From NCBI RefSeq assembly GCF_900199205.1, contig NZ_OBMJ01000003.1, forward strand, positions 124,001-188,000: DNA of 64,000 bases. Reading direction: 5' to 3'. The stretch comes from Streptomyces sp. 1331.2 (GTDB taxonomy: Bacteria > Actinomycetota > Actinomycetes > Streptomycetales > Streptomycetaceae). Shown one piece after another: positions 1 through 64,000 of this stretch; positions within the stretch are counted from its first letter, which is position 1; every line of letters starts with the position of its first letter. Under the pieces are notes generated by a model. It was not told the DNA's origin. It searched no databases and saw nothing but the letters and a program-made list of their open reading frames with translations. The position numbers and the translations under genes were made by a program.

Positions 1-58
1 ACCCGACACTTTCGTACCGTCTCTGTCGGGTGGTCACCGGCGCCGTGCGAACCAGTAC

Positions 59-79
59 CGACCCGGTCCTACCGGGTCG
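59..79 (-). terminator. Hairpin over the LysR stop codon
   Basis: Two perfect 9-base arms (cgacccggt / accgggtcg) flank 3 bases, and the LysR stop codon lies in the hairpin. A second weaker repeat, acccgaca at 1-8 with tgtcgggt at 24-31, lies just beyond. There is no T-run, as is usual for GC-rich actinomycete terminators. Confidence 0.45.
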
Positions 80-929
80 CGGTGCAGAAGGCGGCCGCGT
101 AGGCGGGGATGAGGGGCGAGCGGTCGGCACGGCGCCAGGCGAGGACCAGGCGACTCGGCGGGAGGCCGTCGACCGGGCGGTAGACGATGCCCTCCACGCG
201 GTGGCGGGCGAGGGCCTGGCCGGGGACGAGCGCGACGGCGCGCTGCCACAGGACGGCGTGCAGACACTCGTCCAGCGACCGGGCGGCCGGCCCGTCGGTG
301 CCGGCGGAGGTCGCCTGCCAGAACGCCCGCCAGGTCGGATCGGCGCTCTCCGGCAGGCGGACGCAGGTACGGTCGGCCAGGTCCTGGAGGGTCAGGCTGG
401 GCCGGCGGGCCAGGGGGTCGTCGGTGGGCAGGGCGGCGTGGCAGCGGTCCTCGTGCACCGTCCGCGTCGCCAACCCCGTCTCGCCGAACGGCCCGTACGT
501 GATCGCCACGTCGACCTGACCGGTGGTCAGTCCGACCAGCGGGTCGCGCAGGTCGCCCTGGTGCAGCCGGACGGCTGTGTCCGGGCACCTGAGCGCGAAG
601 GCGCGGGCCGCCGGGAAGGACAGTGCGGACTCGCCCGGCCCGAGCACTCCGACCCTCAGCACCCGCTCGCCCGCGGCCCTTCGCACCCGCTCGCGGGCCT
701 GTTCGGCGCTCGCCAGCAGGGCGCGGGCCTCCACCAGGAGGACCCGGCCCGGCTCGGTCAGCTCCATGCCCCGCGACGTCCGGACGAACAGGGCGCAGCC
801 CAGGTCGGCTTCGAGTTCCCGGATGCGTTGGCTCAGCGGCGGCTGCGACATCCGAAGACGCCTCGCGGCGCGTCCGACGTTGGCTTCCTCTGCCACCGCG
901 ATGAAGTAGCCCAGTCTGCGCAGGTCCAT
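69..929 (-). CDS. LysR-family transcriptional regulator
   Basis: A 286-aa DNA-binding regulator, the usual LysR length. The N-terminal winged helix-turn-helix (about residues 1-60) reads through ..GRAARRLRMSQPPLSQRIRELE.., the hallmark of the family, followed by a type-2 periplasmic-binding-like effector domain. The start was placed at the ATG at 929, giving MDLRRLGYF, because LysR proteins begin a few residues before the HTH; an in-frame extension upstream is Pro/Arg-rich and not family-like. It is transcribed away from the AhpD-like gene at 1054 across 124 bp, the classical LysR arrangement, so that gene is its likely target (inference). The effector is unknown. Confidence 0.9.
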   Translation of the reverse strand: MDLRRLGYFIAVAEEANVGRAARRLRMSQPPLSQRIRELEADLGCALFVRTSRGMELTEPGRVLLVEARALLASAEQARERVRRAAGERVLRVGVLGPGESALSFPAARAFALRCPDTAVRLHQGDLRDPLVGLTTGQVDVAITYGPFGETGLATRTVHEDRCHAALPTDDPLARRPSLTLQDLADRTCVRLPESADPTWRAFWQATSAGTDGPAARSLDECLHAVLWQRAVALVPGQALARHRVEGIVYRPVDGLPPSRLVLAWRRADRSPLIPAYAAAFCTATR

Positions 930-1053
930 GGCGGTCACGATAGCCAGCGGGGGCGATGGCGAACGAGGGCGGGCGGGGGCGATAGCCGGGACATGCCCAC
1001 TCATCCTCAAACGGTCTTGGACGTGCCCTGCTCCGCGCGGCTTGGATCGAACC

Positions 1054-1425
1054 ATGACCACCTACCAGCAACCTTCCGACCTGCGTGCCGTGCCGATGGT
1101 GCGCGCCCTGGCCACGGACGAGTTCGACGCGTTCGTCCGCTTCCACGAGACGGTCTTCCGCGACGGCGGGACGATCCCGCTCAAGCTGCGTGAACTGGTC
1201 GCGCTGGCCGTCGCGTTGACGACGAAGTGCTCGTACTGCATCGACACCCACACCCGCGGCGCGGCGGACGCGGGGGCGACCCGCGAGGAGATCGCCGAGA
1301 TCGGCTTCGTCGCGGCCGCGGTCTGCGCCGGGGGTGCGATGGCCCACGGGCTGCTCGCGCTGCGGCTCGACGCCGAGCACCGGCACGCCGGGCGGCGCCG
1401 CGCAGAGGAGGACGACCGTGCGTAA
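1054..1425 (+). CDS. Carboxymuconolactone decarboxylase / AhpD-like protein
   Basis: A 123-aa all-helical protein of the CMD/AhpD superfamily. It carries C59-S-Y-C62 and H66 (..CSYCIDTHT..), the CxxC-x3-H redox motif of AhpD-type peroxidase partners; true gamma-carboxymuconolactone decarboxylases lack the Cys pair. A thiol-disulfide or peroxidase-adaptor role is therefore more likely than ring-cleavage metabolism. The ATG at 1054 follows the divergent LysR promoter region and removes a low-complexity upstream extension. The last codons overlap a short Cys-rich reading frame at 1418. Regulation by the divergent LysR protein is inferred from the arrangement only. Confidence 0.85.
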   Translation: MTTYQQPSDLRAVPMVRALATDEFDAFVRFHETVFRDGGTIPLKLRELVALAVALTTKCSYCIDTHTRGAADAGATREEIAEIGFVAAAVCAGGAMAHGLLALRLDAEHRHAGRRRAEEDDRA

Positions 1426-1492
1426 CCTGATCCGTCGCGTGTTCACGCTCTGCGGCCGCTGTGCGAAGGCCTGCCGGATCCGCAGGGCCTGA
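1418..1492 (+). CDS. Possible 24-aa Cys-rich micropeptide
   Basis: A GTG at 1418 follows a GAGGAGG-type ribosome-binding site at about 1405-1411 and overlaps the end of the AhpD-like gene. It opens a 24-codon frame containing C-G-R-C-A-K-A-C in a basic context, ending TGA at 1490. The coupling, ribosome-binding site and clustered cysteines are suggestive, but the peptide is too short to judge and matches no family I know. It could equally be a decayed gene end. Confidence 0.25.
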   Translation: MRNLIRRVFTLCGRCAKACRIRRA

Positions 1493-1642
1493 CCGCGTGC
1501 GACGCGGGTGTGGGGCTCAACGCGGGTGCCTGCTGGGCACTCCGTGGTGCTGCCGATCTTTCCGGACACCCGTTCCCGTCGTGGGTATCCCGACTACGCT
1601 GGCCGTGATCACGGCCCACGATCGAACGAGGGGGGTACACCC

Positions 1643-2008
1643 ATGCCGTACGAGATCGGCGCGAAGGTGAAGCTGACCAGGGATGTGCAGGTCACCGCGG
1701 ATGACACGGCGGCCAGGTCCGGCCTCCCCGGTCCGCTGTCGCTGGCCGCGGGCCTGGCGGGCATCGTCTCGGGCTCGGCGCAGGAAGCCGGCGGCGCGGC
1801 CACGAACTGGGTCGCGGCCTTCGACAGGGAGGTCCGCCCCGGGCAGTTGCAGGGCTTCGCGGCCGGCCTGGTCCAGAACCTCCGTCAGCAGGTCGTCGCG
1901 CAGGGGGGTCACGACGGCGGAGTCGGCGCCCGGATCAGGTACCGGGTGCGCTTCGAGAACGGGTTCGTTCTCGACGGCATCGAGGAGGACTGGCTGGCCG
2001 GCGCCTGA
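1643..2008 (+). CDS. Small orphan protein, paralogue of the 34865 gene
   Basis: A 121-aa soluble protein of unknown function. The start ATG at 1643 follows a purine-rich GAGGGGGG stretch. The N-terminus (IGAKVKLTRDVQV) and C-terminus (RVRFENGFVLDGIEEDWL) match the corresponding ends of the 124-aa product of 34865-35239 (RVKLAEDLAI.. and RVRLDNGFVLDEVHQDVL). The centre holds an Ala/Gly-rich stretch and a helix. The ends look like beta-strands of a small barrel (KOW/SH3-like), an inference only. No operon partner is evident; the next gene runs the other way. Confidence 0.7.
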   Translation: MPYEIGAKVKLTRDVQVTADDTAARSGLPGPLSLAAGLAGIVSGSAQEAGGAATNWVAAFDREVRPGQLQGFAAGLVQNLRQQVVAQGGHDGGVGARIRYRVRFENGFVLDGIEEDWLAGA

Positions 2009-2186
2009 GCGTCGGTGTGGGGTGCGGAACCCCGGTCAGAATCCGGTCGGCAGGCGGGGCGTGTACGGGCGTTGCAGGGCCGCCGTCTCAGTGCAGTTGG
2101 TAGAGGTCGATGTGGGGCCACGGACAAGTTGCACCGTCCGCGGCCCGCGCCGGCACGTCCCGGTTGACGGGGACGGACGTGATCGC

Positions 2187-2687
2187 TCAGTCGGAGAACC
2201 CGAAATGCAGGATGGCGGCCCAGTCGTCGGTGACCAACAGCAGGCGGCGGCACCACAGGTCGCCCGTGTCCGGGCCGGTGACGTCGCCGCAGCTTCGGAC
2301 CGGCCCCAGATGCGCTTCGATGAGGTCGGCGATGCCGGCGGCGAGTTCGCCCGGCTTCCGGAGCTCAACGGGCGTACGCGGGTTGGGGCGCGCGTACCTG
2401 ATGGCGGGCTGCATGAATCCGTCGGTCACCTCTCGGCGGAGAATGTCCCGCCAGGCTTGCGGTGACTCCAACGGGTCGACCAAGGTCCTTAGCTGGTGTC
2501 CGCTGCGCCCCGCGTCGTACACGGCTTGAGCAAGACCTTTCATCCGGTCACGACCGGGTGCCGTCCCAGCCACCGGAACCACAGGAGACAGGGAGATGGA
2601 CGACACATGGTTGACGTCGTCGAGCAAGTCCTCCAGCAGTTCTGCCGCGGCTGACACCGCGTCCGGAGCGTCGAGTGGGTTCAGCAT
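2187..2687 (-). CDS. Hypothetical protein, 166 aa
   Basis: The product is soluble and acidic, with no signal peptide or membrane segment. An amphipathic N-terminal helix (..AAAELLEDLLDDV..) is followed by a central basic stretch and a beta-rich C-terminus (..RRLLLVTDDWAAILHFGFSD). I do not recognise the family. ATG at 2687 is the first start. It is transcribed divergently from the WD40-like remnant at 2792 and ends 178 bp from the converging orphan gene at 1643; I see nothing else in that spacer. Confidence 0.6.
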   Translation of the reverse strand: MLNPLDAPDAVSAAAELLEDLLDDVNHVSSISLSPVVPVAGTAPGRDRMKGLAQAVYDAGRSGHQLRTLVDPLESPQAWRDILRREVTDGFMQPAIRYARPNPRTPVELRKPGELAAGIADLIEAHLGPVRSCGDVTGPDTGDLWCRRLLLVTDDWAAILHFGFSD

Positions 2688-2791
2688 GGGGCGGCGTCCG
2701 GTCCTCTGTTCGGTTTCGGCGCGGAGGCTTCAGTGTGCCAGGCGGGGAAGCGGCCGGTCGTGCCGTCGAAGAGCTCGCGGAGGACGTCCGC

Positions 2792-2998
2792 ATGACCCTG
2801 CCGGACGGCACCCCCGTCGTCGTGACCGCCGACACGATCGTACGGATCTGGCCCCTCGACGCCCTGGACTTCCCGTGGGCCCCGCTCTACGACATCGACC
2901 TCGACTCCCCCGTCCGGGCCCTGGCCTCCGGCCCGCCGGGCACCGTTGTCGCGGGGACGAGCAACGGCCTGGTCCAGCTGGAGTTGCGCCGTCCTTGA
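2792..2998 (+). pseudogene. Remnant of a WD40/propeller gene C-terminus
   Basis: About 68 residues beginning MTLPDGTPVVVTADTIVRIW resemble the last blade and closing strand of a WD40 or similar beta-propeller (..SPVRALASGPPGTVV.. then ..GLVQLEL..). Full propellers need several blades, and no blades lie upstream, so this looks like the 3' end of a lost gene. It overlaps by 112 bases, antisense, the 3' end of the acetyltransferase at 2887. Confidence 0.45.
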
Positions 2999-3504
2999 AT
3001 GCTGCGGGTGGGGAGCGAGAACCTGACCTTGGGGCGGGATCGGGCTCCGGTGCGGTGGTAGAAGCGGATGGCGTCGGTGTTCCAGTCGGGTGTCTGCCAC
3101 TGGAGGTGGTCGGCGCCGAGGGCTGCCGCCGCGTCCTGGACGGCGCCGAGCAGGGCGTGCCCCCAGCCTGCTCCGCGGTGCGGTTCGGTGACGAAGAGGC
3201 AGTCCAGGTGGACGTAGTCGGCGGCCTGCCAGGTGGAGAACTCCCGGGAGTAGGTGGCGTAGCCGATCAGTTCGTCTCCGTGGTCGAGGACGAGGCACCA
3301 GGCTCGCGGCCGGGCCGAGAACAGTACGGGCTCCAGGCGGGCGGCGAGATCGGCGGGCACCGGGTCGGCGCGCTCGAAGGCGGCGTGGGCGGCGCACAGG
3401 CGGGCGATCGCGGGCAGGTCGGCGGCGGTGGCCGGACGGATCACGACGTCCGGCCGTACGGGGTCCGGCTGCGCGCGGTCCGGCTGTGCGGGGTCCTTCA
3501 GCAT
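2887..3504 (-). CDS. GNAT-family N-acetyltransferase
   Basis: A 205-aa protein with a GNAT fold at residues 17-165: ..DLPAIARLCAAHAAFE.., the strand ..VHLDCLFVTEPHRGAGWGHALL.. (pyrophosphate-binding loop, here RGAGWG) and ..DWNTDAIRFYHRTGA... It probably acetylates a small amine or protein N-terminus; the substrate cannot be told. About 40 residues after the domain are low-complexity and lie antisense to the propeller remnant, suggesting the original stop was lost. ATG 3504 overlaps the rhodanese gene's 3' end by 7 bases, so the two are translationally coupled. Confidence 0.85.
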   Translation of the reverse strand: MLKDPAQPDRAQPDPVRPDVVIRPATAADLPAIARLCAAHAAFERADPVPADLAARLEPVLFSARPRAWCLVLDHGDELIGYATYSREFSTWQAADYVHLDCLFVTEPHRGAGWGHALLGAVQDAAAALGADHLQWQTPDWNTDAIRFYHRTGARSRPKVRFSLPTRSIQGRRNSSWTRPLLVPATTVPGGPEARARTGESRSMS

Positions 3505-3992
3505 GCGCAGGAGATGCCCGAGCGCGGGGCGGTCAGGTCGTCGACGGGGCGCTGCTCGGTGCCGGTGGCGGAGTCGTAGGCGAAGCCCTCGCGCGCCCAG
3601 TACTCGAAGCCGCCGAGCATTTCCTTGACCCGGTAGCCGAGGCGGGCGAAGGCCAGGGCGGCGCGGGTCGCACCGTTGCAGCCGGGGCCCCAGCAGTAGG
3701 TGACCACGGTCAGGGCCGGGTCGATCAGCTGCGGTGCCAGGTCGGCGATCCGTGCGGTGGGGAGGTGGAAGGCGCCGGGGATGTGGCCCTGGTCCCAGGC
3801 AGCCTCGCTGCGGGTGTCGACCACCACGATGCCGGGTGCGCCGGAGGCGAGGTCGGCGTGGACGTCGGAGACGTCCGCCTCGAAGGCGAGACGGGCGGCG
3901 AAGTGCGCCGCGGCCTCGGCCGGAGCGGCGGCGGGCACGCCGAGAACGGCGCCGGTGGTCGCGGCGGCGGGGGCGGTGGCGGGGGCGGACAT
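3498..3992 (-). CDS. Single-domain rhodanese (sulfurtransferase)
   Basis: A 164-aa protein with one rhodanese domain at about residues 35-150: ..VVVDTRSEAAWDQGHIPGAFHLP.. (the DxR and GHIPGA motifs) and the active-site loop VTYC100-W-G-P-G-C-N-G-A. C100 is the expected persulfide carrier; the loop is longer and holds a second Cys (C105). The N-terminal 30 residues are Ala/Pro-rich and lack a signal peptide. ATG 3992 has a GAGG ribosome-binding site 8 bases upstream and removes an implausible extension. It is the first gene of a two-gene unit with the GNAT gene. Confidence 0.88.
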   Translation of the reverse strand: MSAPATAPAAATTGAVLGVPAAAPAEAAAHFAARLAFEADVSDVHADLASGAPGIVVVDTRSEAAWDQGHIPGAFHLPTARIADLAPQLIDPALTVVTYCWGPGCNGATRAALAFARLGYRVKEMLGGFEYWAREGFAYDSATGTEQRPVDDLTAPRSGISCAC

Positions 3993-4326
3993 GGGGTACC
4001 TCGTGTTCCTGCTGGTCGGGACGGGGTTCCGGTGGGCGGCCGCGCCGGGTTCCCCCGGTCGGCGACGGCTCCATCCTCTGATCCCCGGGCCCGCCCGACG
4101 AGTGGCGTGAGCGCCGTAGGTCGCCAAGATCCCGCCAGTCGTGGCGGCCGTGCGGCGTCCGTCCCACGTCTGCCCCCGCCCGTCCAGCGCCCTCCGACCC
4201 CGGAGTGATCAGAGAGGCGAAAGAGACAAAGTAGGATGACTCAACTCCCGCGCTACGCGCGAAGAGTTCCATAAATGTTCCATTTGCCCGATTCATCTCC
4301 CGCTTCACACGCACGGAGCCACCCTC
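3993..4326. promoter_or_regulatory. Divergent promoter region, rhodanese / NCS1 permease
   Basis: This 334-bp gene-free stretch separates two divergent genes. The part nearest the permease (about 4205-4300) is less GC-rich than its surroundings, with stretches such as gaaagagacaaagtagg and ataaatgttccatttg, as expected for a promoter. I could not assign -35/-10 boxes or a clear operator. Confidence 0.4.
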
Positions 4327-5820
4327 ATGGACAACCCGTCCACCGCCGACACCGACGCCGGCGCGATAGAGACCCGCGGTATCGAACCCGTCCCCGACCA
4401 CGAGCGCGGGGGCAGAGTCCGCGAGCTCTTCCCGACCTGGGTCGCGGCGAACATCAGCGTCCTGCTGCTCACCATGGGCGCCGCCCTGGTGGTGTTCAAC
4501 CACTTGAACTTCTGGCAGGTCCTGGTCGTCGCCGCGTGCGCCGCGATCGTCTCGTTCGGGCTGGTCGGCGTGCTGTCGGTCTCCGGCAAGTGGGGCGGGG
4601 CCCCGGGCGCGACGCTCTCCCGGGCCACCTTCGGGGTGCGCGGGAACCTCTTCCCCGGCGCGATCCTGTGGATCGCCCGGTTCGGCTGGGAGACGATCAA
4701 CGCCGTCACCGGCGCCTACGCGGTGCTGACCGTGCTCGACCTGCTCTTCGGCATCAAGAGCAACACCGCGCTGATCGTGATCACGCTCTTCGCCTTCGTC
4801 GCCTGCACCTTCCTGGTCTCCGGCATGGGCCGCAAGGCGCTGAACGTCTGCAACACCTGGTCGACGTACCTCTTCGGGATCTTCAGCATCCTGGTGCTGG
4901 GCTACCTGATCGCGACCATGAACTGGAGCGAGGTCTTCTCCAAGCCGGCGGGCACCACCGCGATGATGATCGCCGGCGTCGGGACCATCGCCGCCGGCGG
5001 CATCAGCTGGGTCCCCACCGGCCCGGACTTCGCCCGCTACCTGCCGCACGCCGCCTCCGGCCGGAAGATCGTCGGCGTGACGGTCTCCGGCGCCGGCCTG
5101 GTGATGGTGCCGATGGTGCTCATGGGCGCCGTGATGGCGGTGGCCTCCCCCGGCCTCGCGGACGCCGCGGACCCGGTCTCCTTCCTCGGTGACCTGCTGC
5201 CGACCTGGCTGGCCGTGCCCTACCTGCTGACCGCGATCGTCGGCATGCTGCTGATCAACAGCCTCTCCATGTACTCGGCCGGCTTCACCGCGCAGACCAT
5301 GGGCGTCAAGCTGCCGCGCGCCCTGGCCGTCAGCATCAACGCGGTGATCTCGCTGGTCGGCGGCCTGCTGCTGATGCTGGTCGCGAAGAGCTTCCTGGGC
5401 TCCTTCATCACCTTCCTGATCCTGCTCGCGGTCTCCTTCTCGGCCTGGATCGGCGTCTACGCGGTGGACATGTTCCGGCGCCGCTCGCGTGCGGTGCGCT
5501 ACGACGCCGCCGCGCTGATGGACACCAGCCGGAACAGCCGGTACTGGTACGTGGGCGGTTTCTGCTGGCAGGCGATGGTGTCCTGGGTGCTCGCGCTGCT
5601 GGCCGGGATCGCCTTCACCAAGTGCGACTGGTTCGCCGGCCCGCTCTCCGACACTCCCGTCGGCAGGTACGGGCTCGCCTGGGCGGCGACCATCGTGATC
5701 TCCGGCGTGATCATGGCCGTGCTCCCGACGCCCCGGGAGAACACCCCCGCCGGCGCGGAGGCCGAGCAGACGGCCGGCCCTGAGGCCGAGCAGACCGAGC
5801 GAGCCACCGTCACCGTCTGA
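4327..5820 (+). CDS. NCS1-family purine/cytosine permease (CodB-like)
   Basis: A 497-aa integral membrane protein with about 12 predicted helices, the standard NCS1 length. Family features are ..LFPTWVAANISVLLLTMGAAL.. in helix 1, ..SRATFGVRGNLFPGAILWIARFGWETINAVTGAYAVL.. and ..GISWVPTGPDFARYLP... It should import a nucleobase or related heterocycle (cytosine, allantoin, hydantoin or a thiamine precursor); no catabolic enzyme lies beside it to narrow this. A hydrophilic 35-residue N-terminus and a Glu/Ala-rich tail are cytoplasmic. A strong hairpin follows, so it is probably transcribed alone. Confidence 0.9.
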   Translation: MDNPSTADTDAGAIETRGIEPVPDHERGGRVRELFPTWVAANISVLLLTMGAALVVFNHLNFWQVLVVAACAAIVSFGLVGVLSVSGKWGGAPGATLSRATFGVRGNLFPGAILWIARFGWETINAVTGAYAVLTVLDLLFGIKSNTALIVITLFAFVACTFLVSGMGRKALNVCNTWSTYLFGIFSILVLGYLIATMNWSEVFSKPAGTTAMMIAGVGTIAAGGISWVPTGPDFARYLPHAASGRKIVGVTVSGAGLVMVPMVLMGAVMAVASPGLADAADPVSFLGDLLPTWLAVPYLLTAIVGMLLINSLSMYSAGFTAQTMGVKLPRALAVSINAVISLVGGLLLMLVAKSFLGSFITFLILLAVSFSAWIGVYAVDMFRRRSRAVRYDAAALMDTSRNSRYWYVGGFCWQAMVSWVLALLAGIAFTKCDWFAGPLSDTPVGRYGLAWAATIVISGVIMAVLPTPRENTPAGAEAEQTAGPEAEQTERATVTV

Positions 5821-5868
5821 TCGCGCGACGCGAACCCCGACGCGCTTCGACGCGCGCCGACACGCTCC

Positions 5869-5917
5869 GGACCGCCCCGGTCGCCCACTCAACCCGAGTC
5901 GGCGACCGGGGCGGCCC
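5869..5917 (+). terminator. Terminator after the NCS1 permease
   Basis: 17-base arms ggaccgccccggtcgcc (5869-5885) and ggcgaccggggcggccc (5901-5917) pair with one mismatch around a 15-base loop. No T-run. The rest of the gene-free stretch to 6168 shows nothing I could name apart from the upstream region of the next gene. Confidence 0.8.
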
Positions 5918-6168
5918 CATGTCCGGGACCAGGCCGACCGACGGTGGTGACGTCGGCACTCGGCGGGCCCAGCACGCCCACGGGCAGCCGTGGTTGGCCA
6001 CTCCTCCGAGTGGGCCGGTCACCCGAGGCAGGCACACCGGAGGATCGGACGATTACCGGTGGCCCGCCCCCGCCCCTACCGTCGGGGAGCACCCGCAGGT
6101 GGCTGTCTCCTGGTCGGGTCGGCTGCGGGAGGCGGGCGCCCGGGCCGGCTCCGCTGAGGGGCGTCGTC

Positions 6169-7392
6169 GTGTCCGTGGCCGTGAACTTCCGCCTGGCGAG
6201 GCAGCTGACGGGCGGCCGGGTGCTGCTCTGGTCGCTGCTGGGCCGGCTGCCGAACGCGATGAGCCCGATCGGCACGCTGCTGCTGGTCAGCCGGAACACC
6301 GGCACCGTGTGGTCGGGTTCGCTGGTCGCGGGGGCGCTGGCGGCCGGGCAGGCGGTCGGCGGTCCGATCGTCGGCCGGCTCGCCGACCGGCGCGGACAGC
6401 GGACGACGGGGCTGGCCGCCGCCCTCGCCAACGCGGTGGCCCTGGTCGCGCTGGTCGTCGCCTCCGAGCGCGGGCTCGCGCTCGGCTGGCAGATCGCGCC
6501 GGCCGCGCTGACCGGCCTGTCGGTCCCGCTGGTCGGCCCGCTCTCGCGCAGCCGCTGGGCCCGACTGGCCTGCGGGGAACCGGAGTTGACCTCGGCCCTG
6601 CTGACCCTGGACGGGATCGTCGACGAGGTCGGCTTCACCGCCGGACCGGCCCTGGTCGGCCTGCTCGCCTCCGCTGCCGCCCCCGCCGTCGGGCTGCTCA
6701 CCGCGGCCGTGCTGTCCGGGGTCTGCGCCAGCCTGTTCGCCCTGCACCCCACCGCCGCACCGGGCGTCCCCGCGTCCTCCCTGCCCCATGCCCGGTCCGC
6801 GGAACGGCTGTTGAGCACGCCGTACGTCCTGGTCCTGGCCGGGATGGCGCTGCTGGGCGCCTGCTTCGGATCCGTCCAGGTCGGCATCACGGCGACCACC
6901 GAGGCGCTGGGCCGGCCGGGGGCCGCCGGGCTGGTGTACGGCTTCCTGGGGTGCACCAGTTCCCTCGCGGGCCTGGTCACCGCCTCACTGCCGGCCCGCC
7001 TGGGTCTGGCGCCCCGGCTGAGGGCGAGCGCGGCGCTGCTCTTCGCCGCGTCCTGCCTGCTGCTGCCCGCGGGCGGCAGTCTCCCGGCACTGACCGCGGC
7101 CATCGGCTGCCTCGGCGTCGCCGTCGCACCGCAGTTCATCACGATGTTCGGTCTGGTCGAGCGCACCGTGCCCGCCGCCCGGCTCGGCGAGGCGATGGCC
7201 GCACTGGTCAGCGCGCTGATCCTGGCCCAGTCGGCGAGCACCTTCCTGGCCGGCTGGGCCGCCGATCACGCGGGCCCGGGCGCGCCGTTCGCCGTCACGA
7301 CGGGGGCGGCTGCCGCGGCGCTGCTACTCGCCATCTGCACCGCGACCGAGCGGCGGTACCGCCGGCGCGACCCCGCGGCCCGTACGGGCTGA
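6169..7392 (+). CDS. MFS transporter, 407 aa
   Basis: A 12-helix major facilitator protein. The loop 2-3 motif A is visible as ..GPIVGRLADRRGQRTTGL... GTG 6169 was chosen because GAGGGG ends 7 bases upstream and the protein then starts VSVAVNFRLARQLTGG.., close to helix 1; longer forms add a Pro/Arg-rich stretch not seen in MFS proteins. The substrate is unknown. Its 3' end overlaps the convergent Cmx-like exporter by 69 bases, so transcription of the two genes will collide. Confidence 0.8.
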   Translation: MSVAVNFRLARQLTGGRVLLWSLLGRLPNAMSPIGTLLLVSRNTGTVWSGSLVAGALAAGQAVGGPIVGRLADRRGQRTTGLAAALANAVALVALVVASERGLALGWQIAPAALTGLSVPLVGPLSRSRWARLACGEPELTSALLTLDGIVDEVGFTAGPALVGLLASAAAPAVGLLTAAVLSGVCASLFALHPTAAPGVPASSLPHARSAERLLSTPYVLVLAGMALLGACFGSVQVGITATTEALGRPGAAGLVYGFLGCTSSLAGLVTASLPARLGLAPRLRASAALLFAASCLLLPAGGSLPALTAAIGCLGVAVAPQFITMFGLVERTVPAARLGEAMAALVSALILAQSASTFLAGWAADHAGPGAPFAVTTGAAAAALLLAICTATERRYRRRDPAARTG

Positions 7393-8598
7393 GCGCTCAC
7401 CGGGGACGGCCGTCAGCACACCGCGCGCGGGGAGTGCGACCAGGAGCGCGACCGCGACGAGCAGCGCGCCGACCCACAGCGGCCCGAGGTCGCCGGACCC
7501 GGTGCCGGTGCCGGTTCCGGTTCCGGTTCCGGTTCCGAGGGTGGTCGCGGCGATGAGGGGGCCGGCGACGGCGCCGAGGTTGAGGGCCGCCGTCGCGTAG
7601 GAGCCGGCCATGGTGACGGCCGGGGCCGCCTCGTACAGGACCCGCGAGATCAGCGTGCCGCCCAGCGCGAAGGACAGCGCGCCCTGGACGAACACCAGGA
7701 GGAGCAGCGCGAGCGGCTGGTCGGCGAGCACGGCCAGGGCCGGCCAGCCGAGGAACAGCAGCGGGCCGCCGGCGGCGAGGACCAGGCCGGGGCGCCGGTC
7801 GGACAGCCGTCCGGCGGCGGTGACGCCGACGAAGGACCCGGCGCCGAAGAGCACCAGGACGACGGGGACCCACGCCTCGCCCAGCCCGGCGGTGCCGGTG
7901 ACGACGGGGGCGAGGAAGGTGAAGCTGGCGAAGGTGGCCGCGTTCACCAGCGCGCCGAGCAGCATCACCAGGAGCAGCCGCGGGCGCCTGAGGTGCGCCA
8001 ACTCCGCCCGCAGGGGCGGCCGCCCGTCAGGCACGTTCCGCCGTGCGCCCGCCGGGGCCGCCGGGAGTCCGGTGAGGACGCCGACGGCCGCGGGCAGGCA
8101 GAGGGCGGCGACGGCCCAGAACGCGGCCCGCCAGCCGAGCGCCGTGCCCAGCACCGCTCCTGCAGGCACGCCGACGATGGTGGCCATCGTGGTGCCCGAG
8201 AGCAGCACGGCGAGCGCCCGTCCCTTCCGGTCGGCGGGGACCAGCGTGCCGGCGGCCGTCAGGGCGACGGCGAGGAAGCCGGCGTTCGCGAGCGCCGCGA
8301 CCACCCGGGTCGCGCACAGCACCGGGAAGTTCGGGGTGGCGGCGCCCACGGCATGGGCGGTGGCGAACACGAGGACGAATCCGAGCAGGCTCGACCGGGC
8401 GGGCCAGTGCCGGGCGAGCGCCGCCACCAGCGGGGCACCGACGACCATGCCGATCGCGAAGGCCGGGGTGAGCAGACCTGCGGTCGCGACGGTGACGCCG
8501 AGGTCCGGGGCGAGGTCCGGCAGCAGGCCGGCCAGCATGAACTCCGAGGTGCCCATGGCGAAGACCGCCAGGGCGAGCAGGTACAGCGGGAGAGGCAT
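7324..8598 (-). CDS. Cmx/CmlR-type MFS drug exporter
   Basis: A 424-aa 12-helix MFS antiporter. The N-terminus MPLPLYLLALAVFAMGTSEF with ..LLPDLAPDLGVTVATAGLL.. is characteristic of the Cmx/CmlR chloramphenicol exporters of actinomycetes and of the wider DHA1 arabinose-efflux group, so proton-driven drug export is expected; chloramphenicol itself is only a candidate. ATG 8598 gives the family start. A run of six Gly-Thr codon pairs at 7501-7536 sits between late helices, and the 3' end overlaps the convergent MFS gene by 69 bases. The 545-bp region upstream is otherwise free of genes. Confidence 0.85.
   Translation of the reverse strand: MPLPLYLLALAVFAMGTSEFMLAGLLPDLAPDLGVTVATAGLLTPAFAIGMVVGAPLVAALARHWPARSSLLGFVLVFATAHAVGAATPNFPVLCATRVVAALANAGFLAVALTAAGTLVPADRKGRALAVLLSGTTMATIVGVPAGAVLGTALGWRAAFWAVAALCLPAAVGVLTGLPAAPAGARRNVPDGRPPLRAELAHLRRPRLLLVMLLGALVNAATFASFTFLAPVVTGTAGLGEAWVPVVLVLFGAGSFVGVTAAGRLSDRRPGLVLAAGGPLLFLGWPALAVLADQPLALLLLVFVQGALSFALGGTLISRVLYEAAPAVTMAGSYATAALNLGAVAGPLIAATTLGTGTGTGTGTGTGSGDLGPLWVGALLVAVALLVALPARGVLTAVPGERSARTGRGVAPAVPPLGRGADGE
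7501..7536. repeat. Hexanucleotide repeat inside the exporter gene
   Basis: Six tandem 6-mers (ggtgcc x2, then ggttcc x4) encode alternating Gly and Thr on the reverse strand. Changes of whole units keep the frame and would only lengthen or shorten a periplasmic or cytoplasmic loop. Confidence 0.85.
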
Positions 8599-8890
8599 CG
8601 AGTGGCTCCGGGTTCCGGGGTTCCGAGGTGAGGAGAAGCACGAGGCGGTCATCTCGTCACCGCGGTCAGCACCCGGCGGTCGGCGCCCGGCAGTCAGCGC
8701 CCGAGGGCGAACCCGCCCGGCCGCGGAACGCGGCGGGACGGCAACAGGACTGTGGACTCAGCGGCTCAGGGGGCTGACGGCGTGACCGAAAGCCCCCACC
8801 CTGTCCGATTCCGGACTCGACATGCTCCGCACACTACCCGACCCGCATCCGCCCGGGCACCTGCTTTTCCGGGCCGGCCCGGCGTCCGGG

Positions 8891-8987
8891 CTCGGGATGG
8901 CTCGGGGCGGGCTCGGGGCGGGCTCGGGGCGGGCTCGGGACGGGCTCGGGGCGGGCTCGGGACGGGCTCGGGGCGGGCTCGGGGCGT
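8891..8987. repeat. G-rich 11-bp tandem repeat in an intergenic region
   Basis: About eight copies of ctcggggcggg (some with ctcgggacggg) run head to tail on the + strand. The repeat lies in the gene-free stretch 8599-9143 between the divergent exporter and the DUF1906 protein. Each unit has two G-runs of three or four, so the + strand could form G-quadruplexes. Nothing else recognisable lies in this stretch. Confidence 0.9.
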
Positions 8988-9143
8988 CGGGGATGTCCGG
9001 AACCGTCGTGGTAGTTGACGGATCGCCGGAGTGGGATGGCGGGCCGTTGTCGGTCGGGGTCGCGGGCGTGGATATCGTGGCCGCCGACGCCGCACGGCCG
9101 GCTACTCGGCGCGCGGCCTTTCGCCATGTCAGGAGAGAACTGG

Positions 9144-11528
9144 GTGAAGTCCCGTATGACAGCACTCCGGAGCGCGGTGGCCGTCACGGCGGCCGTGTTC
9201 CTGGCGGTGCCCGCCGTCGGCTCCGCCGCGGCCGCGCCCGTCCCTTCAGCGACCGCCGTGCCTTCCACGCCTTCTGCGACCGCCACGCCCGCCACGACCA
9301 CCACGCCGTCAGCGCCCGCCACGACCGCCACGACCGCCACGCCTTCCGCGCCTTCCGCGCCTTCCGCGCCCGCCACGCCTTCCACGACCACCACGCCGTC
9401 AGCGCCCGCCACGACCGCCACGCCTTCCGCGAGTTCGGAGACCAAGGCGGTGGCGTACCAGGGCCGTACCTTCCGGGTGCCCGCGGCCTGGCCGGTGGTG
9501 GACCTGGGCGTGGATCCGCAGGCCTGTGTCCGGTTCGACCGGCACGCGGTGTACCTCGGGCGCCCGGGTGAACAGCAGGTCTGCCCGCCGCGGTTGGTGG
9601 GCCGTACGGAGGCGCTGCTGGTCGAGCCCGCGGCGTCGGCCGTACCGGATCCGGGGGGCTCCAACGGCGTCGCGCACACGATCCGGGCGAGCGACGGTGT
9701 CGTCGCGGTGACCGGGACGTACGACACGGACCAGCCGCTCGTGCTGCGGATCATCACCGGCGCCGGGCTCACCCCCGAGCCGACGCGCCAGCCGACGCCG
9801 GCGCCCGCGCCCGGCGGGCCCCGGACGACGCCCCTGGCACCGAAGTCCGCCACGGCGTCCGCACCCGCCGCATCCGCGCCCGCTGAGTCCGCACCGGCCA
9901 TGGCGCCGGCTGCCGTGCCCGCGTCGGCGACGAACTACACCGGCAAGGGCTTCGACGCCTGCACCGCGCCCTCCGCCGCCGCGATGAACGCCTGGCTGAG
10001 CTCCTCCCCGTACCGGGCCGTCGGCATCTACATCGGCGGTGCCAAGCGGGCCTGCGCCCAACCGAACCTGACGGCCTCCTGGGTCCAGCAGCGGCAGGCG
10101 GGCGGCTGGGCCTTCATGCCGCTGTACGTCGGTGTGCAGGCCCCGAGCATCGCCGCCCCCACCACCGAGGGCGCCAACGCGGCCGACGACGCGGTGAGCC
10201 AGGCGCAGGCGCTCGGCTTCGGCCCCGGTTCGATCCTCTACTACGACATGGAGGCCTACGTCCCGCAGTACTCGGGCTCGGTGCTCGGCTTCCTCACCGC
10301 CTGGACCAACGAGCTGCACGCCTGGGGCTACAACTCCGGTGTGTACAGCAGTTCCTCCTCCGGCATGAAGGACCTGGCCGCCAACGCCGGCAACAGCGCC
10401 TACACCATGCCCGACGCCGTCTTCAGCGCCAACTGGAACGGCCGGGAGGACACCAACGACCCCGCCATACCGGCCAGTTACTGGTCCAACCACCAGCGCG
10501 CCCACCAGTACGCCTCGCCGCAGGACCCGGAGAGCTGGGGCGGCTACGCGATCGGGATCGACCAGGACTACCTCGACATCCAGCTCACCAGCGCCCCGCC
10601 GTCCCAGTCCTCCGGGTTCTTCCTCGGCGTGCGCCAGAGCGCGGGCAACTGGCCCGGCTTCACGCCGCTGACGGGCGGGTCGGGTGTGTTCCGCGGCTCG
10701 GAGGCCGCGATCGCCGGGCTGCCGGACGGCTCCTCGCAGGAGCTGGGCATCGGTCTGGACGGTCTGCTCTACCACGGTGTCCGCGCCGCGAACGGCAGCT
10801 GGTCCGGCTTCGCCGCGCTGCCGGGCGTCGGCACGCCCACCATGGCCGCCCGCCGGGCCGCCATCGCCGGCCTGCCGGACGGCTCCTCCCAGGTGGTGGC
10901 GATCGGCAACGACGGCAACGTCTACCACCAGGCGCGGTTCGCCGACGGCACCTGGTCCGGCTTCGCGCCGCTCCCCGGGGTCGGCACCCCGCGCATGGCC
11001 GCCGGGGACGTCGCCATCGCCGGCCTGCCCGACAGGTCCTCCCAGGTGCTGGCGATCGGCAACGACGGCAACGTCTACCACGAGGCCCGCTTCACGGACG
11101 GCAACTGGTCCGGCTTCGCCCCGCTCCCCGGGGTGAACACCGCGCGTATGGCCGCCGGGCGGGTCGCCATCACGGGCCTGCCGGACGGCTCCTCGCAGGT
11201 GCTGGCGATCGGCAACGACGGCAACGTCTACCACGAGGCCCGCTTCACCAGCGGCAACTGGTCCGGCTTCGCCCCGCTCCCGGGTGTCGGCACGCCCACC
11301 ATGGCCGCGCGGACGGTCGGCATCGCCGGCCTGCCGGACGGCTCGACCCAGGTCGCGGTGGTCGGCGGTGACGGCAACGTCTACCACGAGGCCCGCTTCA
11401 CCAGCGGCAACTGGTCCGGCTTCGCCGCCGTCCAGGGCCCGTACGGCGCGAGCGTCTTCCCGGCCCAGCGCGCCGCCATCGCCGGCCTCCCGGACGGCTC
11501 GACCCAGCTCCTGGCCACCCGCAGCTGA
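9144..11528 (+). CDS. Secreted DUF1906 (GH25-like) protein with tectonin-like propeller
   Basis: A 794-aa exported protein. A signal peptide (about residues 1-34, ending ..VGSAAAA) is followed by a Thr/Pro/Ala linker, a domain with ..ACVRFDRHAVYLGRPG..CPP.., a second linker, and a DUF1906 domain (..GFDACTAPS.., ..YRAVGIYIGG.., ..ILYYDMEAY..), a TIM-barrel fold related to GH25 lysozymes, suggesting a cell-wall or glycan-binding role. The C-terminal 270 residues are five or six repeats of the type GNDGNVYHEARF..GNWSGFAPLPGV.., a tectonin/PLL-like lectin propeller. GTG 9144 follows AGGAGA at a proper distance. The first half is paralogous to the 53767 gene, which carries an FG-GAP propeller instead. 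Confidence 0.85.
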   Translation: MKSRMTALRSAVAVTAAVFLAVPAVGSAAAAPVPSATAVPSTPSATATPATTTTPSAPATTATTATPSAPSAPSAPATPSTTTTPSAPATTATPSASSETKAVAYQGRTFRVPAAWPVVDLGVDPQACVRFDRHAVYLGRPGEQQVCPPRLVGRTEALLVEPAASAVPDPGGSNGVAHTIRASDGVVAVTGTYDTDQPLVLRIITGAGLTPEPTRQPTPAPAPGGPRTTPLAPKSATASAPAASAPAESAPAMAPAAVPASATNYTGKGFDACTAPSAAAMNAWLSSSPYRAVGIYIGGAKRACAQPNLTASWVQQRQAGGWAFMPLYVGVQAPSIAAPTTEGANAADDAVSQAQALGFGPGSILYYDMEAYVPQYSGSVLGFLTAWTNELHAWGYNSGVYSSSSSGMKDLAANAGNSAYTMPDAVFSANWNGREDTNDPAIPASYWSNHQRAHQYASPQDPESWGGYAIGIDQDYLDIQLTSAPPSQSSGFFLGVRQSAGNWPGFTPLTGGSGVFRGSEAAIAGLPDGSSQELGIGLDGLLYHGVRAANGSWSGFAALPGVGTPTMAARRAAIAGLPDGSSQVVAIGNDGNVYHQARFADGTWSGFAPLPGVGTPRMAAGDVAIAGLPDRSSQVLAIGNDGNVYHEARFTDGNWSGFAPLPGVNTARMAAGRVAITGLPDGSSQVLAIGNDGNVYHEARFTSGNWSGFAPLPGVGTPTMAARTVGIAGLPDGSTQVAVVGGDGNVYHEARFTSGNWSGFAAVQGPYGASVFPAQRAAIAGLPDGSTQLLATRS

Positions 11529-11561
11529 CCCGGGTGCGCCACGCCGCACGTCAGGCGGGAC

Positions 11562-11605
11562 GGTCTGTGCCTCGGCTCCCCCGACCGGGAGCCGAGGCAC
11601 AGACC
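11562..11605 (+). terminator. Strong terminator after the DUF1906 gene
   Basis: A perfect 19-bp stem (ggtctgtgcctcggctccc at 11562-11580, complement at 11587-11605) closes a 6-base loop. No T-run follows. Confidence 0.9.
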
Positions 11606-11696
11606 CCGTGGTTCGCTCATCTGCCGTCCGTCCCGACGCCCTGGCCGGCCCGCCCTCGCGAGCCATACCCCACAGTTCGGCAACGCCTTGGGTAGC

Positions 11697-12299
11697 GTGA
11701 CGGAGGTCGAGATTCTCGCCTACGGCGTCCAAGCAGACGAACAGCCGCTCCTGGAACAGGCGTTCGCCGGCCGACACTCACTACGCACCCTGGCCGTGTT
11801 CCTCGACCGCGACACCGCCCCACTGGCCGCCGGCTACCCCGCCGTCAGCAGCAGCAGCAGCGTCAACGCCGTCCTCGACGCCGAGACCCTCGCCGTCCTC
11901 GCCGCCAACCGCACCCGCGAGTTCGACTTCCGCCTCGACGGCCTGCTCGGCCGGGACGTCCACGGGATGACGGTCGGCGTGATCGGCAGCGGCAAGATCG
12001 GCGAATGCTTCGCCCGCATCGCGGCCGGCTTCGGCACCGAACTCCTCGGCTGGAACGTCTCCCCCAACCCCGCCTGCCTCGCCCTCGGCACCTACACCGA
12101 CCTGCCCGAACTCCTGACCCGCGCCGACCTGGTGAGCCTGCACGTGCCGCTGGTGCCGGCCACCCACCACCTGATCGACGCGGCCGCGCTGGCCCGGATG
12201 AAGGACGACGCGATCCTCGTCAACTCCAGCCGCGGCGGCCTCGTGGACAGCGTCGCCCTGGTCGAGACCCTGCGCGCCGGCCTCGTCCCGAAGAGCTGA
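11697..12299 (+). pseudogene. Decayed D-2-hydroxyacid (D-lactate) dehydrogenase
   Basis: About 200 codons encode the NAD-binding Rossmann part of an LdhA-type enzyme: ..GLLGRDVHGMTVGVIGSGKIGECFARI.., ..DLVSLHVPLVPATHHLID.. and ..ILVNSSRGGLVDS... Family members are about 330 aa. Here roughly 50 residues are missing between ..AAGYPAVS and ..AVLAANRTREF.., where a CAG-type Ser run sits. The frame also stops after ..ETLRAGLVPKS, so the catalytic Glu and His are lost. A GTG at 11697 can start it, but no functional enzyme is expected. Confidence 0.75.
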
Positions 12300-12475
12300 C
12301 CGACAAGGAACGCACGCCTCTGGGAGCGTGGGCGAGCGCGTGTCCGGCGCTGCGCGGCCGGACAGGTGGCGCAGCTCACACCGGTGATCCTCCGGTTCCC
12401 CCGCTTGCCCGGGGCTCGGCGTGCGAGCGTGTGCGTCACACATGTTGATCATCTGATTCATGAACGGGGCGTCCG

Positions 12476-12883
12476 ATGTCGAACAAGAAGGCCAAGTCGG
12501 TTCTGGTGGGGGCTGCGGCCGGTATGGCGCTGGTACTCGGGGCCGGGACCGCCAGTGCGAACCCCGGCGCGGCGTACATCGGCTACGGCCACGTGACCTC
12601 CGGAACCCCGGTGTGGTGCGTGCAGCAGATGCTCAACTACATTGCCGGCCAGCGGCACCCGGGGCCGCCCGCCCCGGCGGCGCTCAACCTGGACAGCTCC
12701 TTCGGACCGGCCACGTACAACATGGTCGTGTGGCTGCAGACGGCCTACAACTCGCAGTCCGGCGTCACCCGGCTCGACGTGGACGGCGATGTCGGCCCCG
12801 CCACCGGCAGCGTCATCCTGAGCTGGGCCCAGCGGGACTACTACCAGGACTACTGCAAGGCGTACGTCCCCTCCTACTCGTAG
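12476..12883 (+). CDS. Small secreted peptidoglycan-binding-like protein
   Basis: A 135-aa exported protein. A signal peptide (MSNKKAKSVLVGAAAGMALV..ASA, about 28 residues) precedes one domain with ..VWCVQQMLNYI.., ..LDSSFGPATYNMVVWLQ.. and ..LDVDGDVGPATGSVILSW... The two FGPAT/VGPAT phrases resemble PG_binding_1 repeats, which bind cell-wall peptidoglycan, but no catalytic domain is attached. Two Cys (in WCV and DYCKAY) may form a disulfide. The start ATG lacks a strong ribosome-binding site. A bidirectional hairpin separates it from the arsenic cluster. Confidence 0.75.
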   Translation: MSNKKAKSVLVGAAAGMALVLGAGTASANPGAAYIGYGHVTSGTPVWCVQQMLNYIAGQRHPGPPAPAALNLDSSFGPATYNMVVWLQTAYNSQSGVTRLDVDGDVGPATGSVILSWAQRDYYQDYCKAYVPSYS

Positions 12884-12892
12884 GCGGTACGC

Positions 12893-12928
12893 GCCCTTGC
12901 CGTCGTCCCGCCGCGGCACGGCAAGGGC
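12893..12928. terminator. Bidirectional terminator
   Basis: 11-base arms gcccttgccgt (12893-12903) and acggcaagggc (12918-12928) pair perfectly around 14 bases. The hairpin lies between the convergent secreted-protein gene and the arsenic-cluster acetyltransferase. Confidence 0.8.
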
Positions 12929-12952
12929 CTTGTCGGGCAGGTCGGCCCGTGG

Positions 12953-13459
12953 TCAGAGCACGGTCGGGCTGCGGCGTTCGACCAGGATGACGTCGCGCCA
13001 GCGGCCGTGGCGGCGGGCGATGCGTTCGCGGGTGCCGATGCGGCGAAAGCCCGCGCGGTCGTGGAGGGCGAGGCTGGCGGTGTTCTCGGGAAAGATCCCG
13101 GACTGGATGGTCCAGATGCCGGCCGCCTCCGTGGAGGTGATCAGGGCGTCCAGGAGGGCCGCGCCGACGCCCCGGCCGCGGGCGTCGGGGTGGACGTAGA
13201 CGGAGTGTTCGACGACGCCGGCGTAGGCGCGGCGGGTCGAGACCGGCGCGACCGCGGCCCAGCCGAGCACGCGGCCCGCCGGGTCGAGGGCGACCGGGCG
13301 GTGGTCGGGCAGCCGGGCGGCGTCGAACGCCTCCCAGCTGGGCGCGGTGGTCTCGAAGGTCGCGTCGCCGCTGTCGATGCCGAGCTGGTAGACGGCCAGG
13401 ACCTGCTCGGCGTGTTCGGGCCGCATGCGGCCGATCCGGACCGGCCCGTCGGCGGTCAT
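12953..13459 (-). CDS. arsN: ArsN/Pat-like GNAT acetyltransferase
   Basis: A 168-aa acetyl-CoA-dependent transferase of the phosphinothricin-acetyltransferase type: ..IDSGDATFETTAPSWEAF.., ..VYVHPDARGRGVGAALLDALI.. (acetyl-CoA loop RGRGVG), ..IWTIQSGIFPENTASLALHDRAGFR... In arsenic operons this group (ArsN1) is known to acetylate arsinothricin, an organoarsenical antibiotic related to phosphinothricin. The last gene of the arsR unit, it overlaps arsC by 4 bases (start 13459, arsC stop at 13456-13458), so it is co-expressed. Assignment as ArsN rather than a generic Pat-type enzyme rests on the neighbours. Confidence 0.8.
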   Translation of the reverse strand: MTADGPVRIGRMRPEHAEQVLAVYQLGIDSGDATFETTAPSWEAFDAARLPDHRPVALDPAGRVLGWAAVAPVSTRRAYAGVVEHSVYVHPDARGRGVGAALLDALITSTEAAGIWTIQSGIFPENTASLALHDRAGFRRIGTRERIARRHGRWRDVILVERRSPTVL

Positions 13460-13881
13460 GCCCGGGCCTCGGGCTGGACGCCGAGGTCGGCGAGCAGGCC
13501 GCGGATGCGGGTCTCGATCTCGTCGCGGATCGGGCGGACGGCGTCGACGCCCTGGCCGGCCGGGTCGTCCAGCTTCCAGTCCAGGTACTGCTTGCCGGGG
13601 AAGAACGGGCAGGCGTCGCCGCAGCCCATGGTGATCACCACGTCGGAGGCCCGGACGGCTTCGACGGTGAGGACCTTCGGGGTCTCGGCGGTGATGTCGA
13701 TGCCGACCTCGGCCATGGCCTCGACCACGGCGGGGTTCACGGTCTCGGCAGGGGCGGACCCGGCGGAGCGGACCTCGACCCGGTCACCGCCGAGGCGGGT
13801 GAGGAAGGCGGCGGCCATCTGGGAGCGGCCGGCGTTGTGCACGCAGACGAACAGCACGGACGGGACGGCGGGAGTGCTCAC
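13456..13881 (-). CDS. arsC: Arsenate reductase, LMW-phosphatase type
   Basis: A 141-aa cytoplasmic enzyme reducing arsenate to arsenite. The P-loop C13-V-H-N-A-G-R19-S (CX5R) binds arsenate, and ..MGCGDACPFFPGKQYLDWKLDDP.. is the family's Cys-containing loop and aspartate region. It lies 18 bp after the aquaporin gene and overlaps arsN, so it belongs to the arsR transcript. Whether the electron donor is thioredoxin or mycothiol cannot be read from the sequence. Confidence 0.93.
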   Translation of the reverse strand: MSTPAVPSVLFVCVHNAGRSQMAAAFLTRLGGDRVEVRSAGSAPAETVNPAVVEAMAEVGIDITAETPKVLTVEAVRASDVVITMGCGDACPFFPGKQYLDWKLDDPAGQGVDAVRPIRDEIETRIRGLLADLGVQPEARA

Positions 13882-13899
13882 GGAAGGGTCCTTCGGGGT

Positions 13900-14643
13900 T
13901 CAGCGGTCGGCGGCGGCCAGGTGGGCGGCCTGCGGGGGTACGACGTCGTCGGCGGCGGGGGTCGGGCGGCCGAACAGGACGGCGACCAGCGCCAGGCCGA
14001 CGACCAGGCCAACGAGTTGGGCCGCGATGAACGGCAGCACGGAGGCGGGGGCGATGCCGGCGAAGGTGTCGGTGAAGGCCCGCCCGACGGTCACCGCCGG
14101 GTTGGCGAAGCTGGTCGAGGAAGTGAACCAGTAGGCGGCGCCGATGTAGGAGGCGACCGCGGCCGGGGCGAAGTGCGCGCGGCCGGCCCGGGCCAGGCCG
14201 AGCACCAGCAGGATCAGGCCGGCGGTCGCGACGACCTCGCCCAGCCACAGGTGCGGCGCCCAGCGGTCATGCGCCGACCAGTGGGCGAGCGGTTCGGCGA
14301 ACATCGCGTCCGCCAGCACGGCTCCGCCGATCGCACCGGCGACCTGGGCCGGGACGTAGGCCACGACCTCCCGCAGCGCAGGCCCGTCCCCGTCGCGGCG
14401 GCCGGTCCACCAGGCGGCCAGGGTGACGACCGGGTTGAAGTGGGCGCCGGAGACCGGGCCGAGCAGCAGGATCAGCGCGCCGAGGCCGAACACGGTCGCG
14501 AGTGAGTTGGCCAGCAGTTGGACGCCGATGTCCTGGGAGAGCTTGGTGGCCTGGATGCCGGAGCCGACCGCGGTGGCGACCAGCGCGCCGGTCCCGACGA
14601 ACTCGACGGCCGCGCGGCGGCCCAGCGGGGCGGGCAGGCTCAT
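13900..14643 (-). CDS. Aquaglyceroporin, AqpS-like arsenic channel
   Basis: A 247-aa MIP-family channel with six helices and two half-helices. The first pore motif is N70-P-V (AHFNPVVT), a variant of NPA, and the second is intact NPA at 181-183 (FANPAVTVGRAFTD). Between arsR and arsC this channel can move arsenite or methylated arsenicals down their gradient, as AqpS of Sinorhizobium is known to do, replacing an ArsB/Acr3 pump, which I do not see here. Its start overlaps the arsR stop by 4 bases (ATGA-type coupling). Confidence 0.87.
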   Translation of the reverse strand: MSLPAPLGRRAAVEFVGTGALVATAVGSGIQATKLSQDIGVQLLANSLATVFGLGALILLLGPVSGAHFNPVVTLAAWWTGRRDGDGPALREVVAYVPAQVAGAIGGAVLADAMFAEPLAHWSAHDRWAPHLWLGEVVATAGLILLVLGLARAGRAHFAPAAVASYIGAAYWFTSSTSFANPAVTVGRAFTDTFAGIAPASVLPFIAAQLVGLVVGLALVAVLFGRPTPAADDVVPPQAAHLAAADR

Positions 14644-15008
14644 CTCGCGCCCTCCGGGGTCTGCAGCAGGGAGGACAGACGGGCCAGGGCTGCGGGCAGC
14701 ACCCAGTAGTAGACCCAGGTCCCGCGCCGCTCGGAGGCGACCAGGCCGGCCTCGCGCAGCACTTTCAGGTGGTGGGAGATGGTGGGCTGGGAGACGTCGA
14801 AGGGTCCGGTCAGGTCGCAGACGCAGGCCTCGCCGCCCTCGTGCGAGGCGATCAGCGACAGCAGCCGCAGCCGCACCGGGTCCGACAGGGCCTTGAACAT
14901 CCTCGCAAGGTCGACGGCGGCCTCTTCGCCGAGCGGCTCGCGGACCATCGGCGAGCAGCAGGCGGCTGCGGCGTCCTGGTCGAGCACCGGCAGTTCCAGA
15001 TTCGACAT
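14640..15008 (-). CDS. arsR: ArsR-family arsenic-sensing repressor
   Basis: A 122-aa winged-helix repressor: ..MFKALSDPVRLRLLSLI.., ..ACVCDLTGPFDVSQPTISHHLKVLREAGLV... Likely arsenite ligands are the vicinal pair C17-C18 near the N-terminus with C62/C64 at the ACVCDL site, the arrangement known from Corynebacterium-type ArsR (an N-terminal CC pair plus one Cys in the recognition region) rather than the Escherichia CxC-only type. ATG 15008 was chosen because it lies at the operator and keeps the CC pair near the N-terminus. It is the first gene of the arsR-aquaporin-arsC-arsN unit and probably represses both this unit and arsI. Confidence 0.92.
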   Translation of the reverse strand: MSNLELPVLDQDAAAACCSPMVREPLGEEAAVDLARMFKALSDPVRLRLLSLIASHEGGEACVCDLTGPFDVSQPTISHHLKVLREAGLVASERRGTWVYYWVLPAALARLSSLLQTPEGAR

Positions 15009-15054
15009 ACGTCTATGTTGACAGCCATCTAATCCGGTGGCAAGGTCGGCCATA

Positions 15055-15068
15055 TCGACAACTGTCGA
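15055..15068. promoter_or_regulatory. Probable ArsR operator between arsR and arsI
   Basis: A perfect 6-2-6 palindrome, tcgaca ac tgtcga, sits in the 95-bp divergent promoter region. A second repeat, acata cgtc tatgt at 15005-15018, overlaps the arsR start codon and may be another half-operator or the promoter. One site between the genes would let ArsR control both directions. Confidence 0.65.
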
Positions 15069-15103
15069 ATCAAGGAGCTAGGGTCCGGATCGGGGAGACC
15101 GCC

Positions 15104-15574
15104 ATGTCCCGCGTGCAGCTCGCCCTGTGTGTCGCCGACCTCGAAGGCTCGATCGCCTTCTACTCCAAGCTGTTCGGCACCGAGCCGGCCAAGCGCCGAC
15201 CCGGCTACGCGAACTTCACCATCGCCGAGCCGCCGCTCAAGCTCGTCCTCATCGAGGGCGAGCCGGGCGAGGACACCCGCCTGGACCACCTCGGCGTCGA
15301 GGTCGAGTCCACCGAGCAGGTCGCCGCCGCAACCACCCGCCTCAAGGACGCCGGCCTCGCCACCTTCGAGGAGAACGACACCAGCTGCTGCTATGCCCTC
15401 CAGGACAAGGTCTGGGTGCACGGCCCCGGCAAGGAGCCTTGGGAGGTCTATGTCGTCAAGGCCGATGCCGACCGGCTCGGCAGGAGCGCCGCCGGGGGCG
15501 ACACCTGCTGCCCCAGTGGCGCGCAGACCTCCGAAGCCGCCGCTGCGACGGCCGGCTGCGCCTGCGGCGGCTGA
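15104..15574 (+). CDS. arsI: ArsI/CadI-type vicinal oxygen chelate protein (C-As lyase)
   Basis: A 156-aa glyoxalase-fold protein. Q5, H62 and E114 line up with the metal ligands described for ArsI lyases, and the vicinal pair C95-C96 (NDTSCCYALQDKVWV) is the known arsenic-binding site. ArsI breaks the carbon-arsenic bond of trivalent methyl- and aryl-arsenicals with Fe(II) and oxygen. The 35-residue tail adds CC and C-A-C, possibly extra metal ligands. ATG 15104 follows GGGGAGA. It is divergent from arsR across the shared operator, so induction by trivalent arsenicals is expected. Family members have also been named CadI after cadmium induction. Confidence 0.9.
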   Translation: MSRVQLALCVADLEGSIAFYSKLFGTEPAKRRPGYANFTIAEPPLKLVLIEGEPGEDTRLDHLGVEVESTEQVAAATTRLKDAGLATFEENDTSCCYALQDKVWVHGPGKEPWEVYVVKADADRLGRSAAGGDTCCPSGAQTSEAAAATAGCACGG

Positions 15575-15610
15575 ACGGGGATCGCGGCAGCGAACCGTAC
15601 GCACCTGGGC

Positions 15611-15646
15611 GGCCGGGCCCGCGCGTCGGGGCGCGCGGGACCGGCC
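15611..15646. terminator. Bidirectional terminator, arsI / GH59
   Basis: 15-base arms ggccgggcccgcgcg (15611-15625) and cgcgcgggaccggcc (15632-15646) pair with one mismatch around a 6-base loop, between convergent genes. Confidence 0.85.
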
Positions 15647-15665
15647 GGGCCTGCCGTGGTGGCCG

Positions 15666-18095
15666 TTACGGGAGGGTCCAGCGCTGGTTGGCGCCGGCGT
15701 TGCAGTCCCAGATCTCCAGCGGGGTGCCGTCGGCGGTGGCGGCGGCGGGGTCGTCGAGGCAGCGGCCGGACTGGGCGCCCTTGAGGGTGCCGTCCGGTTG
15801 GGGCGTCCACTGCTGGTTGGTGCCGCCGTTGCAGTCCCACAGTTCGACCGGGGAACCGTTGACCGTGGCCTGGCCGGTCACGTCGAGGCACTTGCCGTTG
15901 TGGGTGAGGGTGCCGTTGGACCAGGTCCACACCTGCCCGGGGCTGCCGTCGCAGGCCCAGAGCTGGACGGCGGCGCCGCTGGTGTCGGCGGCGGGGCGGG
16001 CGCAGGTGCCGGGCAGGGCCGAGGCGACCGGGCCGGTGTGGGTGGTGGGGGTGCCGGGGGTGAGGGCGAAGTCGTCGAACTGGTCGGTCTGGTAGCCGGT
16101 GACGCCGAGGCCGGCCCGCCCGTTGGTGTAGCTCGCGTCGGTCGCGCTGCCCACGGTGGTGCCGTCGATGCTCGCGGTGAGGGTCTGGCCCTCCAGGGTG
16201 AACCGGACGGTGTGCCAGCTGCCGGTGCCCGGCGCGGCGGTGGTGCCGCTCGCCAGGGTGGTGAAGTTCCAGCTGGTGTCGCTCTTGTCGATGGACCAGG
16301 CGCCGGTGTCGCCGACCCGCAGGTGGTACGCGTTCAGGCCGTTGTTGTTGCGGCCCTGCTGGTTGACCCGGCCGAGGAGTTCGACCGTGCTCGACTGCTC
16401 GAAGAGGACGTCGGCGGTGACGGTGTAGTTGGACCAACTGCCGTCGCCCGCCATGGTGTACGGGGCGTTGTAGCGCTCGTCGGTCCAGCGGATCGGCGTG
16501 GTCGGGGCCATCTGGCGCAGGCAGGTGCCGGTGCGGCCGCCGCCGCAGGGGGCGGTCCGGAAGGCCCCGTTCATGTCGGTGAAGTACTTCGGCGAGGTGG
16601 TGGCGGCCGGGGTCTCGAAGCTGTCCGCGTAGGGGAGCGTCATCGGGGCGGCGGCCGGCGGGGTGGCGGTGCCCTTGCCCTGGCCGGTGGTGGTGGTCAC
16701 GGTGTAGACCCGGCCGGGCTGGAGGGTGAGGGCGTAGCGGCCGTTCGCCGGGGTGACGTCCTGCTGCCGGACGAACCAGTCGGCCGGGTTCGCGGAGCGC
16801 AGGTCGGTGGACCAGACGTGGACCTTGCCGGTGGACAGGCCGCCGGTGACGGTGAAGTTCGCGGTCTGGGCGGCGGTGGCGTCCACGGTTTCGAGGACGG
16901 TGCTGTAGTCGCGGCCGGTCGTGGTCGAGGTCGTGCTCTGCAGCGTGACGTAGCTGCCGTTGGCGCGGGCGCCGCCGAGGTAGCCGCTCGCCGCGTCGAT
17001 GTAGCGCCAGCCGGGCTTGGCGAACTGGGTGGTGTGCGCGGTGACCCAGGTCGTCCGGCCGATGCCGTAGTGGCCGGACCAGGGCTGGTTGGCGATCGAC
17101 ATGCCGTCGGTGGAGAAGAAGAGGTCGGGGTAGAGCGCGGCGATGACCGGCCAGTTGAGGAACGAGGTCATCTTCCCGTCGAGGTAGCCGCGGTTGATGC
17201 CGCGGGCCACGGCCGGGGCACCGCCGTCGGCGTCCTCGGAGCCGTTCTCGCTGGCCCACAGTGGTTTGCCGAGCGCCTGGGCGGTGGGGGTGCTGGGGCA
17301 GTTGGTGTAGGAGCCCAGGTACCCGCAGGGGTAGTGGACGCCGACGATGTCGACGGCGTTGCGGAACGCCGGGTCGGTGGCCATGGCGTCTGCCACGCTC
17401 CAGGTGTCGTCGGCGGCGACGACCTTGGTGGCGCCGTGTCCGCGGGCGACGAGGGTGCTCTTGAGGTTCTCGTACCAGGCCTTGTCGAAGCCGCGCTCGT
17501 TCCAGCCGCCGAGGTAGGAGATGTCGAGGTGGTGGCGGTCGGCGCAGCCCATCCAGTCCATCAGGTAGTCGACGGTGTCCTGGGACCAGAAGTGGCCGCC
17601 GTTGCCGGTGTTGCCGATCCAGCCGGGGGCGCCCCAGGACAGGCCGTAGAACCTGATGGCGGGGTTGCGGGCCTTGGCCTGCTCGGCCAGCCACCACTCG
17701 TAGCCCTGGTCGCAGTCGACGGTCCCGCGGGTGTGCTCGATGCTCGGCTCCGCGCCGTCGGTGGAGTTGGTGTCGCCGCCGATCTCCAGTTTCAGCACCT
17801 GCAGTGAGGCGCCGTAGCCGGGCTTGAACAGGTAGTCGAGCAACTGGCTGCGCTGGGGCTCGGGGTAGTCCGCCAGCAGGCGGGAGTTGCCGCCGCCGCC
17901 GGAGATCGCACCGACGCCGTCGAAGGTGAGTCCCGGCTTGGTGCCGTCGAGGGTGACGGAGGTCTGGACGGCGGCGGCCGCGGGCGGGGCGGCCTGGGCC
18001 GCGGGTGGTGCGGCCAGACCGCCCAGCGCGCCCGTGAGGGCGAGTGCGGCGCTCAGGGCGGTGCGCCTGATGGATGGGAGGAGTTGACGGCCCAT
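15666..18095 (-). CDS. Secreted GH59 galactosidase with ricin-type lectin domain
   Basis: An 809-aa exported glycosidase. After a signal peptide (about 1-45) comes a GH59 (galactocerebrosidase-like) TIM barrel: ..TFDGVGAISGGGGNSRLL.., ..GGWNERGFDK.. with the acid/base Glu of the NE motif, and ..LWASENGSED.. with the likely nucleophile Glu. Middle residues form jelly-roll domains typical of GH59. The C-terminal 130 residues are a ricin-B/CBM13 trefoil (..GKCLDVTGQATVNGSPVELWDCNGGTNQQW..). It should release galactose from beta-galactosides outside the cell. ATG 18095 gives the signal peptide. It is divergent from the sugar ABC genes, a likely regulon partner. Confidence 0.9.
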   Translation of the reverse strand: MGRQLLPSIRRTALSAALALTGALGGLAAPPAAQAAPPAAAAVQTSVTLDGTKPGLTFDGVGAISGGGGNSRLLADYPEPQRSQLLDYLFKPGYGASLQVLKLEIGGDTNSTDGAEPSIEHTRGTVDCDQGYEWWLAEQAKARNPAIRFYGLSWGAPGWIGNTGNGGHFWSQDTVDYLMDWMGCADRHHLDISYLGGWNERGFDKAWYENLKSTLVARGHGATKVVAADDTWSVADAMATDPAFRNAVDIVGVHYPCGYLGSYTNCPSTPTAQALGKPLWASENGSEDADGGAPAVARGINRGYLDGKMTSFLNWPVIAALYPDLFFSTDGMSIANQPWSGHYGIGRTTWVTAHTTQFAKPGWRYIDAASGYLGGARANGSYVTLQSTTSTTTGRDYSTVLETVDATAAQTANFTVTGGLSTGKVHVWSTDLRSANPADWFVRQQDVTPANGRYALTLQPGRVYTVTTTTGQGKGTATPPAAAPMTLPYADSFETPAATTSPKYFTDMNGAFRTAPCGGGRTGTCLRQMAPTTPIRWTDERYNAPYTMAGDGSWSNYTVTADVLFEQSSTVELLGRVNQQGRNNNGLNAYHLRVGDTGAWSIDKSDTSWNFTTLASGTTAAPGTGSWHTVRFTLEGQTLTASIDGTTVGSATDASYTNGRAGLGVTGYQTDQFDDFALTPGTPTTHTGPVASALPGTCARPAADTSGAAVQLWACDGSPGQVWTWSNGTLTHNGKCLDVTGQATVNGSPVELWDCNGGTNQQWTPQPDGTLKGAQSGRCLDDPAAATADGTPLEIWDCNAGANQRWTLP

Positions 18096-18207
18096 GGGGT
18101 CTCCGGGTGGGGAGGTGGGGTGGGGTGGGGGGAGGGTGTTCCTCGGCCGGGGCGGGGTAACTGACGGGTGCATGTCGTCACGCCGGGGAGGAGACTAGCC
18201 CCAATCT

Positions 18208-18224
18208 TCAACAACAATCAACAA
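18208..18224. promoter_or_regulatory. Direct-repeat site upstream of GH59
   Basis: On the reverse strand this AT-rich stretch reads as repeated TTGTTG(A) (plus strand tcaacaacaa then tcaacaa). Phased short direct repeats of this kind are typical of DeoR-family operators, and a DeoR gene closes the neighbouring locus. It lies in the 332-bp divergent region 18096-18427. Confidence 0.45.
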
Positions 18225-18343
18225 CTTCGGACGAAAGACAACGCATTCGCCCACGTTCCCTGCGGTGGCATAACGAGACGGTCTCAATAGCCACTTGGCG
18301 TGACGCGCGAGGTTGACCCGCCTCCGGATCGGGGGCTTTCTTG

Positions 18344-18378
18344 TGATCCACCGCGTTTGATCGCGGTGCTTTCTGATC
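18344..18378. promoter_or_regulatory. Candidate operator upstream of the sugar ABC genes
   Basis: Three TGATC words begin at 18344, 18358 and 18374, and a perfect 7-6-7 inverted repeat, caccgcg / cgcggtg, covers 18349-18368. It is 50 to 80 bp before the binding-protein start, where a repressor of this operon would bind. Confidence 0.4.
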
Positions 18379-18427
18379 GATTCTGTTGCTTCCGGCCGGT
18401 CAATCCTCCACCCTCAGGAGTCCTACC

Positions 18428-19519
18428 GTGCACCTCTCCCGCCTCGCCCCCTGCGCCCGCCACCGCCGCACCCGCCTCCCCCGCCGCGCCCGCCTCGCCT
18501 CGATCGCCGCCCTGGGCCTGGTCACCTCCGTCGCCCTGACCGCCTGCTCCACCGGGCAGACGTCCTCCAACAGCGCCGACGCCCCGGTCGCGCCGGTCTC
18601 CGGCAAGGTCTCGATCACCTACCTGCAGAAGCAGGGTGACCAGCAGTACTTCGTGGACGAGGCCGCAGGCGCCAAGGCCAAGGCAGCCGAACTGGGCGCC
18701 GACCTGAAGGTGGTCAACCTCGGCAACGACGCGAACAAGACCGTCGGCGAGGTGCAGGCCGCGATCGCGCAGAAGAGCAACGGCCTGATCATCGTGGTGC
18801 CGGACCCGGCGGTCGGCCCGCAGGTGGTCCGGACGGCCCGGGACGCGAAGGCCGCACTGCTCACCTCCGACGACCAGGTCTGCGCGAGCGGACCGGCCCC
18901 GGCGCAGTGCGCGGCCACCGACCTGGTGCCCCGGATCGGCTTCTCCGGTCAGCAGATGGGCGGCGAGGTCGGCAAGCGCGCCGCCGAGGAGTTCAAGAAG
19001 GCCGGCTGGAACGCCGCCGACACCCGGATCGTCTCCGCCTGGAAGCAGGACGTCACCGTCTGCGGGGACCGCGTGAAGGCCGCCAAGGAGGCCTTCGACC
19101 AGGCCGTACCGGGCGTGCAGGTCATCGACGTGGCGACCGACAACACCCCCACCGGCGCGCAGGACAAGGTCGCCGCGACCGTCACCGCCAACCCCGGCGT
19201 CAAGCACTGGGTGGCCTGGGGCTGCAACGACGAGAACGTGCAGGGCGCCGTCACCGCCCTGCAGAACGCCGGGATCAGCCCCGACGACATCGACGGCGTC
19301 GGTCTGGGCGCCTACCTGGCGTGCAAGGACTGGGCGTCCGGCAAGCCCTCCGGCATGAAGGCCGCCCTGTTCATCAACGGCAAGGACGTCGGCGCCCTGT
19401 CGGTGCAGACCATGTACGACAAGCTCAAGAACGGCAAGGACTTCCCGAAGGAGGCCTTCGCCCCCACCACGATGGTCGACGCCGCCACCTGGCAGTCCGC
19501 GGGCGTGTCCTGCAGCTGA
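18428..19519 (+). CDS. Sugar ABC transporter substrate-binding lipoprotein (AraF-like)
   Basis: A 363-aa lipoprotein. The Arg-rich start and hydrophobic stretch end in the lipobox ..ALTA-C40, so it is anchored outside the membrane. The mature part is a type-1 periplasmic-binding fold similar to L-arabinose/galactose-binding proteins: ..ITYLQKQGDQQYFVDEAAGAKAKAAELGA.., ..VAWGCNDENVQGAVTALQNAG... GTG 18428 follows AGGAG by 7 bases. It captures a pentose or hexose for the ATPase and permease downstream; beside a galactosidase, galactose or arabinose are the best guesses. Confidence 0.9.
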   Translation: MHLSRLAPCARHRRTRLPRRARLASIAALGLVTSVALTACSTGQTSSNSADAPVAPVSGKVSITYLQKQGDQQYFVDEAAGAKAKAAELGADLKVVNLGNDANKTVGEVQAAIAQKSNGLIIVVPDPAVGPQVVRTARDAKAALLTSDDQVCASGPAPAQCAATDLVPRIGFSGQQMGGEVGKRAAEEFKKAGWNAADTRIVSAWKQDVTVCGDRVKAAKEAFDQAVPGVQVIDVATDNTPTGAQDKVAATVTANPGVKHWVAWGCNDENVQGAVTALQNAGISPDDIDGVGLGAYLACKDWASGKPSGMKAALFINGKDVGALSVQTMYDKLKNGKDFPKEAFAPTTMVDAATWQSAGVSCS

Positions 19520-19526
19520 CCGCGGC

Positions 19527-19577
19527 CTGCAGCCGGCCCTGTGCTGCAGCCGGCCCTGTGCTGCAGCCGACCGGCCC
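19527..19577. repeat. 17-bp tandem repeat after the binding-protein stop
   Basis: Two perfect copies of ctgcagccggccctgtg and a third degenerate copy begin 8 bases after the stop codon, in the spacer before the ATPase gene. Confidence 0.85.
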
Positions 19578-19631
19578 CGCAGCTGACGCTGCATGAAGAC
19601 CGTCCGCACCCTGACTGCCAACGAGGCCCCG

Positions 19632-21269
19632 ATGACCCCACCTGAACCTGAACCCCTGATCCCGTCCCAACCCCCGCCCCTCCCAACCTCGGAGGGCTCC
19701 GCAGGCCTGAGCGCCGAAGGCGTGTCCAAGCGCTTCGGCACCGTCCAGGCCCTCACGGACGTCACGCTCACCTTCCCGCCCGGCCAGGTCACCGCCCTGA
19801 TGGGCGAGAACGGTGCCGGCAAGTCCACCCTGCTGCGCATCCTCACCGGCGACCACCGCCCCACCGGCGGACGCGTCCTGCTCGACGGCCGCCCCCTCGA
19901 CCTGCACTCCCCGCAGGACGCCCGCCGCGCCGGGATCCGGATCATCCCGCAGGAACCGGAGATCATCCCGCACGTCCCGGTCGCCGAGAACGTCTACGCC
20001 GGCTCGCTGCCCCGCCGGGCCGGCCGCCGCCTGGACCGCGCCGAACTGCGCCGCCGGATCACCGCCGACCTGGCGCGCCTCGGCTTCGACAAGGTCCTCG
20101 ACCCCGACCTGCTCGGCTCCGAACTCACTGCCGCCCAGCGCCAGTTGGTCGAGATCATGCGGGCCCTGACCGGCACCGTCCCGGCCCGCGCGATCGCCTT
20201 CGACGAGCCCACCTCATCGCTTTCCGAGCACGAGGTCGAGGCCCTGTTCGCCCTGATCGGGCGGCTGCGCGACGAGGGCATCGCGGTCGTCTACGTCTCC
20301 CACCGGATGAAGGAGATCTTCCGGCTCGCCGACCGCATCGCCGTGCTGCGCGACGGCCGGGTCGCCGGGGTCGTCCAGGCCGGCGCCACCGACGAGAGCG
20401 AGCTCGTACGGCTCATGGTCGGCCGCGACCTGTCCACGCTCTTCGTCCGCCGGCAGGTCGCCACCGACCGGGTCGTCCTGGACGTGCAGGGCCTCACCAC
20501 CGACGACGTGCGCGACATCAGCCTGCAGGTCCGAGCCGGCGAGGTCGTCGCCCTGGCCGGCCTGATCGGCGCCGGACGCTCCGAACTCGCCCTCGCCCTC
20601 GCCGGCGACACCCCGATCCGCTCCGGCACCGTCACGCTCAACGGCCGGGTCCTCCGGCTGACGGACCCCCGCGCCGCCATCGCCGCCGGCATCGGCCTCG
20701 CCCCCGAGGAACGCAAGGCCCAGGCACTGTTCCTGCAGCGCACCATCCGCGACAACACCTCGCTGGTCAGCCTGCGCCGGCTCAGCCGCCGACGGTTCGT
20801 CAGGCGCCGCCAGGAGAAGGCCCTCGTCCAGGAGTACGCCGACCGGCTACGGGTGCGCGCCCCCTCCATCGAGGCGGAGGTCCGCACCCTCTCCGGCGGC
20901 AACCAGCAGAAGGTCGTCCTCGCCCGCTGGCTCGCCCGCCGGCCCGAGCTGCTGATCCTCGACGAACCCACCCGCGGCGTCGACATCGGCGCCAAGGCCG
21001 AGATCTACCAGATCATCGCCGACCTCGCCCGCGAGGGCACCGCCGTCCTGGTCGTCTCCTCCGAACTGCCCGAAGTCCTCGGCCTCGCCGACCGGATCGT
21101 GGTCATGCAGAACGGCCGCACCACCGGCGAACTCACCCGCGACGAGGCGACGGAGGAGGCCGTCCTCGCCCTCGCCATGGCCGACGACCTCGCCGCCCCC
21201 AGCCCCGCTGGCGCTGCCGCCACCCACCTCGCGAAGACCGCCCCCGCCCGGACCGGAGAGACCCGATGA
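19632..21269 (+). CDS. Sugar ABC transporter double ATPase (AraG/RbsA-like)
   Basis: A 545-aa protein with two fused nucleotide-binding domains. The first has Walker A GENGAGKS (58-65) and ..RAIAFDEPTSSLSEHE... The second has the degenerate Walker A GLIGAGRSE typical of these transporters, the signature LSGGNQQKVVLARWL and ..LLILDEPTRGVDIG... It powers import through the permease that follows. ATG 19632 is preceded by cGAGG at 5-6 bases; a weaker in-frame ATG lies at 19593. Its stop overlaps the permease start (ATGA). Confidence 0.93.
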   Translation: MTPPEPEPLIPSQPPPLPTSEGSAGLSAEGVSKRFGTVQALTDVTLTFPPGQVTALMGENGAGKSTLLRILTGDHRPTGGRVLLDGRPLDLHSPQDARRAGIRIIPQEPEIIPHVPVAENVYAGSLPRRAGRRLDRAELRRRITADLARLGFDKVLDPDLLGSELTAAQRQLVEIMRALTGTVPARAIAFDEPTSSLSEHEVEALFALIGRLRDEGIAVVYVSHRMKEIFRLADRIAVLRDGRVAGVVQAGATDESELVRLMVGRDLSTLFVRRQVATDRVVLDVQGLTTDDVRDISLQVRAGEVVALAGLIGAGRSELALALAGDTPIRSGTVTLNGRVLRLTDPRAAIAAGIGLAPEERKAQALFLQRTIRDNTSLVSLRRLSRRRFVRRRQEKALVQEYADRLRVRAPSIEAEVRTLSGGNQQKVVLARWLARRPELLILDEPTRGVDIGAKAEIYQIIADLAREGTAVLVVSSELPEVLGLADRIVVMQNGRTTGELTRDEATEEAVLALAMADDLAAPSPAGAAATHLAKTAPARTGETR

Positions 21270-22306
21270 CCACCGCCACTCCCCCGACCGCCCCGCTACC
21301 GGACGGCGGAGCCCTGCCCGTCCGGCCCGGTGGCCCGCGCGCCCTGCTCGCCGCGATCGGCGGGCAGAACCTCAGCCTGATCTGCGCCCTCGTCGCCGTC
21401 GTCGCCCTCTTCGGCACGCTCAACCCCAACTTCGTCGGCTGGGACAACGTCCAGGTCATCGCCGAGGCCGCCACCATCTCCGGCCTGCTGGCCGTCGTCC
21501 AGACCGTCGTGATCATCTGCGGCGGCCTCGACATCTCGGTCGGCTCCCAGGCCGGGCTCGCCTCCGTCACCAGCGCCATGGTCTTCACCTCCACCGGCGC
21601 CGACCCCTACCTCGGCATCGGCGCCGCACTCGCCATCGGCGCCGGCATCGGCCTGTTCAACGGCGTCGTCATCATCCACGGCCGGGTCAACCCGACCATC
21701 GCCACCCTCGCCGGACTGGCCGCCTACAAGGGCGTGGCCCAACTCGTCTCCGACGGCCGCGCCCAGGGCTACGTCCTCAACGACCCGGTCTTCGTCTTCC
21801 TCAGCCGCGGCAAGATCGCCGGCCTGCCCACCATGGTCTGGCTGCTGATCCTCACCGCCGCCGCCGTGCACGCCCTGCTCACCTACACCGACATCGGCCG
21901 CAACATCTACGCCATCGGCGGCAACGACACCGCCGCCCGCCTGGCCGGCATCAACCTCAACAAGTACCTGATCGCCGCCTACGCCCTCTCCGGCACCGTC
22001 GCCGCCCTCGCCGGCGTCCTGCTCACCGCCCGCACCGGCTCCGGCCAGCCGGTCTCCGGCAGCGAAGGCCTGGAGCTCCAGTCCATCACCGCCGCGGCCC
22101 TCGGCGGCTGCGCGCTCAAGGGCGGCAAGGGCAGCATCGGCGGCACGCTGCTCGCCGTCGCGCTCCTCGGCGCGCTGCAGAACGGCCTCACCGTCCAGGG
22201 CATCAACGCCTTCTGGCAGAACGTCGCCCAGGGCACCCTGCTGGTCGCCGCCGTCGTCATCCAGCAGCGCCGCAACCGCGAGCGGGCGGTCGGCCTCCCC
22301 GCCTGA
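21266..22306 (+). CDS. Sugar ABC transporter permease (AraH/RbsC-like)
   Basis: A 346-aa integral membrane protein with 8-10 helices of the BPD_transp_2 family: ..IICGGLDISVGSQAGLASVTSAMVF.., ..RVNPTIATLAGLAAYKGVAQL.., ..YAIGGNDTAARLAGINLNKY.. (cytoplasmic coupling loop). It probably works as a homodimer with the double ATPase and the lipoprotein encoded upstream. A short palindrome and a 4-base repeat separate it from the DeoR gene. Confidence 0.92.
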   Translation: MTTATPPTAPLPDGGALPVRPGGPRALLAAIGGQNLSLICALVAVVALFGTLNPNFVGWDNVQVIAEAATISGLLAVVQTVVIICGGLDISVGSQAGLASVTSAMVFTSTGADPYLGIGAALAIGAGIGLFNGVVIIHGRVNPTIATLAGLAAYKGVAQLVSDGRAQGYVLNDPVFVFLSRGKIAGLPTMVWLLILTAAAVHALLTYTDIGRNIYAIGGNDTAARLAGINLNKYLIAAYALSGTVAALAGVLLTARTGSGQPVSGSEGLELQSITAAALGGCALKGGKGSIGGTLLAVALLGALQNGLTVQGINAFWQNVAQGTLLVAAVVIQQRRNRERAVGLPA

Positions 22307-22348
22307 CCCGCAGACCGCCGTACGGCGGGGCCCTGGGATACTCATGTG

Positions 22349-22380
22349 TCCGTCCATCCGTCCATCCATCCGTCCATCCA
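22349..22380. repeat. Tetranucleotide-type repeat before the DeoR gene
   Basis: The motif tccgtcca/tccatcca is repeated for 32 bases in the 5' leader of the regulator gene. If the upstream GTG at 22346 were used it would encode His-Pro-Ser-Ile repeats; I prefer the GTG at 22454. The palindrome ccgccgtacggcgg at 22315-22328 lies just before it. Confidence 0.75.
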
Positions 22381-22453
22381 CGACCGTGGCGGCGTCGACC
22401 TGCCGGACGAAGCGGGAGCGACCGGGAACCCGTCCGACACCGAAAGGGCCTCC

Positions 22454-23260
22454 GTGGCTGATCAGAGTTTGCTCGCCCCGCAGCGCCAGGCGCTGATCCT
22501 GGAGGCCATCCGCAAGGCCGGCGCGGTGCGCGTCGCCGAGCTGGTCGAACAGTTCGGCGTGTCGGACATGACGATCCGCCGCGACCTGGACGCCCTGGTG
22601 CGCCAGGGCGCCGTCCAGAAGGTGCACGGCGGGGCCATCGCGGTGGGGGCCGCGAGCACCGACGAACCCGGCTTCGACGTCAAGTCCGAGCTGGAGGAGA
22701 GCACCAAGGCCGCCCTGGCGGACGCGGCGGCCCAGCGCGTGGAACCGGGCAGCGTGGTCGCCCTGTCCGCCGGCACCACCACCTACGCGGTCGCCTCCCG
22801 GCTGCTGGAGATCCCGCAGCTCACCGTCGTCACCAACTCCCTGCGGGTGGCCGACCTGCTGTGGGCGGCGGGCAGCGACGGGCGGGAGAACGTCCCCTCC
22901 CTGCTGCTCACCGGCGGAACCCCCACCCGCTCCGCGGCCCTGGTGGGAGCCCTCGCCGACCAGACGATCCGCACCCTCCACGTGGACCTGCTCATCCTCG
23001 GCGTCCACGGCGTCAGCGAACAGGCCGGACTCACCACCCCCAATCTGGCCGAGGCCCAGACCAACCGGGCCCTGATCGCCTCCGCCCGCCGCACCGTCGT
23101 GGTCGCCGACCACACCAAGTGGGGCGTCGTCGGCCTCAGCAGCTTCGCCACCCTGGCGGACATCGACTGCTTCATCACCGACGACGCCCTCCCCGCCCCG
23201 GCCCGCAGCACCCTCGCCGACACGGTCGGCGAGTTGGTCGTCGTCCCGACCACCGCCTGA
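22454..23260 (+). CDS. DeoR-family repressor of the sugar locus
   Basis: A 268-aa regulator. The N-terminal HTH (..RQALILEAIRKAGAVRVAELVEQFGVSDMTIRRDLDALV..) carries the DeoR signature, and the C-terminal sensor domain (..LSAGTTTYAVASRLL.., ..GVHGVSEQAGLTTPNLAEAQTNRALI.., ..VVADHTKWG..) binds phosphorylated sugars in characterised members. GTG 22454 was chosen for its GAAAGGG ribosome-binding site. Last gene of the sugar locus; it probably represses the transporter operon and the GH59 gene through the direct-repeat sites between them (inference). Confidence 0.9.
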   Translation: MADQSLLAPQRQALILEAIRKAGAVRVAELVEQFGVSDMTIRRDLDALVRQGAVQKVHGGAIAVGAASTDEPGFDVKSELEESTKAALADAAAQRVEPGSVVALSAGTTTYAVASRLLEIPQLTVVTNSLRVADLLWAAGSDGRENVPSLLLTGGTPTRSAALVGALADQTIRTLHVDLLILGVHGVSEQAGLTTPNLAEAQTNRALIASARRTVVVADHTKWGVVGLSSFATLADIDCFITDDALPAPARSTLADTVGELVVVPTTA

Positions 23261-23312
23261 CCGGGCAGCGGCGGGAGGTGGCGGGACGCCTGCGGCGGGT
23301 GGCGAGAGCGCT

Positions 23313-23509
23313 TAGGGCCTGTCCGGCGGATCTTGTCGGATCAGCGCGCGGCTCCCCCAGCCTTCGGCCGGGAGGTACCCCCACTTCGCGCCCGTCTGGG
23401 CGTGCGCCCGAATCGCCCTCGTACTGGGTGTACTTGGACGATTCGGGCGTGCGTCCAGGCGGGATGATCCGGCGTCGTGCGCCCGGCAAGATCCGCCGGA
23501 CAGGCCCTA
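23313..23509. mobile_element. MITE-like element with 26-bp terminal inverted repeats
   Basis: About 197 bp bounded by near-perfect terminal inverted repeats: tagggcctgtccggcggat.. at 23313-23338 and its complement at 23484-23509, differing at one base. It holds no gene; internal repeats (ccgaatcg.. / ..cgattcgg) allow a long hairpin. This is the structure of a non-autonomous transposable element moved by a transposase elsewhere. The target-site duplication is unclear. The sequence from here to 23779 holds nothing else I can name. Confidence 0.75.
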
Positions 23510-23779
23510 GGTGCCGACGTAGGTGGCCGCGTTCGCCGGAGGTCGCCCTGGCACTTCACCGGGCCGGCCGAGGCGCTGCGCGTGGCACCTCCTCGGACGC
23601 GCGGGCGTACGCCGGGCGCGGCCTTCGCGTGCCGGCGGGGTGCAGCGGCGTGTGGGGCCGTTCGCGTCCGCCTGATTTCCGCGAAGCGGTCCCGGGCCGT
23701 CCGCCGCTCTGACATGCTCACCCGAATGGCAGACGGGTAGTAGTCGGAGCATGACACAGCGTCAAGGGCGGGCAGTGCA

Positions 23780-23980
23780 GTGCAGTACTCGATCAGCGCG
23801 ACGGCGTTCCTCGCGATCTTCATCGTCATCCGGCTTCGACGCCGTACCGAATCCCGCAGCCGCACGGACGAGGCGTTCACCGTCTTCACCGCGGTCGTCT
23901 TCGGTGTCCTGATCGCCGCCACCAGCTGGGGCCACGCCATCCTCCAACTCGTCGGCATCGCTGTCCAGGTCACCCACTGA
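23780..23980 (+). CDS. Small membrane protein, 66 aa
   Basis: Two predicted membrane helices (residues 4-18 and 34-60) flank a basic cytoplasmic loop RLRRRTESRSR. GTG 23780 follows an AAGGG about 11 bases upstream. I do not recognise a family. It is 70 bp before the membrane-anchored nuclease gene on the same strand and may be co-transcribed. Confidence 0.5.
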   Translation: MQYSISATAFLAIFIVIRLRRRTESRSRTDEAFTVFTAVVFGVLIAATSWGHAILQLVGIAVQVTH

Positions 23981-24050
23981 CCCTCCCCTCGGCGGGTACG
24001 GCTGCGGACCGCAGGGAGGACGCCAAGCATGAGCAGGCTCGGAACAGCCA

Positions 24051-24749
24051 ATGGCTAGGCGCAGGCCTCCGGCGCGGGCGCGCCCTCGCCGCCGGCCCGC
24101 GCGGCGCGATGACGGCACATGGCTCGCCTACGCGATGGTGGCACTGCTCGCGCTCGGCGCGGCGGTTGCCGTCCTGCGGTGGCTGGCGGCGAACTGGTGG
24201 GTCCTCGTCGTCCTAGCGCTGACGGCCGGTGCCGTCGCCGCCGCCGTGCTGCGCGCCCGCGTCCTCGCTGCCCGCCGACTGCAGCTGCGGGCAGCCAGGT
24301 TGCGCCTGGCGCTGAGCGGTCCGGGCGGGATCGACCACATGGCGCCGGACGCGTTCGAGTACGCGGTGCGCGACCTGTTGCAGCGCGACGGCTGCCGCGC
24401 GCACAAGGTCGGGAGGGCCAACGACCAGAGCGTGGACGTCCTCGCCGAGGACCCGCTGGGGCGGCGCTGGGCCCTGCAGTGCAAGCACAAGCGGGATCCG
24501 CTCGGCGGAAAGCCGGTCGGTGTGGGCGTCCTGTACGCGCTCGCCGGCACCTACCAGCGGGCCCACCGCGCCCACGTCGCCGTCGTCGTCACCAACGGCA
24601 GCTTCTCCCGCGAAGCCCACCGCTGGGGCGCCGAGCAGGGCATCCTCCTGGTCGACCGGAACGCCCTCGCCCGCTGGGCCGCCGGCAGCCGGCCCCTGTG
24701 GGACGTCCTGCCCCGCATCCCCGCGCCCCGGGGCGGACACCGCCACTGA
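24051..24749 (+). CDS. Membrane-anchored Mrr-like restriction endonuclease domain protein
   Basis: A 232-aa protein. An Arg/Pro-rich N-terminus leads into two membrane helices (about 25-45 and 49-68), then a cytoplasmic Mrr_cat-type PD-(D/E)XK nuclease domain: ..MAPDAFEYAVRDLLQRDGCRAHKVGRANDQSVDVLAEDP..WALQCKHKRD... D in SVDVL and Q-C-K of LQCKHK are the expected catalytic residues. Mrr proteins cleave modified DNA, but membrane-anchored members are poorly characterised and may act on incoming DNA. A gene at 23780 also encodes a membrane protein. Confidence 0.8.
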   Translation: MARRRPPARARPRRRPARRDDGTWLAYAMVALLALGAAVAVLRWLAANWWVLVVLALTAGAVAAAVLRARVLAARRLQLRAARLRLALSGPGGIDHMAPDAFEYAVRDLLQRDGCRAHKVGRANDQSVDVLAEDPLGRRWALQCKHKRDPLGGKPVGVGVLYALAGTYQRAHRAHVAVVVTNGSFSREAHRWGAEQGILLVDRNALARWAAGSRPLWDVLPRIPAPRGGHRH

Positions 24750-24815
24750 CCTCGGCCCTGGGCCACGACTGCCGCAGGTCTACCGTGATCCGCGACAAGG
24801 GGAGGGGAAGCGGCC

Positions 24816-25277
24816 GTGGAACTGACGCGACGCGACAAGCGCTGGATAGCCGTGGTGGGGTTGATCGGGGTCGGGGTGGCGGGGTGCTACGCCTGGGCCG
24901 ACCACTCCGAGGACTCCGCCTACCCGCTCCCGTTCAAGAGGCGGGACGCGTCGGTCCTCGTCCGGCTCCAGCTCGCCGATCCGTCCACGAAGAACACCGT
25001 CGTGGAGGCGGACGACCGCACGATCACGATGGAGGTCGCCTGGAGCGGCTGCGACTACAAGCCCGACCTGGTCGCCGGGGAGTGGGCCGACAAGGTCACC
25101 CTGCTGCTGAGGCGCCGGGACGCCTCGGGCCCCGACATCGGCTGCGAGGACGGCGGCATCGCCCGCGTCACGGCCGTCCTCCGCCACCCCCTCGGCAGCC
25201 GGCCCGTGACCGACGCCCTCACCGGCAGGCCCGTCCCGTACACCCACGCCCAGGGACGGCCGGCGGCCGGCGGCTGA
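24816..25277 (+). CDS. Membrane-anchored hypothetical protein, 153 aa
   Basis: A signal anchor (residues 10-27, RWIAVVGLIGVGVAGCYAW) is followed by an extracellular domain with two Cys (SGCDY, IGCED) that could form a disulfide. C24 sits after VAG but the context is not a convincing lipobox. GTG 24816 follows GGAGGGG by about 8 bases. Family unknown; it lies 66 bp after the nuclease gene and may share its transcript. Confidence 0.65.
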   Translation: MELTRRDKRWIAVVGLIGVGVAGCYAWADHSEDSAYPLPFKRRDASVLVRLQLADPSTKNTVVEADDRTITMEVAWSGCDYKPDLVAGEWADKVTLLLRRRDASGPDIGCEDGGIARVTAVLRHPLGSRPVTDALTGRPVPYTHAQGRPAAGG

Positions 25278-25332
25278 CGCCCACCGGCCCGGAACTACCT
25301 GCCGGCTGAGGTCATGGAGCCGACCGCATCCG

Positions 25333-25362
25333 CCACGCTGGAACGGTAGAGGCCCAGCGTGG
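25333..25362. terminator. Hairpin between convergent genes
   Basis: 9-base arms ccacgctgg (25333-25341) and ccagcgtgg (25354-25362) pair perfectly, between the 24816 gene and the convergent hydrolase. Confidence 0.5.
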
Positions 25363-25388
25363 GGTCAGGACCGTACGCCACTGCCCGG

Positions 25389-26621
25389 TCAGGCTGTGGG
25401 GCCGGCGGGCGGGGTGTGGGCGGCCGGAGTCAGGGTGGTGTCGAGCCAGTCGAAGGTGACCTGCTGGAAGCGGGACATCGCTCCCATGTGGCAGTGCTCG
25501 CCCGCGCCTTCGGCCTCGGGGAGGGTGACCAGGGTGTGCGGGCAGGTCAGGGCGGCCCGGACGCGCTGGGGCTCGCCGCGGAAGAACTGGTCGTCCTCGG
25601 CGTCCAGGATCAGGGTCGGGCAGTCGATGAGGTGGGCGACTCCGTCGAGGGTGTAGTCGGCGGTGCGGCGGATGTAGTCCGCGGCGGAGTCGGCGCCGAA
25701 CGCCCACACGCCGTTACGCAGGGCCCAGCGGAGTTGGGTGCCGGCCTGCATGAGCAGGCTCAGGACGGGGTCGGCGAGGTCGTCGCGCCCGGACTCGACC
25801 CAGTCCCGCAGGAACGGCGGCATGACCCGGGTGTGGGCGTCGTGGTAGTCGTAGAGGCCGTCGTCCAGGACCAGGGCGGCCAGGCGGTGCTCGTGGGCGG
25901 CGGCGCGGGCGGTGAGGTAGCCGCCGAGGCTGTAGCCCAGCAGTGCGATCCGGTCGGGGGCGATCTCGGGCCGGGTGAGCGCGTAGTCGACCACCGGGGT
26001 GACCACGGCCTCCCAGTCAGGGCGGAAGACGAGGCCCTGCTCGCGCAGCGCCGCGCCCTGCCCGGGCCCGTCGTAGGCCAGCACGTTGTAGCCGCGGCGC
26101 AGCGCGGCCGCGCCGATGACGAAGTAGGCCTCCTCCAGAGTGGAGTCGAAGCCGCTGGTGAAGACGACGGTCGGGCGGGGGGCGCCGGAGTCGTCGACGA
26201 GGAAGAGGTAGCCGGGCAGGCTGGTGTCCTCGTAGGGGATGCGTACGGGCTCGACGGGGGTGTCCATCAGGGTCGCGGCGGTCGCGAAGGTCTCGCGGGA
26301 GAGGGCGGAGAGGGTCTTGACCTCGGGGTCGTGGGCGGGGTCGTCGCGGCGGTAGAACTCGGCTGTGCGGTAGTAGTTCGAGGCGCGCAGCAGGGCCTCG
26401 CGGGAGCTGACCCGGTGGCCGGCCGCCAGGGCGCGGGTACCGACGGCGTGGACGCGCTGCGCGGTGCGCTTCCACTCGCGCAGCCAGGCCTCCTCGTCGC
26501 CGTCGCCGATGGCGCGGGCGGTGGTCAGGACCTCGCCCAGGTCGGCGCCGCCGTCGTTGGCGAAGCCGGCCGTGCGCAGCGTCTCGAAGGAGAACGACTC
26601 GTCCTCGTACAGGAATCGCAT
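25389..26621 (-). CDS. FrsA/DUF1100-like alpha/beta hydrolase
   Basis: A 410-aa cytoplasmic hydrolase: an N-terminal helical cap (about 1-120) and a C-terminal alpha/beta fold with ..VVFTSGFDSTLEEAYF.., ..YDGPGQG.., the nucleophile elbow G-Y-S-L-G-G, ..LILDAEDDQFF.. (acid) and ..GEHCHMGA.. (His). The architecture matches the 2,6-dihydropseudooxynicotine hydrolase / FrsA group that splits C-C or ester bonds. It is divergent from a TetR gene with two palindromic operators between them, so it is probably induced by its own substrate class. Confidence 0.85.
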   Translation of the reverse strand: MRFLYEDESFSFETLRTAGFANDGGADLGEVLTTARAIGDGDEEAWLREWKRTAQRVHAVGTRALAAGHRVSSREALLRASNYYRTAEFYRRDDPAHDPEVKTLSALSRETFATAATLMDTPVEPVRIPYEDTSLPGYLFLVDDSGAPRPTVVFTSGFDSTLEEAYFVIGAAALRRGYNVLAYDGPGQGAALREQGLVFRPDWEAVVTPVVDYALTRPEIAPDRIALLGYSLGGYLTARAAAHEHRLAALVLDDGLYDYHDAHTRVMPPFLRDWVESGRDDLADPVLSLLMQAGTQLRWALRNGVWAFGADSAADYIRRTADYTLDGVAHLIDCPTLILDAEDDQFFRGEPQRVRAALTCPHTLVTLPEAEGAGEHCHMGAMSRFQQVTFDWLDTTLTPAAHTPPAGPTA

Positions 26622-26643
26622 GGTGCACCCCAGACCCTTTTGT

Positions 26644-26666
26644 CGAGACGGAACGGTTCCGTCTCG
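26644..26666. promoter_or_regulatory. TetR operator 1 (hydrolase side)
   Basis: A 23-bp palindrome, cgagacggaac g gttccgtctcg, perfect in both arms, 22 bp before the hydrolase start codon. Its size and position fit a TetR-dimer site. Confidence 0.85.
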
Positions 26667-26697
26667 TCTACTGGAACGACGGTAGCCCCCTCCCAGT

Positions 26698-26720
26698 CGA
26701 GACGCAACCGTTCCGTCTCG
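26698..26720. promoter_or_regulatory. TetR operator 2 (regulator side)
   Basis: A second 23-bp palindrome, cgagacgcaac c gttccgtctcg, with one mismatched pair. Its centre is 54 bp from that of operator 1 and it lies 14 bp before the TetR start, so the regulator probably controls itself too. Confidence 0.82.
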
Positions 26721-26734
26721 TGTAGGTTCGGGGC

Positions 26735-27379
26735 ATGCCCAGTTCCCCCGCGCCCGCCTCCGGGCCCACTCCCGCCTCCGGGCCCACCTCCGCCCACCCG
26801 CGCCGACTCCCCGGTGGGCCCGTGCTCCAGGACTCGGTCACCGAGGCGATCGCCCTCGCCTTCTTCGAGGAACTGGCGTCGGCCGGCTACGCGCGGCTGT
26901 CCCTGGAGGCGGTGGCCAAGCGCGCCGGCGCGGGCAAAGCGGCCATCTACCGCCGCTGGACGTCCAAGCTGGACATGACCGTCGACCTGGTCTCGGCCGT
27001 CGCCGTCACCACGTCCGGGACCATCGACACCGGCAGCCTGCGCGGCGACGTCCTCGCCTTCCTCACCGAGGTCGCCGACGCGCTGCAGCAGCCGCTCCCC
27101 GCGCGGATCATCCCCGACCTGATCGCCGAAGGCCACCGCAACCCCGAACTGGCCGAGGCCCTCTTCACCGCCGTCCGCGACACCCGCCGCGCCAAGGCCA
27201 CCCTGCTCCTGGAACGGGCGGTCCTCCGCGGCGAACTCCCCACCAACACCGACCGCGAACTCGCGCTCGACTTCCTCGCAGGCCCGCTCTACTGGCGCCT
27301 CGCCGTCGTCCACACCCCGACCGGCCGCGACTACCTCGACCGCCTCACCGACAAGCTCCTCGCCGCCTTCGCGGCCTGA
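26735..27379 (+). CDS. TetR-family regulator
   Basis: A 214-aa repressor. After a Pro/Ser-rich leader (1-30) the HTH reads ..FFEELASAGYARLSLEAVAKRAGAGKAAIYRRWTSKLDM.., with ligand-binding helices behind it. The true start could be an internal codon, since the leader is low-complexity. It is divergent from the hydrolase at 25389, with two matching palindromes in the 113-bp gap, the standard autorepressing TetR-enzyme pair. Confidence 0.9.
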   Translation: MPSSPAPASGPTPASGPTSAHPRRLPGGPVLQDSVTEAIALAFFEELASAGYARLSLEAVAKRAGAGKAAIYRRWTSKLDMTVDLVSAVAVTTSGTIDTGSLRGDVLAFLTEVADALQQPLPARIIPDLIAEGHRNPELAEALFTAVRDTRRAKATLLLERAVLRGELPTNTDRELALDFLAGPLYWRLAVVHTPTGRDYLDRLTDKLLAAFAA

Positions 27380-27380
27380 C

Positions 27381-27418
27381 GCCCGGCCCGCCCGTCCGGC
27401 CGAACGGGCGGGCCGGGC
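27381..27418. terminator. Bidirectional terminator
   Basis: A perfect 15-bp stem (gcccggcccgcccgt / acgggcgggccgggc) with an 8-base loop, between the TetR gene and the convergent dienelactone-hydrolase gene. Confidence 0.88.
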
Positions 27419-27432
27419 GGGCCGGACTGAGC

Positions 27433-27467
27433 GTCAGCCGTCAGCCGTCAGCCGTCAGCCGTCAGCC
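27433..27467. repeat. Heptanucleotide repeat over a stop codon
   Basis: Five tandem copies of gtcagcc. On the reverse strand the unit is ggctgac, which contains TGA; the stop of the dienelactone-hydrolase gene (27455-27457) is one of these. Because 7 is not a multiple of 3, successive units place stops in all three frames. Confidence 0.9.
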
Positions 27468-28189
27468 AGCGTGCGACCGAGGAGGGGCAGCAGGCGGTCC
27501 CAGTGGTGCTGCAGGCCGGCCGGGTCGAAGGCGTCGGTGTCGGACATGGTGAAGCCGTGCTCGGTGCCCGGGTAGATCTCGGAGGTGTGGCCGACCCCTG
27601 CGGCGTCCAGGTCCCGGTTGAGCTCGACGAGGGCTTCGGGCGTCACGTCGCTTGCGGCGTGGCCGAAGTGGGCCTCCACAGTGAGGCCGCGCAGGCCGTC
27701 GGGCCCGTCGGCGCCCACCGGGGCGTGGAACGCGCCGAGCGCGGCCACCCGGCCGGGGTGGGCCACGGCGGTGCGCAGCGCCAGGAGGCCGCCGATGCAG
27801 TAGCCGGTCAGCCCGACCGGTCCGGCGGCGACTTCGGGCTGGGCGGTGAGGAACCCGAGGAACGCCTCGGCGTCGCGCAGGACGCGTTCGGCGGTGTGCT
27901 CCTGGATCAGGGGCATCAGCTCGGCGAAGATCGCGGGCCGGACCTCCTCCCCGATGTGCGCGGGGAGGTCGATCACCGGGGTCGGGCCGTGCCGGTAGAG
28001 GAAGTTGGGAACGAGCACGTAGTAGCCGTGCCCGGCCAGCTCGCGGGCCATCTCGCGCAGTACGGGCCGGATGCCGAAGCCGTCCGGGTACATCAGCACC
28101 CCCGGGTGCCGCCCGCCACCGTCGGGGAAGGCGGCGAAGGCGTCGGCCCGGCCGTCCGCGGTCGGGATCTGCAGGGTCTTGGTGGGCAT
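27455..28189 (-). CDS. Dienelactone-hydrolase family protein
   Basis: A 244-aa cytoplasmic alpha/beta hydrolase with a Cys nucleophile: ..HPGVLMYPDGFGIRPVLREMA.., elbow G-Y-C-I-G-G, and His in ..PGTEHGFT... Dienelactone hydrolases open lactones in chlorocatechol breakdown, but most Streptomyces members have unknown substrates. ATG 28189 follows GGAGAG. The last codons run into the heptamer repeat. It stands alone, with a gene-free region of about 300 bp upstream. Confidence 0.88.
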   Translation of the reverse strand: MPTKTLQIPTADGRADAFAAFPDGGGRHPGVLMYPDGFGIRPVLREMARELAGHGYYVLVPNFLYRHGPTPVIDLPAHIGEEVRPAIFAELMPLIQEHTAERVLRDAEAFLGFLTAQPEVAAGPVGLTGYCIGGLLALRTAVAHPGRVAALGAFHAPVGADGPDGLRGLTVEAHFGHAASDVTPEALVELNRDLDAAGVGHTSEIYPGTEHGFTMSDTDAFDPAGLQHHWDRLLPLLGRTLADG

Positions 28190-28493
28190 GAACTCTCCTG
28201 TCGTGGTTGATGTGTCGAGCTGTGATCAACTCACGAGGGAGGCGGAGCCCGGGCCTGCGGGGAAGCGGCGCCCGGGCCTCGGTCCGGCAGCGGGCCGGCC
28301 CCGGCCCGCACGGTGCTCAGCGGAGCACCGGGTCGCCGATCCGTGTGTGGCGCAAGGCCGTCCCGGTCGTCATGGCTGTCAACCTAGCCGACCGGGTGAG
28401 GCCGGGTCCAGCTCCGATCACCGTGCCCCACAAGGGAGTTCGCCGTGAGGGAGTTAGCCGAGGGCAGCGCGCCACGCCCGGCGGCGTGCGCGG
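28190..28493. promoter_or_regulatory. Gene-free region upstream of the dienelactone hydrolase
   Basis: 304 bp without a gene. An inverted repeat gttgat / atcaac about 13 bases apart (near 28206-28232) sits just upstream of the hydrolase start and could be an operator. The rest shows nothing recognisable. Confidence 0.3.
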
Positions 28494-29450
28494 TCAGGTG
28501 TAGCGGGCGGCGGCGCGGCGGGTCGCCTCGGCCAGGCGGGCCCGGAGTTCGGGTGGCCGGATGACCTCGGCTTCCGGGCCCAGGCGCAGGAGTTCGAGGT
28601 ACCCGATGTCCCAGTCCTCGACCGGCAGGGTCACGGTGACCCAGCCCTCGGCATCCGGCGGGCCCGCGGTGGCGAGGGCGTCGGCGGCGGCGGTCGCCTC
28701 CAGCAGGACGGCCAGGTTCTCGACGGCGAGCGGGCTCAGCCGTACGGCGGCCCGCTCGCGCAGCAGAGCGCGGGTGAACTCCCGTGCCGCCGCGGCCCAG
28801 TGGCCGGCGAGGTCGAACTCCGGGTCGCGCTCGAACCGTTCGTCGCCGGCCTCGGCCGTTTCGAAGCGGTCGACGCGGTACGTGCCGACCCGGCCGGAGG
28901 CGCCGCGCGCCACGAGGTACCACTGCCCGGCCTTCAGGACCAGGCCGTACGGCTCCAGCCGCCGCTCCCGGGTGCCGCCGCGCGCCGCGTACCGGCCGTG
29001 CAGCACACGTTCCTCCCACACGGCGCGCGACACCTCGGGGAGCAGCGGCGGGGGTTCGGTCTCGCGGAACCAGGCCGGTGCGTCGAGGTGGAACCGCCGG
29101 ACGGCGCCGGCGGGGGCGTCGCCCAGGACGGCGGCGACCTTCAGCCGTGCGGCGAGGGCGTGCCCGGCCAGTCCCATGTCGCGCAGCGGGCCCGGAAGGG
29201 CGGCCAGGTGCAGGACTTCGGCCTCGGCGCGTTCGAGGCCGGTGAGGCGGGTGCGGTAGCCGTCGACCAGCCGGTAGCCGCCGGCGCGGCCGCGGTCGGC
29301 GTACACCGGCACGCCGGCCTCGACCAGGGCGGCGACGTCCCGCTGCACGGTGCGCTCGGAGACCTCCAGCTCGGCCGCGAGCTCGGCGGCGGTCATCGTC
29401 CGCCGGGCCTGGAGGAGCAGCAGCAGGGCGATGGCCCGGCTCGCCCGCAC
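28494..29450 (-). CDS. WYL-domain transcriptional regulator (YafY-like)
   Basis: A 318-aa regulator: an N-terminal HTH_11 (..RRTMTAAELAAELEVSERTVQRDVAALVEAGVPVYADRGRAGGYRL..) and a WYL domain (..EPYGLVLKAGQWYLVARG..RTYRVDRF-like..) followed by a WCX extension. WYL domains sense nucleotides or small ligands. ATG 29450. It lies 60 bp downstream of the PPOX gene on the same strand and may be in its operon. Confidence 0.9.
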   Translation of the reverse strand: MRASRAIALLLLLQARRTMTAAELAAELEVSERTVQRDVAALVEAGVPVYADRGRAGGYRLVDGYRTRLTGLERAEAEVLHLAALPGPLRDMGLAGHALAARLKVAAVLGDAPAGAVRRFHLDAPAWFRETEPPPLLPEVSRAVWEERVLHGRYAARGGTRERRLEPYGLVLKAGQWYLVARGASGRVGTYRVDRFETAEAGDERFERDPEFDLAGHWAAAAREFTRALLRERAAVRLSPLAVENLAVLLEATAAADALATAGPPDAEGWVTVTLPVEDWDIGYLELLRLGPEAEVIRPPELRARLAEATRRAAARYT

Positions 29451-29510
29451 GTGGCCTCTCCTTCCGTCAGTCTTCCGTCGTCGGGTGGCCCGTTCCAGGT
29501 CCGGGCCTGA

Positions 29511-30116
29511 TCATGCCTGGTCCACCTGGTCCGCCTCGTTCGCCTTGTTCGCCTCGTCCGCCGGGTCTACCTCGTCCGCCGTGTCCGCGTCGTCCGCCTG
29601 CCGGCCGAGCTTGGCGGGGTCGGCGGCGAACACGGCCATCCACTGCGGGTGCAGCCGGTAGTAGACCACGTCGTTGTCCCAGTCGAAGGCGTCGTCGCCG
29701 TAGAAGTCCCGGAAGTACGCGAGCAGTTCCGGCCAGTCGGCGGCCGGCTCGCCGCCGAGGGGATTGAGGGTCTCCGCGGTGCCGTGGGTGAACACGCCCA
29801 GGTCCTCCCCGCGCAGGTGCGCGGCGCTGACGGCGGGCCGGGCGGCGAGGTGCCGGGCCTTGGCGGCGCTGCGCGCGGTGCCGAAGTGCCACTTGCCGTG
29901 CAGGAAGTGGCCGTCCACTCCGCTGATCCGCGGCTCGCCCTTGGCCGTCACGGTGGACAGCGCGAGCGTGCACATGCCGGTGAGCGCGCCGGTGAGCTGT
30001 TCGGCGGTGAGCGTGCGCTCGCTGCTGATGATCGACCTCAGGTGCGCCGTGGAGCCGGCGAGCGAGGTGTCGAGGAGGGCTTGGAGCTGCTGGAGTTCTT
30101 CGGGTGTCTCGCGCAT
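29511..30116 (-). CDS. Pyridoxamine 5'-phosphate oxidase-like flavoprotein
   Basis: A 201-aa split-barrel protein: ..LTGMCTLALSTVTAKGEPRISGVDGHFLHGKWHFGTARSAAKARHLAARPAVSAAHL.., the PPOX fold that binds FMN or F420. A role in redox of a small cofactor or drug is possible. The last 30 residues are an unusual acidic Ala/Asp/Glu/Asn repeat tail. It is divergent from the reductase at 30375 and upstream of the WYL regulator. Confidence 0.85.
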   Translation of the reverse strand: MRETPEELQQLQALLDTSLAGSTAHLRSIISSERTLTAEQLTGALTGMCTLALSTVTAKGEPRISGVDGHFLHGKWHFGTARSAAKARHLAARPAVSAAHLRGEDLGVFTHGTAETLNPLGGEPAADWPELLAYFRDFYGDDAFDWDNDVVYYRLHPQWMAVFAADPAKLGRQADDADTADEVDPADEANKANEADQVDQA

Positions 30117-30374
30117 GAGGGTCCTTGTCCGTCCGTCCGTCTGATCGTTTGACCGTCTGTCGTCCCGACCTGCGCCACCGTGACACCGGCCGGGCCCCTA
30201 CTGTCCCCTCGAAACCCGACACCCTCTGTCGTGTTATCCGCGCGCGGCGCCTTGGAGCGGGCGGTGCGAGTGGGGCACCGTGTGCTGGGCACCGTGTGTA
30301 CTCGGCTCCGTGTGTGCCGGGCGCTGCACGACCGGTCGGCAAGTGCCGTTCGAGGAATCGGGAGTAGGAAAGCC

Positions 30375-31019
30375 ATGGGCCTCATCCACATCGAACTGTT
30401 CACCACCCTCGACCTCGTCGGGCAGGCGCCCGGCGGCCCCGACGAGGACCCGGCCGGGTTCCCGTTCGGCGGCTGGCAGGCGCCGTTGCTGGACGAGGCC
30501 ACCGGCACACAGATCGCCGCCGCGTACGAGGGCACGGACGCCCTGCTGCTCGGCCGGCGCACCTACGACCTCTTCGCCGCCTACTGGCCCCACCAGGAGG
30601 GCGGCCAGGACAACGAGTTCGCCACCCTCTTCAACAGCGTCCCCAAGTACGTGGCCTCCCGCGGGAAGCCCGACCTCTCCTGGGCCGGCTCCACCCAACT
30701 CGGCCCCGACCTGGCCGCCGCGGTACGGGAGATCCGCGACCGGCACCGGCACGTGAAGGTCGTCGGGAGCCTGAACCTGGTCCAGACTCTCCTGCGCGAG
30801 AAGCTCTTCGACCGCCTCGACCTCTGGGTGCACCCGATCGTGCTCGGCGTCGGGAAGAAGGTCTTCGACGGCGGCGCCGTGCCCACGAACGTCACCCTCC
30901 TCGAACCCCCCACGGCCGGCCGCAAGGGCACCGTCTTCCTGCGCTACGCCCTCGCCGACGGCACTCCCGCCACCGGCGACATGAGCGCCCCCGACCGCGG
31001 ACTCGGCGACGACCGCTGA
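30375..31019 (+). CDS. Dihydrofolate-reductase-like (RibD C-terminal) protein
   Basis: A 214-aa protein of the DHFR/RibD_C superfamily: ..IHIELFTTLDLVGQAPGGPDED.., ..DALLLGRRTYDLFAAYWP.., ..VKVVGSLNLVQTLL..LDLWVHPIVLGVGKKVF... These NADPH-binding proteins are common in Streptomyces and usually not true DHFRs. ATG 30375 follows TAGGAAA. The 258-bp divergent region upstream has short GTGTG-type repeats and a cgaca/tgtcg inverted repeat near 30217. Confidence 0.87.
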   Translation: MGLIHIELFTTLDLVGQAPGGPDEDPAGFPFGGWQAPLLDEATGTQIAAAYEGTDALLLGRRTYDLFAAYWPHQEGGQDNEFATLFNSVPKYVASRGKPDLSWAGSTQLGPDLAAAVREIRDRHRHVKVVGSLNLVQTLLREKLFDRLDLWVHPIVLGVGKKVFDGGAVPTNVTLLEPPTAGRKGTVFLRYALADGTPATGDMSAPDRGLGDDR

Positions 31020-31030
31020 CAGCACACCGG

Positions 31031-31075
31031 GCCGGAGGGGCCGGCGCCGACTCCTGGCGCGCCGGTCCCTCCGGC
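31031..31075 (+). terminator. Terminator after the DHFR-like gene
   Basis: 17-base arms (gccggaggggccggcgc at 31031-31047; gcgccggtccctccggc at 31059-31075) pair with one mismatch. Confidence 0.8.
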
Positions 31076-31093
31076 CGTTGCGGGGACGGCGGT

Positions 31094-31330
31094 TCAGGCA
31101 GGGACGAGGTCCCAGCGCTGGGTGGCGGCGGCGGTGTCCGGGGCCTGGGTGCCCGCGCCGCCGGCCGCGGTGGGGGCGGTGAGCGCGAGTCCGGAGTGAG
31201 CGAGGATGATGCGGTAGCCGGCGTTGTGGTCGCCGACGATCCGGAAGGCCTGGTTCATCCGCACCATGAGCGCTGTCTGGGCCGGGTTCCGGATGACCGC
31301 CGTGCAGTGGTACCGGACCAGCGCCGTGCC
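31094..31330 (-). pseudogene. Relic of a ricin-type lectin domain
   Basis: An open stretch ending at 31094 encodes ..AFRIVGDHNAGYRIILAHSGLALTAP.. and ..ATQRWDLVPA, the last subdomain of a ricin-B trefoil with its QRW motif. It has no plausible start or secretion signal and no catalytic part, so it is probably the 3' remnant of a secreted glycosidase gene. It lies between the DHFR-like gene and the hydrolase at 31387. Confidence 0.45.
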
Positions 31331-31386
31331 GGCGGCGGTGCTCGAACCGGGGAGGCAGCCGGACGGCGGCCTGCCTCCCGGGGCGG

Positions 31387-32346
31387 CTACTTGGCCTCGA
31401 TCCGGCCGACCGGTTCGGGGGCGGCGGCCAGGGCCTCGCAGGCGGTGGGCCAGGCCGGGTCGCCGGGGTGGAGGCGGGTGCGGAGGTAGGCGGCGGTGAG
31501 CCGGGTGAGGGCGGCGACCCGTTCGGGGTTCTCGTCGGTGGTCTCGGCGGCGTCGTATCCGGCGATTCCGCCGAGGCCGTGTTCCGCGCCGAACAGGGTG
31601 AGCAGGGTCTTGGGGGCGGGGGCGAGGGTGTAGGGGTCGGCGTGCCAGGCCGGGCCGAGGTCGGTGAAGTGCCGGGGGTCGTCCTGGTCGCCGACGACGA
31701 CCAGGGCGGGGGTGGTCATGGTGGAGAAGTCGACGGCTCCGATGATCGGCCACTGCTTCGCCATGGGCCCGTTGTAGGCGTCGCCGCCCCGGCCGGGCGG
31801 GGCGAGCAGGACGCCCGCCGTGATCCGCGGCTCGGCCAGGTGCACCACGGTCCCGGTGTCGGGGTCGTGGAGTCCGGCGCCCAGCAGGAGGGCGGCGGTG
31901 AAGCCGCCGTACGAGTGCCCGGCGAGGGCGATCCTGCTGTGGTCGAGGCGTCCCGCGAGCTGCGGGACGGTGCGCTCGATGACGTCGAGCCGGTCGAGGA
32001 CGTGGGTCATGTCCTCGGCGCGGGAGCGCCAGAAGTCGGGTGCGCCGCGGGCGTCGGCGACCAGGTGGCTCAGGGTTCGGGAGGTGAGGTGGGTGGGCTG
32101 GAGGACGGCGAAGCCTTCGGCCGCCCAGGCGTCGGCGAGCGGCGCGTAGCCGTGCAGCGAGGAGAGGTGGTGCGAGGGGCCGTGGCCGTGGGAGAGCAGG
32201 ATGACGGGCAGTCCGGTGCCGGACGCGGGTGCGGTGACGCGGACGTGGAGGTCCACGGGGCGTCCGGGGACGGGCAGGACCACCGGGCTGTAGGACAGGA
32301 CGGGGACGGGGACGGAGACAGGTTCGGTGCGGGTGGGTGCGCTCAT
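31387..32346 (-). CDS. Alpha/beta hydrolase (chlorophyllase/PAF-acetylhydrolase-like)
   Basis: A 319-aa hydrolase: ..LPVILLSHGHGPSHHLSSLHGYAPLADAWAAEGFAVLQPTH.. (oxyanion HGHG), elbow G-H-S-Y-G-G, ..VVVGDQDDPRHF.. (acid) and ..GAEHGLGG.. (His). No signal peptide. ATG 32346 has AGGAGG about 10 bases upstream. It is divergent from a TetR gene with a palindromic operator in the gap, so substrate-inducible expression is likely. Confidence 0.85.
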   Translation of the reverse strand: MSAPTRTEPVSVPVPVLSYSPVVLPVPGRPVDLHVRVTAPASGTGLPVILLSHGHGPSHHLSSLHGYAPLADAWAAEGFAVLQPTHLTSRTLSHLVADARGAPDFWRSRAEDMTHVLDRLDVIERTVPQLAGRLDHSRIALAGHSYGGFTAALLLGAGLHDPDTGTVVHLAEPRITAGVLLAPPGRGGDAYNGPMAKQWPIIGAVDFSTMTTPALVVVGDQDDPRHFTDLGPAWHADPYTLAPAPKTLLTLFGAEHGLGGIAGYDAAETTDENPERVAALTRLTAAYLRTRLHPGDPAWPTACEALAAAPEPVGRIEAK

Positions 32347-32420
32347 GGCGAGCGTTCCTCCTTCTGCGGTGACGGCAGGCAAGTGGCAGACGGCGGCAGC
32401 CTTCGGCCTCGGCTAAGCTG

Positions 32421-32465
32421 AAACGGAACACCGTCCCATTTACTATCCGGAACGAGGTTCCGTTT
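32421..32465. promoter_or_regulatory. TetR operator, hydrolase/TetR divergon
   Basis: Outer arms aaacggaac (32421-32429) and gttccgttt (32457-32465) pair perfectly; inside, cggaac gag gttccg (32448-32462) is a perfect 6-3-6 palindrome. The acggaac half-site is the same as in the operators at 26644 and 26698. Confidence 0.72.
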
Positions 32466-32500
32466 TGTCAACGGGCCCAACCGAGCATCGGAGAAGAGCC

Positions 32501-33094
32501 GTGTCCAGCGAGAGCCCCAGCGGGAAGTCGTCGGCCCGGAGCAAGCGGGCCGACGCGACGCGCAACCGGGAGGCACTGCTCGCGGCGGCCGCCGAGGTGT
32601 TCGTGACCGCCGGCGTCGACGCACCGATCCGCCGGATCGCGGCCGAGGCAGGCGTCGGAACGGGGACGATCTACCGGCACTTCCCGACCCGGGCCGACCT
32701 CATCACCGCCGTCTACCGCCACCAGATCGAGGAGTGCGCACAGGCGGGCCCGCGGCTGCTGGCCGACGCCGGCTCCCCGTTCACCGCACTGCGCCGGTGG
32801 ATCGACCTCTTCGTCGACTTCCTGGTCACCAAGCACGGACTGGCCGACGCGATGCAGTCCGACAGCAGCGCCTTCGCCGCGCTGCACGGCCACTTCCTCG
32901 ACCGCCTGCTGCCGGTCTGCGCGCAGCTGCTCGACGCCGCGGTCGCAGCGGGCGAGATCAGGGCGGGCACCCAGCCCTACGAACTCATGCGCGGCATCGG
33001 CAACCTGTGCATCGGCGGCGCGGACCCGCAGTACGACCCCCGACGCCTGATCGACCTGCTCCTGCACGGACTGCAGCACCCCCGGCCCGCCTGA
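32501..33094 (+). CDS. TetR-family regulator
   Basis: A 197-aa repressor: HTH ..EVFVTAGVDAPIRRIAAEAGVGTGTIYRHFPTRADLI.. then helical ligand-binding domain. GTG 32501 follows GGAGAAG; a TTG further upstream lies inside the operator and is less likely. It is divergent from the alpha/beta hydrolase at 31387, presumably its target. Confidence 0.9.
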   Translation: MSSESPSGKSSARSKRADATRNREALLAAAAEVFVTAGVDAPIRRIAAEAGVGTGTIYRHFPTRADLITAVYRHQIEECAQAGPRLLADAGSPFTALRRWIDLFVDFLVTKHGLADAMQSDSSAFAALHGHFLDRLLPVCAQLLDAAVAAGEIRAGTQPYELMRGIGNLCIGGADPQYDPRRLIDLLLHGLQHPRPA

Positions 33095-33204
33095 CCCCGA
33101 CGGCCGACCGCCGGCACCCACGGTGCTCCCACCTCGACGCCCTGCGGCCCGCCCGGGCTGATCGCTGTGAGGAGTACGGCCGTCCGGAGGGGGTGGCGCG
33201 GCGG

Positions 33205-33606
33205 TTATGAGCGCGTGCCAGGGCGCTCCCGGGAGGCGGCAGTCGACACCTGCCCCAGCACCAAAGCGCTGAGGCCGAACATCAGGACGCCCAGTGGGAC
33301 GTGGAGCGCCGGCATGTGCGCGATGCCCAGCACGACCTGCACCGAGGCGAGCACCAGGAAGCCGGCCGCGTACAGGATGGGGCGGGGCGAGCCGCCGCCG
33401 GGCCGCCAGGCCAGGATCGCGGCGAGCAGGTACAGCATCGATGCGCCGTACATCACGCGTGCTCCGACACTGTGCAGCGTCTCCCCGTGGGAGGCCAGCA
33501 GCAGGCCGGCGGTGGCGGCCTGGAAGAAGATCGCCAGGGTTTGCAGGGCGAGGGCGACCTGCGGGAACGTGAGGCTGCGCTTGTCTGCCGTCGTCGGTAT
33601 GGCCAT
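33205..33606 (-). CDS. Four-helix membrane protein, 133 aa
   Basis: Four predicted membrane helices (about 17-38, 50-68, 74-95, 100-122), no known motif. ATG 33606 begins MAIPTTADKRSLTF. It is divergent from the ECF41 sigma gene across 183 bp. ECF41 sigmas usually sit next to a carboxymuconolactone decarboxylase, oxidoreductase or epimerase gene; this protein is none of these, so a functional link is uncertain. Confidence 0.65.
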   Translation of the reverse strand: MAIPTTADKRSLTFPQVALALQTLAIFFQAATAGLLLASHGETLHSVGARVMYGASMLYLLAAILAWRPGGGSPRPILYAAGFLVLASVQVVLGIAHMPALHVPLGVLMFGLSALVLGQVSTAASRERPGTRS

Positions 33607-33681
33607 GTCGTGGTCCCCTCTTCTGCCTCGCGGCAGTTGATCGATAGTGTCTCGGCAGTCCGACGACGCAGGCCCGCGAAA

Positions 33682-33708
33682 TGTGAGGCGGGGGCTTCCG
33701 GCCTCACA
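33682..33708. promoter_or_regulatory. Inverted repeat in the ECF41 divergent region
   Basis: Perfect 8-base arms tgtgaggc and gcctcaca are 11 bases apart, in the gap between the sigma factor and the membrane-protein gene. Each arm contains TCACA, part of the -35 box reported for ECF41 promoters (TGTCACA), but a full promoter could not be read. Confidence 0.4.
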
Positions 33709-33789
33709 CGCCGCTGCGGTGTCATCGGAGCTACGGGCGCGGCGAGAGCGGAAGCTGAAGCGGAAGAGACCAGGGAGTGGGCCCGACTC

Positions 33790-34722
33790 ATGAGCACCCC
33801 ATCCGAGCCGGGACTGAGTGCGATCGTCGGCGAGCGGCGCCAGCTGATCAATCTCGCCTACCGGCTGCTCGGTTCCCTGGTCGAGGCCGAGGACGCCGTG
33901 CAGGAGACGTACGCCCGCTGGTACGCCATGTCGCCGGCCCGGCAGGAGGCCGTCGCGTCGCCCGGCGCCTGGCTGACGACGGTGGCCACCCGCGTCTGCC
34001 TGGACCTGCTCGGGTCGGCGCGGGTCCGGCGCGAGCGCTATGTCGGGGAGTGGATACCCGAGCCGCTGCCCGACCGCACGGAGTCGATCGGCGGACCGGC
34101 GGGCGGCAGCAGGGCCGAGCCGATCGACCCCGCCGACTGGGTCACCCTGGACGAGTCGGTGAACATGGCCTTCCTGGTCATCCTGGAGTCGATGACGCCG
34201 GCCGAGCGCGTGGCGTTCATCCTGCACGACGTCTTCCGTTACCCCTTCGCCGAGGTCGCCGAGATGGTCGGCCGGACTCCGGCGGCCTGCCGGCGGCTGG
34301 CGTCCTCGGCCCGCCGGCGGGTGCGCGCCGCACAGGTGCCGGCAGCCCCCGCGACCGAACAGGCCCGTGTGGTAGGGCACTTCAAACAGGCGTGGGAGGC
34401 CAGGGACATCGAGGCCCTGGTCGGTCTGCTCGCCCCTGATGCCACGATGACCGCCGACGGGGGCGGCATGGTCGGCGCCGTCCTTCGCCCGGTCCGGGGC
34501 AGCGAGCGCATCGCCCAGTACCTGATCCACATCGCCGACAAGGCCCCTGGGCTCACCCTCCTCGAACGGACGGTCAACGGCCGACCCGGCCTGGTCGCCC
34601 AGCACACCGGCGTCACCGCGACCGTGGCGGCGTTCGGCCTCACCGGCGACCGCATCACGCGCATCTGGGCGATCCGCAATCCGGCGAAACTCCGCCCGTG
34701 GACCGAGACCGGTTCGGGCTGA
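33790..34722 (+). CDS. ECF41-group sigma factor with SnoaL-like C-terminal domain
   Basis: A 310-aa alternative sigma factor: sigma-2 region (..LINLAYRLLGSLVEAEDAVQETYARWY..), linker with the ECF41 motif W-I-P-E-P-L, sigma-4 HTH (..AFILHDVFRYPFAEVAEMVGRTPAACRRLASSARRRV..), then a SnoaL/NTF2-like domain (..MTADGGGMVGAV..) with the DGGG motif. In ECF41 members this fused domain acts as a built-in control of activity in place of an anti-sigma factor. ATG 33790 gives the family N-terminus. Confidence 0.92.
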   Translation: MSTPSEPGLSAIVGERRQLINLAYRLLGSLVEAEDAVQETYARWYAMSPARQEAVASPGAWLTTVATRVCLDLLGSARVRRERYVGEWIPEPLPDRTESIGGPAGGSRAEPIDPADWVTLDESVNMAFLVILESMTPAERVAFILHDVFRYPFAEVAEMVGRTPAACRRLASSARRRVRAAQVPAAPATEQARVVGHFKQAWEARDIEALVGLLAPDATMTADGGGMVGAVLRPVRGSERIAQYLIHIADKAPGLTLLERTVNGRPGLVAQHTGVTATVAAFGLTGDRITRIWAIRNPAKLRPWTETGSG

Positions 34723-34864
34723 CCAGCGCTTCGGCCTGAAGCTGAGCGCCCGGCCGGGGGCGGCGGGACCGGCGGAGGTCGGCGGAGGTCGGCGGATAAT
34801 GGCCGGGGCCGTGGGCCGGACGCTGCCCGTCGGCGGCGGTGAGCGAGGGAGAGGCGGAGGACGG

Positions 34865-35239
34865 ATGACTCTGGAGGAGGGCCGGCGCGTCAAGCTGGCC
34901 GAGGACCTGGCGATCGGTGAGGCGGTCGCCGGAACGCCCGGGGCCGTCGTCGGTTTCGTCTCGCTGGGGGCCGGGACGCAGGGCGTGGTCGAGCGGGTGG
35001 ACGGGGAACTCCCGGAGAGCCACGACGTCCGCGAGTACCAGCGGCTCAGGGCACTGTTCGAGGACTACGGGCACACCATGCCGGTGGCCAGCCGCGAGCG
35101 GCTGGAGGCGGAGATCACCGCGCTGGAGCCGCAGTGGGCCGCGTACCGGGAGCGGGGGAACCGGGTGACGGTCCGGGTCCGGCTGGACAACGGCTTCGTC
35201 CTGGACGAGGTGCACCAGGACGTCCTCACCCCGCTGTGA
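34865..35239 (+). CDS. Small orphan protein, paralogue of the 1643 gene
   Basis: A 124-aa soluble protein. Its ends (GRRVKLAEDLAI.. and RVTVRVRLDNGFVLDEVHQDVL) match those of the 1643 gene, while the centre has a charged helical stretch (..LRALFEDYGHTMPVASRERLEAEITALE..). ATG 34865 follows GGAGGACGG. Just upstream (34766-34797) ggcggaggtc is repeated. Unknown function. Confidence 0.7.
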   Translation: MTLEEGRRVKLAEDLAIGEAVAGTPGAVVGFVSLGAGTQGVVERVDGELPESHDVREYQRLRALFEDYGHTMPVASRERLEAEITALEPQWAAYRERGNRVTVRVRLDNGFVLDEVHQDVLTPL

Positions 35240-35380
35240 GGGGTCCAGCCAAGGTACGTGCAGCGAGGTGGGCCGGGTGATCCGCACCGTCCAGCTGCTG
35301 CGGTACCTGACGGGCCCGCAGATGCGTCGGCGGGTGACGACCGCGACCGCTGCCTCCTGATCGCCACCCGCTGCTACGGA

Positions 35381-35413
35381 AAAGGGGCGGCGCCGGCCGA
35401 GCCGGTGCCGCCC
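35381..35413 (-). terminator. Intrinsic terminator of uppS with T-run
   Basis: Arms gccggtgccgccc (35401-35413) and gggcggcgccggc (35385-35397) form a 13-bp stem with one mismatch. Read on the reverse strand the stem is followed by CCCTTTTCC, one of the few terminators here with a T-run. The gene-free gap 35240-35427 holds nothing else. Confidence 0.8.
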
Positions 35414-35427
35414 TACGAGACCGGGGC

Positions 35428-36204
35428 TCAGCCGCCGTAGCGCCGCTGCCTGGCGGCGAAGCTTCGGACCGCGCGCAGGAAGTCGACCTCGCGGAACGCG
35501 GGCCAGTAGGCCTCGCAGAAGTACAGCTCCGAGTAGGCGCTTTGCCAGAGCAGGAAGTTCGACAGCCGTTGTTCGCCGCTGGTACGGATGACCAGGTCGG
35601 GGTCTGGTTGGCCGGCGGTGTACAGGTGCGGGGCGATGTCGTCGACGGTCAGGGCGTCCGCGGCCTCGGTCAGTGACGCGCCCGCTTCGGCTCGCGCGTA
35701 CATCAGGTCGCGCACGGCGTCGACGACCTCCTGGCGGCCGCCGTAGCCGACGGCCAGGGTGACGTGAGCGCCGGTGGTGCAGGTACGGGTGGCCTCGACG
35801 GCCTCCTTGAGGGCGCGGGCGGTGGTGTCGGGCAGGGCGTCGGTCATTCCTGCGAGGTGGACCTGCCAGCGGGAGTCCGGGCGGGTGAGGCGATCGACGA
35901 CCACCTGCTCGATCAGCCGCATCAGGTAGGCGACTTCGGTGTCGCCGCGGCGCTGAAGGTTCTCGGTCGAGCAGACGAAGACGGTGACGTGCTTGATCCC
36001 CAGGGCCTCGCACCACGAGAGCACCTCCTCGACGTGCTCGGCGCCCACCTTGTGCCCGAGGCTCGGGTTGGCCATGCCCATCTGCCGGGCCCAGCGGCGG
36101 TTGCCGTCCATGATCAGCCCGACATGCCGGGGAAGCGGGCCCGCCATGACCTCGCGGCGCAGGCGGCGGGTGTAGAGGGAGCGGAGCAGGTCGGGCATGG
36201 GCAC
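35428..36204 (-). CDS. uppS: Isoprenyl transferase (cis-prenyltransferase, UppS family)
   Basis: A 258-aa enzyme condensing isopentenyl diphosphate onto an allylic diphosphate to give polyprenyl diphosphates. Family motifs: ..HVGLIMDGNRRWAR.. (catalytic Asp33), ..TVFVCSTENLQR.., ..LTLAVGYGGRQE-type.. and ..PDLVIRTSGEQRLSNFLLWQSAYSELYF... It may supply undecaprenyl carrier for the cell wall or a shorter prenyl chain for secondary metabolism; no terpene genes are adjacent. GTG 36204 and ATG 36198 are both possible starts. Confidence 0.93.
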   Translation of the reverse strand: MPMPDLLRSLYTRRLRREVMAGPLPRHVGLIMDGNRRWARQMGMANPSLGHKVGAEHVEEVLSWCEALGIKHVTVFVCSTENLQRRGDTEVAYLMRLIEQVVVDRLTRPDSRWQVHLAGMTDALPDTTARALKEAVEATRTCTTGAHVTLAVGYGGRQEVVDAVRDLMYARAEAGASLTEAADALTVDDIAPHLYTAGQPDPDLVIRTSGEQRLSNFLLWQSAYSELYFCEAYWPAFREVDFLRAVRSFAARQRRYGG

Positions 36205-36270
36205 CGTCCAAGGGGGATGGGAGCGGCCCGCCGGTTCGGGCGAGCCCTGGGCAGGCGGATGTCGCGTGGC

Positions 36271-37058
36271 TTACCCGGCCGACGGCAGGTCGCGCAGGTC
36301 GCGCAGGGTGCCCGCGCACACCGCCGTCAGCAGCAGCAGGCCCACGCCGATGCCGACGCCGAGCGGGTGGAATCCGGCACCGGTGAGCGAGAGTCCGAAG
36401 ATGGTCGCGCCGCCGGTGGCGCTGGCGCCGGCGAGGGTCCACACACCGGCCCGCAGGCGGTCGGTGCCGGGCGGCACGACGGCATCCGCGCCGACGCCGG
36501 TGAAGATGCGGGGGATCTGGATCGCGCCGAGGCCGAGGGAGATCCACCAGGCGGCGAGTACGGCGGTACGCAAGGTGGGCGGTGAGGCCTCCGCGTCGAC
36601 GCCGCCGTGCACCAGGACGACCACGGTGGTGCCGAGGAGCGTCGGTACGGCGAGGCGACGGAGCGCCCAGCCCAGCAAGGTGATCGCGGCGCGCAGCGTG
36701 GGCCGGGGCCGGGGTGCGACGAGGGCGATGCCGAGCAGCAGCAGGGTGGTGCAGCCGTGCGTGATCTGCGCCCGGACGGCGTCGGCGGGCAGGGGCCGGC
36801 CTGTTCGGCGGCCAGGTGGCTCAGGAACCAGGCGGCGAGGGCGACCGTGATGCCCATGGTGGCCACCCGTCGATGGCACTGTGCCGGGGAGTCGGCGGGC
36901 CAGTGGGCCGGGTGCAGCCACATGTCCACGATGCCTGCGATCAGGTTGGGCCAGGACTTCCAGCCCGCGCCCCGGGCCTCGTCCTCCACCATCGAGCCCC
37001 AGCGCTCGCGGAAGGCGTCCGGGTAGAGCCTGACCAGGCTGCGGGTGACGACGCTCAT
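36271..37058 (-). pseudogene. Membrane protein of the PadR locus, frameshifted
   Basis: Reading from ATG 37058 gives MSVVTRSLVRLYPDAFRERW.. and a first membrane helix (ITVALAAWFLSHLAAEQAG), then near 36792-36798 (ggcccctg) the reading must shift by one base to continue as ..VRAQITHGCTTLLLLGIALVA.. with four or five more helices to the stop at 36271. One base is missing in a G/C run, either a true frameshift or a sequencing error. The intact protein of about 262 aa would resemble PadR-linked permease-like proteins whose N-terminus (YPDAFRERW) is common in ABC-type membrane proteins. It is downstream of PadR, linked by the 77-bp repeat. Confidence 0.72.
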
Positions 37059-37209
37059 GCCCACTCCTCGCTGCGCTCGTCGCGTGCTCTCGCACAACGC
37101 CCAGTTCCCTTGATTCGCTCGCTGCGCTCGCTCATGCCCACTCCTCGCTGCGCTCGTCGCGTGCTCTCGCACAACGCCCAGTTCCCCTGGTTCGCTCGCT
37201 GCGCTCGCT
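37056..37209. repeat. 77-bp tandem duplication between PadR and membrane-protein genes
   Basis: Two copies (37056-37132 and 37133-37209) differ at only a few bases. Each holds a ribosome-binding site and an ATG on the reverse strand; the ATG of the upstream copy (37135) opens a 26-codon frame (MSERSERIKG..EEWA) that stops at TGA overlapping the real start at 37058. Confidence 0.92.
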
Positions 37210-37508
37210 CACGCCGGGTTCACCCCCAGGCGCCGCAGTCCCGCGTTCGCGACCCGCGCCATGGCGCGCAGTTCGCGTTCCAGGACCTCGCGGCCGAGGG
37301 ACGTCAGCTGCACCGGGCGCTGGCGGCCCTGCCCGTCGAGCGGCTCGATCAGCCGCTTCGACTCCAGCCTGGCCAGCGCCCCGTACAGACTGCCAGGGCC
37401 CAGCCGCTCCCCGGTCAGCTCCTCGATCGCCGTGTTGATGGCGTATCCGTGCAGCGGTCCGTCGGCCAGCGCGCAGAGCACCAGCGTCTGGGCATCGTTG
37501 GCTTGCAT
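37209..37508 (-). CDS. PadR-family transcriptional regulator
   Basis: A 99-aa winged-helix repressor: ..TLVLCALADGPLHGYAINTAIEELTGERLGPGSLYGALARLESKRLIEPL.., the PadR signature. ATG 37508 with AAAGGAG upstream. It heads a unit with the membrane-protein gene and is divergent from another membrane-protein gene at 37593. Palindromes in the 84-bp gap are its likely operators. PadR repressors commonly control adjacent transport genes and are released by drugs or phenolic compounds. Confidence 0.92.
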   Translation of the reverse strand: MQANDAQTLVLCALADGPLHGYAINTAIEELTGERLGPGSLYGALARLESKRLIEPLDGQGRQRPVQLTSLGREVLERELRAMARVANAGLRRLGVNPA

Positions 37509-37552
37509 GTCGCTCCTTTCGATATGACGGAGCACCATACTACGCGCTACGA

Positions 37553-37583
37553 ACTACGTGCCACGTAGTACGCGATATGTACT
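37553..37583. promoter_or_regulatory. Probable PadR operators
   Basis: Two overlapping palindromes: actacgtg c cacgtagt (37553-37569, perfect 8-1-8) and agtac gcgatat gtact (37567-37583). They occupy the divergent gap between PadR and the 37593 gene, an AT-richer stretch. Confidence 0.75.
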
Positions 37584-37592
37584 ATCACCGTC

Positions 37593-38624
37593 ATGCGACA
37601 TGACGTGACGATCGATCAGCTCGAAGTCGGACACCCTGCTCGGCCCGCTGCGGCCGCGGCGCTCTCGACCTCCGCCGCCGGCGCCGCCGCCTTCACCCTG
37701 TTCGCCTACCTGACGACGCAGGTTTGCTCGGTGCGGGCGGGCAGTCCCTGGCAGGGCGATCCGTACGACGCGGTGGTGACCTTCACCATGTTCTTCGTCC
37801 CCCTGCTCGGTGCGCTCGGCGGGGCAAGAGTGCTGCTGTGCCGCCGCGACCGGCCGCTGCCGCGCCACCGGGTCGAGCAGGCGCTTCGGGCCGCGCTGGT
37901 CTGCACGCTGCTCGTCGCAGCCACGCTCGCCACCGACTGGGCTGCGGTGGCCGCGCGGGCGGATCACGCGTCCTGGGACGGCGGCACCCCCTGGCTGATC
38001 GCGTCCCTGCTGCCGCTCACCGGGGTTACGGCCGGGGGCCTGCTGCTGCACCGCCGGGCGATCCGACGGCTACCGAAGCCGGTGCGCGGGGCCGAGGACA
38101 CGGGCGGGGACTGGCTGGACGACCTCGCCCCCCTCGCGACTCTCCTCGCCGGCCCTCGCTCCCGCACGGGGCGCGCACTCGCTGCGCTGATCGGCCGCGG
38201 CAAGGTGCTCGACTTCGTGCGCCTCCGGTTCACCCTGCTCGCCGCCGCAGCCGCCGTCGCCGCCGGCCTGCTGGTCGCCACGGGACTGGCTTCCGGCGAG
38301 GGCTGGCCCGGGGTGCTGCTCTTCACCATGGAGACCGCAGTCTTCGCGGGCGGCACCTTCGCCTTTGTGATGACCTGCAACAGCGTCCTGCGGTTCGCCG
38401 CGCCCCCTCCCGCGTCGAAAACGAGACGGGCCGCCCGGATCGCGACCACCGCAGGCGCGTTGACACTGCCGGTCTCACTGGCGCTACGGGACACCGCCTG
38501 GCAGCTGCTCGGGCTCGGAGACCAGGTCGACTCCATCGGACAGTGGGCGGCCGTCACCCTCGCATTCGCGCTACTGACGGGCGCACTCACCTTCGGTGTG
38601 ACTGTGACCGCAACGGGGGAGTGA
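37593..38624 (+). CDS. Integral membrane protein, 343 aa
   Basis: About eight predicted membrane helices with a hydrophilic loop near residues 150-200 (..RRLPKPVRGAEDTGGDWLDD..). No motif recognised. ATG 37593 follows the PadR operators directly. Divergent from padR, so it is probably PadR-controlled along with the membrane protein downstream of PadR. Confidence 0.75.
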   Translation: MRHDVTIDQLEVGHPARPAAAAALSTSAAGAAAFTLFAYLTTQVCSVRAGSPWQGDPYDAVVTFTMFFVPLLGALGGARVLLCRRDRPLPRHRVEQALRAALVCTLLVAATLATDWAAVAARADHASWDGGTPWLIASLLPLTGVTAGGLLLHRRAIRRLPKPVRGAEDTGGDWLDDLAPLATLLAGPRSRTGRALAALIGRGKVLDFVRLRFTLLAAAAAVAAGLLVATGLASGEGWPGVLLFTMETAVFAGGTFAFVMTCNSVLRFAAPPPASKTRRAARIATTAGALTLPVSLALRDTAWQLLGLGDQVDSIGQWAAVTLAFALLTGALTFGVTVTATGE

Positions 38625-38841
38625 CGGCGGGAGGCATCCGGTCGGTTGCCGGAACGGGGAGACGCTGGGTGGGGGCCCTCCGATCACGCTTCCAAGATCA
38701 CGTCATGGCCCCCTTTGCCCGTACCTTGGCTGGACCCCTTTGACGTCCGGCCGGAACGGGTCAGGGCGGGCGACCACCGAACTGCCGGTCGTGCACCTCG
38801 ATCTCGGCGTACCGGGTGAGCGGGCGGTGTGACGGGGACAA

Positions 38842-38889
38842 CCCGCCATCGGCCGGGCCCCTTCGACGGGGGCTCCGCCCGATGACGGG
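38842..38889. terminator. Nested hairpin between convergent genes
   Basis: Arms cccgccatcgg (38842-38852) and ccgatgacggg (38879-38889) pair with one mismatch and enclose a further GC hairpin. It lies in the 340-bp gap 38625-38964, which otherwise holds nothing I recognise. Confidence 0.6.
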
Positions 38890-38964
38890 CTGTCGGAGTG
38901 CGGAACAGGCGGCCGATCAGGCCCCTGGGACGGCGGGGCGGCTATCCGACCCGCCGTTGCGGAA

Positions 38965-39351
38965 TCAGTGCCAACCGGTGCAGAACGAGTACCCGTTGAC
39001 GTTGACGCACCCCCGGGTGACGATGTCCGAGTCCGGGAGGGATTCGGTGTAGTTGGTCGTGTTGACGACCGTGTTGAGCCAAGGGTCCCAGGTGACACCG
39101 CCGTTGCTCGACTGGTCCATGTACACGTACCACGACGACCCGATCTTCGAGCCGCCCCTCGCCATGGCCCACTCGCGGTGGTCGATGAGGTCTGTCGCCA
39201 GTTGGACCCAGCCCCAGTTGGTCTCGACGAACTGACAGTAGTAGGCGGCGGGCTCGTCGCAGTTGTTGCTGGCGTGCGCGGTTCCCGACGTGCCGACGAC
39301 GCCGATGGCGGTCAGCACGGTGGCAGCGATCATTGCTCCGATACGACGCAT
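38965..39351 (-). CDS. Small secreted protein, 128 aa
   Basis: A signal peptide (MRRIGAMIAATVLTAIGVVGTSGTAHA) precedes a 100-aa mature domain with four Cys (NNCDEP, YYCQF, RGCVN, SFCTG), likely two disulfides, and many aromatic residues. No known family; small Cys-stabilised proteins of this size in Streptomyces include inhibitors and adhesins. The start at 39351 is set by the signal peptide. It stands alone. Confidence 0.72.
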   Translation of the reverse strand: MRRIGAMIAATVLTAIGVVGTSGTAHASNNCDEPAAYYCQFVETNWGWVQLATDLIDHREWAMARGGSKIGSSWYVYMDQSSNGGVTWDPWLNTVVNTTNYTESLPDSDIVTRGCVNVNGYSFCTGWH

Positions 39352-39909
39352 GGTTCCCTCCGTGAATCGTCGGGCCCGGGGCACCGGAACCGGTGCACAG
39401 CGGGCCCCTGAGGAACGGGGAGCTCCCCCTTGTCCGTGCGCACACCAGGCTGCCGGACCACCGCCACACCGGGGAACGACGTAAGCCGGACGTTCCCCCG
39501 ACACTCGGCCGTGGTCGGGCGCTGCTCGGGAAAACCTTCCGACGCGGGCAACCTTTCACGGCCGGGCGGCCACCAACAGGCAGAGCGCGGCGCCGCGTTC
39601 CGGGTGGCCCTGCCCTGGTTGGGCCGCTCCGCCGGTCCCGTCGAAAAGGAAGTTGCTACTCCGGTTCCTTGAGAGGCGACGGTGACGGTGTCGCAGCGTT
39701 CCACGATGGTGGCGGGCCGGCTGCGCAACCCGTCGGACGGGAGCGGGATGCTCCGGGGCCCGGGCAGGAGTGACGGCTCGTTGCTTCCGTTGCTCCGCAA
39801 TCGCGTTGACGTCAAGGGACAGAAGCGCCCCCGTGTTAGCCGGGTGGCGACGCGGGGGCGCGTTCGGAGTACCGTCCTGAGTGTCGAGGTCAGGAACGGA
39901 GGCTCCAGT
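39352..39909. promoter_or_regulatory. Gene-free region with an inverted repeat before the XRE gene
   Basis: 558 bp without a convincing gene. Perfect arms gcgcccccg (39825-39833) and cgggggcgc (39853-39861) lie 49 bp before the regulator start. The same CGCCCCC word forms the hairpin after this gene (41180), so it may be its operator. The rest shows nothing recognisable. Confidence 0.45.
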
Positions 39910-41154
39910 ATGCCCTTGAACGACGAGTCGATCGGTGCGCGCGTCAGAATCGCTCGGAACGCGGCCGGTATGACGCATGCTCAGCTGGCAGGCTTCATCG
40001 GTCGTACCGAGAAGTGGCTGGAAAACATCGAGGCCGGTCGACTGCCGCTCGACCGGTTCAGCGTGATCACCTCCATCGCGGAGCGCTGCGATGTCGACCC
40101 GGCATGGTTGCTCGGGCTGCCGTACCGGCTCCAGCACGGCAGCGGCAGCCTGGCGCACTCCTACATCCCGGCCCTGCGCACGGGGATCCGGCGCGCCGGC
40201 CTGATCCTCTCGGGGCATCCTGGGTTGACGCCGACCGGGGCGGCGCTGGTCGACCTGGTGGACCTGGGGGCGCAGGTCGTGAAGGCGAGCGAGGCTCGGC
40301 AAGCCGCGAACCTGCCGAAGATTGCCCGGCTGGTGCCGCCGCTGATCGAGGACCTGAACACCGCTGTCCTGACCCTCGCCGGCCGAGCGAGAGAGGAAGC
40401 GCTGCGCCTGCTGGTTGACACGGCGAGGACGGCCCGGATGTGCCTCAATCAGCTCGGCTACCCCGACTTGGCGTGGACGGCGGCCGAGGTCGCAGCGGGG
40501 GCGGCGTCCCAGGTCGGCGACCCGCTGGTCAAGGCGGCGGTGGCATGGGACCGGTGCGGCGCGCTTCTGCACCAGGCGGCCCCGCGGGAGATGCTGGCGG
40601 TCGCCGGGGCGGCGATGCGGGACCTGGAGCCGATGACGGTCGGCCGGCAGACCCAGGACCGGGCGGTGTCGATGTACGGGGCGCTGCAACTGCGATGCTC
40701 GATCGCCTACGCCAGGTCGGGGCAACGGGCGGACGCCTGGGCTCAGATCGACGCGGCGGTCGAGACCGCTGGCCGGCTGCCGGACGGCTGGTACGACGTC
40801 GAGCAGCACACGGTCTTCGGGCGCGGCGTGGTCGCGGTGCACGCGGCGGAGGCCGGCGTCGAGGTCGACCAGCCCGACGTGGGTCTCAAGCGGGTGCCGG
40901 CGGTGGACATCGACAGCATCCCGTCGAAGGAGCGACGCACGCACTGCATGGTCGACCAGGCCCGGGCGCTCCACCGGATGGGCAAGTCGTCGGCGGCCGT
41001 CGTGCGGCTCAAGGAGGCGGCCGGCCTCGCGCGGCACTACGTCTACGCGGACCCCATGAGCCGCGCCCTGGTGTCCGACCTGGTCAGGGTCGGCGTGCCG
41101 TCGCAGCAGACCGTGCTGTCGAGCTTCGTGCGAAACATGGAACTCGTGCGCTAA
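39910..41154 (+). CDS. XRE-family regulator with TPR-like helical domain
   Basis: A 414-aa protein. An N-terminal HTH_XRE (about 7-65: ..GARVRIARNAAGMTHAQLAGFIGRTEKWLENIEAGRLPL..) is followed by about 340 residues of helical repeats (..AWTAAEVAAGAASQVGDPLVKAAVAWDRCGALLHQAA..) like the TPR regions of Streptomyces regulators that respond to peptides or signals. ATG 39910 follows GGAGG by 7 bases. First gene of the accessory block 39.9-50.2 kb. Inverted repeats with CGCCCCC flank it on both sides. Confidence 0.87.
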   Translation: MPLNDESIGARVRIARNAAGMTHAQLAGFIGRTEKWLENIEAGRLPLDRFSVITSIAERCDVDPAWLLGLPYRLQHGSGSLAHSYIPALRTGIRRAGLILSGHPGLTPTGAALVDLVDLGAQVVKASEARQAANLPKIARLVPPLIEDLNTAVLTLAGRAREEALRLLVDTARTARMCLNQLGYPDLAWTAAEVAAGAASQVGDPLVKAAVAWDRCGALLHQAAPREMLAVAGAAMRDLEPMTVGRQTQDRAVSMYGALQLRCSIAYARSGQRADAWAQIDAAVETAGRLPDGWYDVEQHTVFGRGVVAVHAAEAGVEVDQPDVGLKRVPAVDIDSIPSKERRTHCMVDQARALHRMGKSSAAVVRLKEAAGLARHYVYADPMSRALVSDLVRVGVPSQQTVLSSFVRNMELVR

Positions 41155-41179
41155 CTTGCCCATGATCTAGAACAGTTGA

Positions 41180-41204
41180 CGCCCCCTAGAATTTTTAGGG
41201 GGCG
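41180..41204. terminator. Hairpin after the XRE gene, possibly also an operator
   Basis: A perfect 9-bp stem, cgcccccta / tagggggcg, with an A/T-rich loop gaatttt. The position (26 bp after the stop codon) fits a terminator; the repeated CGCCCCC word also seen before the gene fits an autoregulatory site. Confidence 0.65.
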
Positions 41205-41278
41205 CAGCCGCGTCCGGCTGCCACCCTCGGGTTCTGTCACTGCTTGTGTGCAGATGATCACCGAGGGAGCAACGGCAC

Positions 41279-41878
41279 ATGGAACTCGTGAACCATCGGC
41301 GGCCCGAGGATGCGGCGGAGGCGTACATCAACGCCCTCGGCTGGCCGCTTTCGGTCGGGTGGAGGCACCGCCCGCGCCAGGGCTGCGCCTGCGGCACCCC
41401 GGACTGCTCGACGTCCGGCGCCCACCCGAAGCCCGGCGCCCGGGTGCTGCGGGACGCCGAGGTACTCGCGCAGGCCCTCCAGCAGGCCCCGGGTGCCGGC
41501 CTCATCGCCTGGACCGGCCCCTTCGACGCGCTCGTGGTGCCGCGCCAGTTGGGCATGGCGGCGATGATCGACCTGGACGCGATCACGCCGGCGCCGTGCA
41601 TCGTTTCCGAGGAGACGGTCACCCTGCTCATGCTGCCCGCGACCGCCCGGTACGCGTTGCGCGCTGGGGTTCCGGGGGAGGTCCGCAGCGGGGACCGAGG
41701 TTGGATCGCTGTCCCGCCGAGTCACGGGACGCGCTGGGACAACCTGCCGTGGATCGAGGGCACCAGGAAGCCGCAGGGGCTGCTGCACGGCCGAGACATG
41801 GCCTCGGCGTTGGAAGAGGCCGCGCGCCACTACGGGACCCTGGAGCCCGGTGCGGCCGGTTCGGTGGTGACGGCATGA
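41279..41878 (+). CDS. Primase/polymerase-like N-terminal domain protein
   Basis: A 199-aa protein resembling the N-terminal domain of bifunctional primase-polymerases: ..EAYINALGWPLSVGWRHRPRQGCACGTPDCSTSGAHPKPGA.. (family has ..WPVFP..K.P.., then Cys-x-C..C and H-P), then ..GAGLIAWTGPFDALVVPRQLG.., ..MIDLDAI... Short versions of this domain occur in Streptomyces integrative elements and phage-like regions. Catalytic acidic residues are not certain, so function is open. Overlaps the next gene by ATGA. Confidence 0.6.
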   Translation: MELVNHRRPEDAAEAYINALGWPLSVGWRHRPRQGCACGTPDCSTSGAHPKPGARVLRDAEVLAQALQQAPGAGLIAWTGPFDALVVPRQLGMAAMIDLDAITPAPCIVSEETVTLLMLPATARYALRAGVPGEVRSGDRGWIAVPPSHGTRWDNLPWIEGTRKPQGLLHGRDMASALEEAARHYGTLEPGAAGSVVTA

Positions 41879-42375
41879 GAGCGCACCTGGTGACCGGGGC
41901 CGAGCGCGAGGCCGCCGTGCGGCACTGGCTCTTGGCGGCCCTCCCCGACGGCGAGCGGACGGCCGCCGCCGCCGACTGGGCGACGCGCGGCGTCACCGTG
42001 CTGCCCTGCGGGACGTTGTTCTCGGCGGCGCGCCTGCCTGCCGACATCGTCGCCAGCGCGGCGGGAAGCGCGGACTGGGCGACCATCGACCGCTACCTCG
42101 CGGCGTCGTTCGACGGGCCGGTGTTCTGCACGGGGGACCGCGGGCTCTACGTGGCGCTGGTGCCGCCGAGCGCGGTCCGCACCTGGACGGTGCCGGGCGT
42201 CGCCCTCCTCGGCCGCGGCTCGGCTGTGACGGTGCCGGCGCCCGGCCTCACGCGGGACCGCACCGCCAGGCCGTACTGGGCCGTCCCGATGAAATCCCCC
42301 GGGGTCCTCTGCCTGCCGGAGGACGTCGCGAACATCGCCCATCGCGGCCTTCGGAGAGGACTGTCCTGTGGCTGA
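41875..42375 (+). CDS. Orphan protein A of a tandem pair
   Basis: A 166-aa soluble protein. It shares with the next gene's product the pattern ..DWA..V.LLP.G..F.....P....., ..DRYL....GPVFC.., ..W.V.......G.G....VP.PGLTR.....YW.VPM.S..VLC.P..VAN... ATG 41875 overlaps the preceding stop. The two genes probably arose by tandem duplication. No known family. Confidence 0.65.
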   Translation: MRAHLVTGAEREAAVRHWLLAALPDGERTAAAADWATRGVTVLPCGTLFSAARLPADIVASAAGSADWATIDRYLAASFDGPVFCTGDRGLYVALVPPSAVRTWTVPGVALLGRGSAVTVPAPGLTRDRTARPYWAVPMKSPGVLCLPEDVANIAHRGLRRGLSCG

Positions 42376-42862
42376 GCGGCAGCTGGATGATCACGCCGTG
42401 GCGCGCTGGCTCGCGGCAGCGACGCCTGTTCCCCGGCTGGCCTCCGCTGACTGGGCGCGCGACGACCTGGCGCTGCTGCCGACCGGCGTGCGGTTCGACG
42501 TCGTGGTCGTTCCTGGGGCCGAGGTGCGCGCCGTCTCAAGGACCGACCAGCCGAGGCTCCTGGACCGGCACCTGAGCCGCGTCCTCAAGCGCGGCCCGGT
42601 GTTCTGCTACGACTCGTACGACTCGTACGACTCGTACGACGCGGTCGTACCGGACGGCACGGCGCGGAACTGGCCGATCCAGGACGCGCCCTGTCTGGGC
42701 CTCGGGCAGACCACCGCCGTCCCGCGACCGGGCCTGACGCGGAAGGAGGGCGGTCGCGCCTTCTGGGTCGTGCCGATGATCTCGGCTGCGGTGCTCTGTC
42801 AGCCGCGCACGGTGGCCAACTTGATCCTCGCGGGCCGGCGTTCGGGGGCGACCTGTGGCTAG
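42368..42862 (+). CDS. Orphan protein B of a tandem pair
   Basis: A 164-aa paralogue of the preceding protein (see shared pattern there). GTG 42368 overlaps the upstream gene by 8 bases. A triplicated 9-bp unit at 42608-42634 encodes YDS-YDS-YDS in the middle. The next gene again overlaps it by 8 bases, so four genes in a row are translationally coupled. Confidence 0.65.
   Translation: MAERQLDDHAVARWLAAATPVPRLASADWARDDLALLPTGVRFDVVVVPGAEVRAVSRTDQPRLLDRHLSRVLKRGPVFCYDSYDSYDSYDAVVPDGTARNWPIQDAPCLGLGQTTAVPRPGLTRKEGGRAFWVVPMISAAVLCQPRTVANLILAGRRSGATCG
42608..42640. repeat. 9-bp tandem repeat encoding Tyr-Asp-Ser
   Basis: Three copies of tacgactcg and a partial fourth. Changes of whole units keep the frame. 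The paralogue at 41875 lacks the expansion. Confidence 0.9.
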
Positions 42863-43340
42863 GGCTCCGATCGAGATCGACGTGCGCGCCACCCTGCGCA
42901 TCGTGGCGCGAGCGGACGGACTGGCGGCTCGGGCGATGGCCGGCGGGGAACTCACCGGCGCCGACCTGGACGCCCTCTACGCGCTGCACGAGGAGCTGAC
43001 CGGCTACCTGGTGTTGCTGCTCGCCGGGACCGAGAGCAGGTACGAACACCTCAGGCCCCGCACTCCGATGCGGGTGCTCGTGGACGATGCCCTGCGACTG
43101 GGGGGCGACCTGGTCGCTAGGCAGCCCCGGCTCGGGCCTGTGTTCGACATCGTGGTCATCGCGCCGATCTGCCGCCTCCTCTTGGCGCTCTACCAGGGAC
43201 GGGCGGCCTTCGCCCGGCACGTGGGCAGCAGCCCGCTGGCCTGGGAGGCGCAGGAGGGCGCGGCGAACCGGGACTCGGCGCCCACTGCAGGAGAGCAGAA
43301 ATGGAGACCTCGGACCGTTGGGCCACAGTTCGGCACCTGA
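42855..43340 (+). CDS. DUF6415-like helical protein
   Basis: A 161-aa all-helical protein: ..IEIDVRATLRIVARADGLAARAMAGGELTGADLDALYALHEELTGYLVLLL.., ..GDLVARQPRLGPVFDIVVIAPICRLLLALY... The pattern resembles DUF6415 proteins of Streptomyces accessory regions. GTG 42855 overlaps the upstream gene. A second frame begins at ATG 43301 after AGGAGAG and encodes ..GYFASSGCTARDHG..GLCPEHA, perhaps a small gene of about 40-60 codons, but its stop is not clear. Confidence 0.55.
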   Translation: MARAPIEIDVRATLRIVARADGLAARAMAGGELTGADLDALYALHEELTGYLVLLLAGTESRYEHLRPRTPMRVLVDDALRLGGDLVARQPRLGPVFDIVVIAPICRLLLALYQGRAAFARHVGSSPLAWEAQEGAANRDSAPTAGEQKWRPRTVGPQFGT

Positions 43341-43475
43341 GCGGCTACTTCGCCAGCAGCGGGTGCACGGCCCGGGACCACGGGGTGAAGCGGAGAACGG
43401 GGCTCTGCCCGGAGCACGCACCTGTCGCTACGGTAGCGGTCCGTGGCGTGCTGACTACGAGCACCGGGGGGAACG

Positions 43476-44792
43476 GTGACCGACAGCATCACGTTCGGCA
43501 GGTTCATCTCGCTGCGCCGCACGGAGAAGGGCTGGACGCAGCTGCGGCTGGCGACCGAGCTCAACCGCAGCGAGGCGTGGATGTCGCAGGTCGAGCGGGA
43601 CCTCCAGCAAGTCCAGGACGTGCCGCTGCTGCGACTGCTGGCCGACGCCCTGGACGTCGGGGTCGACACGCTGATGACCCTGCCGCAGCCCGCCGCGAAG
43701 AAGGCGAACAGATCACCGCGACGGCGCGTCAGCTCGGCTACGCTGACGACGACTTCCGGTGCCGAGGAGGACGATGTGCGACGCCGCCCGTTCCTGACCC
43801 TGGCGGCTGCCGCCCTCTTCGCTCCGGTGGCCGGACAGCAGGCTGCGCAGGCCGAGCCGGCGCCGCCGCTCTCCGGCCTGGAAGACCTGCTCCTCTACGG
43901 GGCAGGACGGATCCCCGCTCCCCGGCGGGAGCCGACTCGGGCGTCCGTCGCCGAGTCCGTCGTGGTCTCCCGTCGGGAGTTCAAGGCGGCCAAGTACGAC
44001 GTCCTCGCCCAGGCGCTGCCCGGCCGGATCGCTGCGGCCGATGTCGTCGGCACCGCGGAGGAGCGCGCCCGCACCGTCGCCCAGCTCTACAACATCGCGG
44101 TGCGCCTGTGCATCAAGATCGGCGACAACAACCTCGTGGCCGTCACCGCCGACCGCGCACTGACCGCCGCCCGCCTGGGTGGCGACCCGCTGATCACGGC
44201 CGAGGCGCAGCGCATGGTGTCCAGCGCCTGGCGCCGCCAGGGCAGCCTGGCCAGGGCAACGGACATCGTCGTCGTCGCGGCCGACGACCTGCTCGCCGAC
44301 ACCTCTGTCCCCGAAGCGTCCCGCCTGGCCACGCGCGGAGACCTCTACGCCACCGCCGCCTACACCGCGGCGAAGGCGGGCGACAGGGCGTACGCCCACT
44401 CCCTCATCACGGAGGCCGCTGACAGTGCTGCCGCTGCGGGCCGGTCCTCCGGCCTGGTGGACGGCATCCAGGGCGTCGGCCTTCACGAGGTCAGTGTGCA
44501 CTTCGAGCTCGGGGATGCCGGCCGGGCGATCGAGACGGCCCGCACGATCGACCCGGCCGCGCTGCCGACCGCCGAGCGGCAGGCCAGATTCTTCACCGAC
44601 GTGGCCCGTGCCTTCGACCAGTGGGGCAAGCCGGAGCAGTGCTACCGCGCCCTGCTGGCTGCCGAGGAAGCGGCCCCGCAAGAGCTGCGCAGGGGCGCGG
44701 TTCGTGACCTCGCAGCCGGCCTGCTGCGGCACGACCGGCGGCTGCCGGGTGTGCGCGACTTCGCCGCCCGCGCGGGCGTACAGATCGTTTAA
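43476..44792 (+). CDS. XRE-family regulator with TPR-like domain, next to the nucleotide operon
   Basis: A 438-aa protein: HTH_XRE (..GRFISLRRTEKGWTQLRLATELNRSEAWMSQVERDLQQV..), a linker with a Tat-like or hydrophobic stretch (RRRPFLTLAAAALFAPVAG), then TPR-like helices (..DNNLVAVTADRALTAARLGGDPLITAEAQRMVSSAWRRQGSLARAT..). GTG 43476. Just upstream is a palindrome cgctac g gtagcg (43426-43438). It precedes the thymidylate-synthase operon, separated by nested palindromes, and is the likely regulator of that operon (inference). Confidence 0.87.
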   Translation: MTDSITFGRFISLRRTEKGWTQLRLATELNRSEAWMSQVERDLQQVQDVPLLRLLADALDVGVDTLMTLPQPAAKKANRSPRRRVSSATLTTTSGAEEDDVRRRPFLTLAAAALFAPVAGQQAAQAEPAPPLSGLEDLLLYGAGRIPAPRREPTRASVAESVVVSRREFKAAKYDVLAQALPGRIAAADVVGTAEERARTVAQLYNIAVRLCIKIGDNNLVAVTADRALTAARLGGDPLITAEAQRMVSSAWRRQGSLARATDIVVVAADDLLADTSVPEASRLATRGDLYATAAYTAAKAGDRAYAHSLITEAADSAAAAGRSSGLVDGIQGVGLHEVSVHFELGDAGRAIETARTIDPAALPTAERQARFFTDVARAFDQWGKPEQCYRALLAAEEAAPQELRRGAVRDLAAGLLRHDRRLPGVRDFAARAGVQIV

Positions 44793-44829
44793 CCCGTAGT
44801 GGGACTACGGGCCGTAGTCCCACTACGGG
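44793..44829. promoter_or_regulatory. Nested palindromes between the XRE gene and the nucleotide operon
   Basis: A perfect 18-base inverted repeat around one base (44793-44810 / 44812-44829) contains two smaller palindromes, gtagt ggg actac and gtagt ccc actac. It begins right after the regulator's stop codon. It may be a terminator, but the nested structure also fits an operator for the downstream operon. The rest of the gap 44830-45132 shows no other feature. Confidence 0.7.
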
Positions 44830-45132
44830 CTACGGCACCGGTCCGGCAGTTCACTGAGGGGGCCCGTCTCCGGCCGGCGTCAGCCTGACCGGGGCCGGCT
44901 ACCGAAGCCGTACCGCGTGGCTTCACCGCGCGGCCGTCATCACCTACGCCCCCATGCTGCTCCGACACGGTCTCCCTCTCTCCACCTGCCCGGCTGACGC
45001 CGTTCCCCGACCTGCCCGGTCCCGGAGAGGCGATCGCCGTGCGCCCCCGGGACGGCGTGGAAGTCCCGGCCCGTCCCATCTCCCCGTCTCGCGCTTCTCC
45101 TTCCGGAGCCGCACCAAGAAGTGGAGCTCAGT

Positions 45133-46155
45133 GTGATCGCACCCGTCGTCTTCCCCTCGTTCCAGCACGCCTACGTCGCCGTCCTGCGGTACGTCACCGA
45201 GACCTACGAGTTCGTCAACTCGGCTCGGGGTAACGACAGCCAGGAGATCATCGGTGCGAGCTTCCGGCTCGCCGATCCCCGCCAGCGGGCCCTGTACCTG
45301 ACGAGCCGACCGGTCAACCCGGTGTACCACTACGCGGAAGCGCTCTGGTACCTGGGCGGCATGCGGAACCTCGACCTGATCGGGCACTACGCGAACCGCC
45401 GCCGGGCCGACTCGCGCGACGGCGTCACCATCGAAGGTTCGTCCTACGGGGCCAGGATCTTCGCTCCCCGTCCAGACGGCGCGCCTTCCGCCTTCGACCA
45501 GGCGCTGGAATTGCTGCGGGCCGAGAAGGACAGCAAGCGCGCGTACATGCCGATCTTCGAGGCCCGCGACCTGGACGAGATCGGCCACCCCGACCTGCCC
45601 TGCCTGGTCGGCCTCCACCTGCTGGCCCGTGAGGGCTACCTGCACATGGTCACCTACATGCGCGCCAACGACGCCAATCGCGGCATGGTCTGCGACGTCT
45701 ACTCCTTCACCCTGATCCAGGAGTTCGCCGCCGCGCTCCTCGGACTGCGCCTGGGCTCCTACACCCACCACGTGGGCTCGATGCACGTCGGGCTCCGGGA
45801 CCTGGAGCGCGCGGGCAGGGTGCTGGACGAGACGGCGGCGAGCTACGCCACGGTGCCCTGCTTCGCGCCGCCGGTGATGCCCGCCGACTCCACGTGGAAG
45901 CACATCCGGACCGTCCTGGAGCACGAGGAGCTGCTGCGCGCCAACCGGGTCCAGTACACCCCCAGGGACGTCGCCGGACTGGACCTGCCGCGGTACTGGC
46001 AGCGCGTCCTGCTGCTCTTCGAGGCGCACCGGCAGGTGGTCAACTGCCCGGAAGTCCCGGTCGACCAGCGCGTGCTCGACGCGCTGGAGCCAGGCGCGCG
46101 CTGGCAGTTCGAGCGCCGCTGGCCGGCCCGCGTCGCAGCCGGGGAGAACACGTGA
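45133..46155 (+). CDS. Thymidylate-synthase homologue with cytosine-type Asp
   Basis: A 340-aa protein in exact register with ThyA: E69 (ThyA E58, in AEALWYLGG), catalytic C157 (C146), R177 and D180 (R166, D169), H218 (H207). ThyA N177, which selects uracil, is D188 here (GMVCD for GLPFN). Asp at this place is the known feature of dCMP hydroxymethylase and MilA-type CMP hydroxymethylases. ThyA Y209 is Gly220, so sugar recognition also differs. Expected reaction: folate-dependent methylation or hydroxymethylation of C5 of (d)CMP. GTG 45133 follows GGAG; GTG 45121 is in frame too. First gene of a coupled operon. Confidence 0.85.
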   Translation: MIAPVVFPSFQHAYVAVLRYVTETYEFVNSARGNDSQEIIGASFRLADPRQRALYLTSRPVNPVYHYAEALWYLGGMRNLDLIGHYANRRRADSRDGVTIEGSSYGARIFAPRPDGAPSAFDQALELLRAEKDSKRAYMPIFEARDLDEIGHPDLPCLVGLHLLAREGYLHMVTYMRANDANRGMVCDVYSFTLIQEFAAALLGLRLGSYTHHVGSMHVGLRDLERAGRVLDETAASYATVPCFAPPVMPADSTWKHIRTVLEHEELLRANRVQYTPRDVAGLDLPRYWQRVLLLFEAHRQVVNCPEVPVDQRVLDALEPGARWQFERRWPARVAAGENT

Positions 46156-46688
46156 TCCCGCAGCCCGATCAGCACAACCCGCTGCGGGGGGTGGACTGGG
46201 CCCGCTGGAGCGTGGTGCTGCTCAAGCCGGACTGCGTGCGCCGGGGCGTGAGTGACCAGGTGCTGGCCCGGCTGGAGCCCGCCGCGACGATCGTCCACCG
46301 GCAGCAGGTCCTCGTGGAGGACTGGCAGATCTTCGTCCACTACTGGGACCTGCTGGTCACGCGGGACCGCTTCGAGGTCGACGTTCCCGGCTGCCTGCGC
46401 ACCACCTACGTGCGACAGCCGGTGGAAGTGGCGCTCGCCTACGGCGAACCCGGCACCCCCGAGCGGCTGCGCAGCCTGCTCGGGCACTTCGACCCCCACC
46501 AGGCCGAGCCGGGCACCATCCGCGCCGACCTGGGCACCGACAGCCTCACGGCCGCCCGGGCGCAGCGCCGCCTCGTGGAGAACCTGATCCACACCTCCGA
46601 CGACCGGCGCGCCGCGCGCCGGGACTTCGGGACGTGGTTCGGCGCCGGCCACCACCAGTTCTTGGAGATCAAGGAGGATCACCGATGA
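46152..46688 (+). CDS. Nucleoside-diphosphate-kinase-like protein
   Basis: A 178-aa protein with NDK features: ..WSVVLLKPDCVRRGVSDQVL.. (LLKPD, K25), ..GTIRADLGTDS.. and ..NLIHTSDDRRAARRDFGTWF.. with the phospho-acceptor His147 in N-x-x-H-x-S-D. The middle is divergent, with an insertion compared with classical 140-aa Ndk. It probably makes a nucleoside triphosphate, a step that fits the synthase upstream. Overlaps both neighbours by GTGA and ATGA. Confidence 0.8.
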   Translation: MIPQPDQHNPLRGVDWARWSVVLLKPDCVRRGVSDQVLARLEPAATIVHRQQVLVEDWQIFVHYWDLLVTRDRFEVDVPGCLRTTYVRQPVEVALAYGEPGTPERLRSLLGHFDPHQAEPGTIRADLGTDSLTAARAQRRLVENLIHTSDDRRAARRDFGTWFGAGHHQFLEIKEDHR

Positions 46689-47860
46689 CGACCGCCGCCA
46701 GGAGGGCCCGGCGCCCGCTGCCCCTGCTGAACGTCGAGCAGATCGCTTCGCTCAAGCCGGAGCTCGCCGAGGTCATCGAGTACCGCAAGAGCGGATTGTC
46801 GCTCAACCACATCGTGGGCTGCCCGCTGGACTGCGGGTACTGCGTGCGTCACCTGTTCGACAACTTCGAGCTCAAGACCCCTCGGCGGCTGATGAGCGAC
46901 GAGGCCGCGGTGGAGTTGCTGACCGGGCACCGGTACTTCCGGCCCCACCGCACGCCGATCCAGATCTTCAACCGGGCGACAGACCCCATGCTCCCGGTCG
47001 TCAAGCCGCACACGTTCCGGACGCTGCGGCTGCTGGACGAGCAGGGCCTGACCAACCACGTTCTGATCATCACCAGGTGGCGCGTCGACCCCGAGGACTG
47101 CGAGGTCCTGAACGGATTCGAGAACATCCGGCTGACGGTGCTGGTCACGCACTCCGGTATCGACCACCCGGGCATCGAACCGGTGGACTCGGCCATCGCC
47201 GCCGCCAGCCTCCAGACGCTCCACCAGCACGCCGAGCGCTACCGCACGGTGCTGTACTGGCGGCCGATCGTGCCGGGTCTCAACGACTCCGACGAGCACA
47301 TCCAGCGGGCCTTGGAGCTGTCGAGGCACGCCGACGCGACGGTGTTCACCGGGCTGTTCTTCCGCAAGGAGATCGCCGCGTACTACGCGGACCACGGCCT
47401 GCCGATGCCGTACGAGGACGTCGCCCGCCGCAAGATCATGCCGGAGGAGTCCGAGCAGCGCATCCTCGACGCCTTCCGCCGGCCCGACGACGGGGCCGAG
47501 CCGTACGGGCCGCTGTTCCGGAAGACCAGCTGCGGCGTCGCGTACGCCCACAAGGTGGCCGACTACAACGGGCACTACGGCATCCGGGAGTTGTGCGACA
47601 TCTGCCCGGCGGCGCAGCTGGGCCTGTGCCGCGATGCCTGGAAGGCCCCCAGTCTGGAAGAGGCCACCGCGGCCGCCCGTGCTCTCGGGGCGACCGGCGA
47701 CGTTGAGATCACCGAACGCGCCATCATCGTCGAGGGCTTGAACGAGCCGCCGCGCTACTACCTCCAGCACGGCTTCGGCTACCAGGTCCACGACCGTGAC
47801 AAGCCGCACCGCTACCGCCGCCACGGCCGGGCCGAAATCGGCTGGGCCGACAACAAGTAG
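46685..47860 (+). CDS. Radical SAM protein, spore-photoproduct-lyase-like
   Basis: A 391-aa enzyme. C46-x3-C50-x2-C53 (GCPLDCGYC) binds the 4Fe-4S cluster that cleaves S-adenosylmethionine. The barrel (..IFNRATDPMLPVVKPHTFRTLRLLDEQGLTNHVLIITR..) resembles SplB-like radical SAM proteins. A C-terminal CDICPAAQLGLC group may hold a second cluster. The substrate may be the modified nucleotide or base made by the synthase upstream (inference). Coupled to the NDK-like gene by ATGA and 9 bp before the exonuclease gene. Confidence 0.87.
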   Translation: MTTAARRARRPLPLLNVEQIASLKPELAEVIEYRKSGLSLNHIVGCPLDCGYCVRHLFDNFELKTPRRLMSDEAAVELLTGHRYFRPHRTPIQIFNRATDPMLPVVKPHTFRTLRLLDEQGLTNHVLIITRWRVDPEDCEVLNGFENIRLTVLVTHSGIDHPGIEPVDSAIAAASLQTLHQHAERYRTVLYWRPIVPGLNDSDEHIQRALELSRHADATVFTGLFFRKEIAAYYADHGLPMPYEDVARRKIMPEESEQRILDAFRRPDDGAEPYGPLFRKTSCGVAYAHKVADYNGHYGIRELCDICPAAQLGLCRDAWKAPSLEEATAAARALGATGDVEITERAIIVEGLNEPPRYYLQHGFGYQVHDRDKPHRYRRHGRAEIGWADNK

Positions 47861-47869
47861 GGAACGCTG

Positions 47870-48484
47870 ATGGACTACGGCGCCTGGCCCCGTCTCTTCG
47901 TCGTAGACGTGGAGGGCAACGGAGGAACGCCGCCGGACCTGGTGGAGGTCGCAGCGGTCCCTGTGGTCAACGGGATCCCGGTGCCGTCGTCCACACGCTC
48001 CACGCTGCTGCGCCCGCCGAACCCCATCACGCCGTTCGCACGGCGGGTGCACGGCATCCGTAACCAGGACGTCGCCACCGCGCCGACCTGGGAGCAGATC
48101 GGCCCCCAGGTGCACGCCGACCTGGAAGGCGTGTGGATCGCCGCGCACAACGCCCACGTGGACTACGGCGTGCTGTTGCGGCACATGCCCGACTGGAAGC
48201 CGGCCGGGGTGCTGGACACCCTGCGGCTCGCCCGCGCCACCTACCCGAAGGCCCGCCGGTACAGCCTCGACGCGCTGATCGAGCTGACCGCCATCGACCT
48301 GGAGTCCATCCCCGGCCAGCGCCACCGGGCCGCCTACGACGCCCACGCAACCGCCCTGCTGCTGCTCTCTCTCGCCGAGCACTACGACACGTGGGACACG
48401 CTGCTCGCCGCAGCCGTCCCACCCGGGATGCCCGGCGCCCCCCTTCCCGCTCCGCCCAAGTCCGAGGAACAGACACTGTGGTGA
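47870..48484 (+). CDS. DnaQ-like DEDDh 3'-5' exonuclease
   Basis: A 204-aa protein with the DEDDh set: D13 and E15 (VVDVEGNG), D of HNAHVDYGVL, and H-x4-D of HRAAYDAHAT. It should trim DNA, RNA or oligonucleotides from the 3' end, or degrade nucleotides. In this operon it could release or clear modified nucleotides. ATG 47870; overlaps the kinase gene by 7 bases. Confidence 0.85.
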   Translation: MDYGAWPRLFVVDVEGNGGTPPDLVEVAAVPVVNGIPVPSSTRSTLLRPPNPITPFARRVHGIRNQDVATAPTWEQIGPQVHADLEGVWIAAHNAHVDYGVLLRHMPDWKPAGVLDTLRLARATYPKARRYSLDALIELTAIDLESIPGQRHRAAYDAHATALLLLSLAEHYDTWDTLLAAAVPPGMPGAPLPAPPKSEEQTLW

Positions 48485-49080
48485 CACCGCTTCGCCTCTA
48501 CATCGCCGGAACGCACTCGACCGGCAAGACCACCATCGCCAGGCGCATCGAGATGGAACTGCGCGCCACCGGCCTCAAGGTCGCCCGCACCGGCGGCTTC
48601 GCCAAGCGGGCCGCCGAGCTCGGCCTCCCGAAGATGACGCGCCACACCGCCGCCTCCAGCACGTGGATCATCAACGCCACGGCCAACGCCGCCCTGGAGG
48701 CGGAGCTCACCGCGGACGTCGTGATCGTGGACCGCACTCCCTTCGACGCCCTCGCCTACTTCCTGGCGGCGGTCGAGCACCGGGACGAGCGCCCCGACCC
48801 CGAAGCGCTGTCCCGTCTGACGGCCCTGGTCCAGCTGGCCAGCCCCCGGCCGGTGGTCTTCCTGGCCACCGTGCTGGACCCGGCTCTGCCGCTGGCCGAA
48901 CACCCGGGCAAGGACCCCGACTGGGCTGACGCCGCGTTCCGCGAGGCCGTGGACCGGCAGCTCCACCGGGCCTTGAGGGGCTACTCGGTGCCGCACATCA
49001 CGGTGCCCAGCGACGAGCACGCGGAGACCGTCGAGATGGCCGTCGAGGCGATCGCTGCCGCGTGGGACGTGGCGGCGTGA
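48478..49080 (+). CDS. NadR-like P-loop kinase / AAA_28 protein
   Basis: A 200-aa P-loop protein: Walker A GTHSTGKTT near the N-terminus, ..DVVIVDRTPFDALAYFLAAVEH.. (Walker B and the DRxxxD-type motif of nucleoside/nucleotide kinases). NadR-type and AAA_28 proteins phosphorylate small nucleosides or nucleotides. Here a monophosphate-to-diphosphate or nucleoside kinase step would connect the synthase and the NDK-like protein (inference). GTG 48478 has GAGGA 9 bases upstream. Confidence 0.8.
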   Translation: MVTPLRLYIAGTHSTGKTTIARRIEMELRATGLKVARTGGFAKRAAELGLPKMTRHTAASSTWIINATANAALEAELTADVVIVDRTPFDALAYFLAAVEHRDERPDPEALSRLTALVQLASPRPVVFLATVLDPALPLAEHPGKDPDWADAAFREAVDRQLHRALRGYSVPHITVPSDEHAETVEMAVEAIAAAWDVAA

Positions 49081-49811
49081 TCACGATCGCGGGTAAGACA
49101 GTCCCGCGCCTGGGCCTGGGCACCCTGCGCCTGACCGGCCCCGGCACCTGGGGCGAGCCGGCCGACATGGTCGGTGCCGCCGCACTGCTGCGCGAGGCCG
49201 TTCACGACCTCGGCATCCTGCACGTCGACACCGCCGACGCCTACGGCCCGCACACCGTCGAGGAACTGATCCGCCGCGCGCTGCACCCCTACCCCGAGCA
49301 GCTGCTGCTGGCCACGAAGGTCGGCATGGTGCGGCCCGCCCCGAACGTCTGGCGCCCGCTGGGCCGGCCCGAGTACCTGCGCGCCGCCGTGGAGGCGTCC
49401 CTGCGCCGCCTGGGCACCGAGCGGATCGATCTGTGCTACCTGCACCGGGTGGACCCCGCGGTCCCGCTGGCCGATCAGGTCGGCGAGCTGGAGGAGCTGC
49501 GGGCCGCAGGTAAGGTCGCCGCCATCGGCCTGTCCAAGGTGACCCCTGAGCAGATCCGCGAGGCCGGCAAGCTAGTGGCGGTCGCCGCCGTGCAGAACTG
49601 CCTGAACGCCGCCGAACCGGACGATCCGGCGTTGGCGTACTGCCTGGACAACGGCATCCCGTACGTGCCGTACCGGCCGCTGAACGCCGGCCTGCTGCCC
49701 GATCCGGCGGAGGCCCTGCGGTGGCTGCTGGACCTCGGCCCGTTGGTGGCGCCGATCCCCGGCACCGCGGACCCTGCCCACCTGCGCGCGCTCTTCGCGC
49801 CCGCGACCTGA
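49077..49811 (+). CDS. Aldo/keto reductase, short form
   Basis: A 244-aa NADPH-dependent reductase with the AKR tetrad: D and Y of HVDTADAYGPHT, K of LLATKVGM, H of CYLHRVD. At 244 residues it is shorter than usual (280-330), with a shortened C-terminal loop, so substrate choice may be altered. Coupled to the kinase gene by GTGA. In the operon it might reduce a sugar or base aldehyde, for example a formyl or keto intermediate (inference). Confidence 0.85.
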   Translation: MITIAGKTVPRLGLGTLRLTGPGTWGEPADMVGAAALLREAVHDLGILHVDTADAYGPHTVEELIRRALHPYPEQLLLATKVGMVRPAPNVWRPLGRPEYLRAAVEASLRRLGTERIDLCYLHRVDPAVPLADQVGELEELRAAGKVAAIGLSKVTPEQIREAGKLVAVAAVQNCLNAAEPDDPALAYCLDNGIPYVPYRPLNAGLLPDPAEALRWLLDLGPLVAPIPGTADPAHLRALFAPAT

Positions 49812-49825
49812 GCAGCGGGTACTCG

Positions 49826-50125
49826 ATGCCGAAGCCCTGGAAGCCCCGCGAGGAGTTCGTCAAGACGCTGCCCCGAACCCTGCACGGCTGCGGCGTGCTG
49901 CTCTTCGACCCCGACGGGAAGCTGCTGCTCGTGCACGACTCCTACAGCGCGGGCCGGGCTGCCAAGGGCTGGCTGCAGCGCTGGTGGGCGCCGGGCGGTC
50001 TCCTCGAAGACGGCGAAGCCCCGAGGAGGCGGCGCGGCGGGAGGTCCTGGAGGAGACCCGGCCTGCGGCTCGACTGCCGGCTCTGCCCGGTCGGCGTGGA
50101 CTCCTGCCGCCGGCCGAGGGCGCCG
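49826..50125 (+). pseudogene. Broken Nudix hydrolase gene, truncated
   Basis: From ATG 49826, 14 bp after the reductase gene, the frame gives ..LHGCGVLLFDPDGKLLLVHDSYSAGRAAKGWLQRWWAPGGLLEDGEAP, the start of a Nudix domain. A one-base loss near 50020 moves the Nudix box (EEAARREVLEET) to another frame; a one-base gain near 50059 returns to the first frame (GLRLDCRLCPVGVDS), so the box is destroyed by two compensating changes. The homology stops near 50105, where antisense GlgC-like sequence begins. Last gene of the nucleotide operon; probably a house-cleaning nucleotide hydrolase before decay. Confidence 0.75.
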
Positions 50126-50233
50126 ACTGCCCTTGCCGCCGGCCAGGACCAGGGCAACGGCCCGGGCGGGCAGGGAGACGAGCGTGCTGCTGTAGTACGG
50201 GGCGATGGTGTCGGTGGTGCTCCGTTCGGTCAC
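50123..50233 (-). pseudogene. 5' end of a GlgC-like nucleotidyltransferase gene
   Basis: GTG 50233 follows a GGGAGGAC ribosome-binding site and encodes VTERSTTDTIAPYYSS.. then ..RAVALVLAGGKGSR, the start of a GlgC-type glucose-1-phosphate adenylyltransferase (L-A-L-V-L-A-G-G-x-G-S-R). After about 37 codons the homology ends exactly where the antisense Nudix fragment begins. So two partial genes meet head to head, a recombination scar. Confidence 0.65.
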
Positions 50234-50292
50234 GGGGGTCCTCCCGGGTGGCGGTGGGTGAGCGTGGGGGTACCGGCCCGCCCACCCCGGGA

Positions 50293-50838
50293 TCACAGGA
50301 GGTTCAGCACGTCCAGGGCGAGGTAGGCGGCGGCGGTATCGGTCATCTCGCCGCGGCGGAGCACGCTGCGGCGGAACTCCGCGAGGTCGAGGGTGACGAC
50401 GTCGATGAACTCGGTGCGTTCGGGGGTCGGTTCGGCGACCTTGACGCAGCCGGTGGCGAAGAAGGCGAAGCGGCGGGCGTTGGAGTAGGCGTCCAGCCAG
50501 TACGGGCCGGCGGCGTGGACCTCGCCCCGGTAGCCGGTCTCTTCGAGCAGTTCCCTGGCGACGGCGGCCAGCGATTCCTCTCCGGGCTCCAGGAAGCCGC
50601 CGGGCAGTTCGTAGAGCACCTGGTCCGGGCCGGGCCGGTATTGGCGGGCGAGGATGACCTGCTGGTCGGTGGTGAGGGCGAGGACCGCTCCGGCCGGGCG
50701 CTCGGCTTTGAGGTAGAACTCCTCCTTCCGGCCGTCGGGCAGCTCGAACTCGACGCGGTCCACGGACCTGCCGAACTTGCTGAACACGGTGGTGCGTTCG
50801 ATCTCGCGCCACGACGCGGTGGTGGTGTCGGTCGTCAT
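50293..50838 (-). CDS. Nudix hydrolase, ADP-ribose-pyrophosphatase type
   Basis: A 181-aa enzyme with an intact Nudix box ..GGFLEPGEESLAAVARELLEETGY.. (GX5EX7REUXEEXGU) and the upstream ..RPAGAVLALTTDQQVILARQYRPGPDQVLYELPGG.. typical of ADP-sugar pyrophosphatases. ATG 50838. It hydrolyses ADP-ribose or a related dinucleotide. It stands next to the scar but is a separate gene on the opposite strand to the broken Nudix gene. Confidence 0.9.
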   Translation of the reverse strand: MTTDTTTASWREIERTTVFSKFGRSVDRVEFELPDGRKEEFYLKAERPAGAVLALTTDQQVILARQYRPGPDQVLYELPGGFLEPGEESLAAVARELLEETGYRGEVHAAGPYWLDAYSNARRFAFFATGCVKVAEPTPERTEFIDVVTLDLAEFRRSVLRRGEMTDTAAAYLALDVLNLL

Positions 50839-50924
50839 GGCCAGGACTGTACGGCCCCGCCCCGGGCACGGGTGGCCGTTCCGCCGTTGCTTGTCGGCCG
50901 GTGCCTGGTAGCCGGCGGGGCATG

Positions 50925-51084
50925 TCCGCCGGCCCGGGTTGGTGACCGCGGCCAGGTCGAGCCGGTTGGCCTTGTTCGGCGCGAACCAGCCGTAGGGGTT
51001 CACCTGGGTCCGGAACAGCGGGGACAGCGCCCGCCGGGCCGCGTCGGTGAGGCTGTCGGCCCACTTCGGCTCCGCCGGCACCTC
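50925..51084 (-). pseudogene. Possible transposase-tail relic
   Basis: An open stretch in the gap 50839-51118 encodes ..EVPAEPKWADSLTDAARRALS.. and ..TQVNPYGWFAPNKANRLDLAAV.., which looks protein-coding and to me resembles the C-terminal tail of Tn3-type transposases (..HVNPYGxFxLDMxxRLDL..). It has no start of its own. The identification is from memory and uncertain. Confidence 0.3.
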
Positions 51085-51118
51085 CTGCAGCAGGGTGTCC
51101 CGCTGCCCCGCTGGCCTC

Positions 51119-51919
51119 CTAGACGGCGACGAAGCGGCGGTTGCCGTCGGCGGCAAGGATGCGGCCGAAGCGCATGCCGGGGAAGTGCGCGGCGACCAGT
51201 AGGTCCTCGGTGTCGGCGGCCTCGTCGGCGATGCGGTTGCGCACCGCGGACGCGGCTGCCGGGTCGACGTCCCAGATCACCTGCCAGTCGCGCTCACCGA
51301 ACTGGACCACCGAGTGGACGACGTCGCCCAGGAGCAGCGCCCGGCGTCCGCCGGAGGAGAGCACGTACACGGTGGTGCCGGGGGTGTGGCCGGGCAGGTG
51401 GAGGGCGTCGATGCCGGGGGCGAGGGTGAAGTCGGCGTCGAACAGCTCCAGTCGGCCTTCCAGCGGGGTGAGTTTGGCGACGGCCGCGGGAGTCGCGGCC
51501 GGCCCGGTGACGAAGTGCTGCCAGTCGGCGCGGTGGGCACGGTAGGTGGCGCGCGGGAAGACCGGCCGACCGTCGACCGCGGCCCAGCCGACGTGGTCGA
51601 AATGGAGGTGTGTGAAGACCACATCGGTCACGTCCTGGGGCGCGACGCCCTGGGCGGCGAGCGAGTCCAGCAGTGCGCCCCCGCGGTAGCGGCCGTCGTC
51701 GAACGGGCCGACCCCGGCGTCCACCAGGACGGTCCGCTGCCCGCTGCGCACCAGGAAGCCACCGAGCGGCAGGTTCAGGGTGCCGTCCGGCTCCCGGTGG
51801 TGGTCATGGCAGGCCCACGGGTCGTCCGTGCCGGGGCGGGTGAGGATCTCGGCGGCGGTCTCGGTACCCACCCCGTCCATGACCGCCAGAACCTCGATGT
51901 CGCCGATCTTCACGTACAA
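51119..51919 (-). CDS. MBL-fold metallo-hydrolase
   Basis: A 266-aa metallo-beta-lactamase-fold enzyme: ..VLVDAGVGPFDDGRYRGGALLDSLAAQGVAPQDVTDVVFTHLHFDHVGW.. with the zinc motif H-L-H-F-D-H, then ..LHLPGHTPGT.. and ..LLGDVVHSV.. and ..VAAHFPG... The pattern matches quorum-quenching lactonases and related hydrolases; substrate unknown. ATG 51919. It probably has its own promoter in the gap 51920-52084. Confidence 0.9.
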   Translation of the reverse strand: MYVKIGDIEVLAVMDGVGTETAAEILTRPGTDDPWACHDHHREPDGTLNLPLGGFLVRSGQRTVLVDAGVGPFDDGRYRGGALLDSLAAQGVAPQDVTDVVFTHLHFDHVGWAAVDGRPVFPRATYRAHRADWQHFVTGPAATPAAVAKLTPLEGRLELFDADFTLAPGIDALHLPGHTPGTTVYVLSSGGRRALLLGDVVHSVVQFGERDWQVIWDVDPAAASAVRNRIADEAADTEDLLVAAHFPGMRFGRILAADGNRRFVAV

Positions 51920-52084
51920 GCCCTTCCGTAACCGTCCGTCATGGGCCCGCTGTGGAAGCGGTGTCCGCTTGCGGGGTCGTTCGGCTGCAACCGACCCCGG
52001 TGGCCGGGCATTCCCCGGGGAACACGGAACCTGCGCGGAGCATCGCCAGGTTCGCGGTGATCGACAGCGGACCCGACGTCACCG

Positions 52085-52127
52085 TCGCAGGCCCCGCGGA
52101 GACGGAGTGACTCTGCGGGGCCTGCGA
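52085..52127 (-). terminator. Terminator after the Rpf-FG-GAP gene
   Basis: 13-base arms tcgcaggccccgc (52085-52097) and gcggggcctgcga (52115-52127) pair perfectly; further gag/ctc pairs extend the stem. Confidence 0.85.
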
Positions 52128-52149
52128 GGGTGATCGGCTCGGCGCCGGA

Positions 52150-53733
52150 TCAGCCGAGCTTGCTGTTCTTCCAGTTCCAGCTCTTGACGGGGTCGGTGCT
52201 GCTGTCCCAGGCCAACTGCGGAGAGTTGAGGCCGGTGCCGGTGCTGGTGAGGGTCCACAGGCCGGTGCGGCTGGCGTCCCCGGTCTTGCCGTAGTCGTAG
52301 GCGATGGCGATGTCGGCCTTGCCGTCACCGTTGAAATCACCGGCGACCAGCTTGCTGGCGTTCCAGTTCCAGCTCTTCACCGCATCGGTGGCGCTGTCCC
52401 AGACCTGCTTGGGGCCGGCGAACCCGGCGCCGGTGCTGGTGAAGGTCCACAGACCGGTGCGGCTGATGTCCCCGGTCTTGCCGTAGTCGTAGAGGACGCC
52501 GATGTCGGCCTTGCCGTCACCGTTGAAGTCGCCTGCGGTCACCTTGCTGGCGTTCCAGTTCCAGCTCTTGACGGGGTCGGTGCTGCTGTCCCAGACCTGC
52601 TTGGCGCTGGAGAAGCCGGCGCCGGTGCTGGTGAAGGTCCACAGGCCGGTGCGGCTGGCGTCCCCGGTCTTGCCGTAGTCGTAGGCGATGGCGATGTCGG
52701 TCCTGCCGTCACCGTTGAAGTCACCGCTGACGGGCCTGCTGGCGGCCCAGTTCCAGCTCTTGACGGGGTCGGTGCTGCTGTCCCAGACCTGCTTGGCGCT
52801 GGAGAAGCCGGCGCCGGTGCTGGTGAAGGTCCAGAGTCCGGTGCGGCTGGCGTCTCCGCTCTTGCCGTAGTCGTAGAGGACACCGATGTCGGCCTTGCCG
52901 TCACCGTTGAAGTCACCGACAACGGGCTTGTTGTTGGCCCAAGTCCAGCTGCTGACGGGGTCGGTGGAGCTGTCCCAGGCCGGCTGCGGGCCGGTGAAGC
53001 CGCTGCCCGTGCTGGTGAAGGTGTAGAGCCTGGTGCGGTTACGGCCGTCGTCGGTACGGCCCAGGTCGTAGAGCACCCCGATGTCGGCCTTGCCGTCACC
53101 GTTGAAGTCACCGACCGTCACCTTGCTGGACGCCCAGTTCCAGCTGTCCGAACCGCTGTCCCACACCCGTTGCGGGGAGGTAAAACCGCTCCCCTTGCTG
53201 GTGAACGTCCACAGACCCGAGTGGTTGCGCTCCCCGTCCTTGCCGTAGTCGTACAGCACCGCGACATCGTCCCGGCCGTCACCGTCGAAATCACCCTTGA
53301 TCCGGGTGGCCGGGTTCTGCTCCGGGTCGGTGGGGGTGGGGGTGGGGGTGGGAACGTCGGGGAAGGGCGGTTCGCTGTCGTCGCCCAGGCCCGTGCCCTG
53401 CCAGCAGTTCGGCCAGGCATTCACGCCCTGGGCCGCGAGCACCTTCTCCGCGATCCTGATCTGCTGTTCCTTGGTGGCCTGGTAGGCGAACGGCGCGTAA
53501 TCCGTCCCGCCGAACCCCTCCCAGGTGCTCGGAATGATCTGCAGGCCACCGCCCAGGTTCGTTCCGCTGTGGTAGCTCCAGTCGCCCTCGCTCTCGCACT
53601 TCGCCACCTTGTCCCAGGTGGCGACCGAGGCAGCGTGGGCCGGGGCGGAAGGCGTCAGGGAGAGGCCGGCTGCGGCCAGTGCCACGGCCGCGGTGGTGAC
53701 GAGCGGGTGTTTCCTGATGTTCGGTAAACGCAT
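52150..53733 (-). CDS. Secreted Rpf/transglycosylase-type muralytic head on an FG-GAP propeller
   Basis: A 527-aa exported protein. A signal peptide (about 1-35) is followed by a resuscitation-promoting-factor/lysozyme domain (39-112): ..WDKVAKCESEGDWSYHS..GGGLQIIPSTWEGFGG..ATKEQQIRIAEKVLAAQG... E47 is the catalytic Glu of the CESGG motif, here CESEG. A Pro/Thr linker leads to six FG-GAP/VCBS repeats, each about 62 aa with GDFNGDGKAD, a Ca2+-binding DxDxDG type, forming a beta-propeller. It should cleave peptidoglycan glycan strands. It is 33 bp after the DUF1906 gene in the same direction and so probably co-transcribed with it. Confidence 0.88.
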   Translation of the reverse strand: MRLPNIRKHPLVTTAAVALAAAGLSLTPSAPAHAASVATWDKVAKCESEGDWSYHSGTNLGGGLQIIPSTWEGFGGTDYAPFAYQATKEQQIRIAEKVLAAQGVNAWPNCWQGTGLGDDSEPPFPDVPTPTPTPTDPEQNPATRIKGDFDGDGRDDVAVLYDYGKDGERNHSGLWTFTSKGSGFTSPQRVWDSGSDSWNWASSKVTVGDFNGDGKADIGVLYDLGRTDDGRNRTRLYTFTSTGSGFTGPQPAWDSSTDPVSSWTWANNKPVVGDFNGDGKADIGVLYDYGKSGDASRTGLWTFTSTGAGFSSAKQVWDSSTDPVKSWNWAASRPVSGDFNGDGRTDIAIAYDYGKTGDASRTGLWTFTSTGAGFSSAKQVWDSSTDPVKSWNWNASKVTAGDFNGDGKADIGVLYDYGKTGDISRTGLWTFTSTGAGFAGPKQVWDSATDAVKSWNWNASKLVAGDFNGDGKADIAIAYDYGKTGDASRTGLWTLTSTGTGLNSPQLAWDSSTDPVKSWNWKNSKLG

Positions 53734-53766
53734 GTTCTGAAGGTCTCCATCCGTCGACGGGCGCGC

Positions 53767-56262
53767 TCAGCCGACCTTGCTGTTCTTCCAGTTCCAGCTC
53801 TTGACGGCGTCGTTGGCGCTGTCCCAGACCTGCTGCGGGGAGTTGAAGCCGGTACCGCTGCTGCTGAGGGTCCACAGGCCGGTGCGGCTGATGTCCCCGG
53901 TCCGGCCGTAGTCGTAGAGGACGCCGATGTCGGCCTTGCCGTCGCCGTTGAAGTCGCCGGCGACCAGCTTGCTGGCGTTCCAGTTCCAGCTCTTCACCGC
54001 ATCGGTGGCGCTGTCCCAGGCCAGCTTGGGGCCGGCGAATCCGGCGCCGGTGCTGGTGAGGGTCCAGAGACCGGTGCGGCTGGCGTCCCCGGTCTTGCCG
54101 TAGTCGTAGGCGATGGCGATGTCGGCCTTGCCGTCGCCGTTGAAGTCACCGCTGACGGGCTTGCTGGCGGCCCAGTTCCAGCTCTTGACGGGGTCGGTGC
54201 TGCTGTCCCAGACCTGCTTGGCGCTGGAGAAGCCAGCGCCGGTGCTGGTGAAGGTCCACAGGCCGGTGCGGCTGATGTCCCCGGTCTTGCCGTAGTCGTA
54301 GAGGACGCCGATGTCGGCCTTGCCGTCGCCGTTGAAGTCACCGCTGACGGGCTTGCCGGCGGCCCAGTTCCAGCTCTTCACCGCATCGGTGGCACTGTCC
54401 CAGGCCAGCTTGGGGCCGGCGAACCCGGTGCCCGTGCTGGTGAAGGTCCAGACAGCGGTGCGGTTGGCGGTGTCGGCGGCCTGGCCGTAGTCGTAGACCA
54501 CGCCGATGTCGGCCTTGCCGTCACCGTTGAAGTCGCCGACCACGGGCTTGCTGGTCGCCCAGTTCCAGCTGCTGACGGCGTCGGTGGAGCTGTCCCAGGC
54601 CGGCTGCGGGCCGGTGAAGCCGCTGCCCGTGCTGGTGAAGGTGTAGAGCCTGGTGCGGTTGCGACCGTCGTCGGTACGACCCAGGTCGTAGAGCACCCCG
54701 ATGTCGGCCTTGCCGTCACCGTTGAAATCGCCGACCGTCACCTTGCTGGACGCCCAGTTCCAGCTGTCCGAACCGCTGTCCCACACCTGCCGCGGAGCGT
54801 TGAAACCGGCCCCCTTGCTGGTGAACGTCCACAGACCCGAGTGGTTGCGCTCACCGTCCTTGCCGTAGTCGTACAGCACCGCGACGTCATCCCGACCGTC
54901 ACCGTCGAAATCACCCTTGACCCGGGACGAGTCCTCCTGCGCGGCGACGACGGGCTGCGTACCGGCCGGGCCGACGTCGATGTAGTTGCGGTCGATGTTG
55001 AGCGTCACGCCGCCGTAGGTCTCGTCCACCTCGCCGCGGTACTGGTGGACGCGCTGCCGGTTGGACCAGAAGCCGGGCCCGGGGAGTCCCATGGACGAGT
55101 CCGAGACGTCGGCCTGGTAGTTCCAGTTGGCGGACCAGACCACGTCCGGGCCGGCGTAGTCGGAATCGCCGGCCACCGAGGCGAGGTCCTGCACACCGCT
55201 CCGGACCCCGGCGTAGACACCGGACCGGTAGCCGCGCTCGCGCACCCGGCTGCTCCAGCCCGACAGGTAGTCCAGGACCCGGTCCCGGTAGGACCGGTCG
55301 TCGTAGTGCTCCATGTCGTTGTAGATGACCGTGCCCGGCCCGAACCCCAGGTCGGCGGCCTTGGCGACGGCGGTGTCCGCGGACTCCCGGCCCTGGTTGA
55401 CGGCGTCGGTCGGTGAGATGTCGTAGGCCTGACGGTCCACGAAGATCGGCAGCGGGTACCAGCCGTTCGAGGTCTGTTCGCGCACCCAGTCGGGGGTGAG
55501 CTCGGGCTGCTTCGAACAACCCAGGTGGCGCCCGCCGATGTAGATGCCCACGGACCGGTACGGCGACGCCTTCCAGGCGTTCATCGTGCTGGGCGACGGG
55601 GCCGTGCAGGCGTCGAAACCCGGTCCGGTGTAGCCGGTGTCGGCCACGACGGCGGGCTGCGCCGTGAGCGCGCCGAACGCCTTGGGCACGGGAGCCGGAG
55701 CGGGCGCAGGAGCGGGAGCCGGTGCCGGAGCGGCGGGCTTGGCAGCCGTGGCGTCGATCCGGGCGTTGCCGAGGATGGCGGCGACGGTCGCGTTGGAGGA
55801 CGCACCGTACGCGGCGGTCACCAGCACCCCGGCGCCTTCGACGGCCACCCGCGACTCCTGATCGGAGCCCACCAGCAGCGTGCGCGGCATCGCCGCGCCC
55901 TGCGGGACGCGCAGGACGTCGGAGGCCTGCCGGCCGACGGTCCCGGGGATCGGTTCCAGGAGCAGGGCGTCCGTCTTGTCGACCACGAGGTGGGGCGGGC
56001 AGGCCTGTTCGGCACCGGGGTGCCCCAGGTAGACGGTGTGCCGGTCGAAGCGGACACAGGTGTCCGGGGCCTTTTCCAGGTCGACGACCGTCCATGTGGA
56101 GGGCACGTCGAGGGTGAGGCCGTGGTAGGTCACGGCCGTGGTGGCGTCCCGGTGCGGCGTCGCGGGCGCGGCTTGGGCCTGCTGGGCGAGCCCTGGTGCG
56201 ACCAGGGCGAGCAGGGCGGTCGAGACGGCGAGGGCTCGGCCGCGTTTCTTGGGCAGTTGCAT
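53767..56262 (-). CDS. Secreted DUF1906 (GH25-like) head on an FG-GAP propeller
   Basis: An 831-aa exported protein. Signal peptide (about 1-32), then the ..TCVRFDRHTVYLGHPG..CPP.. domain, an Ala/Pro linker, and a DUF1906 TIM-barrel domain (..GFDACTAPSPSTMNAWK.., ..YRSVGIYIGG.., ..VIYNDMEHY.., ..VVWSANWNYQADV..), followed by six FG-GAP repeats. The first two thirds are paralogous to the 9144 gene, which carries a tectonin-like propeller instead. ATG 56262 gives the signal peptide. A terminator separates it from the NlpC-type gene upstream, while the Rpf gene follows after 33 bp. Confidence 0.87.
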   Translation of the reverse strand: MQLPKKRGRALAVSTALLALVAPGLAQQAQAAPATPHRDATTAVTYHGLTLDVPSTWTVVDLEKAPDTCVRFDRHTVYLGHPGAEQACPPHLVVDKTDALLLEPIPGTVGRQASDVLRVPQGAAMPRTLLVGSDQESRVAVEGAGVLVTAAYGASSNATVAAILGNARIDATAAKPAAPAPAPAPAPAPAPVPKAFGALTAQPAVVADTGYTGPGFDACTAPSPSTMNAWKASPYRSVGIYIGGRHLGCSKQPELTPDWVREQTSNGWYPLPIFVDRQAYDISPTDAVNQGRESADTAVAKAADLGFGPGTVIYNDMEHYDDRSYRDRVLDYLSGWSSRVRERGYRSGVYAGVRSGVQDLASVAGDSDYAGPDVVWSANWNYQADVSDSSMGLPGPGFWSNRQRVHQYRGEVDETYGGVTLNIDRNYIDVGPAGTQPVVAAQEDSSRVKGDFDGDGRDDVAVLYDYGKDGERNHSGLWTFTSKGAGFNAPRQVWDSGSDSWNWASSKVTVGDFNGDGKADIGVLYDLGRTDDGRNRTRLYTFTSTGSGFTGPQPAWDSSTDAVSSWNWATSKPVVGDFNGDGKADIGVVYDYGQAADTANRTAVWTFTSTGTGFAGPKLAWDSATDAVKSWNWAAGKPVSGDFNGDGKADIGVLYDYGKTGDISRTGLWTFTSTGAGFSSAKQVWDSSTDPVKSWNWAASKPVSGDFNGDGKADIAIAYDYGKTGDASRTGLWTLTSTGAGFAGPKLAWDSATDAVKSWNWNASKLVAGDFNGDGKADIGVLYDYGRTGDISRTGLWTLSSSGTGFNSPQQVWDSANDAVKSWNWKNSKVG

Positions 56263-56369
56263 GGGGGGTGACTCTCCATCTGGGCCGTGTCGGGCCGGCA
56301 TCCGGGCCGTGTCGGGCCGGCGGATGCCGGTGGGTCCCGGTGGGTGCCTGCGGGTTTGGGGAACGGCAC

Positions 56370-56405
56370 GCGGAGGGACGCCGTGCGCGGACGGCGTCCC
56401 TCCGC
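56370..56405 (-). terminator. Terminator after the NlpC-type gene
   Basis: A perfect 15-bp stem (gcggagggacgccgt at 56370-56384 and complement at 56391-56405) with a 6-base loop. Nearby, gggccgtgtcgggccgg is directly repeated (56282-56298 and 56304-56320) in the leader of the DUF1906 gene. Confidence 0.85.
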
Positions 56406-56416
56406 GGCCGTGCGGA

Positions 56417-58249
56417 TCAGCCGAGCTTGCTGGCGTTCCAGTTCCAGCTCTTGACGGCGTCCTTGCTGCTGTCCCAGGCCAGCTGCGGGGAGCTGAGGCC
56501 GGTGCCGGTGCTGCTGAGGGTCCACAGACCGGTGCGGCTGGCGTCCCCGTCCTTGCCGTAGTCGTAGAGGACACCGATGTCGGCCTTGCCGTCACCGTTG
56601 AAGTCACCGGCGGTCAGCTTGCTGGCGTTCCAGTTCCAGCTCTTGACGGCATCGTTGCTGCTGTCCCAGAGCTTCTTGGGGCCGGTGAAGCCGGCGCCGG
56701 TGCTGTTGAAGGTCCAGACGGCGGTTCGGCTGGCGTCCCCGTCCTTGCCGTAGTCGTAGAGGACACCGATGTCGGCCTTGCCGTCGCCGTTGAAGTCACC
56801 GCTGACGGGCTTGCTGGCGGCCCAGTTCCAGCTCTTCACGGCGTCGTTGCTGCTGTCCCAGACCTGCTGCGGGGAGTTGAAGCCGGTGCCGTTGCTGCTG
56901 AGGGTCCAGAGCCCGGTACGGCTGATGTCGCCCTTCTGGCCGTAGTCGTAGAGGACGCCGATGTCGGTCCTGCCGTCACCGTTGAAGTCACCGACCACGG
57001 GCTTGCTGTTGGTCCACTTCCAGCTCTTCACCGCATCGGTGGCACTGTCCCAGGCCAGCTTGGGGCCGGCGAATCCGGCGCCGGTGCTGGTGAAGGTCCA
57101 GACAGCGGTGCGGTTGCCGGTGTCGAACTGGCCGTAGTCGTAGACCACGCCGATGTCGGCCTTGCCGTCACCGTTGAAGTCGCCGACCACGGGCTTGCTG
57201 GTCGCCCAGTTCCAGCTGCTGACGGCGTCGGTGGAGCTGTCCCAGGCCAGCTGCGGGCCGGTGAAGCCGCTGCCCGTGCTGGTGAAGGTGTAGAGCCTGG
57301 TGCGGTTGCGACCGTCGTCGGTACGACCCAGGTCGTAGAGCACCCCGATGTCGGCCTTGCCGTCACCGTTGAAATCGCCGACCGTCACCTTGCTGGACGC
57401 CCAGTTCCAGCTGTCCGAACCGCTGTCCCACACCTGCCGCGGAGCGTTGAAACCGGCCCCCTTGCTGGTGAACGTCCACAGACCCGAGTGGTTGCGCTCA
57501 CCGTCCTTGCCGTAGTCGTACAGCACCGCGACGTCATCCCGACCGTCACCGTCGAAGTCACCCTTGATCCTGCTGGTGTCGTCGGTGGCGACGGGCGTCA
57601 CCTCGTCGTCCACGATGGAGTTGAGCCGGATCGGCTCGTACTCGTCCTGGTGGTTGAAGTAGGGGTACGGGATGACGTGGTGGAAGACACCGCGGCTGTT
57701 GAACTCGTAGCCCCAGTAGGACGACTTGTCGGCGTCGGCCCACTTCTCGAAGAGGACGACGTGCCCGTACCGGCCCGGGTTGGGGTTGTCGAGGGCGTCA
57801 CCGGGCTTGAGCTCGTCCTTGGTGATCCTGTGGGCGATGCCCTCGGGGATGAACGAGTCGGTGGTCTCGCCGGGACCGGGCAGGCCCCACGCCATGGAGA
57901 CGTATCCGGAGCAGTCGGTGCGCCAGCCCTGGTACGTTTCGCCCCCCATGCTGTACTCCAGGCCCTGGTCCACCCAGGTGGCGGCGCGCTTGAGGGTCTC
58001 GCTGCGGGTGATGGGCTTGGCGGCGGCGAGCTGCGCGGCCAGGCCGTTGCTGCGGAGTTGGGAGGTGGGGGTGCCCTGGCCGGCGCTGGGGTAGTCCGCG
58101 GACGGACTCGCCGAGTCGACCGCGGCGGTACCGGGCCCGGCACCGGGCCCGGCGACGGCCGCGGGGGCGGCGGCGACCGCACCGAAGGCGAGGGCGGTCG
58201 TCACCAGAGCGGCGACGGACGAACTACGGGCTATGAGGGAGAGCTTCAT
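56417..58249 (-). CDS. Secreted NlpC/P60-like peptidase head on an FG-GAP propeller
   Basis: A 610-aa exported protein. Signal peptide (about 1-33), a helical linker, then an NlpC/P60-like Cys-peptidase or amidase domain (about 83-240): ..DQGLEYSMGGETYQGWRTDC113SGYVSMAWGLPGPG.. and ..GDALDNPNPGRYGH163VVLFEKW.., giving the Cys-His pair. It should cut peptide stems of the cell wall. Six FG-GAP repeats follow, almost identical at DNA level to those of the next two genes. ATG 58249 with AAGGA upstream. Own terminator after it; promoter region at 58250-58617. Confidence 0.88.
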   Translation of the reverse strand: MKLSLIARSSSVAALVTTALAFGAVAAAPAAVAGPGAGPGTAAVDSASPSADYPSAGQGTPTSQLRSNGLAAQLAAAKPITRSETLKRAATWVDQGLEYSMGGETYQGWRTDCSGYVSMAWGLPGPGETTDSFIPEGIAHRITKDELKPGDALDNPNPGRYGHVVLFEKWADADKSSYWGYEFNSRGVFHHVIPYPYFNHQDEYEPIRLNSIVDDEVTPVATDDTSRIKGDFDGDGRDDVAVLYDYGKDGERNHSGLWTFTSKGAGFNAPRQVWDSGSDSWNWASSKVTVGDFNGDGKADIGVLYDLGRTDDGRNRTRLYTFTSTGSGFTGPQLAWDSSTDAVSSWNWATSKPVVGDFNGDGKADIGVVYDYGQFDTGNRTAVWTFTSTGAGFAGPKLAWDSATDAVKSWKWTNSKPVVGDFNGDGRTDIGVLYDYGQKGDISRTGLWTLSSNGTGFNSPQQVWDSSNDAVKSWNWAASKPVSGDFNGDGKADIGVLYDYGKDGDASRTAVWTFNSTGAGFTGPKKLWDSSNDAVKSWNWNASKLTAGDFNGDGKADIGVLYDYGKDGDASRTGLWTLSSTGTGLSSPQLAWDSSKDAVKSWNWNASKLG

Positions 58250-58617
58250 GTCGTCCTTGCTGTTTTCGGGCAGCCTTCGGCGTGCCGAGGTGTGTGGTGA
58301 ACTCCCGTGTGGAGTGGTGTCGTTCGGACGGGGACCGGTCCCCCGGTGCCGGCGGGTTCTCCGGTGCTTGATCGACTCACTCACCTTTGCAGGCGTCAGA
58401 AACCGTCAACAGTGGCAATATTGACGATTGACGAACGATTCCTGCCAGGCCGGCATCCCGCCTCGCCGGCTCCCGTCAACCACCTCCGGAATCGGTGACG
58501 GCGGGCGGCTTCTGGGACAGGATCGGGAACTTTCCCGCACCGGGCCGTGAACGAACTCCCCGTACGGTGAGCACACATCAGTCGCCCGCACCGGCCCACC
58601 GACAGCAGGAGCACCCC
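58250..58617. promoter_or_regulatory. Divergent promoter region, NlpC-type gene / DUF4232 gene
   Basis: 368 bp without a gene. An AT-rich core at about 58381-58445 contains the direct repeat ttgacga ttgacga and ttgacg words on the other strand, likely promoter elements for the cell-wall enzyme gene. I looked for the c-di-AMP (ydaO) riboswitch often found before such genes and did not see it. Confidence 0.4.
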
Positions 58618-59277
58618 ATGCGCACGCGCCGCCTCGCCCTGACCGCCGCCGCCGTCGCGGCACTCGCCGCCACCGCGACGGCCTGCGGACCGGACGACTC
58701 GGACGCGGGCTCCACCGCCGCGAGCCCCGCGGCGACCGTCGCGGCACCCGCCCCGGCCACGCCGGGCTCGGCGGCGCCGGGCTCGGCGGCACCGGGCTCG
58801 GCCGCGCCGACGAAGGCTCCCGCCGACCCCCGGTCCTCGGCCCCCTCCTCCCCCGCCGCCACCGACAAGGGCGGGTCCGGCCAGGCCTGCCGCGCCAACG
58901 ACCTGGTCTTCGGCGCGAAGACCGAATCCCAGGCCGGCGGCTACATCCTGATCACGGCCAAGGCCAAGCCGGGCATCACCTGCACGCTCCCCGCGGCCCA
59001 CCCCACCATCGCGTTCGGCTCGGGCGGCATCGAGGCCACCGCCGCCGAGCACACCACCGGCGAGCCGATCACCCTGAGCGGCGCCAAGACCGCGTACGCG
59101 GGTGTCCAGGCGAAGACGACCAAGGGCAACCAGGCGGTCCAGTTCACCGACGTCATCATCGCCATCGGCAACGCCGACCCGAACCCGGCCGGCCTCCCCG
59201 TCGGCCCCACCCCGGTCGACAAGCCGATCGTCACCAACTGGCACGCCGTCGCGAAGGACGCCGTCCCCGGCATCTGA
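58618..59277 (+). CDS. DUF4232 lipoprotein
   Basis: A 219-aa exported protein with a lipobox (..AATATAC-GPDD, Cys23) and a Pro/Ala/Ser linker that contains three GSAAP units encoded by a 15-bp tandem repeat (about 58762-58806). The C-terminal domain (..CRANDLVFGAKTESQAGGYILITAKAKPGITCTLPAAHPTIAFGSGG..) is a DUF4232-type Ig-like fold with one disulfide, common on the Streptomyces surface, function unknown. ATG 58618 with AGGAG upstream. Confidence 0.85.
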   Translation: MRTRRLALTAAAVAALAATATACGPDDSDAGSTAASPAATVAAPAPATPGSAAPGSAAPGSAAPTKAPADPRSSAPSSPAATDKGGSGQACRANDLVFGAKTESQAGGYILITAKAKPGITCTLPAAHPTIAFGSGGIEATAAEHTTGEPITLSGAKTAYAGVQAKTTKGNQAVQFTDVIIAIGNADPNPAGLPVGPTPVDKPIVTNWHAVAKDAVPGI

Positions 59278-59281
59278 CCGA

Positions 59282-59329
59282 AACGCCGCGCCGGGCCGTG
59301 ACCCGAAGGTCACGGCCCGGCGCGGCGTT
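59282..59329. terminator. Strong bidirectional terminator
   Basis: A perfect 22-bp stem with loop cgaa, one of the best hairpins in the window (59282-59303 / 59308-59329), between the DUF4232 gene and the convergent hydrolase. Confidence 0.93.
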
Positions 59330-59342
59330 CGGCCGGCTCCGG

Positions 59343-60205
59343 TCAGGAAGCGGCGGGCAGGAGGGCGGCGATCTCGTCCAGGACCCGGGCCGCCGGTGCC
59401 GGGTCGACCAGCCACTTGAGGTGGCTGCCGGTGAGCGTACGGACGTCGTACGGGTTCTCCGGCGTCAGCGCGTCGCCCTCGCGGATCATCCGGTCCTGCA
59501 TGGCGAGCGGCACGCCCGCGTCCTCGGTCAGCCGGACGTACGACTTGGGGATCCGCCCCCAACTGTCGCGCTGCGCCCGGTCGTCGGGCCCGCCGGCGTC
59601 CAGGTTCTCGTCGGGCTGGAAGGTGTTGAGGAAGACCAGGAGCTCCTCGTCCGTGCCGTCGGCGAGGAAGGCCGCCTTGAAGGCCGCGAGGACGCCGGGG
59701 TCGGCGGTACGGAAGTTGGAGCGCAGCAGGCCGAGTTCGGCCGGGTCGGCGACCATGGCCGCCATCATCCCGGTGGCGTCGACGGTGGCCATCTCGGGCT
59801 CGGCGTAGTAGGCGCTGACGTCGAGGTCGACGGGGCACCAGGAGGAGACGTAGACGATGCGGTCGATCAGGTCGGGCCGCCGGTTGGCCGCGGCGGTGGC
59901 CGTGACGCCGCCGCGGCTGTGCGAGACGAGGATGACGGGCCCGTTGCGCTTGGCCCGCTCCAGGATCCCGATGAGGTGCGCGGCGTTGTCGGCGAGTGTG
60001 ACGCCCTTGATGGCCCCGGGCGTGGTGGCGAGTCCGGCGAGGTCCTGCGGCGCCTGGTAGGCCACCGGGTAGGTGGCGGCGAACCCGTGCCCGGGAGGTC
60101 GACGGCCACCGACCGGTGCCCGAGGAGGCCGAGTTCGGCCTGCAGCGGCGCGAAGGAGAAGGAGTTCGCGAAGGCTCCGTGAACCAGTACGAACGTCGGT
60201 TGCAT
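59343..60205 (-). pseudogene. Alpha/beta hydrolase with a one-base frameshift
   Basis: ATG 60205 starts MQPTFVLVHGAFANSFSF.. (oxyanion HGAF), and near 60087-60098 (cccgggcacggg) one base is missing; the other frame continues ..HGFAATYPVAYQAPQDLAGLATTP.., with the elbow S-H-S-R-G-G, to the stop at 59343. Joined, the protein is about 286 aa, like EstC/haloalkane-type esterases. Whether the frameshift is real is uncertain. Confidence 0.72.
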
Positions 60206-60340
60206 CTGTCCACACTCCATGGAGGCGTCGGCGGTCAAGCACGGATCCACGGGGGCGGCGTACGGACGGCCCCCCGCCATCCGGCGGTTCACCCTACTCA
60301 ACGAAGATCATCTCCACTACCCCGAGCCGGTCGGCTCAGG

Positions 60341-60400
60341 TCTGCGCGGTGGCCGTCAGGTCTGCGCGGTGGCCGTCAGGTCTGCGCGGTGGCCGTCAGG
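60341..60400. repeat. 20-bp tandem repeat over the FtsX-gene stop codon
   Basis: Three perfect copies of tctgcgcggtggccgtcagg. The first unit reached by the permease gene encodes its last residues (LTATAQT), and the stop codon is in the second. Since 20 is not a multiple of 3, copies lie in different frames. Confidence 0.92.
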
Positions 60401-62967
60401 GGGTCGAGGGCGGCGGCGCGGCGGGCCGGGGCGGTGGCGGCGAGGACGGCGATGGCGAGGGATGCGGCGCAGGCCAGCAGCAGGGTGCCCCAGGGCAGGG
60501 CCAGGGTGTAGTGGTCGACCGCGCCGGTGGCCAGCGGGCCGACGGCCCAGGCGCCGGCCAGGCCGGCGGCCAGGCCGAGCAGGGTGCCGAAGGCGGCGAC
60601 GGTGACCGCCTCCAGACGGATCATCCGCCGGACGTCCGCGCGGTCCAGGCCGACGGCGCGCAGCAGGCCGATCTCGCGGGTGCGTTCCGCGACCGACACG
60701 GCCAGGGTGTTGACGATGCCGAGCGCGCCGATCACGGCGCCGACCGCGAGCATCCCGTACAGGACGGCCAGCAGGTCGCCCATGGTGCCGGCGGCCTCGC
60801 GGACGAGCTGGGCGCGGTCCTGGACCTTCAGCAGCGGGCTGTTGCCGACGGCGGTGCGCAGGCGCTGCTGCATCGCCGGCGAGGCGGCGTCGGCACCGCC
60901 ACCGGTGCCGGCTTCGGTGCGGACGAGGATCCGCTGGACGGAGCCCGGCAGGTGGCTGTCGGGTGCCACCTCGGCGCGGGCGGCGAGCACGTCGTGCGCG
61001 GTCGGGTCGTCCTGGTAGACGCCCACGACGGTGTACGGCCGGGTGTCCGAGGAGCGGCCGATCCGGGCGTCGAGGCGGTCGCCGGGGCTCAGGTGGTGCT
61101 CGCGGGCGACGGTGGCGGAGACGGCGATCCGGCCCGGGCCGAGGTCCTGGAGGGAGCCGCCGGTCAGGTGGAGCCGGACCACCGTGCCCGCCGTGTCGGA
61201 GGTGCCCACCGCGCCGGGGTCGATGCCCGCGACCTGCAGGACCGTGCCGCCGGTGATCATGGTGGAGTCCGTGACGGCGCTCGCCGTCCGCACCCCGGGG
61301 GTCTCGGCCACCCGCCGGACGGCGGCCTGGTCGATGCCGTCCGTGGTGGAGCGGGAGCCGATCACGTAGTCGGCGAGGAGCCCGGCCGCGGCCCGGTGGT
61401 CGAGGGCACGCGCGGCGGAGTTCCCGATAGTGGCGAGCCCGGTGACGAGCGCGGTGCTGACCAGCAGGGTGGCGGCGGTCGCGGCGGTGCGCCGCGGGTC
61501 GCGCAGCGCATTGTCGCGGGCGAGGCGCCCGGCGACGCCGAGGCGGCCGGTGAGCCCGCCGAACGCGCGGATCACCGGGGCGGCGAGCACCGGCGCGAGC
61601 GCGATCAGGCCGCAGCCGAGGGCGGCGAGGGCGAGCATCGCGGTGCGCAGGTTCTCCTCCGAGGCGTCCTTGGCACCGCGCAGCGAGACCAGGAGGACGG
61701 CGCCGAGGACGGCGAGGGCCAGGCCTGCCACGGCGCGCAGCGTCAACCGGCGTGCGGGCGGCGGCTGTTCGGCCGTCCGCAGGGCCTCGATGGGAGCGAT
61801 CCGGGCCGCCCGTCGGGACGGCAGCCACGCGGCGGGCACGGTGACGCCGACCCCAACGGCGAGCGCCGCGAGGACGGACCCCGGGCCGATCACCAGCGGG
61901 CCGCGGGGCAGCCCGTCGCCGAGCAGGTCGGGCAACACCGACGCGATGGCGAGGCCGAGCAGGAACCCGGCCGCGGATGCGAGGAGCCCGACCAGCAGGG
62001 CTTCCAGGAGGACGGAGCGCGCCACCTGGCGGCGCTGGGCGCCGATCGCCCGCAGCAGAGCGATCTCCCGGCTGCGCCGGGCCACCAGCATGGTGAAGGT
62101 GTTGACGATGAGGAAGGAGGCGATGAACAGCGAGATTCCGGCGAAGACCAGTGGCAGCTTCTCGTAGCCGCGGGTCAGGGTGTCGACCAGGATGGCCTGT
62201 TGGGCGGCCTGGGCGGCACCGGTGGTGGCCTCGGCGCGGTCGGCGGGCAGGACGGCGGCGACCCGGCGGGCGAGCTCGTACGGGTCGGTGCCGGGCGCGG
62301 CGGCGAGGTCGATGCCGGTGTAGTGGCCCGGGGTGGCGAACAGCTGTTGGGCGGTCGCCCGGTCGAACAGGACGAGGGTGCCGCCGGCCGTCACCCGGGT
62401 GTCGGTGGTGGTGACGATGCCGACGAGCCGTTTGGTCATGGCCGGCCCGTCGGTGGCGAGCGTAACCCGGTCGCCGATCCTCAGCCGGCCGGCGGCGGCG
62501 GTGCCGCGGTCCACGGCGAGTTCGTCGCCGTCCTTCGGGGCGCGGCCCTCGGCCAGCGGGTAGCGGCTGTCGGTGCCGTCCCGTCCGGGGACGTAGGCGG
62601 CGGCCTGGTTCGCCGAGCGCGCACCGACCCGCAGCGGGGTGCCGTCGGCCGCGTTCAGGACGGCCGAGCCGTCGGCGGTCGGCCGGGCAGCGGCGACGCC
62701 GGGGAGGTCGGCCAGCTTCCGGGCGAGCGAGTCGTCGAGCGGGTCGGGCTGCAGACCCGCCGCGGCCCCCGGCGGGGGTGTCCTGGCCGTCACGGTGACC
62801 GCGATGTCGGCGAAGTTCCGTGAGGCGGCGGCGCGGTGGGCCGCGGCGGTGGAGTCCGCGAACACGAGGGTGCCGGACACGAACGCGACGCCGAGGCAGA
62901 CCGCGAGCACGGTCATGGCCAGACGGGCCTTGTGGGCCAGAGCGTTGCGCAGGGCCGTTTTCAACAT
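60376..62967 (-). CDS. FtsX/MacB-type ABC transporter permease
   Basis: An 863-aa membrane protein with two FtsX domains and two large extracellular MacB-PCD-like loops: ..[34 protein letters not shown].., ..[69 protein letters not shown].. and the second copy near the C-terminus (..[27 protein letters not shown]..). About eight to ten membrane helices. It moves or mechanically transmits signals for peptides, lipids or drugs with the ATPase encoded 47 bp upstream. Confidence 0.92.
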
Positions 62968-63014
62968 GGGCGTCTTCCTGGGAAGTCGGGAGTCGGTCTG
63001 GGGAGCCGGTGGGG

Positions 63015-63824
63015 TCAGCGGGCGGCGGCGCGCGCGTCGAAGCTGCGCATCACGTCCAGCACCCGCTCCGGGGTGGGGCGCACCAGCTCGTCCACCAGGC
63101 GGCCGTCGGAGAGGAAGACCGCGCGGTCGGCGTACGCGGCGGCGACCGGGTCGTGGGTGACCATGACCACGGTCTGGCCCAGTTCGCGGACGGAGTCGCG
63201 CAGGAAGCCGAGGACCTCCGTCCCCGCGCGGGAGTCGAGGTTGCCGGTGGGCTCGTCGGCGAAGACGACCGCGGGCCGCCCGGCCAGGGCGCGGGCGACG
63301 GCGACGCGCTGCTGCTGCCCGCCGGACAGCTCGGCGGGCCGGTGGTGCAGGCGTTCGGCGAGGCCGACCATGGCGAGCACGCGGTCCAGCCAGCGCTGGT
63401 CGGGGCCGCGCCCTGCGATGGCCAGCGGCAGGGTGACGTTCTCCAGCGCGGTGAGGGTGGGCAGGAGGTTGAACGCCTGGAAGACGAAGCCGATCCGGTC
63501 CCGGCGCAGCCGGGTGAGCTGCCGGTCGTCCAGCGTGCCGAGCTCGGTGGTGCCGATGCGCACCGAGCCGGAGGTGGGCGTGTCCAGCCCGGCGAGGCAG
63601 TGCAGCAGGGTGGACTTGCCGCAGCCGGACGGGCCCATGATCGCGGTGAACTCGCCCTCCCGGAAGCCGACGCTCACCCCGTCCAGGGCGGTGACGCGGG
63701 TGTCGTGGGCGCCGTAGACCTTCGTCAGGTCGGTGGTGGCGGCGGCGATCCCGGGGGCGGCGCTCGGGCCAGGGGGTCGAGGGTCACGGGGGCTCCTTCT
63801 CGGTGCGGGGCTCGGGGGCTGCAC
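63015..63824 (-). CDS. ABC transporter ATP-binding protein (LolD/MacB-type)
   Basis: A 269-aa ATPase: Walker [11 protein letters not shown]-loop ..[18 protein letters not shown].., signature [15 protein letters not shown], Walker B ..[14 protein letters not shown].., H of ..VMVTHDP... Partner of the FtsX permease. The start is unsure: the in-frame GTG at 63824 has no ribosome-binding site, while a GTG at 63787 with AGAAGGAG 5 bases before it is one frame off (VTLDPLAR..), so a base may be missing near 63750-63770. A histidine kinase gene ends upstream. Confidence 0.88.
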
Positions 63825-63955
63825 GTCGAAGGCTGTCGGGGAAGGTATCGGGGGCCCGGGCCGCGGTGTATCGGCCGGCGCTCCGGTTCGTATCGGTTCT
63901 GCGCGCGCGGCGTCGTTCGCGGGCCGCCGCGGTGTCCGCCGCCGGACGGCGGCCG

Positions 63956-64000
63956 TCAGTCCGGCGGCAGGGAGAGGGTGGCGACGGCGCCGCCGTCCGG
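63956..64000 (-). CDS. 3' end of a sensor histidine kinase gene (partial)
   Basis: The window ends inside this gene. The last 14 codons ([14 protein letters not shown], then TGA at 63956) are typical of the end of a HATPase_c domain. A kinase gene beside an FtsX-ABC exporter is the usual arrangement in Streptomyces. Only the tail is visible, so this is a tentative call. Confidence 0.5.

What the first reader, a model, noticed from the sequence alone, without database searches (positions are those of the whole stretch)
45133..50125. Coupled operon for a modified pyrimidine nucleotide, headed by a cytosine-type thymidylate-synthase homologue
Seen: synthase, NDK-like, radical SAM, DEDDh exonuclease, NadR-like kinase, aldo/keto reductase and Nudix genes in a row, joined by overlaps or gaps under 15 bp. 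The synthase keeps ThyA residues E58, C146, R166, D169 and H207 in register but has Asp188 at the place of Asn177 and Gly at Tyr209. Known: Asp at this place marks dCMP and CMP hydroxymethylases (T4 phage, mildiomycin MilA). Inference: the operon makes and phosphorylates a C5-modified cytosine nucleotide, which the radical SAM and reductase modify further, while exonuclease and Nudix may protect the host. It could serve a nucleoside natural product, DNA modification or antiviral defence. I know of no description of this gene set.
Basis: partly seen in the sequence, partly recalled or inferred. Interest (0 to 1): 0.88.

Follow-up and report, generated by a model that had tools for sequence, protein, structure and literature searches.

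The report
Mobile nucleotide-modifying operon, possibly antiviral
A conserved, mobile set of bacterial genes appears to build an unusual cytidine-type nucleotide, and its core three genes also turn up among virus-defence genes and amid phage genes in unrelated bacteria, so it may be an undescribed way of poisoning viruses.

Summary
In detail: seven genes in a row, joined by overlaps or gaps of at most 14 bp; the seventh (Nudix) is frameshifted. The synthase is a near-full-length relative of MilA, the CMP 5-hydroxymethylase (E 1.8e-75), and keeps MilA's ribose-preference residues (Lys, Ala) and the Asp. MilA's Tyr218, which touches the 2'-OH, is Gly here.

The operon is a unit: 23 of 28 synthase loci read in Streptomycetaceae genomes keep its order and strand. 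The other five look bacimethrin-like.

New: the middle trio (radical SAM, DEDDh exonuclease, thymidylate-kinase-fold kinase) exists without the synthase on alphaproteobacterial plasmids, in most loci beside named defence genes (Gabija, CBASS, Shedu, Thoeris, Hachiman, dGTPase), and once between phage head genes. Control stretches of the same plasmids gave few, weaker matches.

Best reading: a mobile, probably antiviral, module that makes a modified nucleotide. It works like viperin plus its kinase, but its radical SAM family matches no viperin model and has four extra invariant cysteines. Streptomycetaceae add a hydroxymethyl-CMP synthase and an NDK. Against: Streptomycetaceae copies show little defence context, and no activity is shown. 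Nucleoside natural-product biosynthesis is the main rival.

The parts
45133..46155 (+). TS: MilA-type pyrimidine nucleotide hydroxymethylase homologue (GTG start)
   Evidence: PDB best match MilA 5jnh/5b6d, E 1.8e-75, residues 6-334; Pfam PF00303; residue table
46152..46688 (+). NDK-like nucleoside diphosphate kinase with conserved NLxHTSD; doubled in several relatives
   Evidence: PF00334 E 1e-15; conservation; tandem copies
46685..47860 (+). Radical SAM enzyme, CX3CX2C plus four further invariant Cys (283, 304, 307, 315)
   Evidence: fold model
47870..48484 (+). DEDDh 3'-5' exonuclease
   Evidence: PF00929 E 6.7e-18; conserved DxE, D and H-D motifs (motif names recalled)
48481..49080 (+). 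P-loop kinase with thymidylate-kinase-like fold (GTHSTGKTT, DR..DALAY)
   Evidence: AlphaFold model pLDDT 93.2; 49 of the 50 listed Foldseek PDB rows are thymidylate kinases, the other a deoxyadenosine kinase; phrog_2107
49077..49811 (+). Aldo/keto reductase, matched in 16 of 23 operons
   Evidence: PF00248 E 1.5e-48
49826..50125 (+). Nudix gene, frameshifted within the Nudix box (remnant); 171 aa long in two relatives
43476..44792 (+). Helix-turn-helix regulator upstream; belonging to the unit is only inferred
   Evidence: HTH_31

Best explanation
The operon is a Streptomycetaceae version of a mobile nucleotide-modifying module whose core is a radical SAM enzyme, a DEDDh exonuclease and a thymidylate-kinase-fold kinase; most likely it is an antiviral (or anti-plasmid) defence module. 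Proposed working, all steps inferred except the homologies: the synthase turns CMP, perhaps a sugar-modified CMP, into its 5-hydroxymethyl form. The kinase and NDK raise it to the triphosphate. The radical SAM enzyme makes the decisive change on the nucleotide. The product poisons a viral polymerase. The exonuclease removes it from the host's own nucleic acid ends, and the reductase, Nudix or (in alphaproteobacteria) HD phosphohydrolase trims by-products or pools. This is the logic of viperin plus CMPK2 (recalled), with a radical SAM family that matches no viperin model.
For: The operon is a unit in 23 of 28 loci, with order and strand kept. The TS is a near-full-length MilA relative with MilA's Lys133, Ala176 and Asp equivalents. 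The kinase has a thymidylate kinase fold. The rSAM-exonuclease-kinase trio without TS was found in 9 of 9 alphaproteobacterial plasmid loci read, of 16 listed. Flanking proteins of 7 of these loci (77) match 204 PADLOC families at 1e-10 (25 listed), including GajA 4.6e-242, GajB, CBASS cyclase, E1-E2 and effector, dGTPase, SduA, ThsB and LmuB; 77 control proteins from other stretches of the same 7 plasmids match 7 families, best 2.3e-38. A HamB-type helicase adjoins the Mesorhizobium trio. In L092 the trio lies between head-protease/major-head genes and minor-head/portal/terminase genes of a phage-like contig, the virion genes running on the opposite strand. In 6 of 9 alphaproteobacterial loci an HD protein follows; the two tested match dGTPase weakly.
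Against: Flanks of the Streptomycetaceae operons show little defence context: 77 proteins, 14 PADLOC families. No activity or phage protection is shown. The family count of 204 is inflated, since one protein alone hit 51 models, and no per-protein or per-locus count was returned; two of the seven loci (Labrenzia, Gluconobacter) have no named defence system in their annotation beyond an N-6 DNA methylase, toxin-antitoxin genes or candidate families. The rSAM is not closer to viperin than to other rSAM folds and matches no viperin model. No phage record of 50,697 holds the rSAM. Remote rSAM relatives sit in natural-product-like nucleoside clusters. The Nostoc copy lacks the exonuclease; no kinase was found in L094 or L095.
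Confidence: 0.48

Rival explanations
1. A small biosynthetic cluster for a secreted or intracellular nucleoside natural product built on 5-hydroxymethyl-CMP, as in mildiomycin and bacimethrin pathways; the exonuclease and Nudix give self-protection.
For: TS relationship to MilA. Genes annotated as DUF6415 'natural product biosynthesis' lie upstream in two plasmid copies. Remote rSAM relatives lie beside MurA-like enolpyruvyltransferase and aldolase genes, recalling NikO/PolA plus PolH chemistry on UMP, with the exonuclease-kinase pair following in one of them. Little defence context in Streptomycetaceae.
Against: No relative of the nucleoside-deoxyribosyltransferase-type (N-glycosidase-like) family in the 23 operon loci; it is present in 5 of 5 other TS loci, within two genes of the TS in four (one member tested by Pfam). 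No transporter-like family recurs in more than 4 loci, though two recurring families gave no Pfam match. The trio also lives beside defence genes and in a phage-like contig without the TS.
Confidence: 0.27
2. The operon modifies or repairs nucleic acid itself: hydroxymethylated nucleotides are built into RNA or DNA, or the rSAM acts on a damaged or modified base, with the exonuclease clearing failed products.
For: Exonuclease and nucleotide enzymes together. The rSAM's weak profile matches include rSAM_mob_pairB and Rv2578c-type enzymes; spore photoproduct lyase is among many rows of similar Z.
Against: TS residues predict CMP rather than dCMP; no polymerase, DNA-binding or glycosyltransferase gene is in the set; occurrence is patchy and often plasmid-borne.
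Confidence: 0.12
3. A chance or loosely linked set of housekeeping-type nucleotide genes.
For: Each family is common; AKR, Nudix and the kinase are missing in some copies.
Against: Order and strand are kept in 23 of 23, six genes are under purifying selection, and the trio is kept on alphaproteobacterial plasmids at 55-59% rSAM identity.
Confidence: 0.03

Closest known systems
MilA, CMP 5-hydroxymethylase of mildiomycin biosynthesis (and the related enzymes of bacimethrin-like clusters)
   Same: Near-full-length homology, catalytic Cys, Lys133 and Ala176 equivalents, Asp at the base-recognition place
   Different: Tyr218 equivalent is Gly here and Gly, Asn, Cys or Ala in 33 of 33 operon copies, Tyr in the 5 bacimethrin-like loci; no N-glycosidase-type partner
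Viperin / prokaryotic viperin (SAND) with CMPK2-type kinase (recalled)
   Same: Logic only: a radical SAM enzyme beside a pyrimidine nucleotide kinase, in virus defence
   Different: No PADLOC viperin model match, four extra invariant Cys, and an extra exonuclease; substrate unknown
PolH/NikJ radical SAM enzymes with PolA/NikO enolpyruvyltransferase (octosyl acid)
   Same: Remote rSAM relatives (27% identity for the one compared) lie beside MurA-like genes on two Streptomyces plasmids
   Different: No enolpyruvyltransferase in the operon; PolH itself was not compared (no sequence at hand)
dGTPase and other nucleotide-depleting defence systems
   Same: In six of nine alphaproteobacterial loci an HD protein follows the kinase; the two tested match dGTPase weakly
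   Different: No HD gene in the operon; the rest looks synthetic rather than degradative

Membership tests
MilA-type CMP 5-hydroxymethylase | Near-full-length homology including the C-terminal helical domain | tested here: met
   Residues 6-334 aligned to MilA 5-328, E 1.8e-75
MilA-type CMP 5-hydroxymethylase | Lys133 and Ala176 (ribose preference) and Asp for cytosine | tested here: met
   Lys135, Ala178, Asp188. Of 33 operon copies: Lys in 32 (the region is missing in L047), Ala in 31 and Gly in 2 (L094, L095), Asp in 33; meaning from PMC5175136
MilA-type CMP 5-hydroxymethylase | Tyr218 contact to the 2'-OH of CMP | tested here: not met
   Gly220; hence called MilA-like, not filed as MilA
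MilA-type CMP 5-hydroxymethylase | CMP to hmCMP activity | not testable with these tools
   needs enzyme assay
Thymidylate synthase (ThyA equivalog) | Score over NCBIfam equivalog cut-off | tested here: not met
   best 40.8 bits against cut-off 174.55
Mildiomycin/bacimethrin-type nucleoside cluster | Nucleoside N-glycosidase (MilB/BcmB-like) beside the synthase | tested here: not met
   The family is found only in L042-L046 of the 32 loci clustered, in none of the 23 operon loci
Viperin / SAND | Match to (prokaryotic) viperin models | tested here: not met
   No PADLOC family for the rSAM at E up to 0.1; that PADLOC holds viperin models is recalled
Viperin / SAND | Viperin fold closer than other rSAM folds | tested here: inconclusive
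   Viperin Z 9.3 amid other rSAM proteins at 8.6-11.6; model pLDDT only 70.8
Radical SAM superfamily | CX3CX2C cluster motif | tested here: met
   C46, C50, C53 in 19 of 19 close relatives and 3 of 3 remote ones
Described anti-phage systems (PADLOC 2.0.0) | Match of the operon proteins to system-specific models | tested here: not met
   Of seven proteins only the exonuclease matches, to generic DEDDh and candidate PDC-S48 models
Anti-phage defence system | Enriched beside defence genes or at phage cargo sites | tested here: met
   Met for the alphaproteobacterial trio; weak for the Streptomycetaceae operons
Anti-phage defence system | Protection against phage | not testable with these tools
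   needs plaque assays

The most novel reading that the evidence does not exclude
A mobile immune system, spread over Actinomycetota, Alphaproteobacteria and a cyanobacterium, makes an antiviral cytidine-type nucleotide with a radical SAM family distinct from viperin and carries its own exonuclease to edit the poison out of host nucleic acid. The Streptomycetaceae form first (or afterwards) adds a 5-hydroxymethyl group with a MilA-like enzyme whose opened sugar pocket (Tyr218 lost in 33 of 33 operon copies) accepts a sugar-modified CMP.
Probability: 0.33. Interest if true: 0.93.

Novelty: categorically new. Interest (0 to 1): 0.8.

Why it matters
If the reading is right, bacteria have a second way, apart from viperin, to make antiviral nucleotide analogues with radical chemistry, joined to an editing exonuclease. 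That would make the question of how hosts survive their own chain-terminating nucleotides directly testable, and would offer a new source of modified cytidine triphosphates. If it is instead a nucleoside pathway, it is one that my searches did not find described, with an unusual MilA relative.

Tried and rejected
Ordinary thymidylate synthase: rejected (cut-offs; Asp188, Ala178). A plain mildiomycin- or bacimethrin-like cluster: rejected for the operon, since no N-glycosidase-type gene was found; such clusters exist elsewhere (L042-L046; Priestia plasmid L106). Viperin homology: no model match; in the structure comparison the viperin rows had no lead, which does not exclude kinship. A phage origin of the rSAM: no match in 50,697 phage records, yet 9 IMG/VR contigs; of four whose flanks I looked at (L092-L095, ten proteins in all), L092 has phage head genes, L095 tail-like and L094 endolysin-like matches, and L093's one protein only a family of unknown function. 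Spread in the phylum: 1 of 396 Actinomycetota genomes for TS (E 1e-40) and 1 of 396 for rSAM (E 1e-50), the own genome only, so the set is rare outside Streptomycetaceae, though a Nocardia plasmid holds one. Alphaproteobacterial whole genomes could not be surveyed, because the tool needs a genome handle as centre. Similar pairwise distances among five proteins (r 0.70-0.90) are also expected from shared strain history and are not counted as evidence of function. The rSAM tree puts TS-bearing copies in two places; one gain with losses or two gains are both possible, and long branches are present. Papers: nine searches in an open-access library gave no description of this gene set in titles and abstract starts or in the passages read; subscription papers and preprints are not held.
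Full report
1. What is there. Seven ORFs on the + strand between 45133 and about 50125 encode a thymidylate-synthase-family protein (TS), an NDK, a radical SAM protein (rSAM), a DEDDh exonuclease (EXO), a P-loop kinase (KIN), an aldo/keto reductase (AKR) and a Nudix protein. Junctions are 4-bp overlaps or gaps of 9 and 14 bp. The Nudix gene is frameshifted in its Nudix box; 171-aa copies stand in L056 and L057, shorter ones in L054 and L055. The window lies on a 355,601-bp contig of an 8.4-Mb genome in three contigs. The genus is Kitasatospora, or the unit that contains it, judged from named relatives such as L018 and L021.

2. The synthase. Its best solved relatives are the MilA structures (E 1.8e-75, nearly full length), far ahead of thymidylate synthases (3.6e-10 and weaker). 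In MilA, Ala176 and Lys133 give the preference for CMP over dCMP, and the double change A176S/K133R turns it to dCMP (PMC5175136, parts 1 and 2 of 5 read). The window protein has Lys135 and Ala178 there, and Asp188 at the base-recognition place. So the prediction is a CMP-type hydroxymethylase. One feature departs: MilA's Tyr218, which touches the 2'-OH, is Gly220. In 33 of 33 operon copies (not all independent: L087 equals L061 in the rSAM tree) it is Gly, Asn, Cys or Ala, whereas it is Tyr in the five bacimethrin-like loci L042-L046 and in four loci of another type (L048-L051). A sugar pocket opened in this way suggests, as inference only, a sugar-modified substrate.

3. The operon is a unit. 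TS matches at E 1e-40 or better were found in 27 of 394 Streptomycetaceae genomes, in 3 of 17 genera; 28 of the 29 places were read. In 23 of 28 the operon follows: NDK matched in 22, rSAM in 23, EXO in 23, KIN in 21, AKR in 16, Nudix in 5 of 23, always in the window's order and on one strand. Some copies look broken or incomplete by their tblastn pieces (L047, L055, L058, L064, L067, L069). The other five (L042-L046) carry a nucleoside-deoxyribosyltransferase-type gene (5 of 5; one member confirmed by Pfam) and, in four, a gene that by eye is an HMP-kinase type, as in bacimethrin pathways. Six genes are under purifying selection (dN/dS 0.24-0.43 against two relatives and 0.27-0.59 against a third). 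Recurring families around the operon include a HATPase_c_2 protein, a protein with only a weak TPR match, a GNAT and further Nudix proteins, and two families without a Pfam match; no transporter-like family is in more than 4 loci.

4. The core is the trio rSAM-EXO-KIN. A plasmid search with the rSAM found 40 records; with the Sinorhizobium copy, 34 records, of which 24 are at 49% identity or more: 16 alphaproteobacterial, 6 Streptomyces, 1 Nocardia and 1 Nostoc. All nine alphaproteobacterial loci read have rSAM, EXO and KIN in tandem, with no TS or NDK match in the stretch. An HD-domain gene follows in six of nine, an AKR in one. The Nocardia copy has rSAM-EXO-KIN-AKR, its rSAM with one in-frame stop; the Nostoc copy has rSAM and KIN, no EXO. 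Three of the six Streptomyces plasmid copies were read: all have TS-NDK-rSAM-EXO-KIN; the AKR is whole in two and in displaced pieces in L085. The HD protein weakly matches dGTPase (4.5e-6 and 1.5e-8, two tested).

5. Defence context. From seven of the nine loci (near-copies left out) 77 flanking proteins were scanned against PADLOC at 1e-10: 204 families (25 listed), among them GajA 4.6e-242, E1-E2 1.7e-230, GajB 1.8e-225, CBASS cyclase 3.2e-147, dGTPase 1.2e-146, SduA 1.5e-128, LmuB 4.6e-127 and ThsB 5.4e-114. A HamB-type helicase lies beside the Mesorhizobium trio (7.5e-45). By annotation or these matches, named defence genes stand in five of the seven loci (Agrobacterium, Sinorhizobium meliloti, S. 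chiapasense, Rhizobium, Mesorhizobium); Labrenzia shows an N-6 DNA methylase beside conjugation genes, and Gluconobacter toxin-antitoxin and candidate-family genes. Seventy-seven proteins from one stretch of each of the same seven plasmids, placed by me elsewhere, gave seven families, best 2.3e-38 (mad3), with weak DrmD and SduA matches; one control stretch holds a VapC toxin gene. The family count is not a protein count, since one protein gave 51 matches. In L092, an IMG/VR contig, the trio stands on the + strand between head protease/major head genes and minor head, portal and terminase genes on the - strand, a usual kind of place for cargo genes (recalled). L094 and L095, which carry TS-NDK-rSAM-EXO with no KIN match, have a protein with endolysin-like and tail-like matches respectively within about 3 kb. 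Against this, 77 flanking proteins of 21 Streptomycetaceae operons gave only 14 families, with single restriction-type matches.

6. Parts and likely roles. KIN: AlphaFold model with pLDDT 93.2; 49 of the 50 listed Foldseek rows are thymidylate kinases and one is a deoxyadenosine kinase. rSAM: C46, C50, C53 and four more Cys (283, 304, 307, 315) are invariant in 19 of 19 close relatives, which suggests a second metal site (inferred). The model is poor (pLDDT 70.8) and fits many rSAM folds at similar Z, viperin and spore photoproduct lyase among them. EXO, NDK and AKR keep their catalytic motifs (motif names recalled). A remote rSAM relative (27% identity over 323 residues) and a second one stand beside a MurA-type enolpyruvyltransferase and an aldolase on two Streptomyces plasmids, in one followed by EXO and KIN. 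PolA/NikO plus PolH make octosyl acid phosphate from UMP in this way (PMC5365060, passages). Another EXO-KIN pair follows a dioxygenase, a glycosyltransferase and a sugar-nucleotide dehydrogenase. A further remote relative lies among dCTP and cytidine deaminases. The rSAM relatives and the EXO-KIN pair therefore keep company with nucleotide- or sugar-modifying genes of several kinds.

7. Mechanism. Shown: the gene set, its conservation, the homologies, and the contexts. Inferred: CMP becomes 5-hydroxymethyl-CMP, KIN and NDK make the triphosphate, the rSAM modifies the nucleotide, the product harms viral polymerases, and EXO edits host ends. The nearest known logic is viperin with CMPK2 (recalled), but membership of viperin failed the model test. 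The natural-product reading keeps about a quarter of the weight because the Streptomycetaceae copies lack defence neighbours and the remote relatives look biosynthetic.

8. Literature. Nine searches in an open-access library found no account of this set. PMC10853773 (passages) deals with other systems; hits other than the three papers named here were seen as listings only. Work in subscription journals or preprints could have been missed.

Noticed in passing
L048 (G000:C3:263500-283000), match at G000:C3:273083-273703 -: The same contig carries a second TS-family gene with dCMP-type residues (Arg, Ser, Tyr) in a different cluster (by eye: carbamoyltransferase-like, epimerase-like, glycosyltransferase-like, rSAM and Nudix genes), seen in four genomes (L048-L051).
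   Followed up: partly
L104:2313-6591, L107:3733-7230: MurA-like enolpyruvyltransferase, aldolase and a remote rSAM relative together on Streptomyces plasmids, in L104 followed by the exonuclease-kinase pair; a possible octosyl-acid-type pathway.
   Followed up: partly
L105:2320-6585: Exonuclease-kinase pair after a TauD-type dioxygenase, a glycosyltransferase and a nucleotide sugar dehydrogenase, with no rSAM annotated.
   Followed up: no
L086 (pFRL6) 4339-10687: Remote rSAM amid two dCTP deaminases, a cytidine deaminase, a methyltransferase, a UTP-glucose-1-phosphate uridylyltransferase and a glycosyltransferase.
   Followed up: no
G141:C1:16305-17297 and 10130258-10131250: The TS gene stands near both ends of a 10,147,553-bp contig, in opposite orientation, as expected for terminal inverted repeats.
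   Followed up: no
L040, L041, L047, L071, L076, L083, L088-L091: The NDK is present twice in tandem, annotated in L076 and L083 as one long protein.
   Followed up: no
L106:5527-9075: Priestia megaterium plasmid with a MilA-like TS between a nucleoside deoxyribosyltransferase and a methyltransferase, a bacimethrin-like set.
   Followed up: no
window 15666-18095 -: Glycosyl hydrolase family 59 (galactocerebrosidase-type) with a ricin-type lectin domain.
   Followed up: no
window 52150-56262 -: Two neighbouring proteins with many similar DFDGDGRDDVAVLYDYG-type repeats, by eye FG-GAP-like.
   Followed up: no
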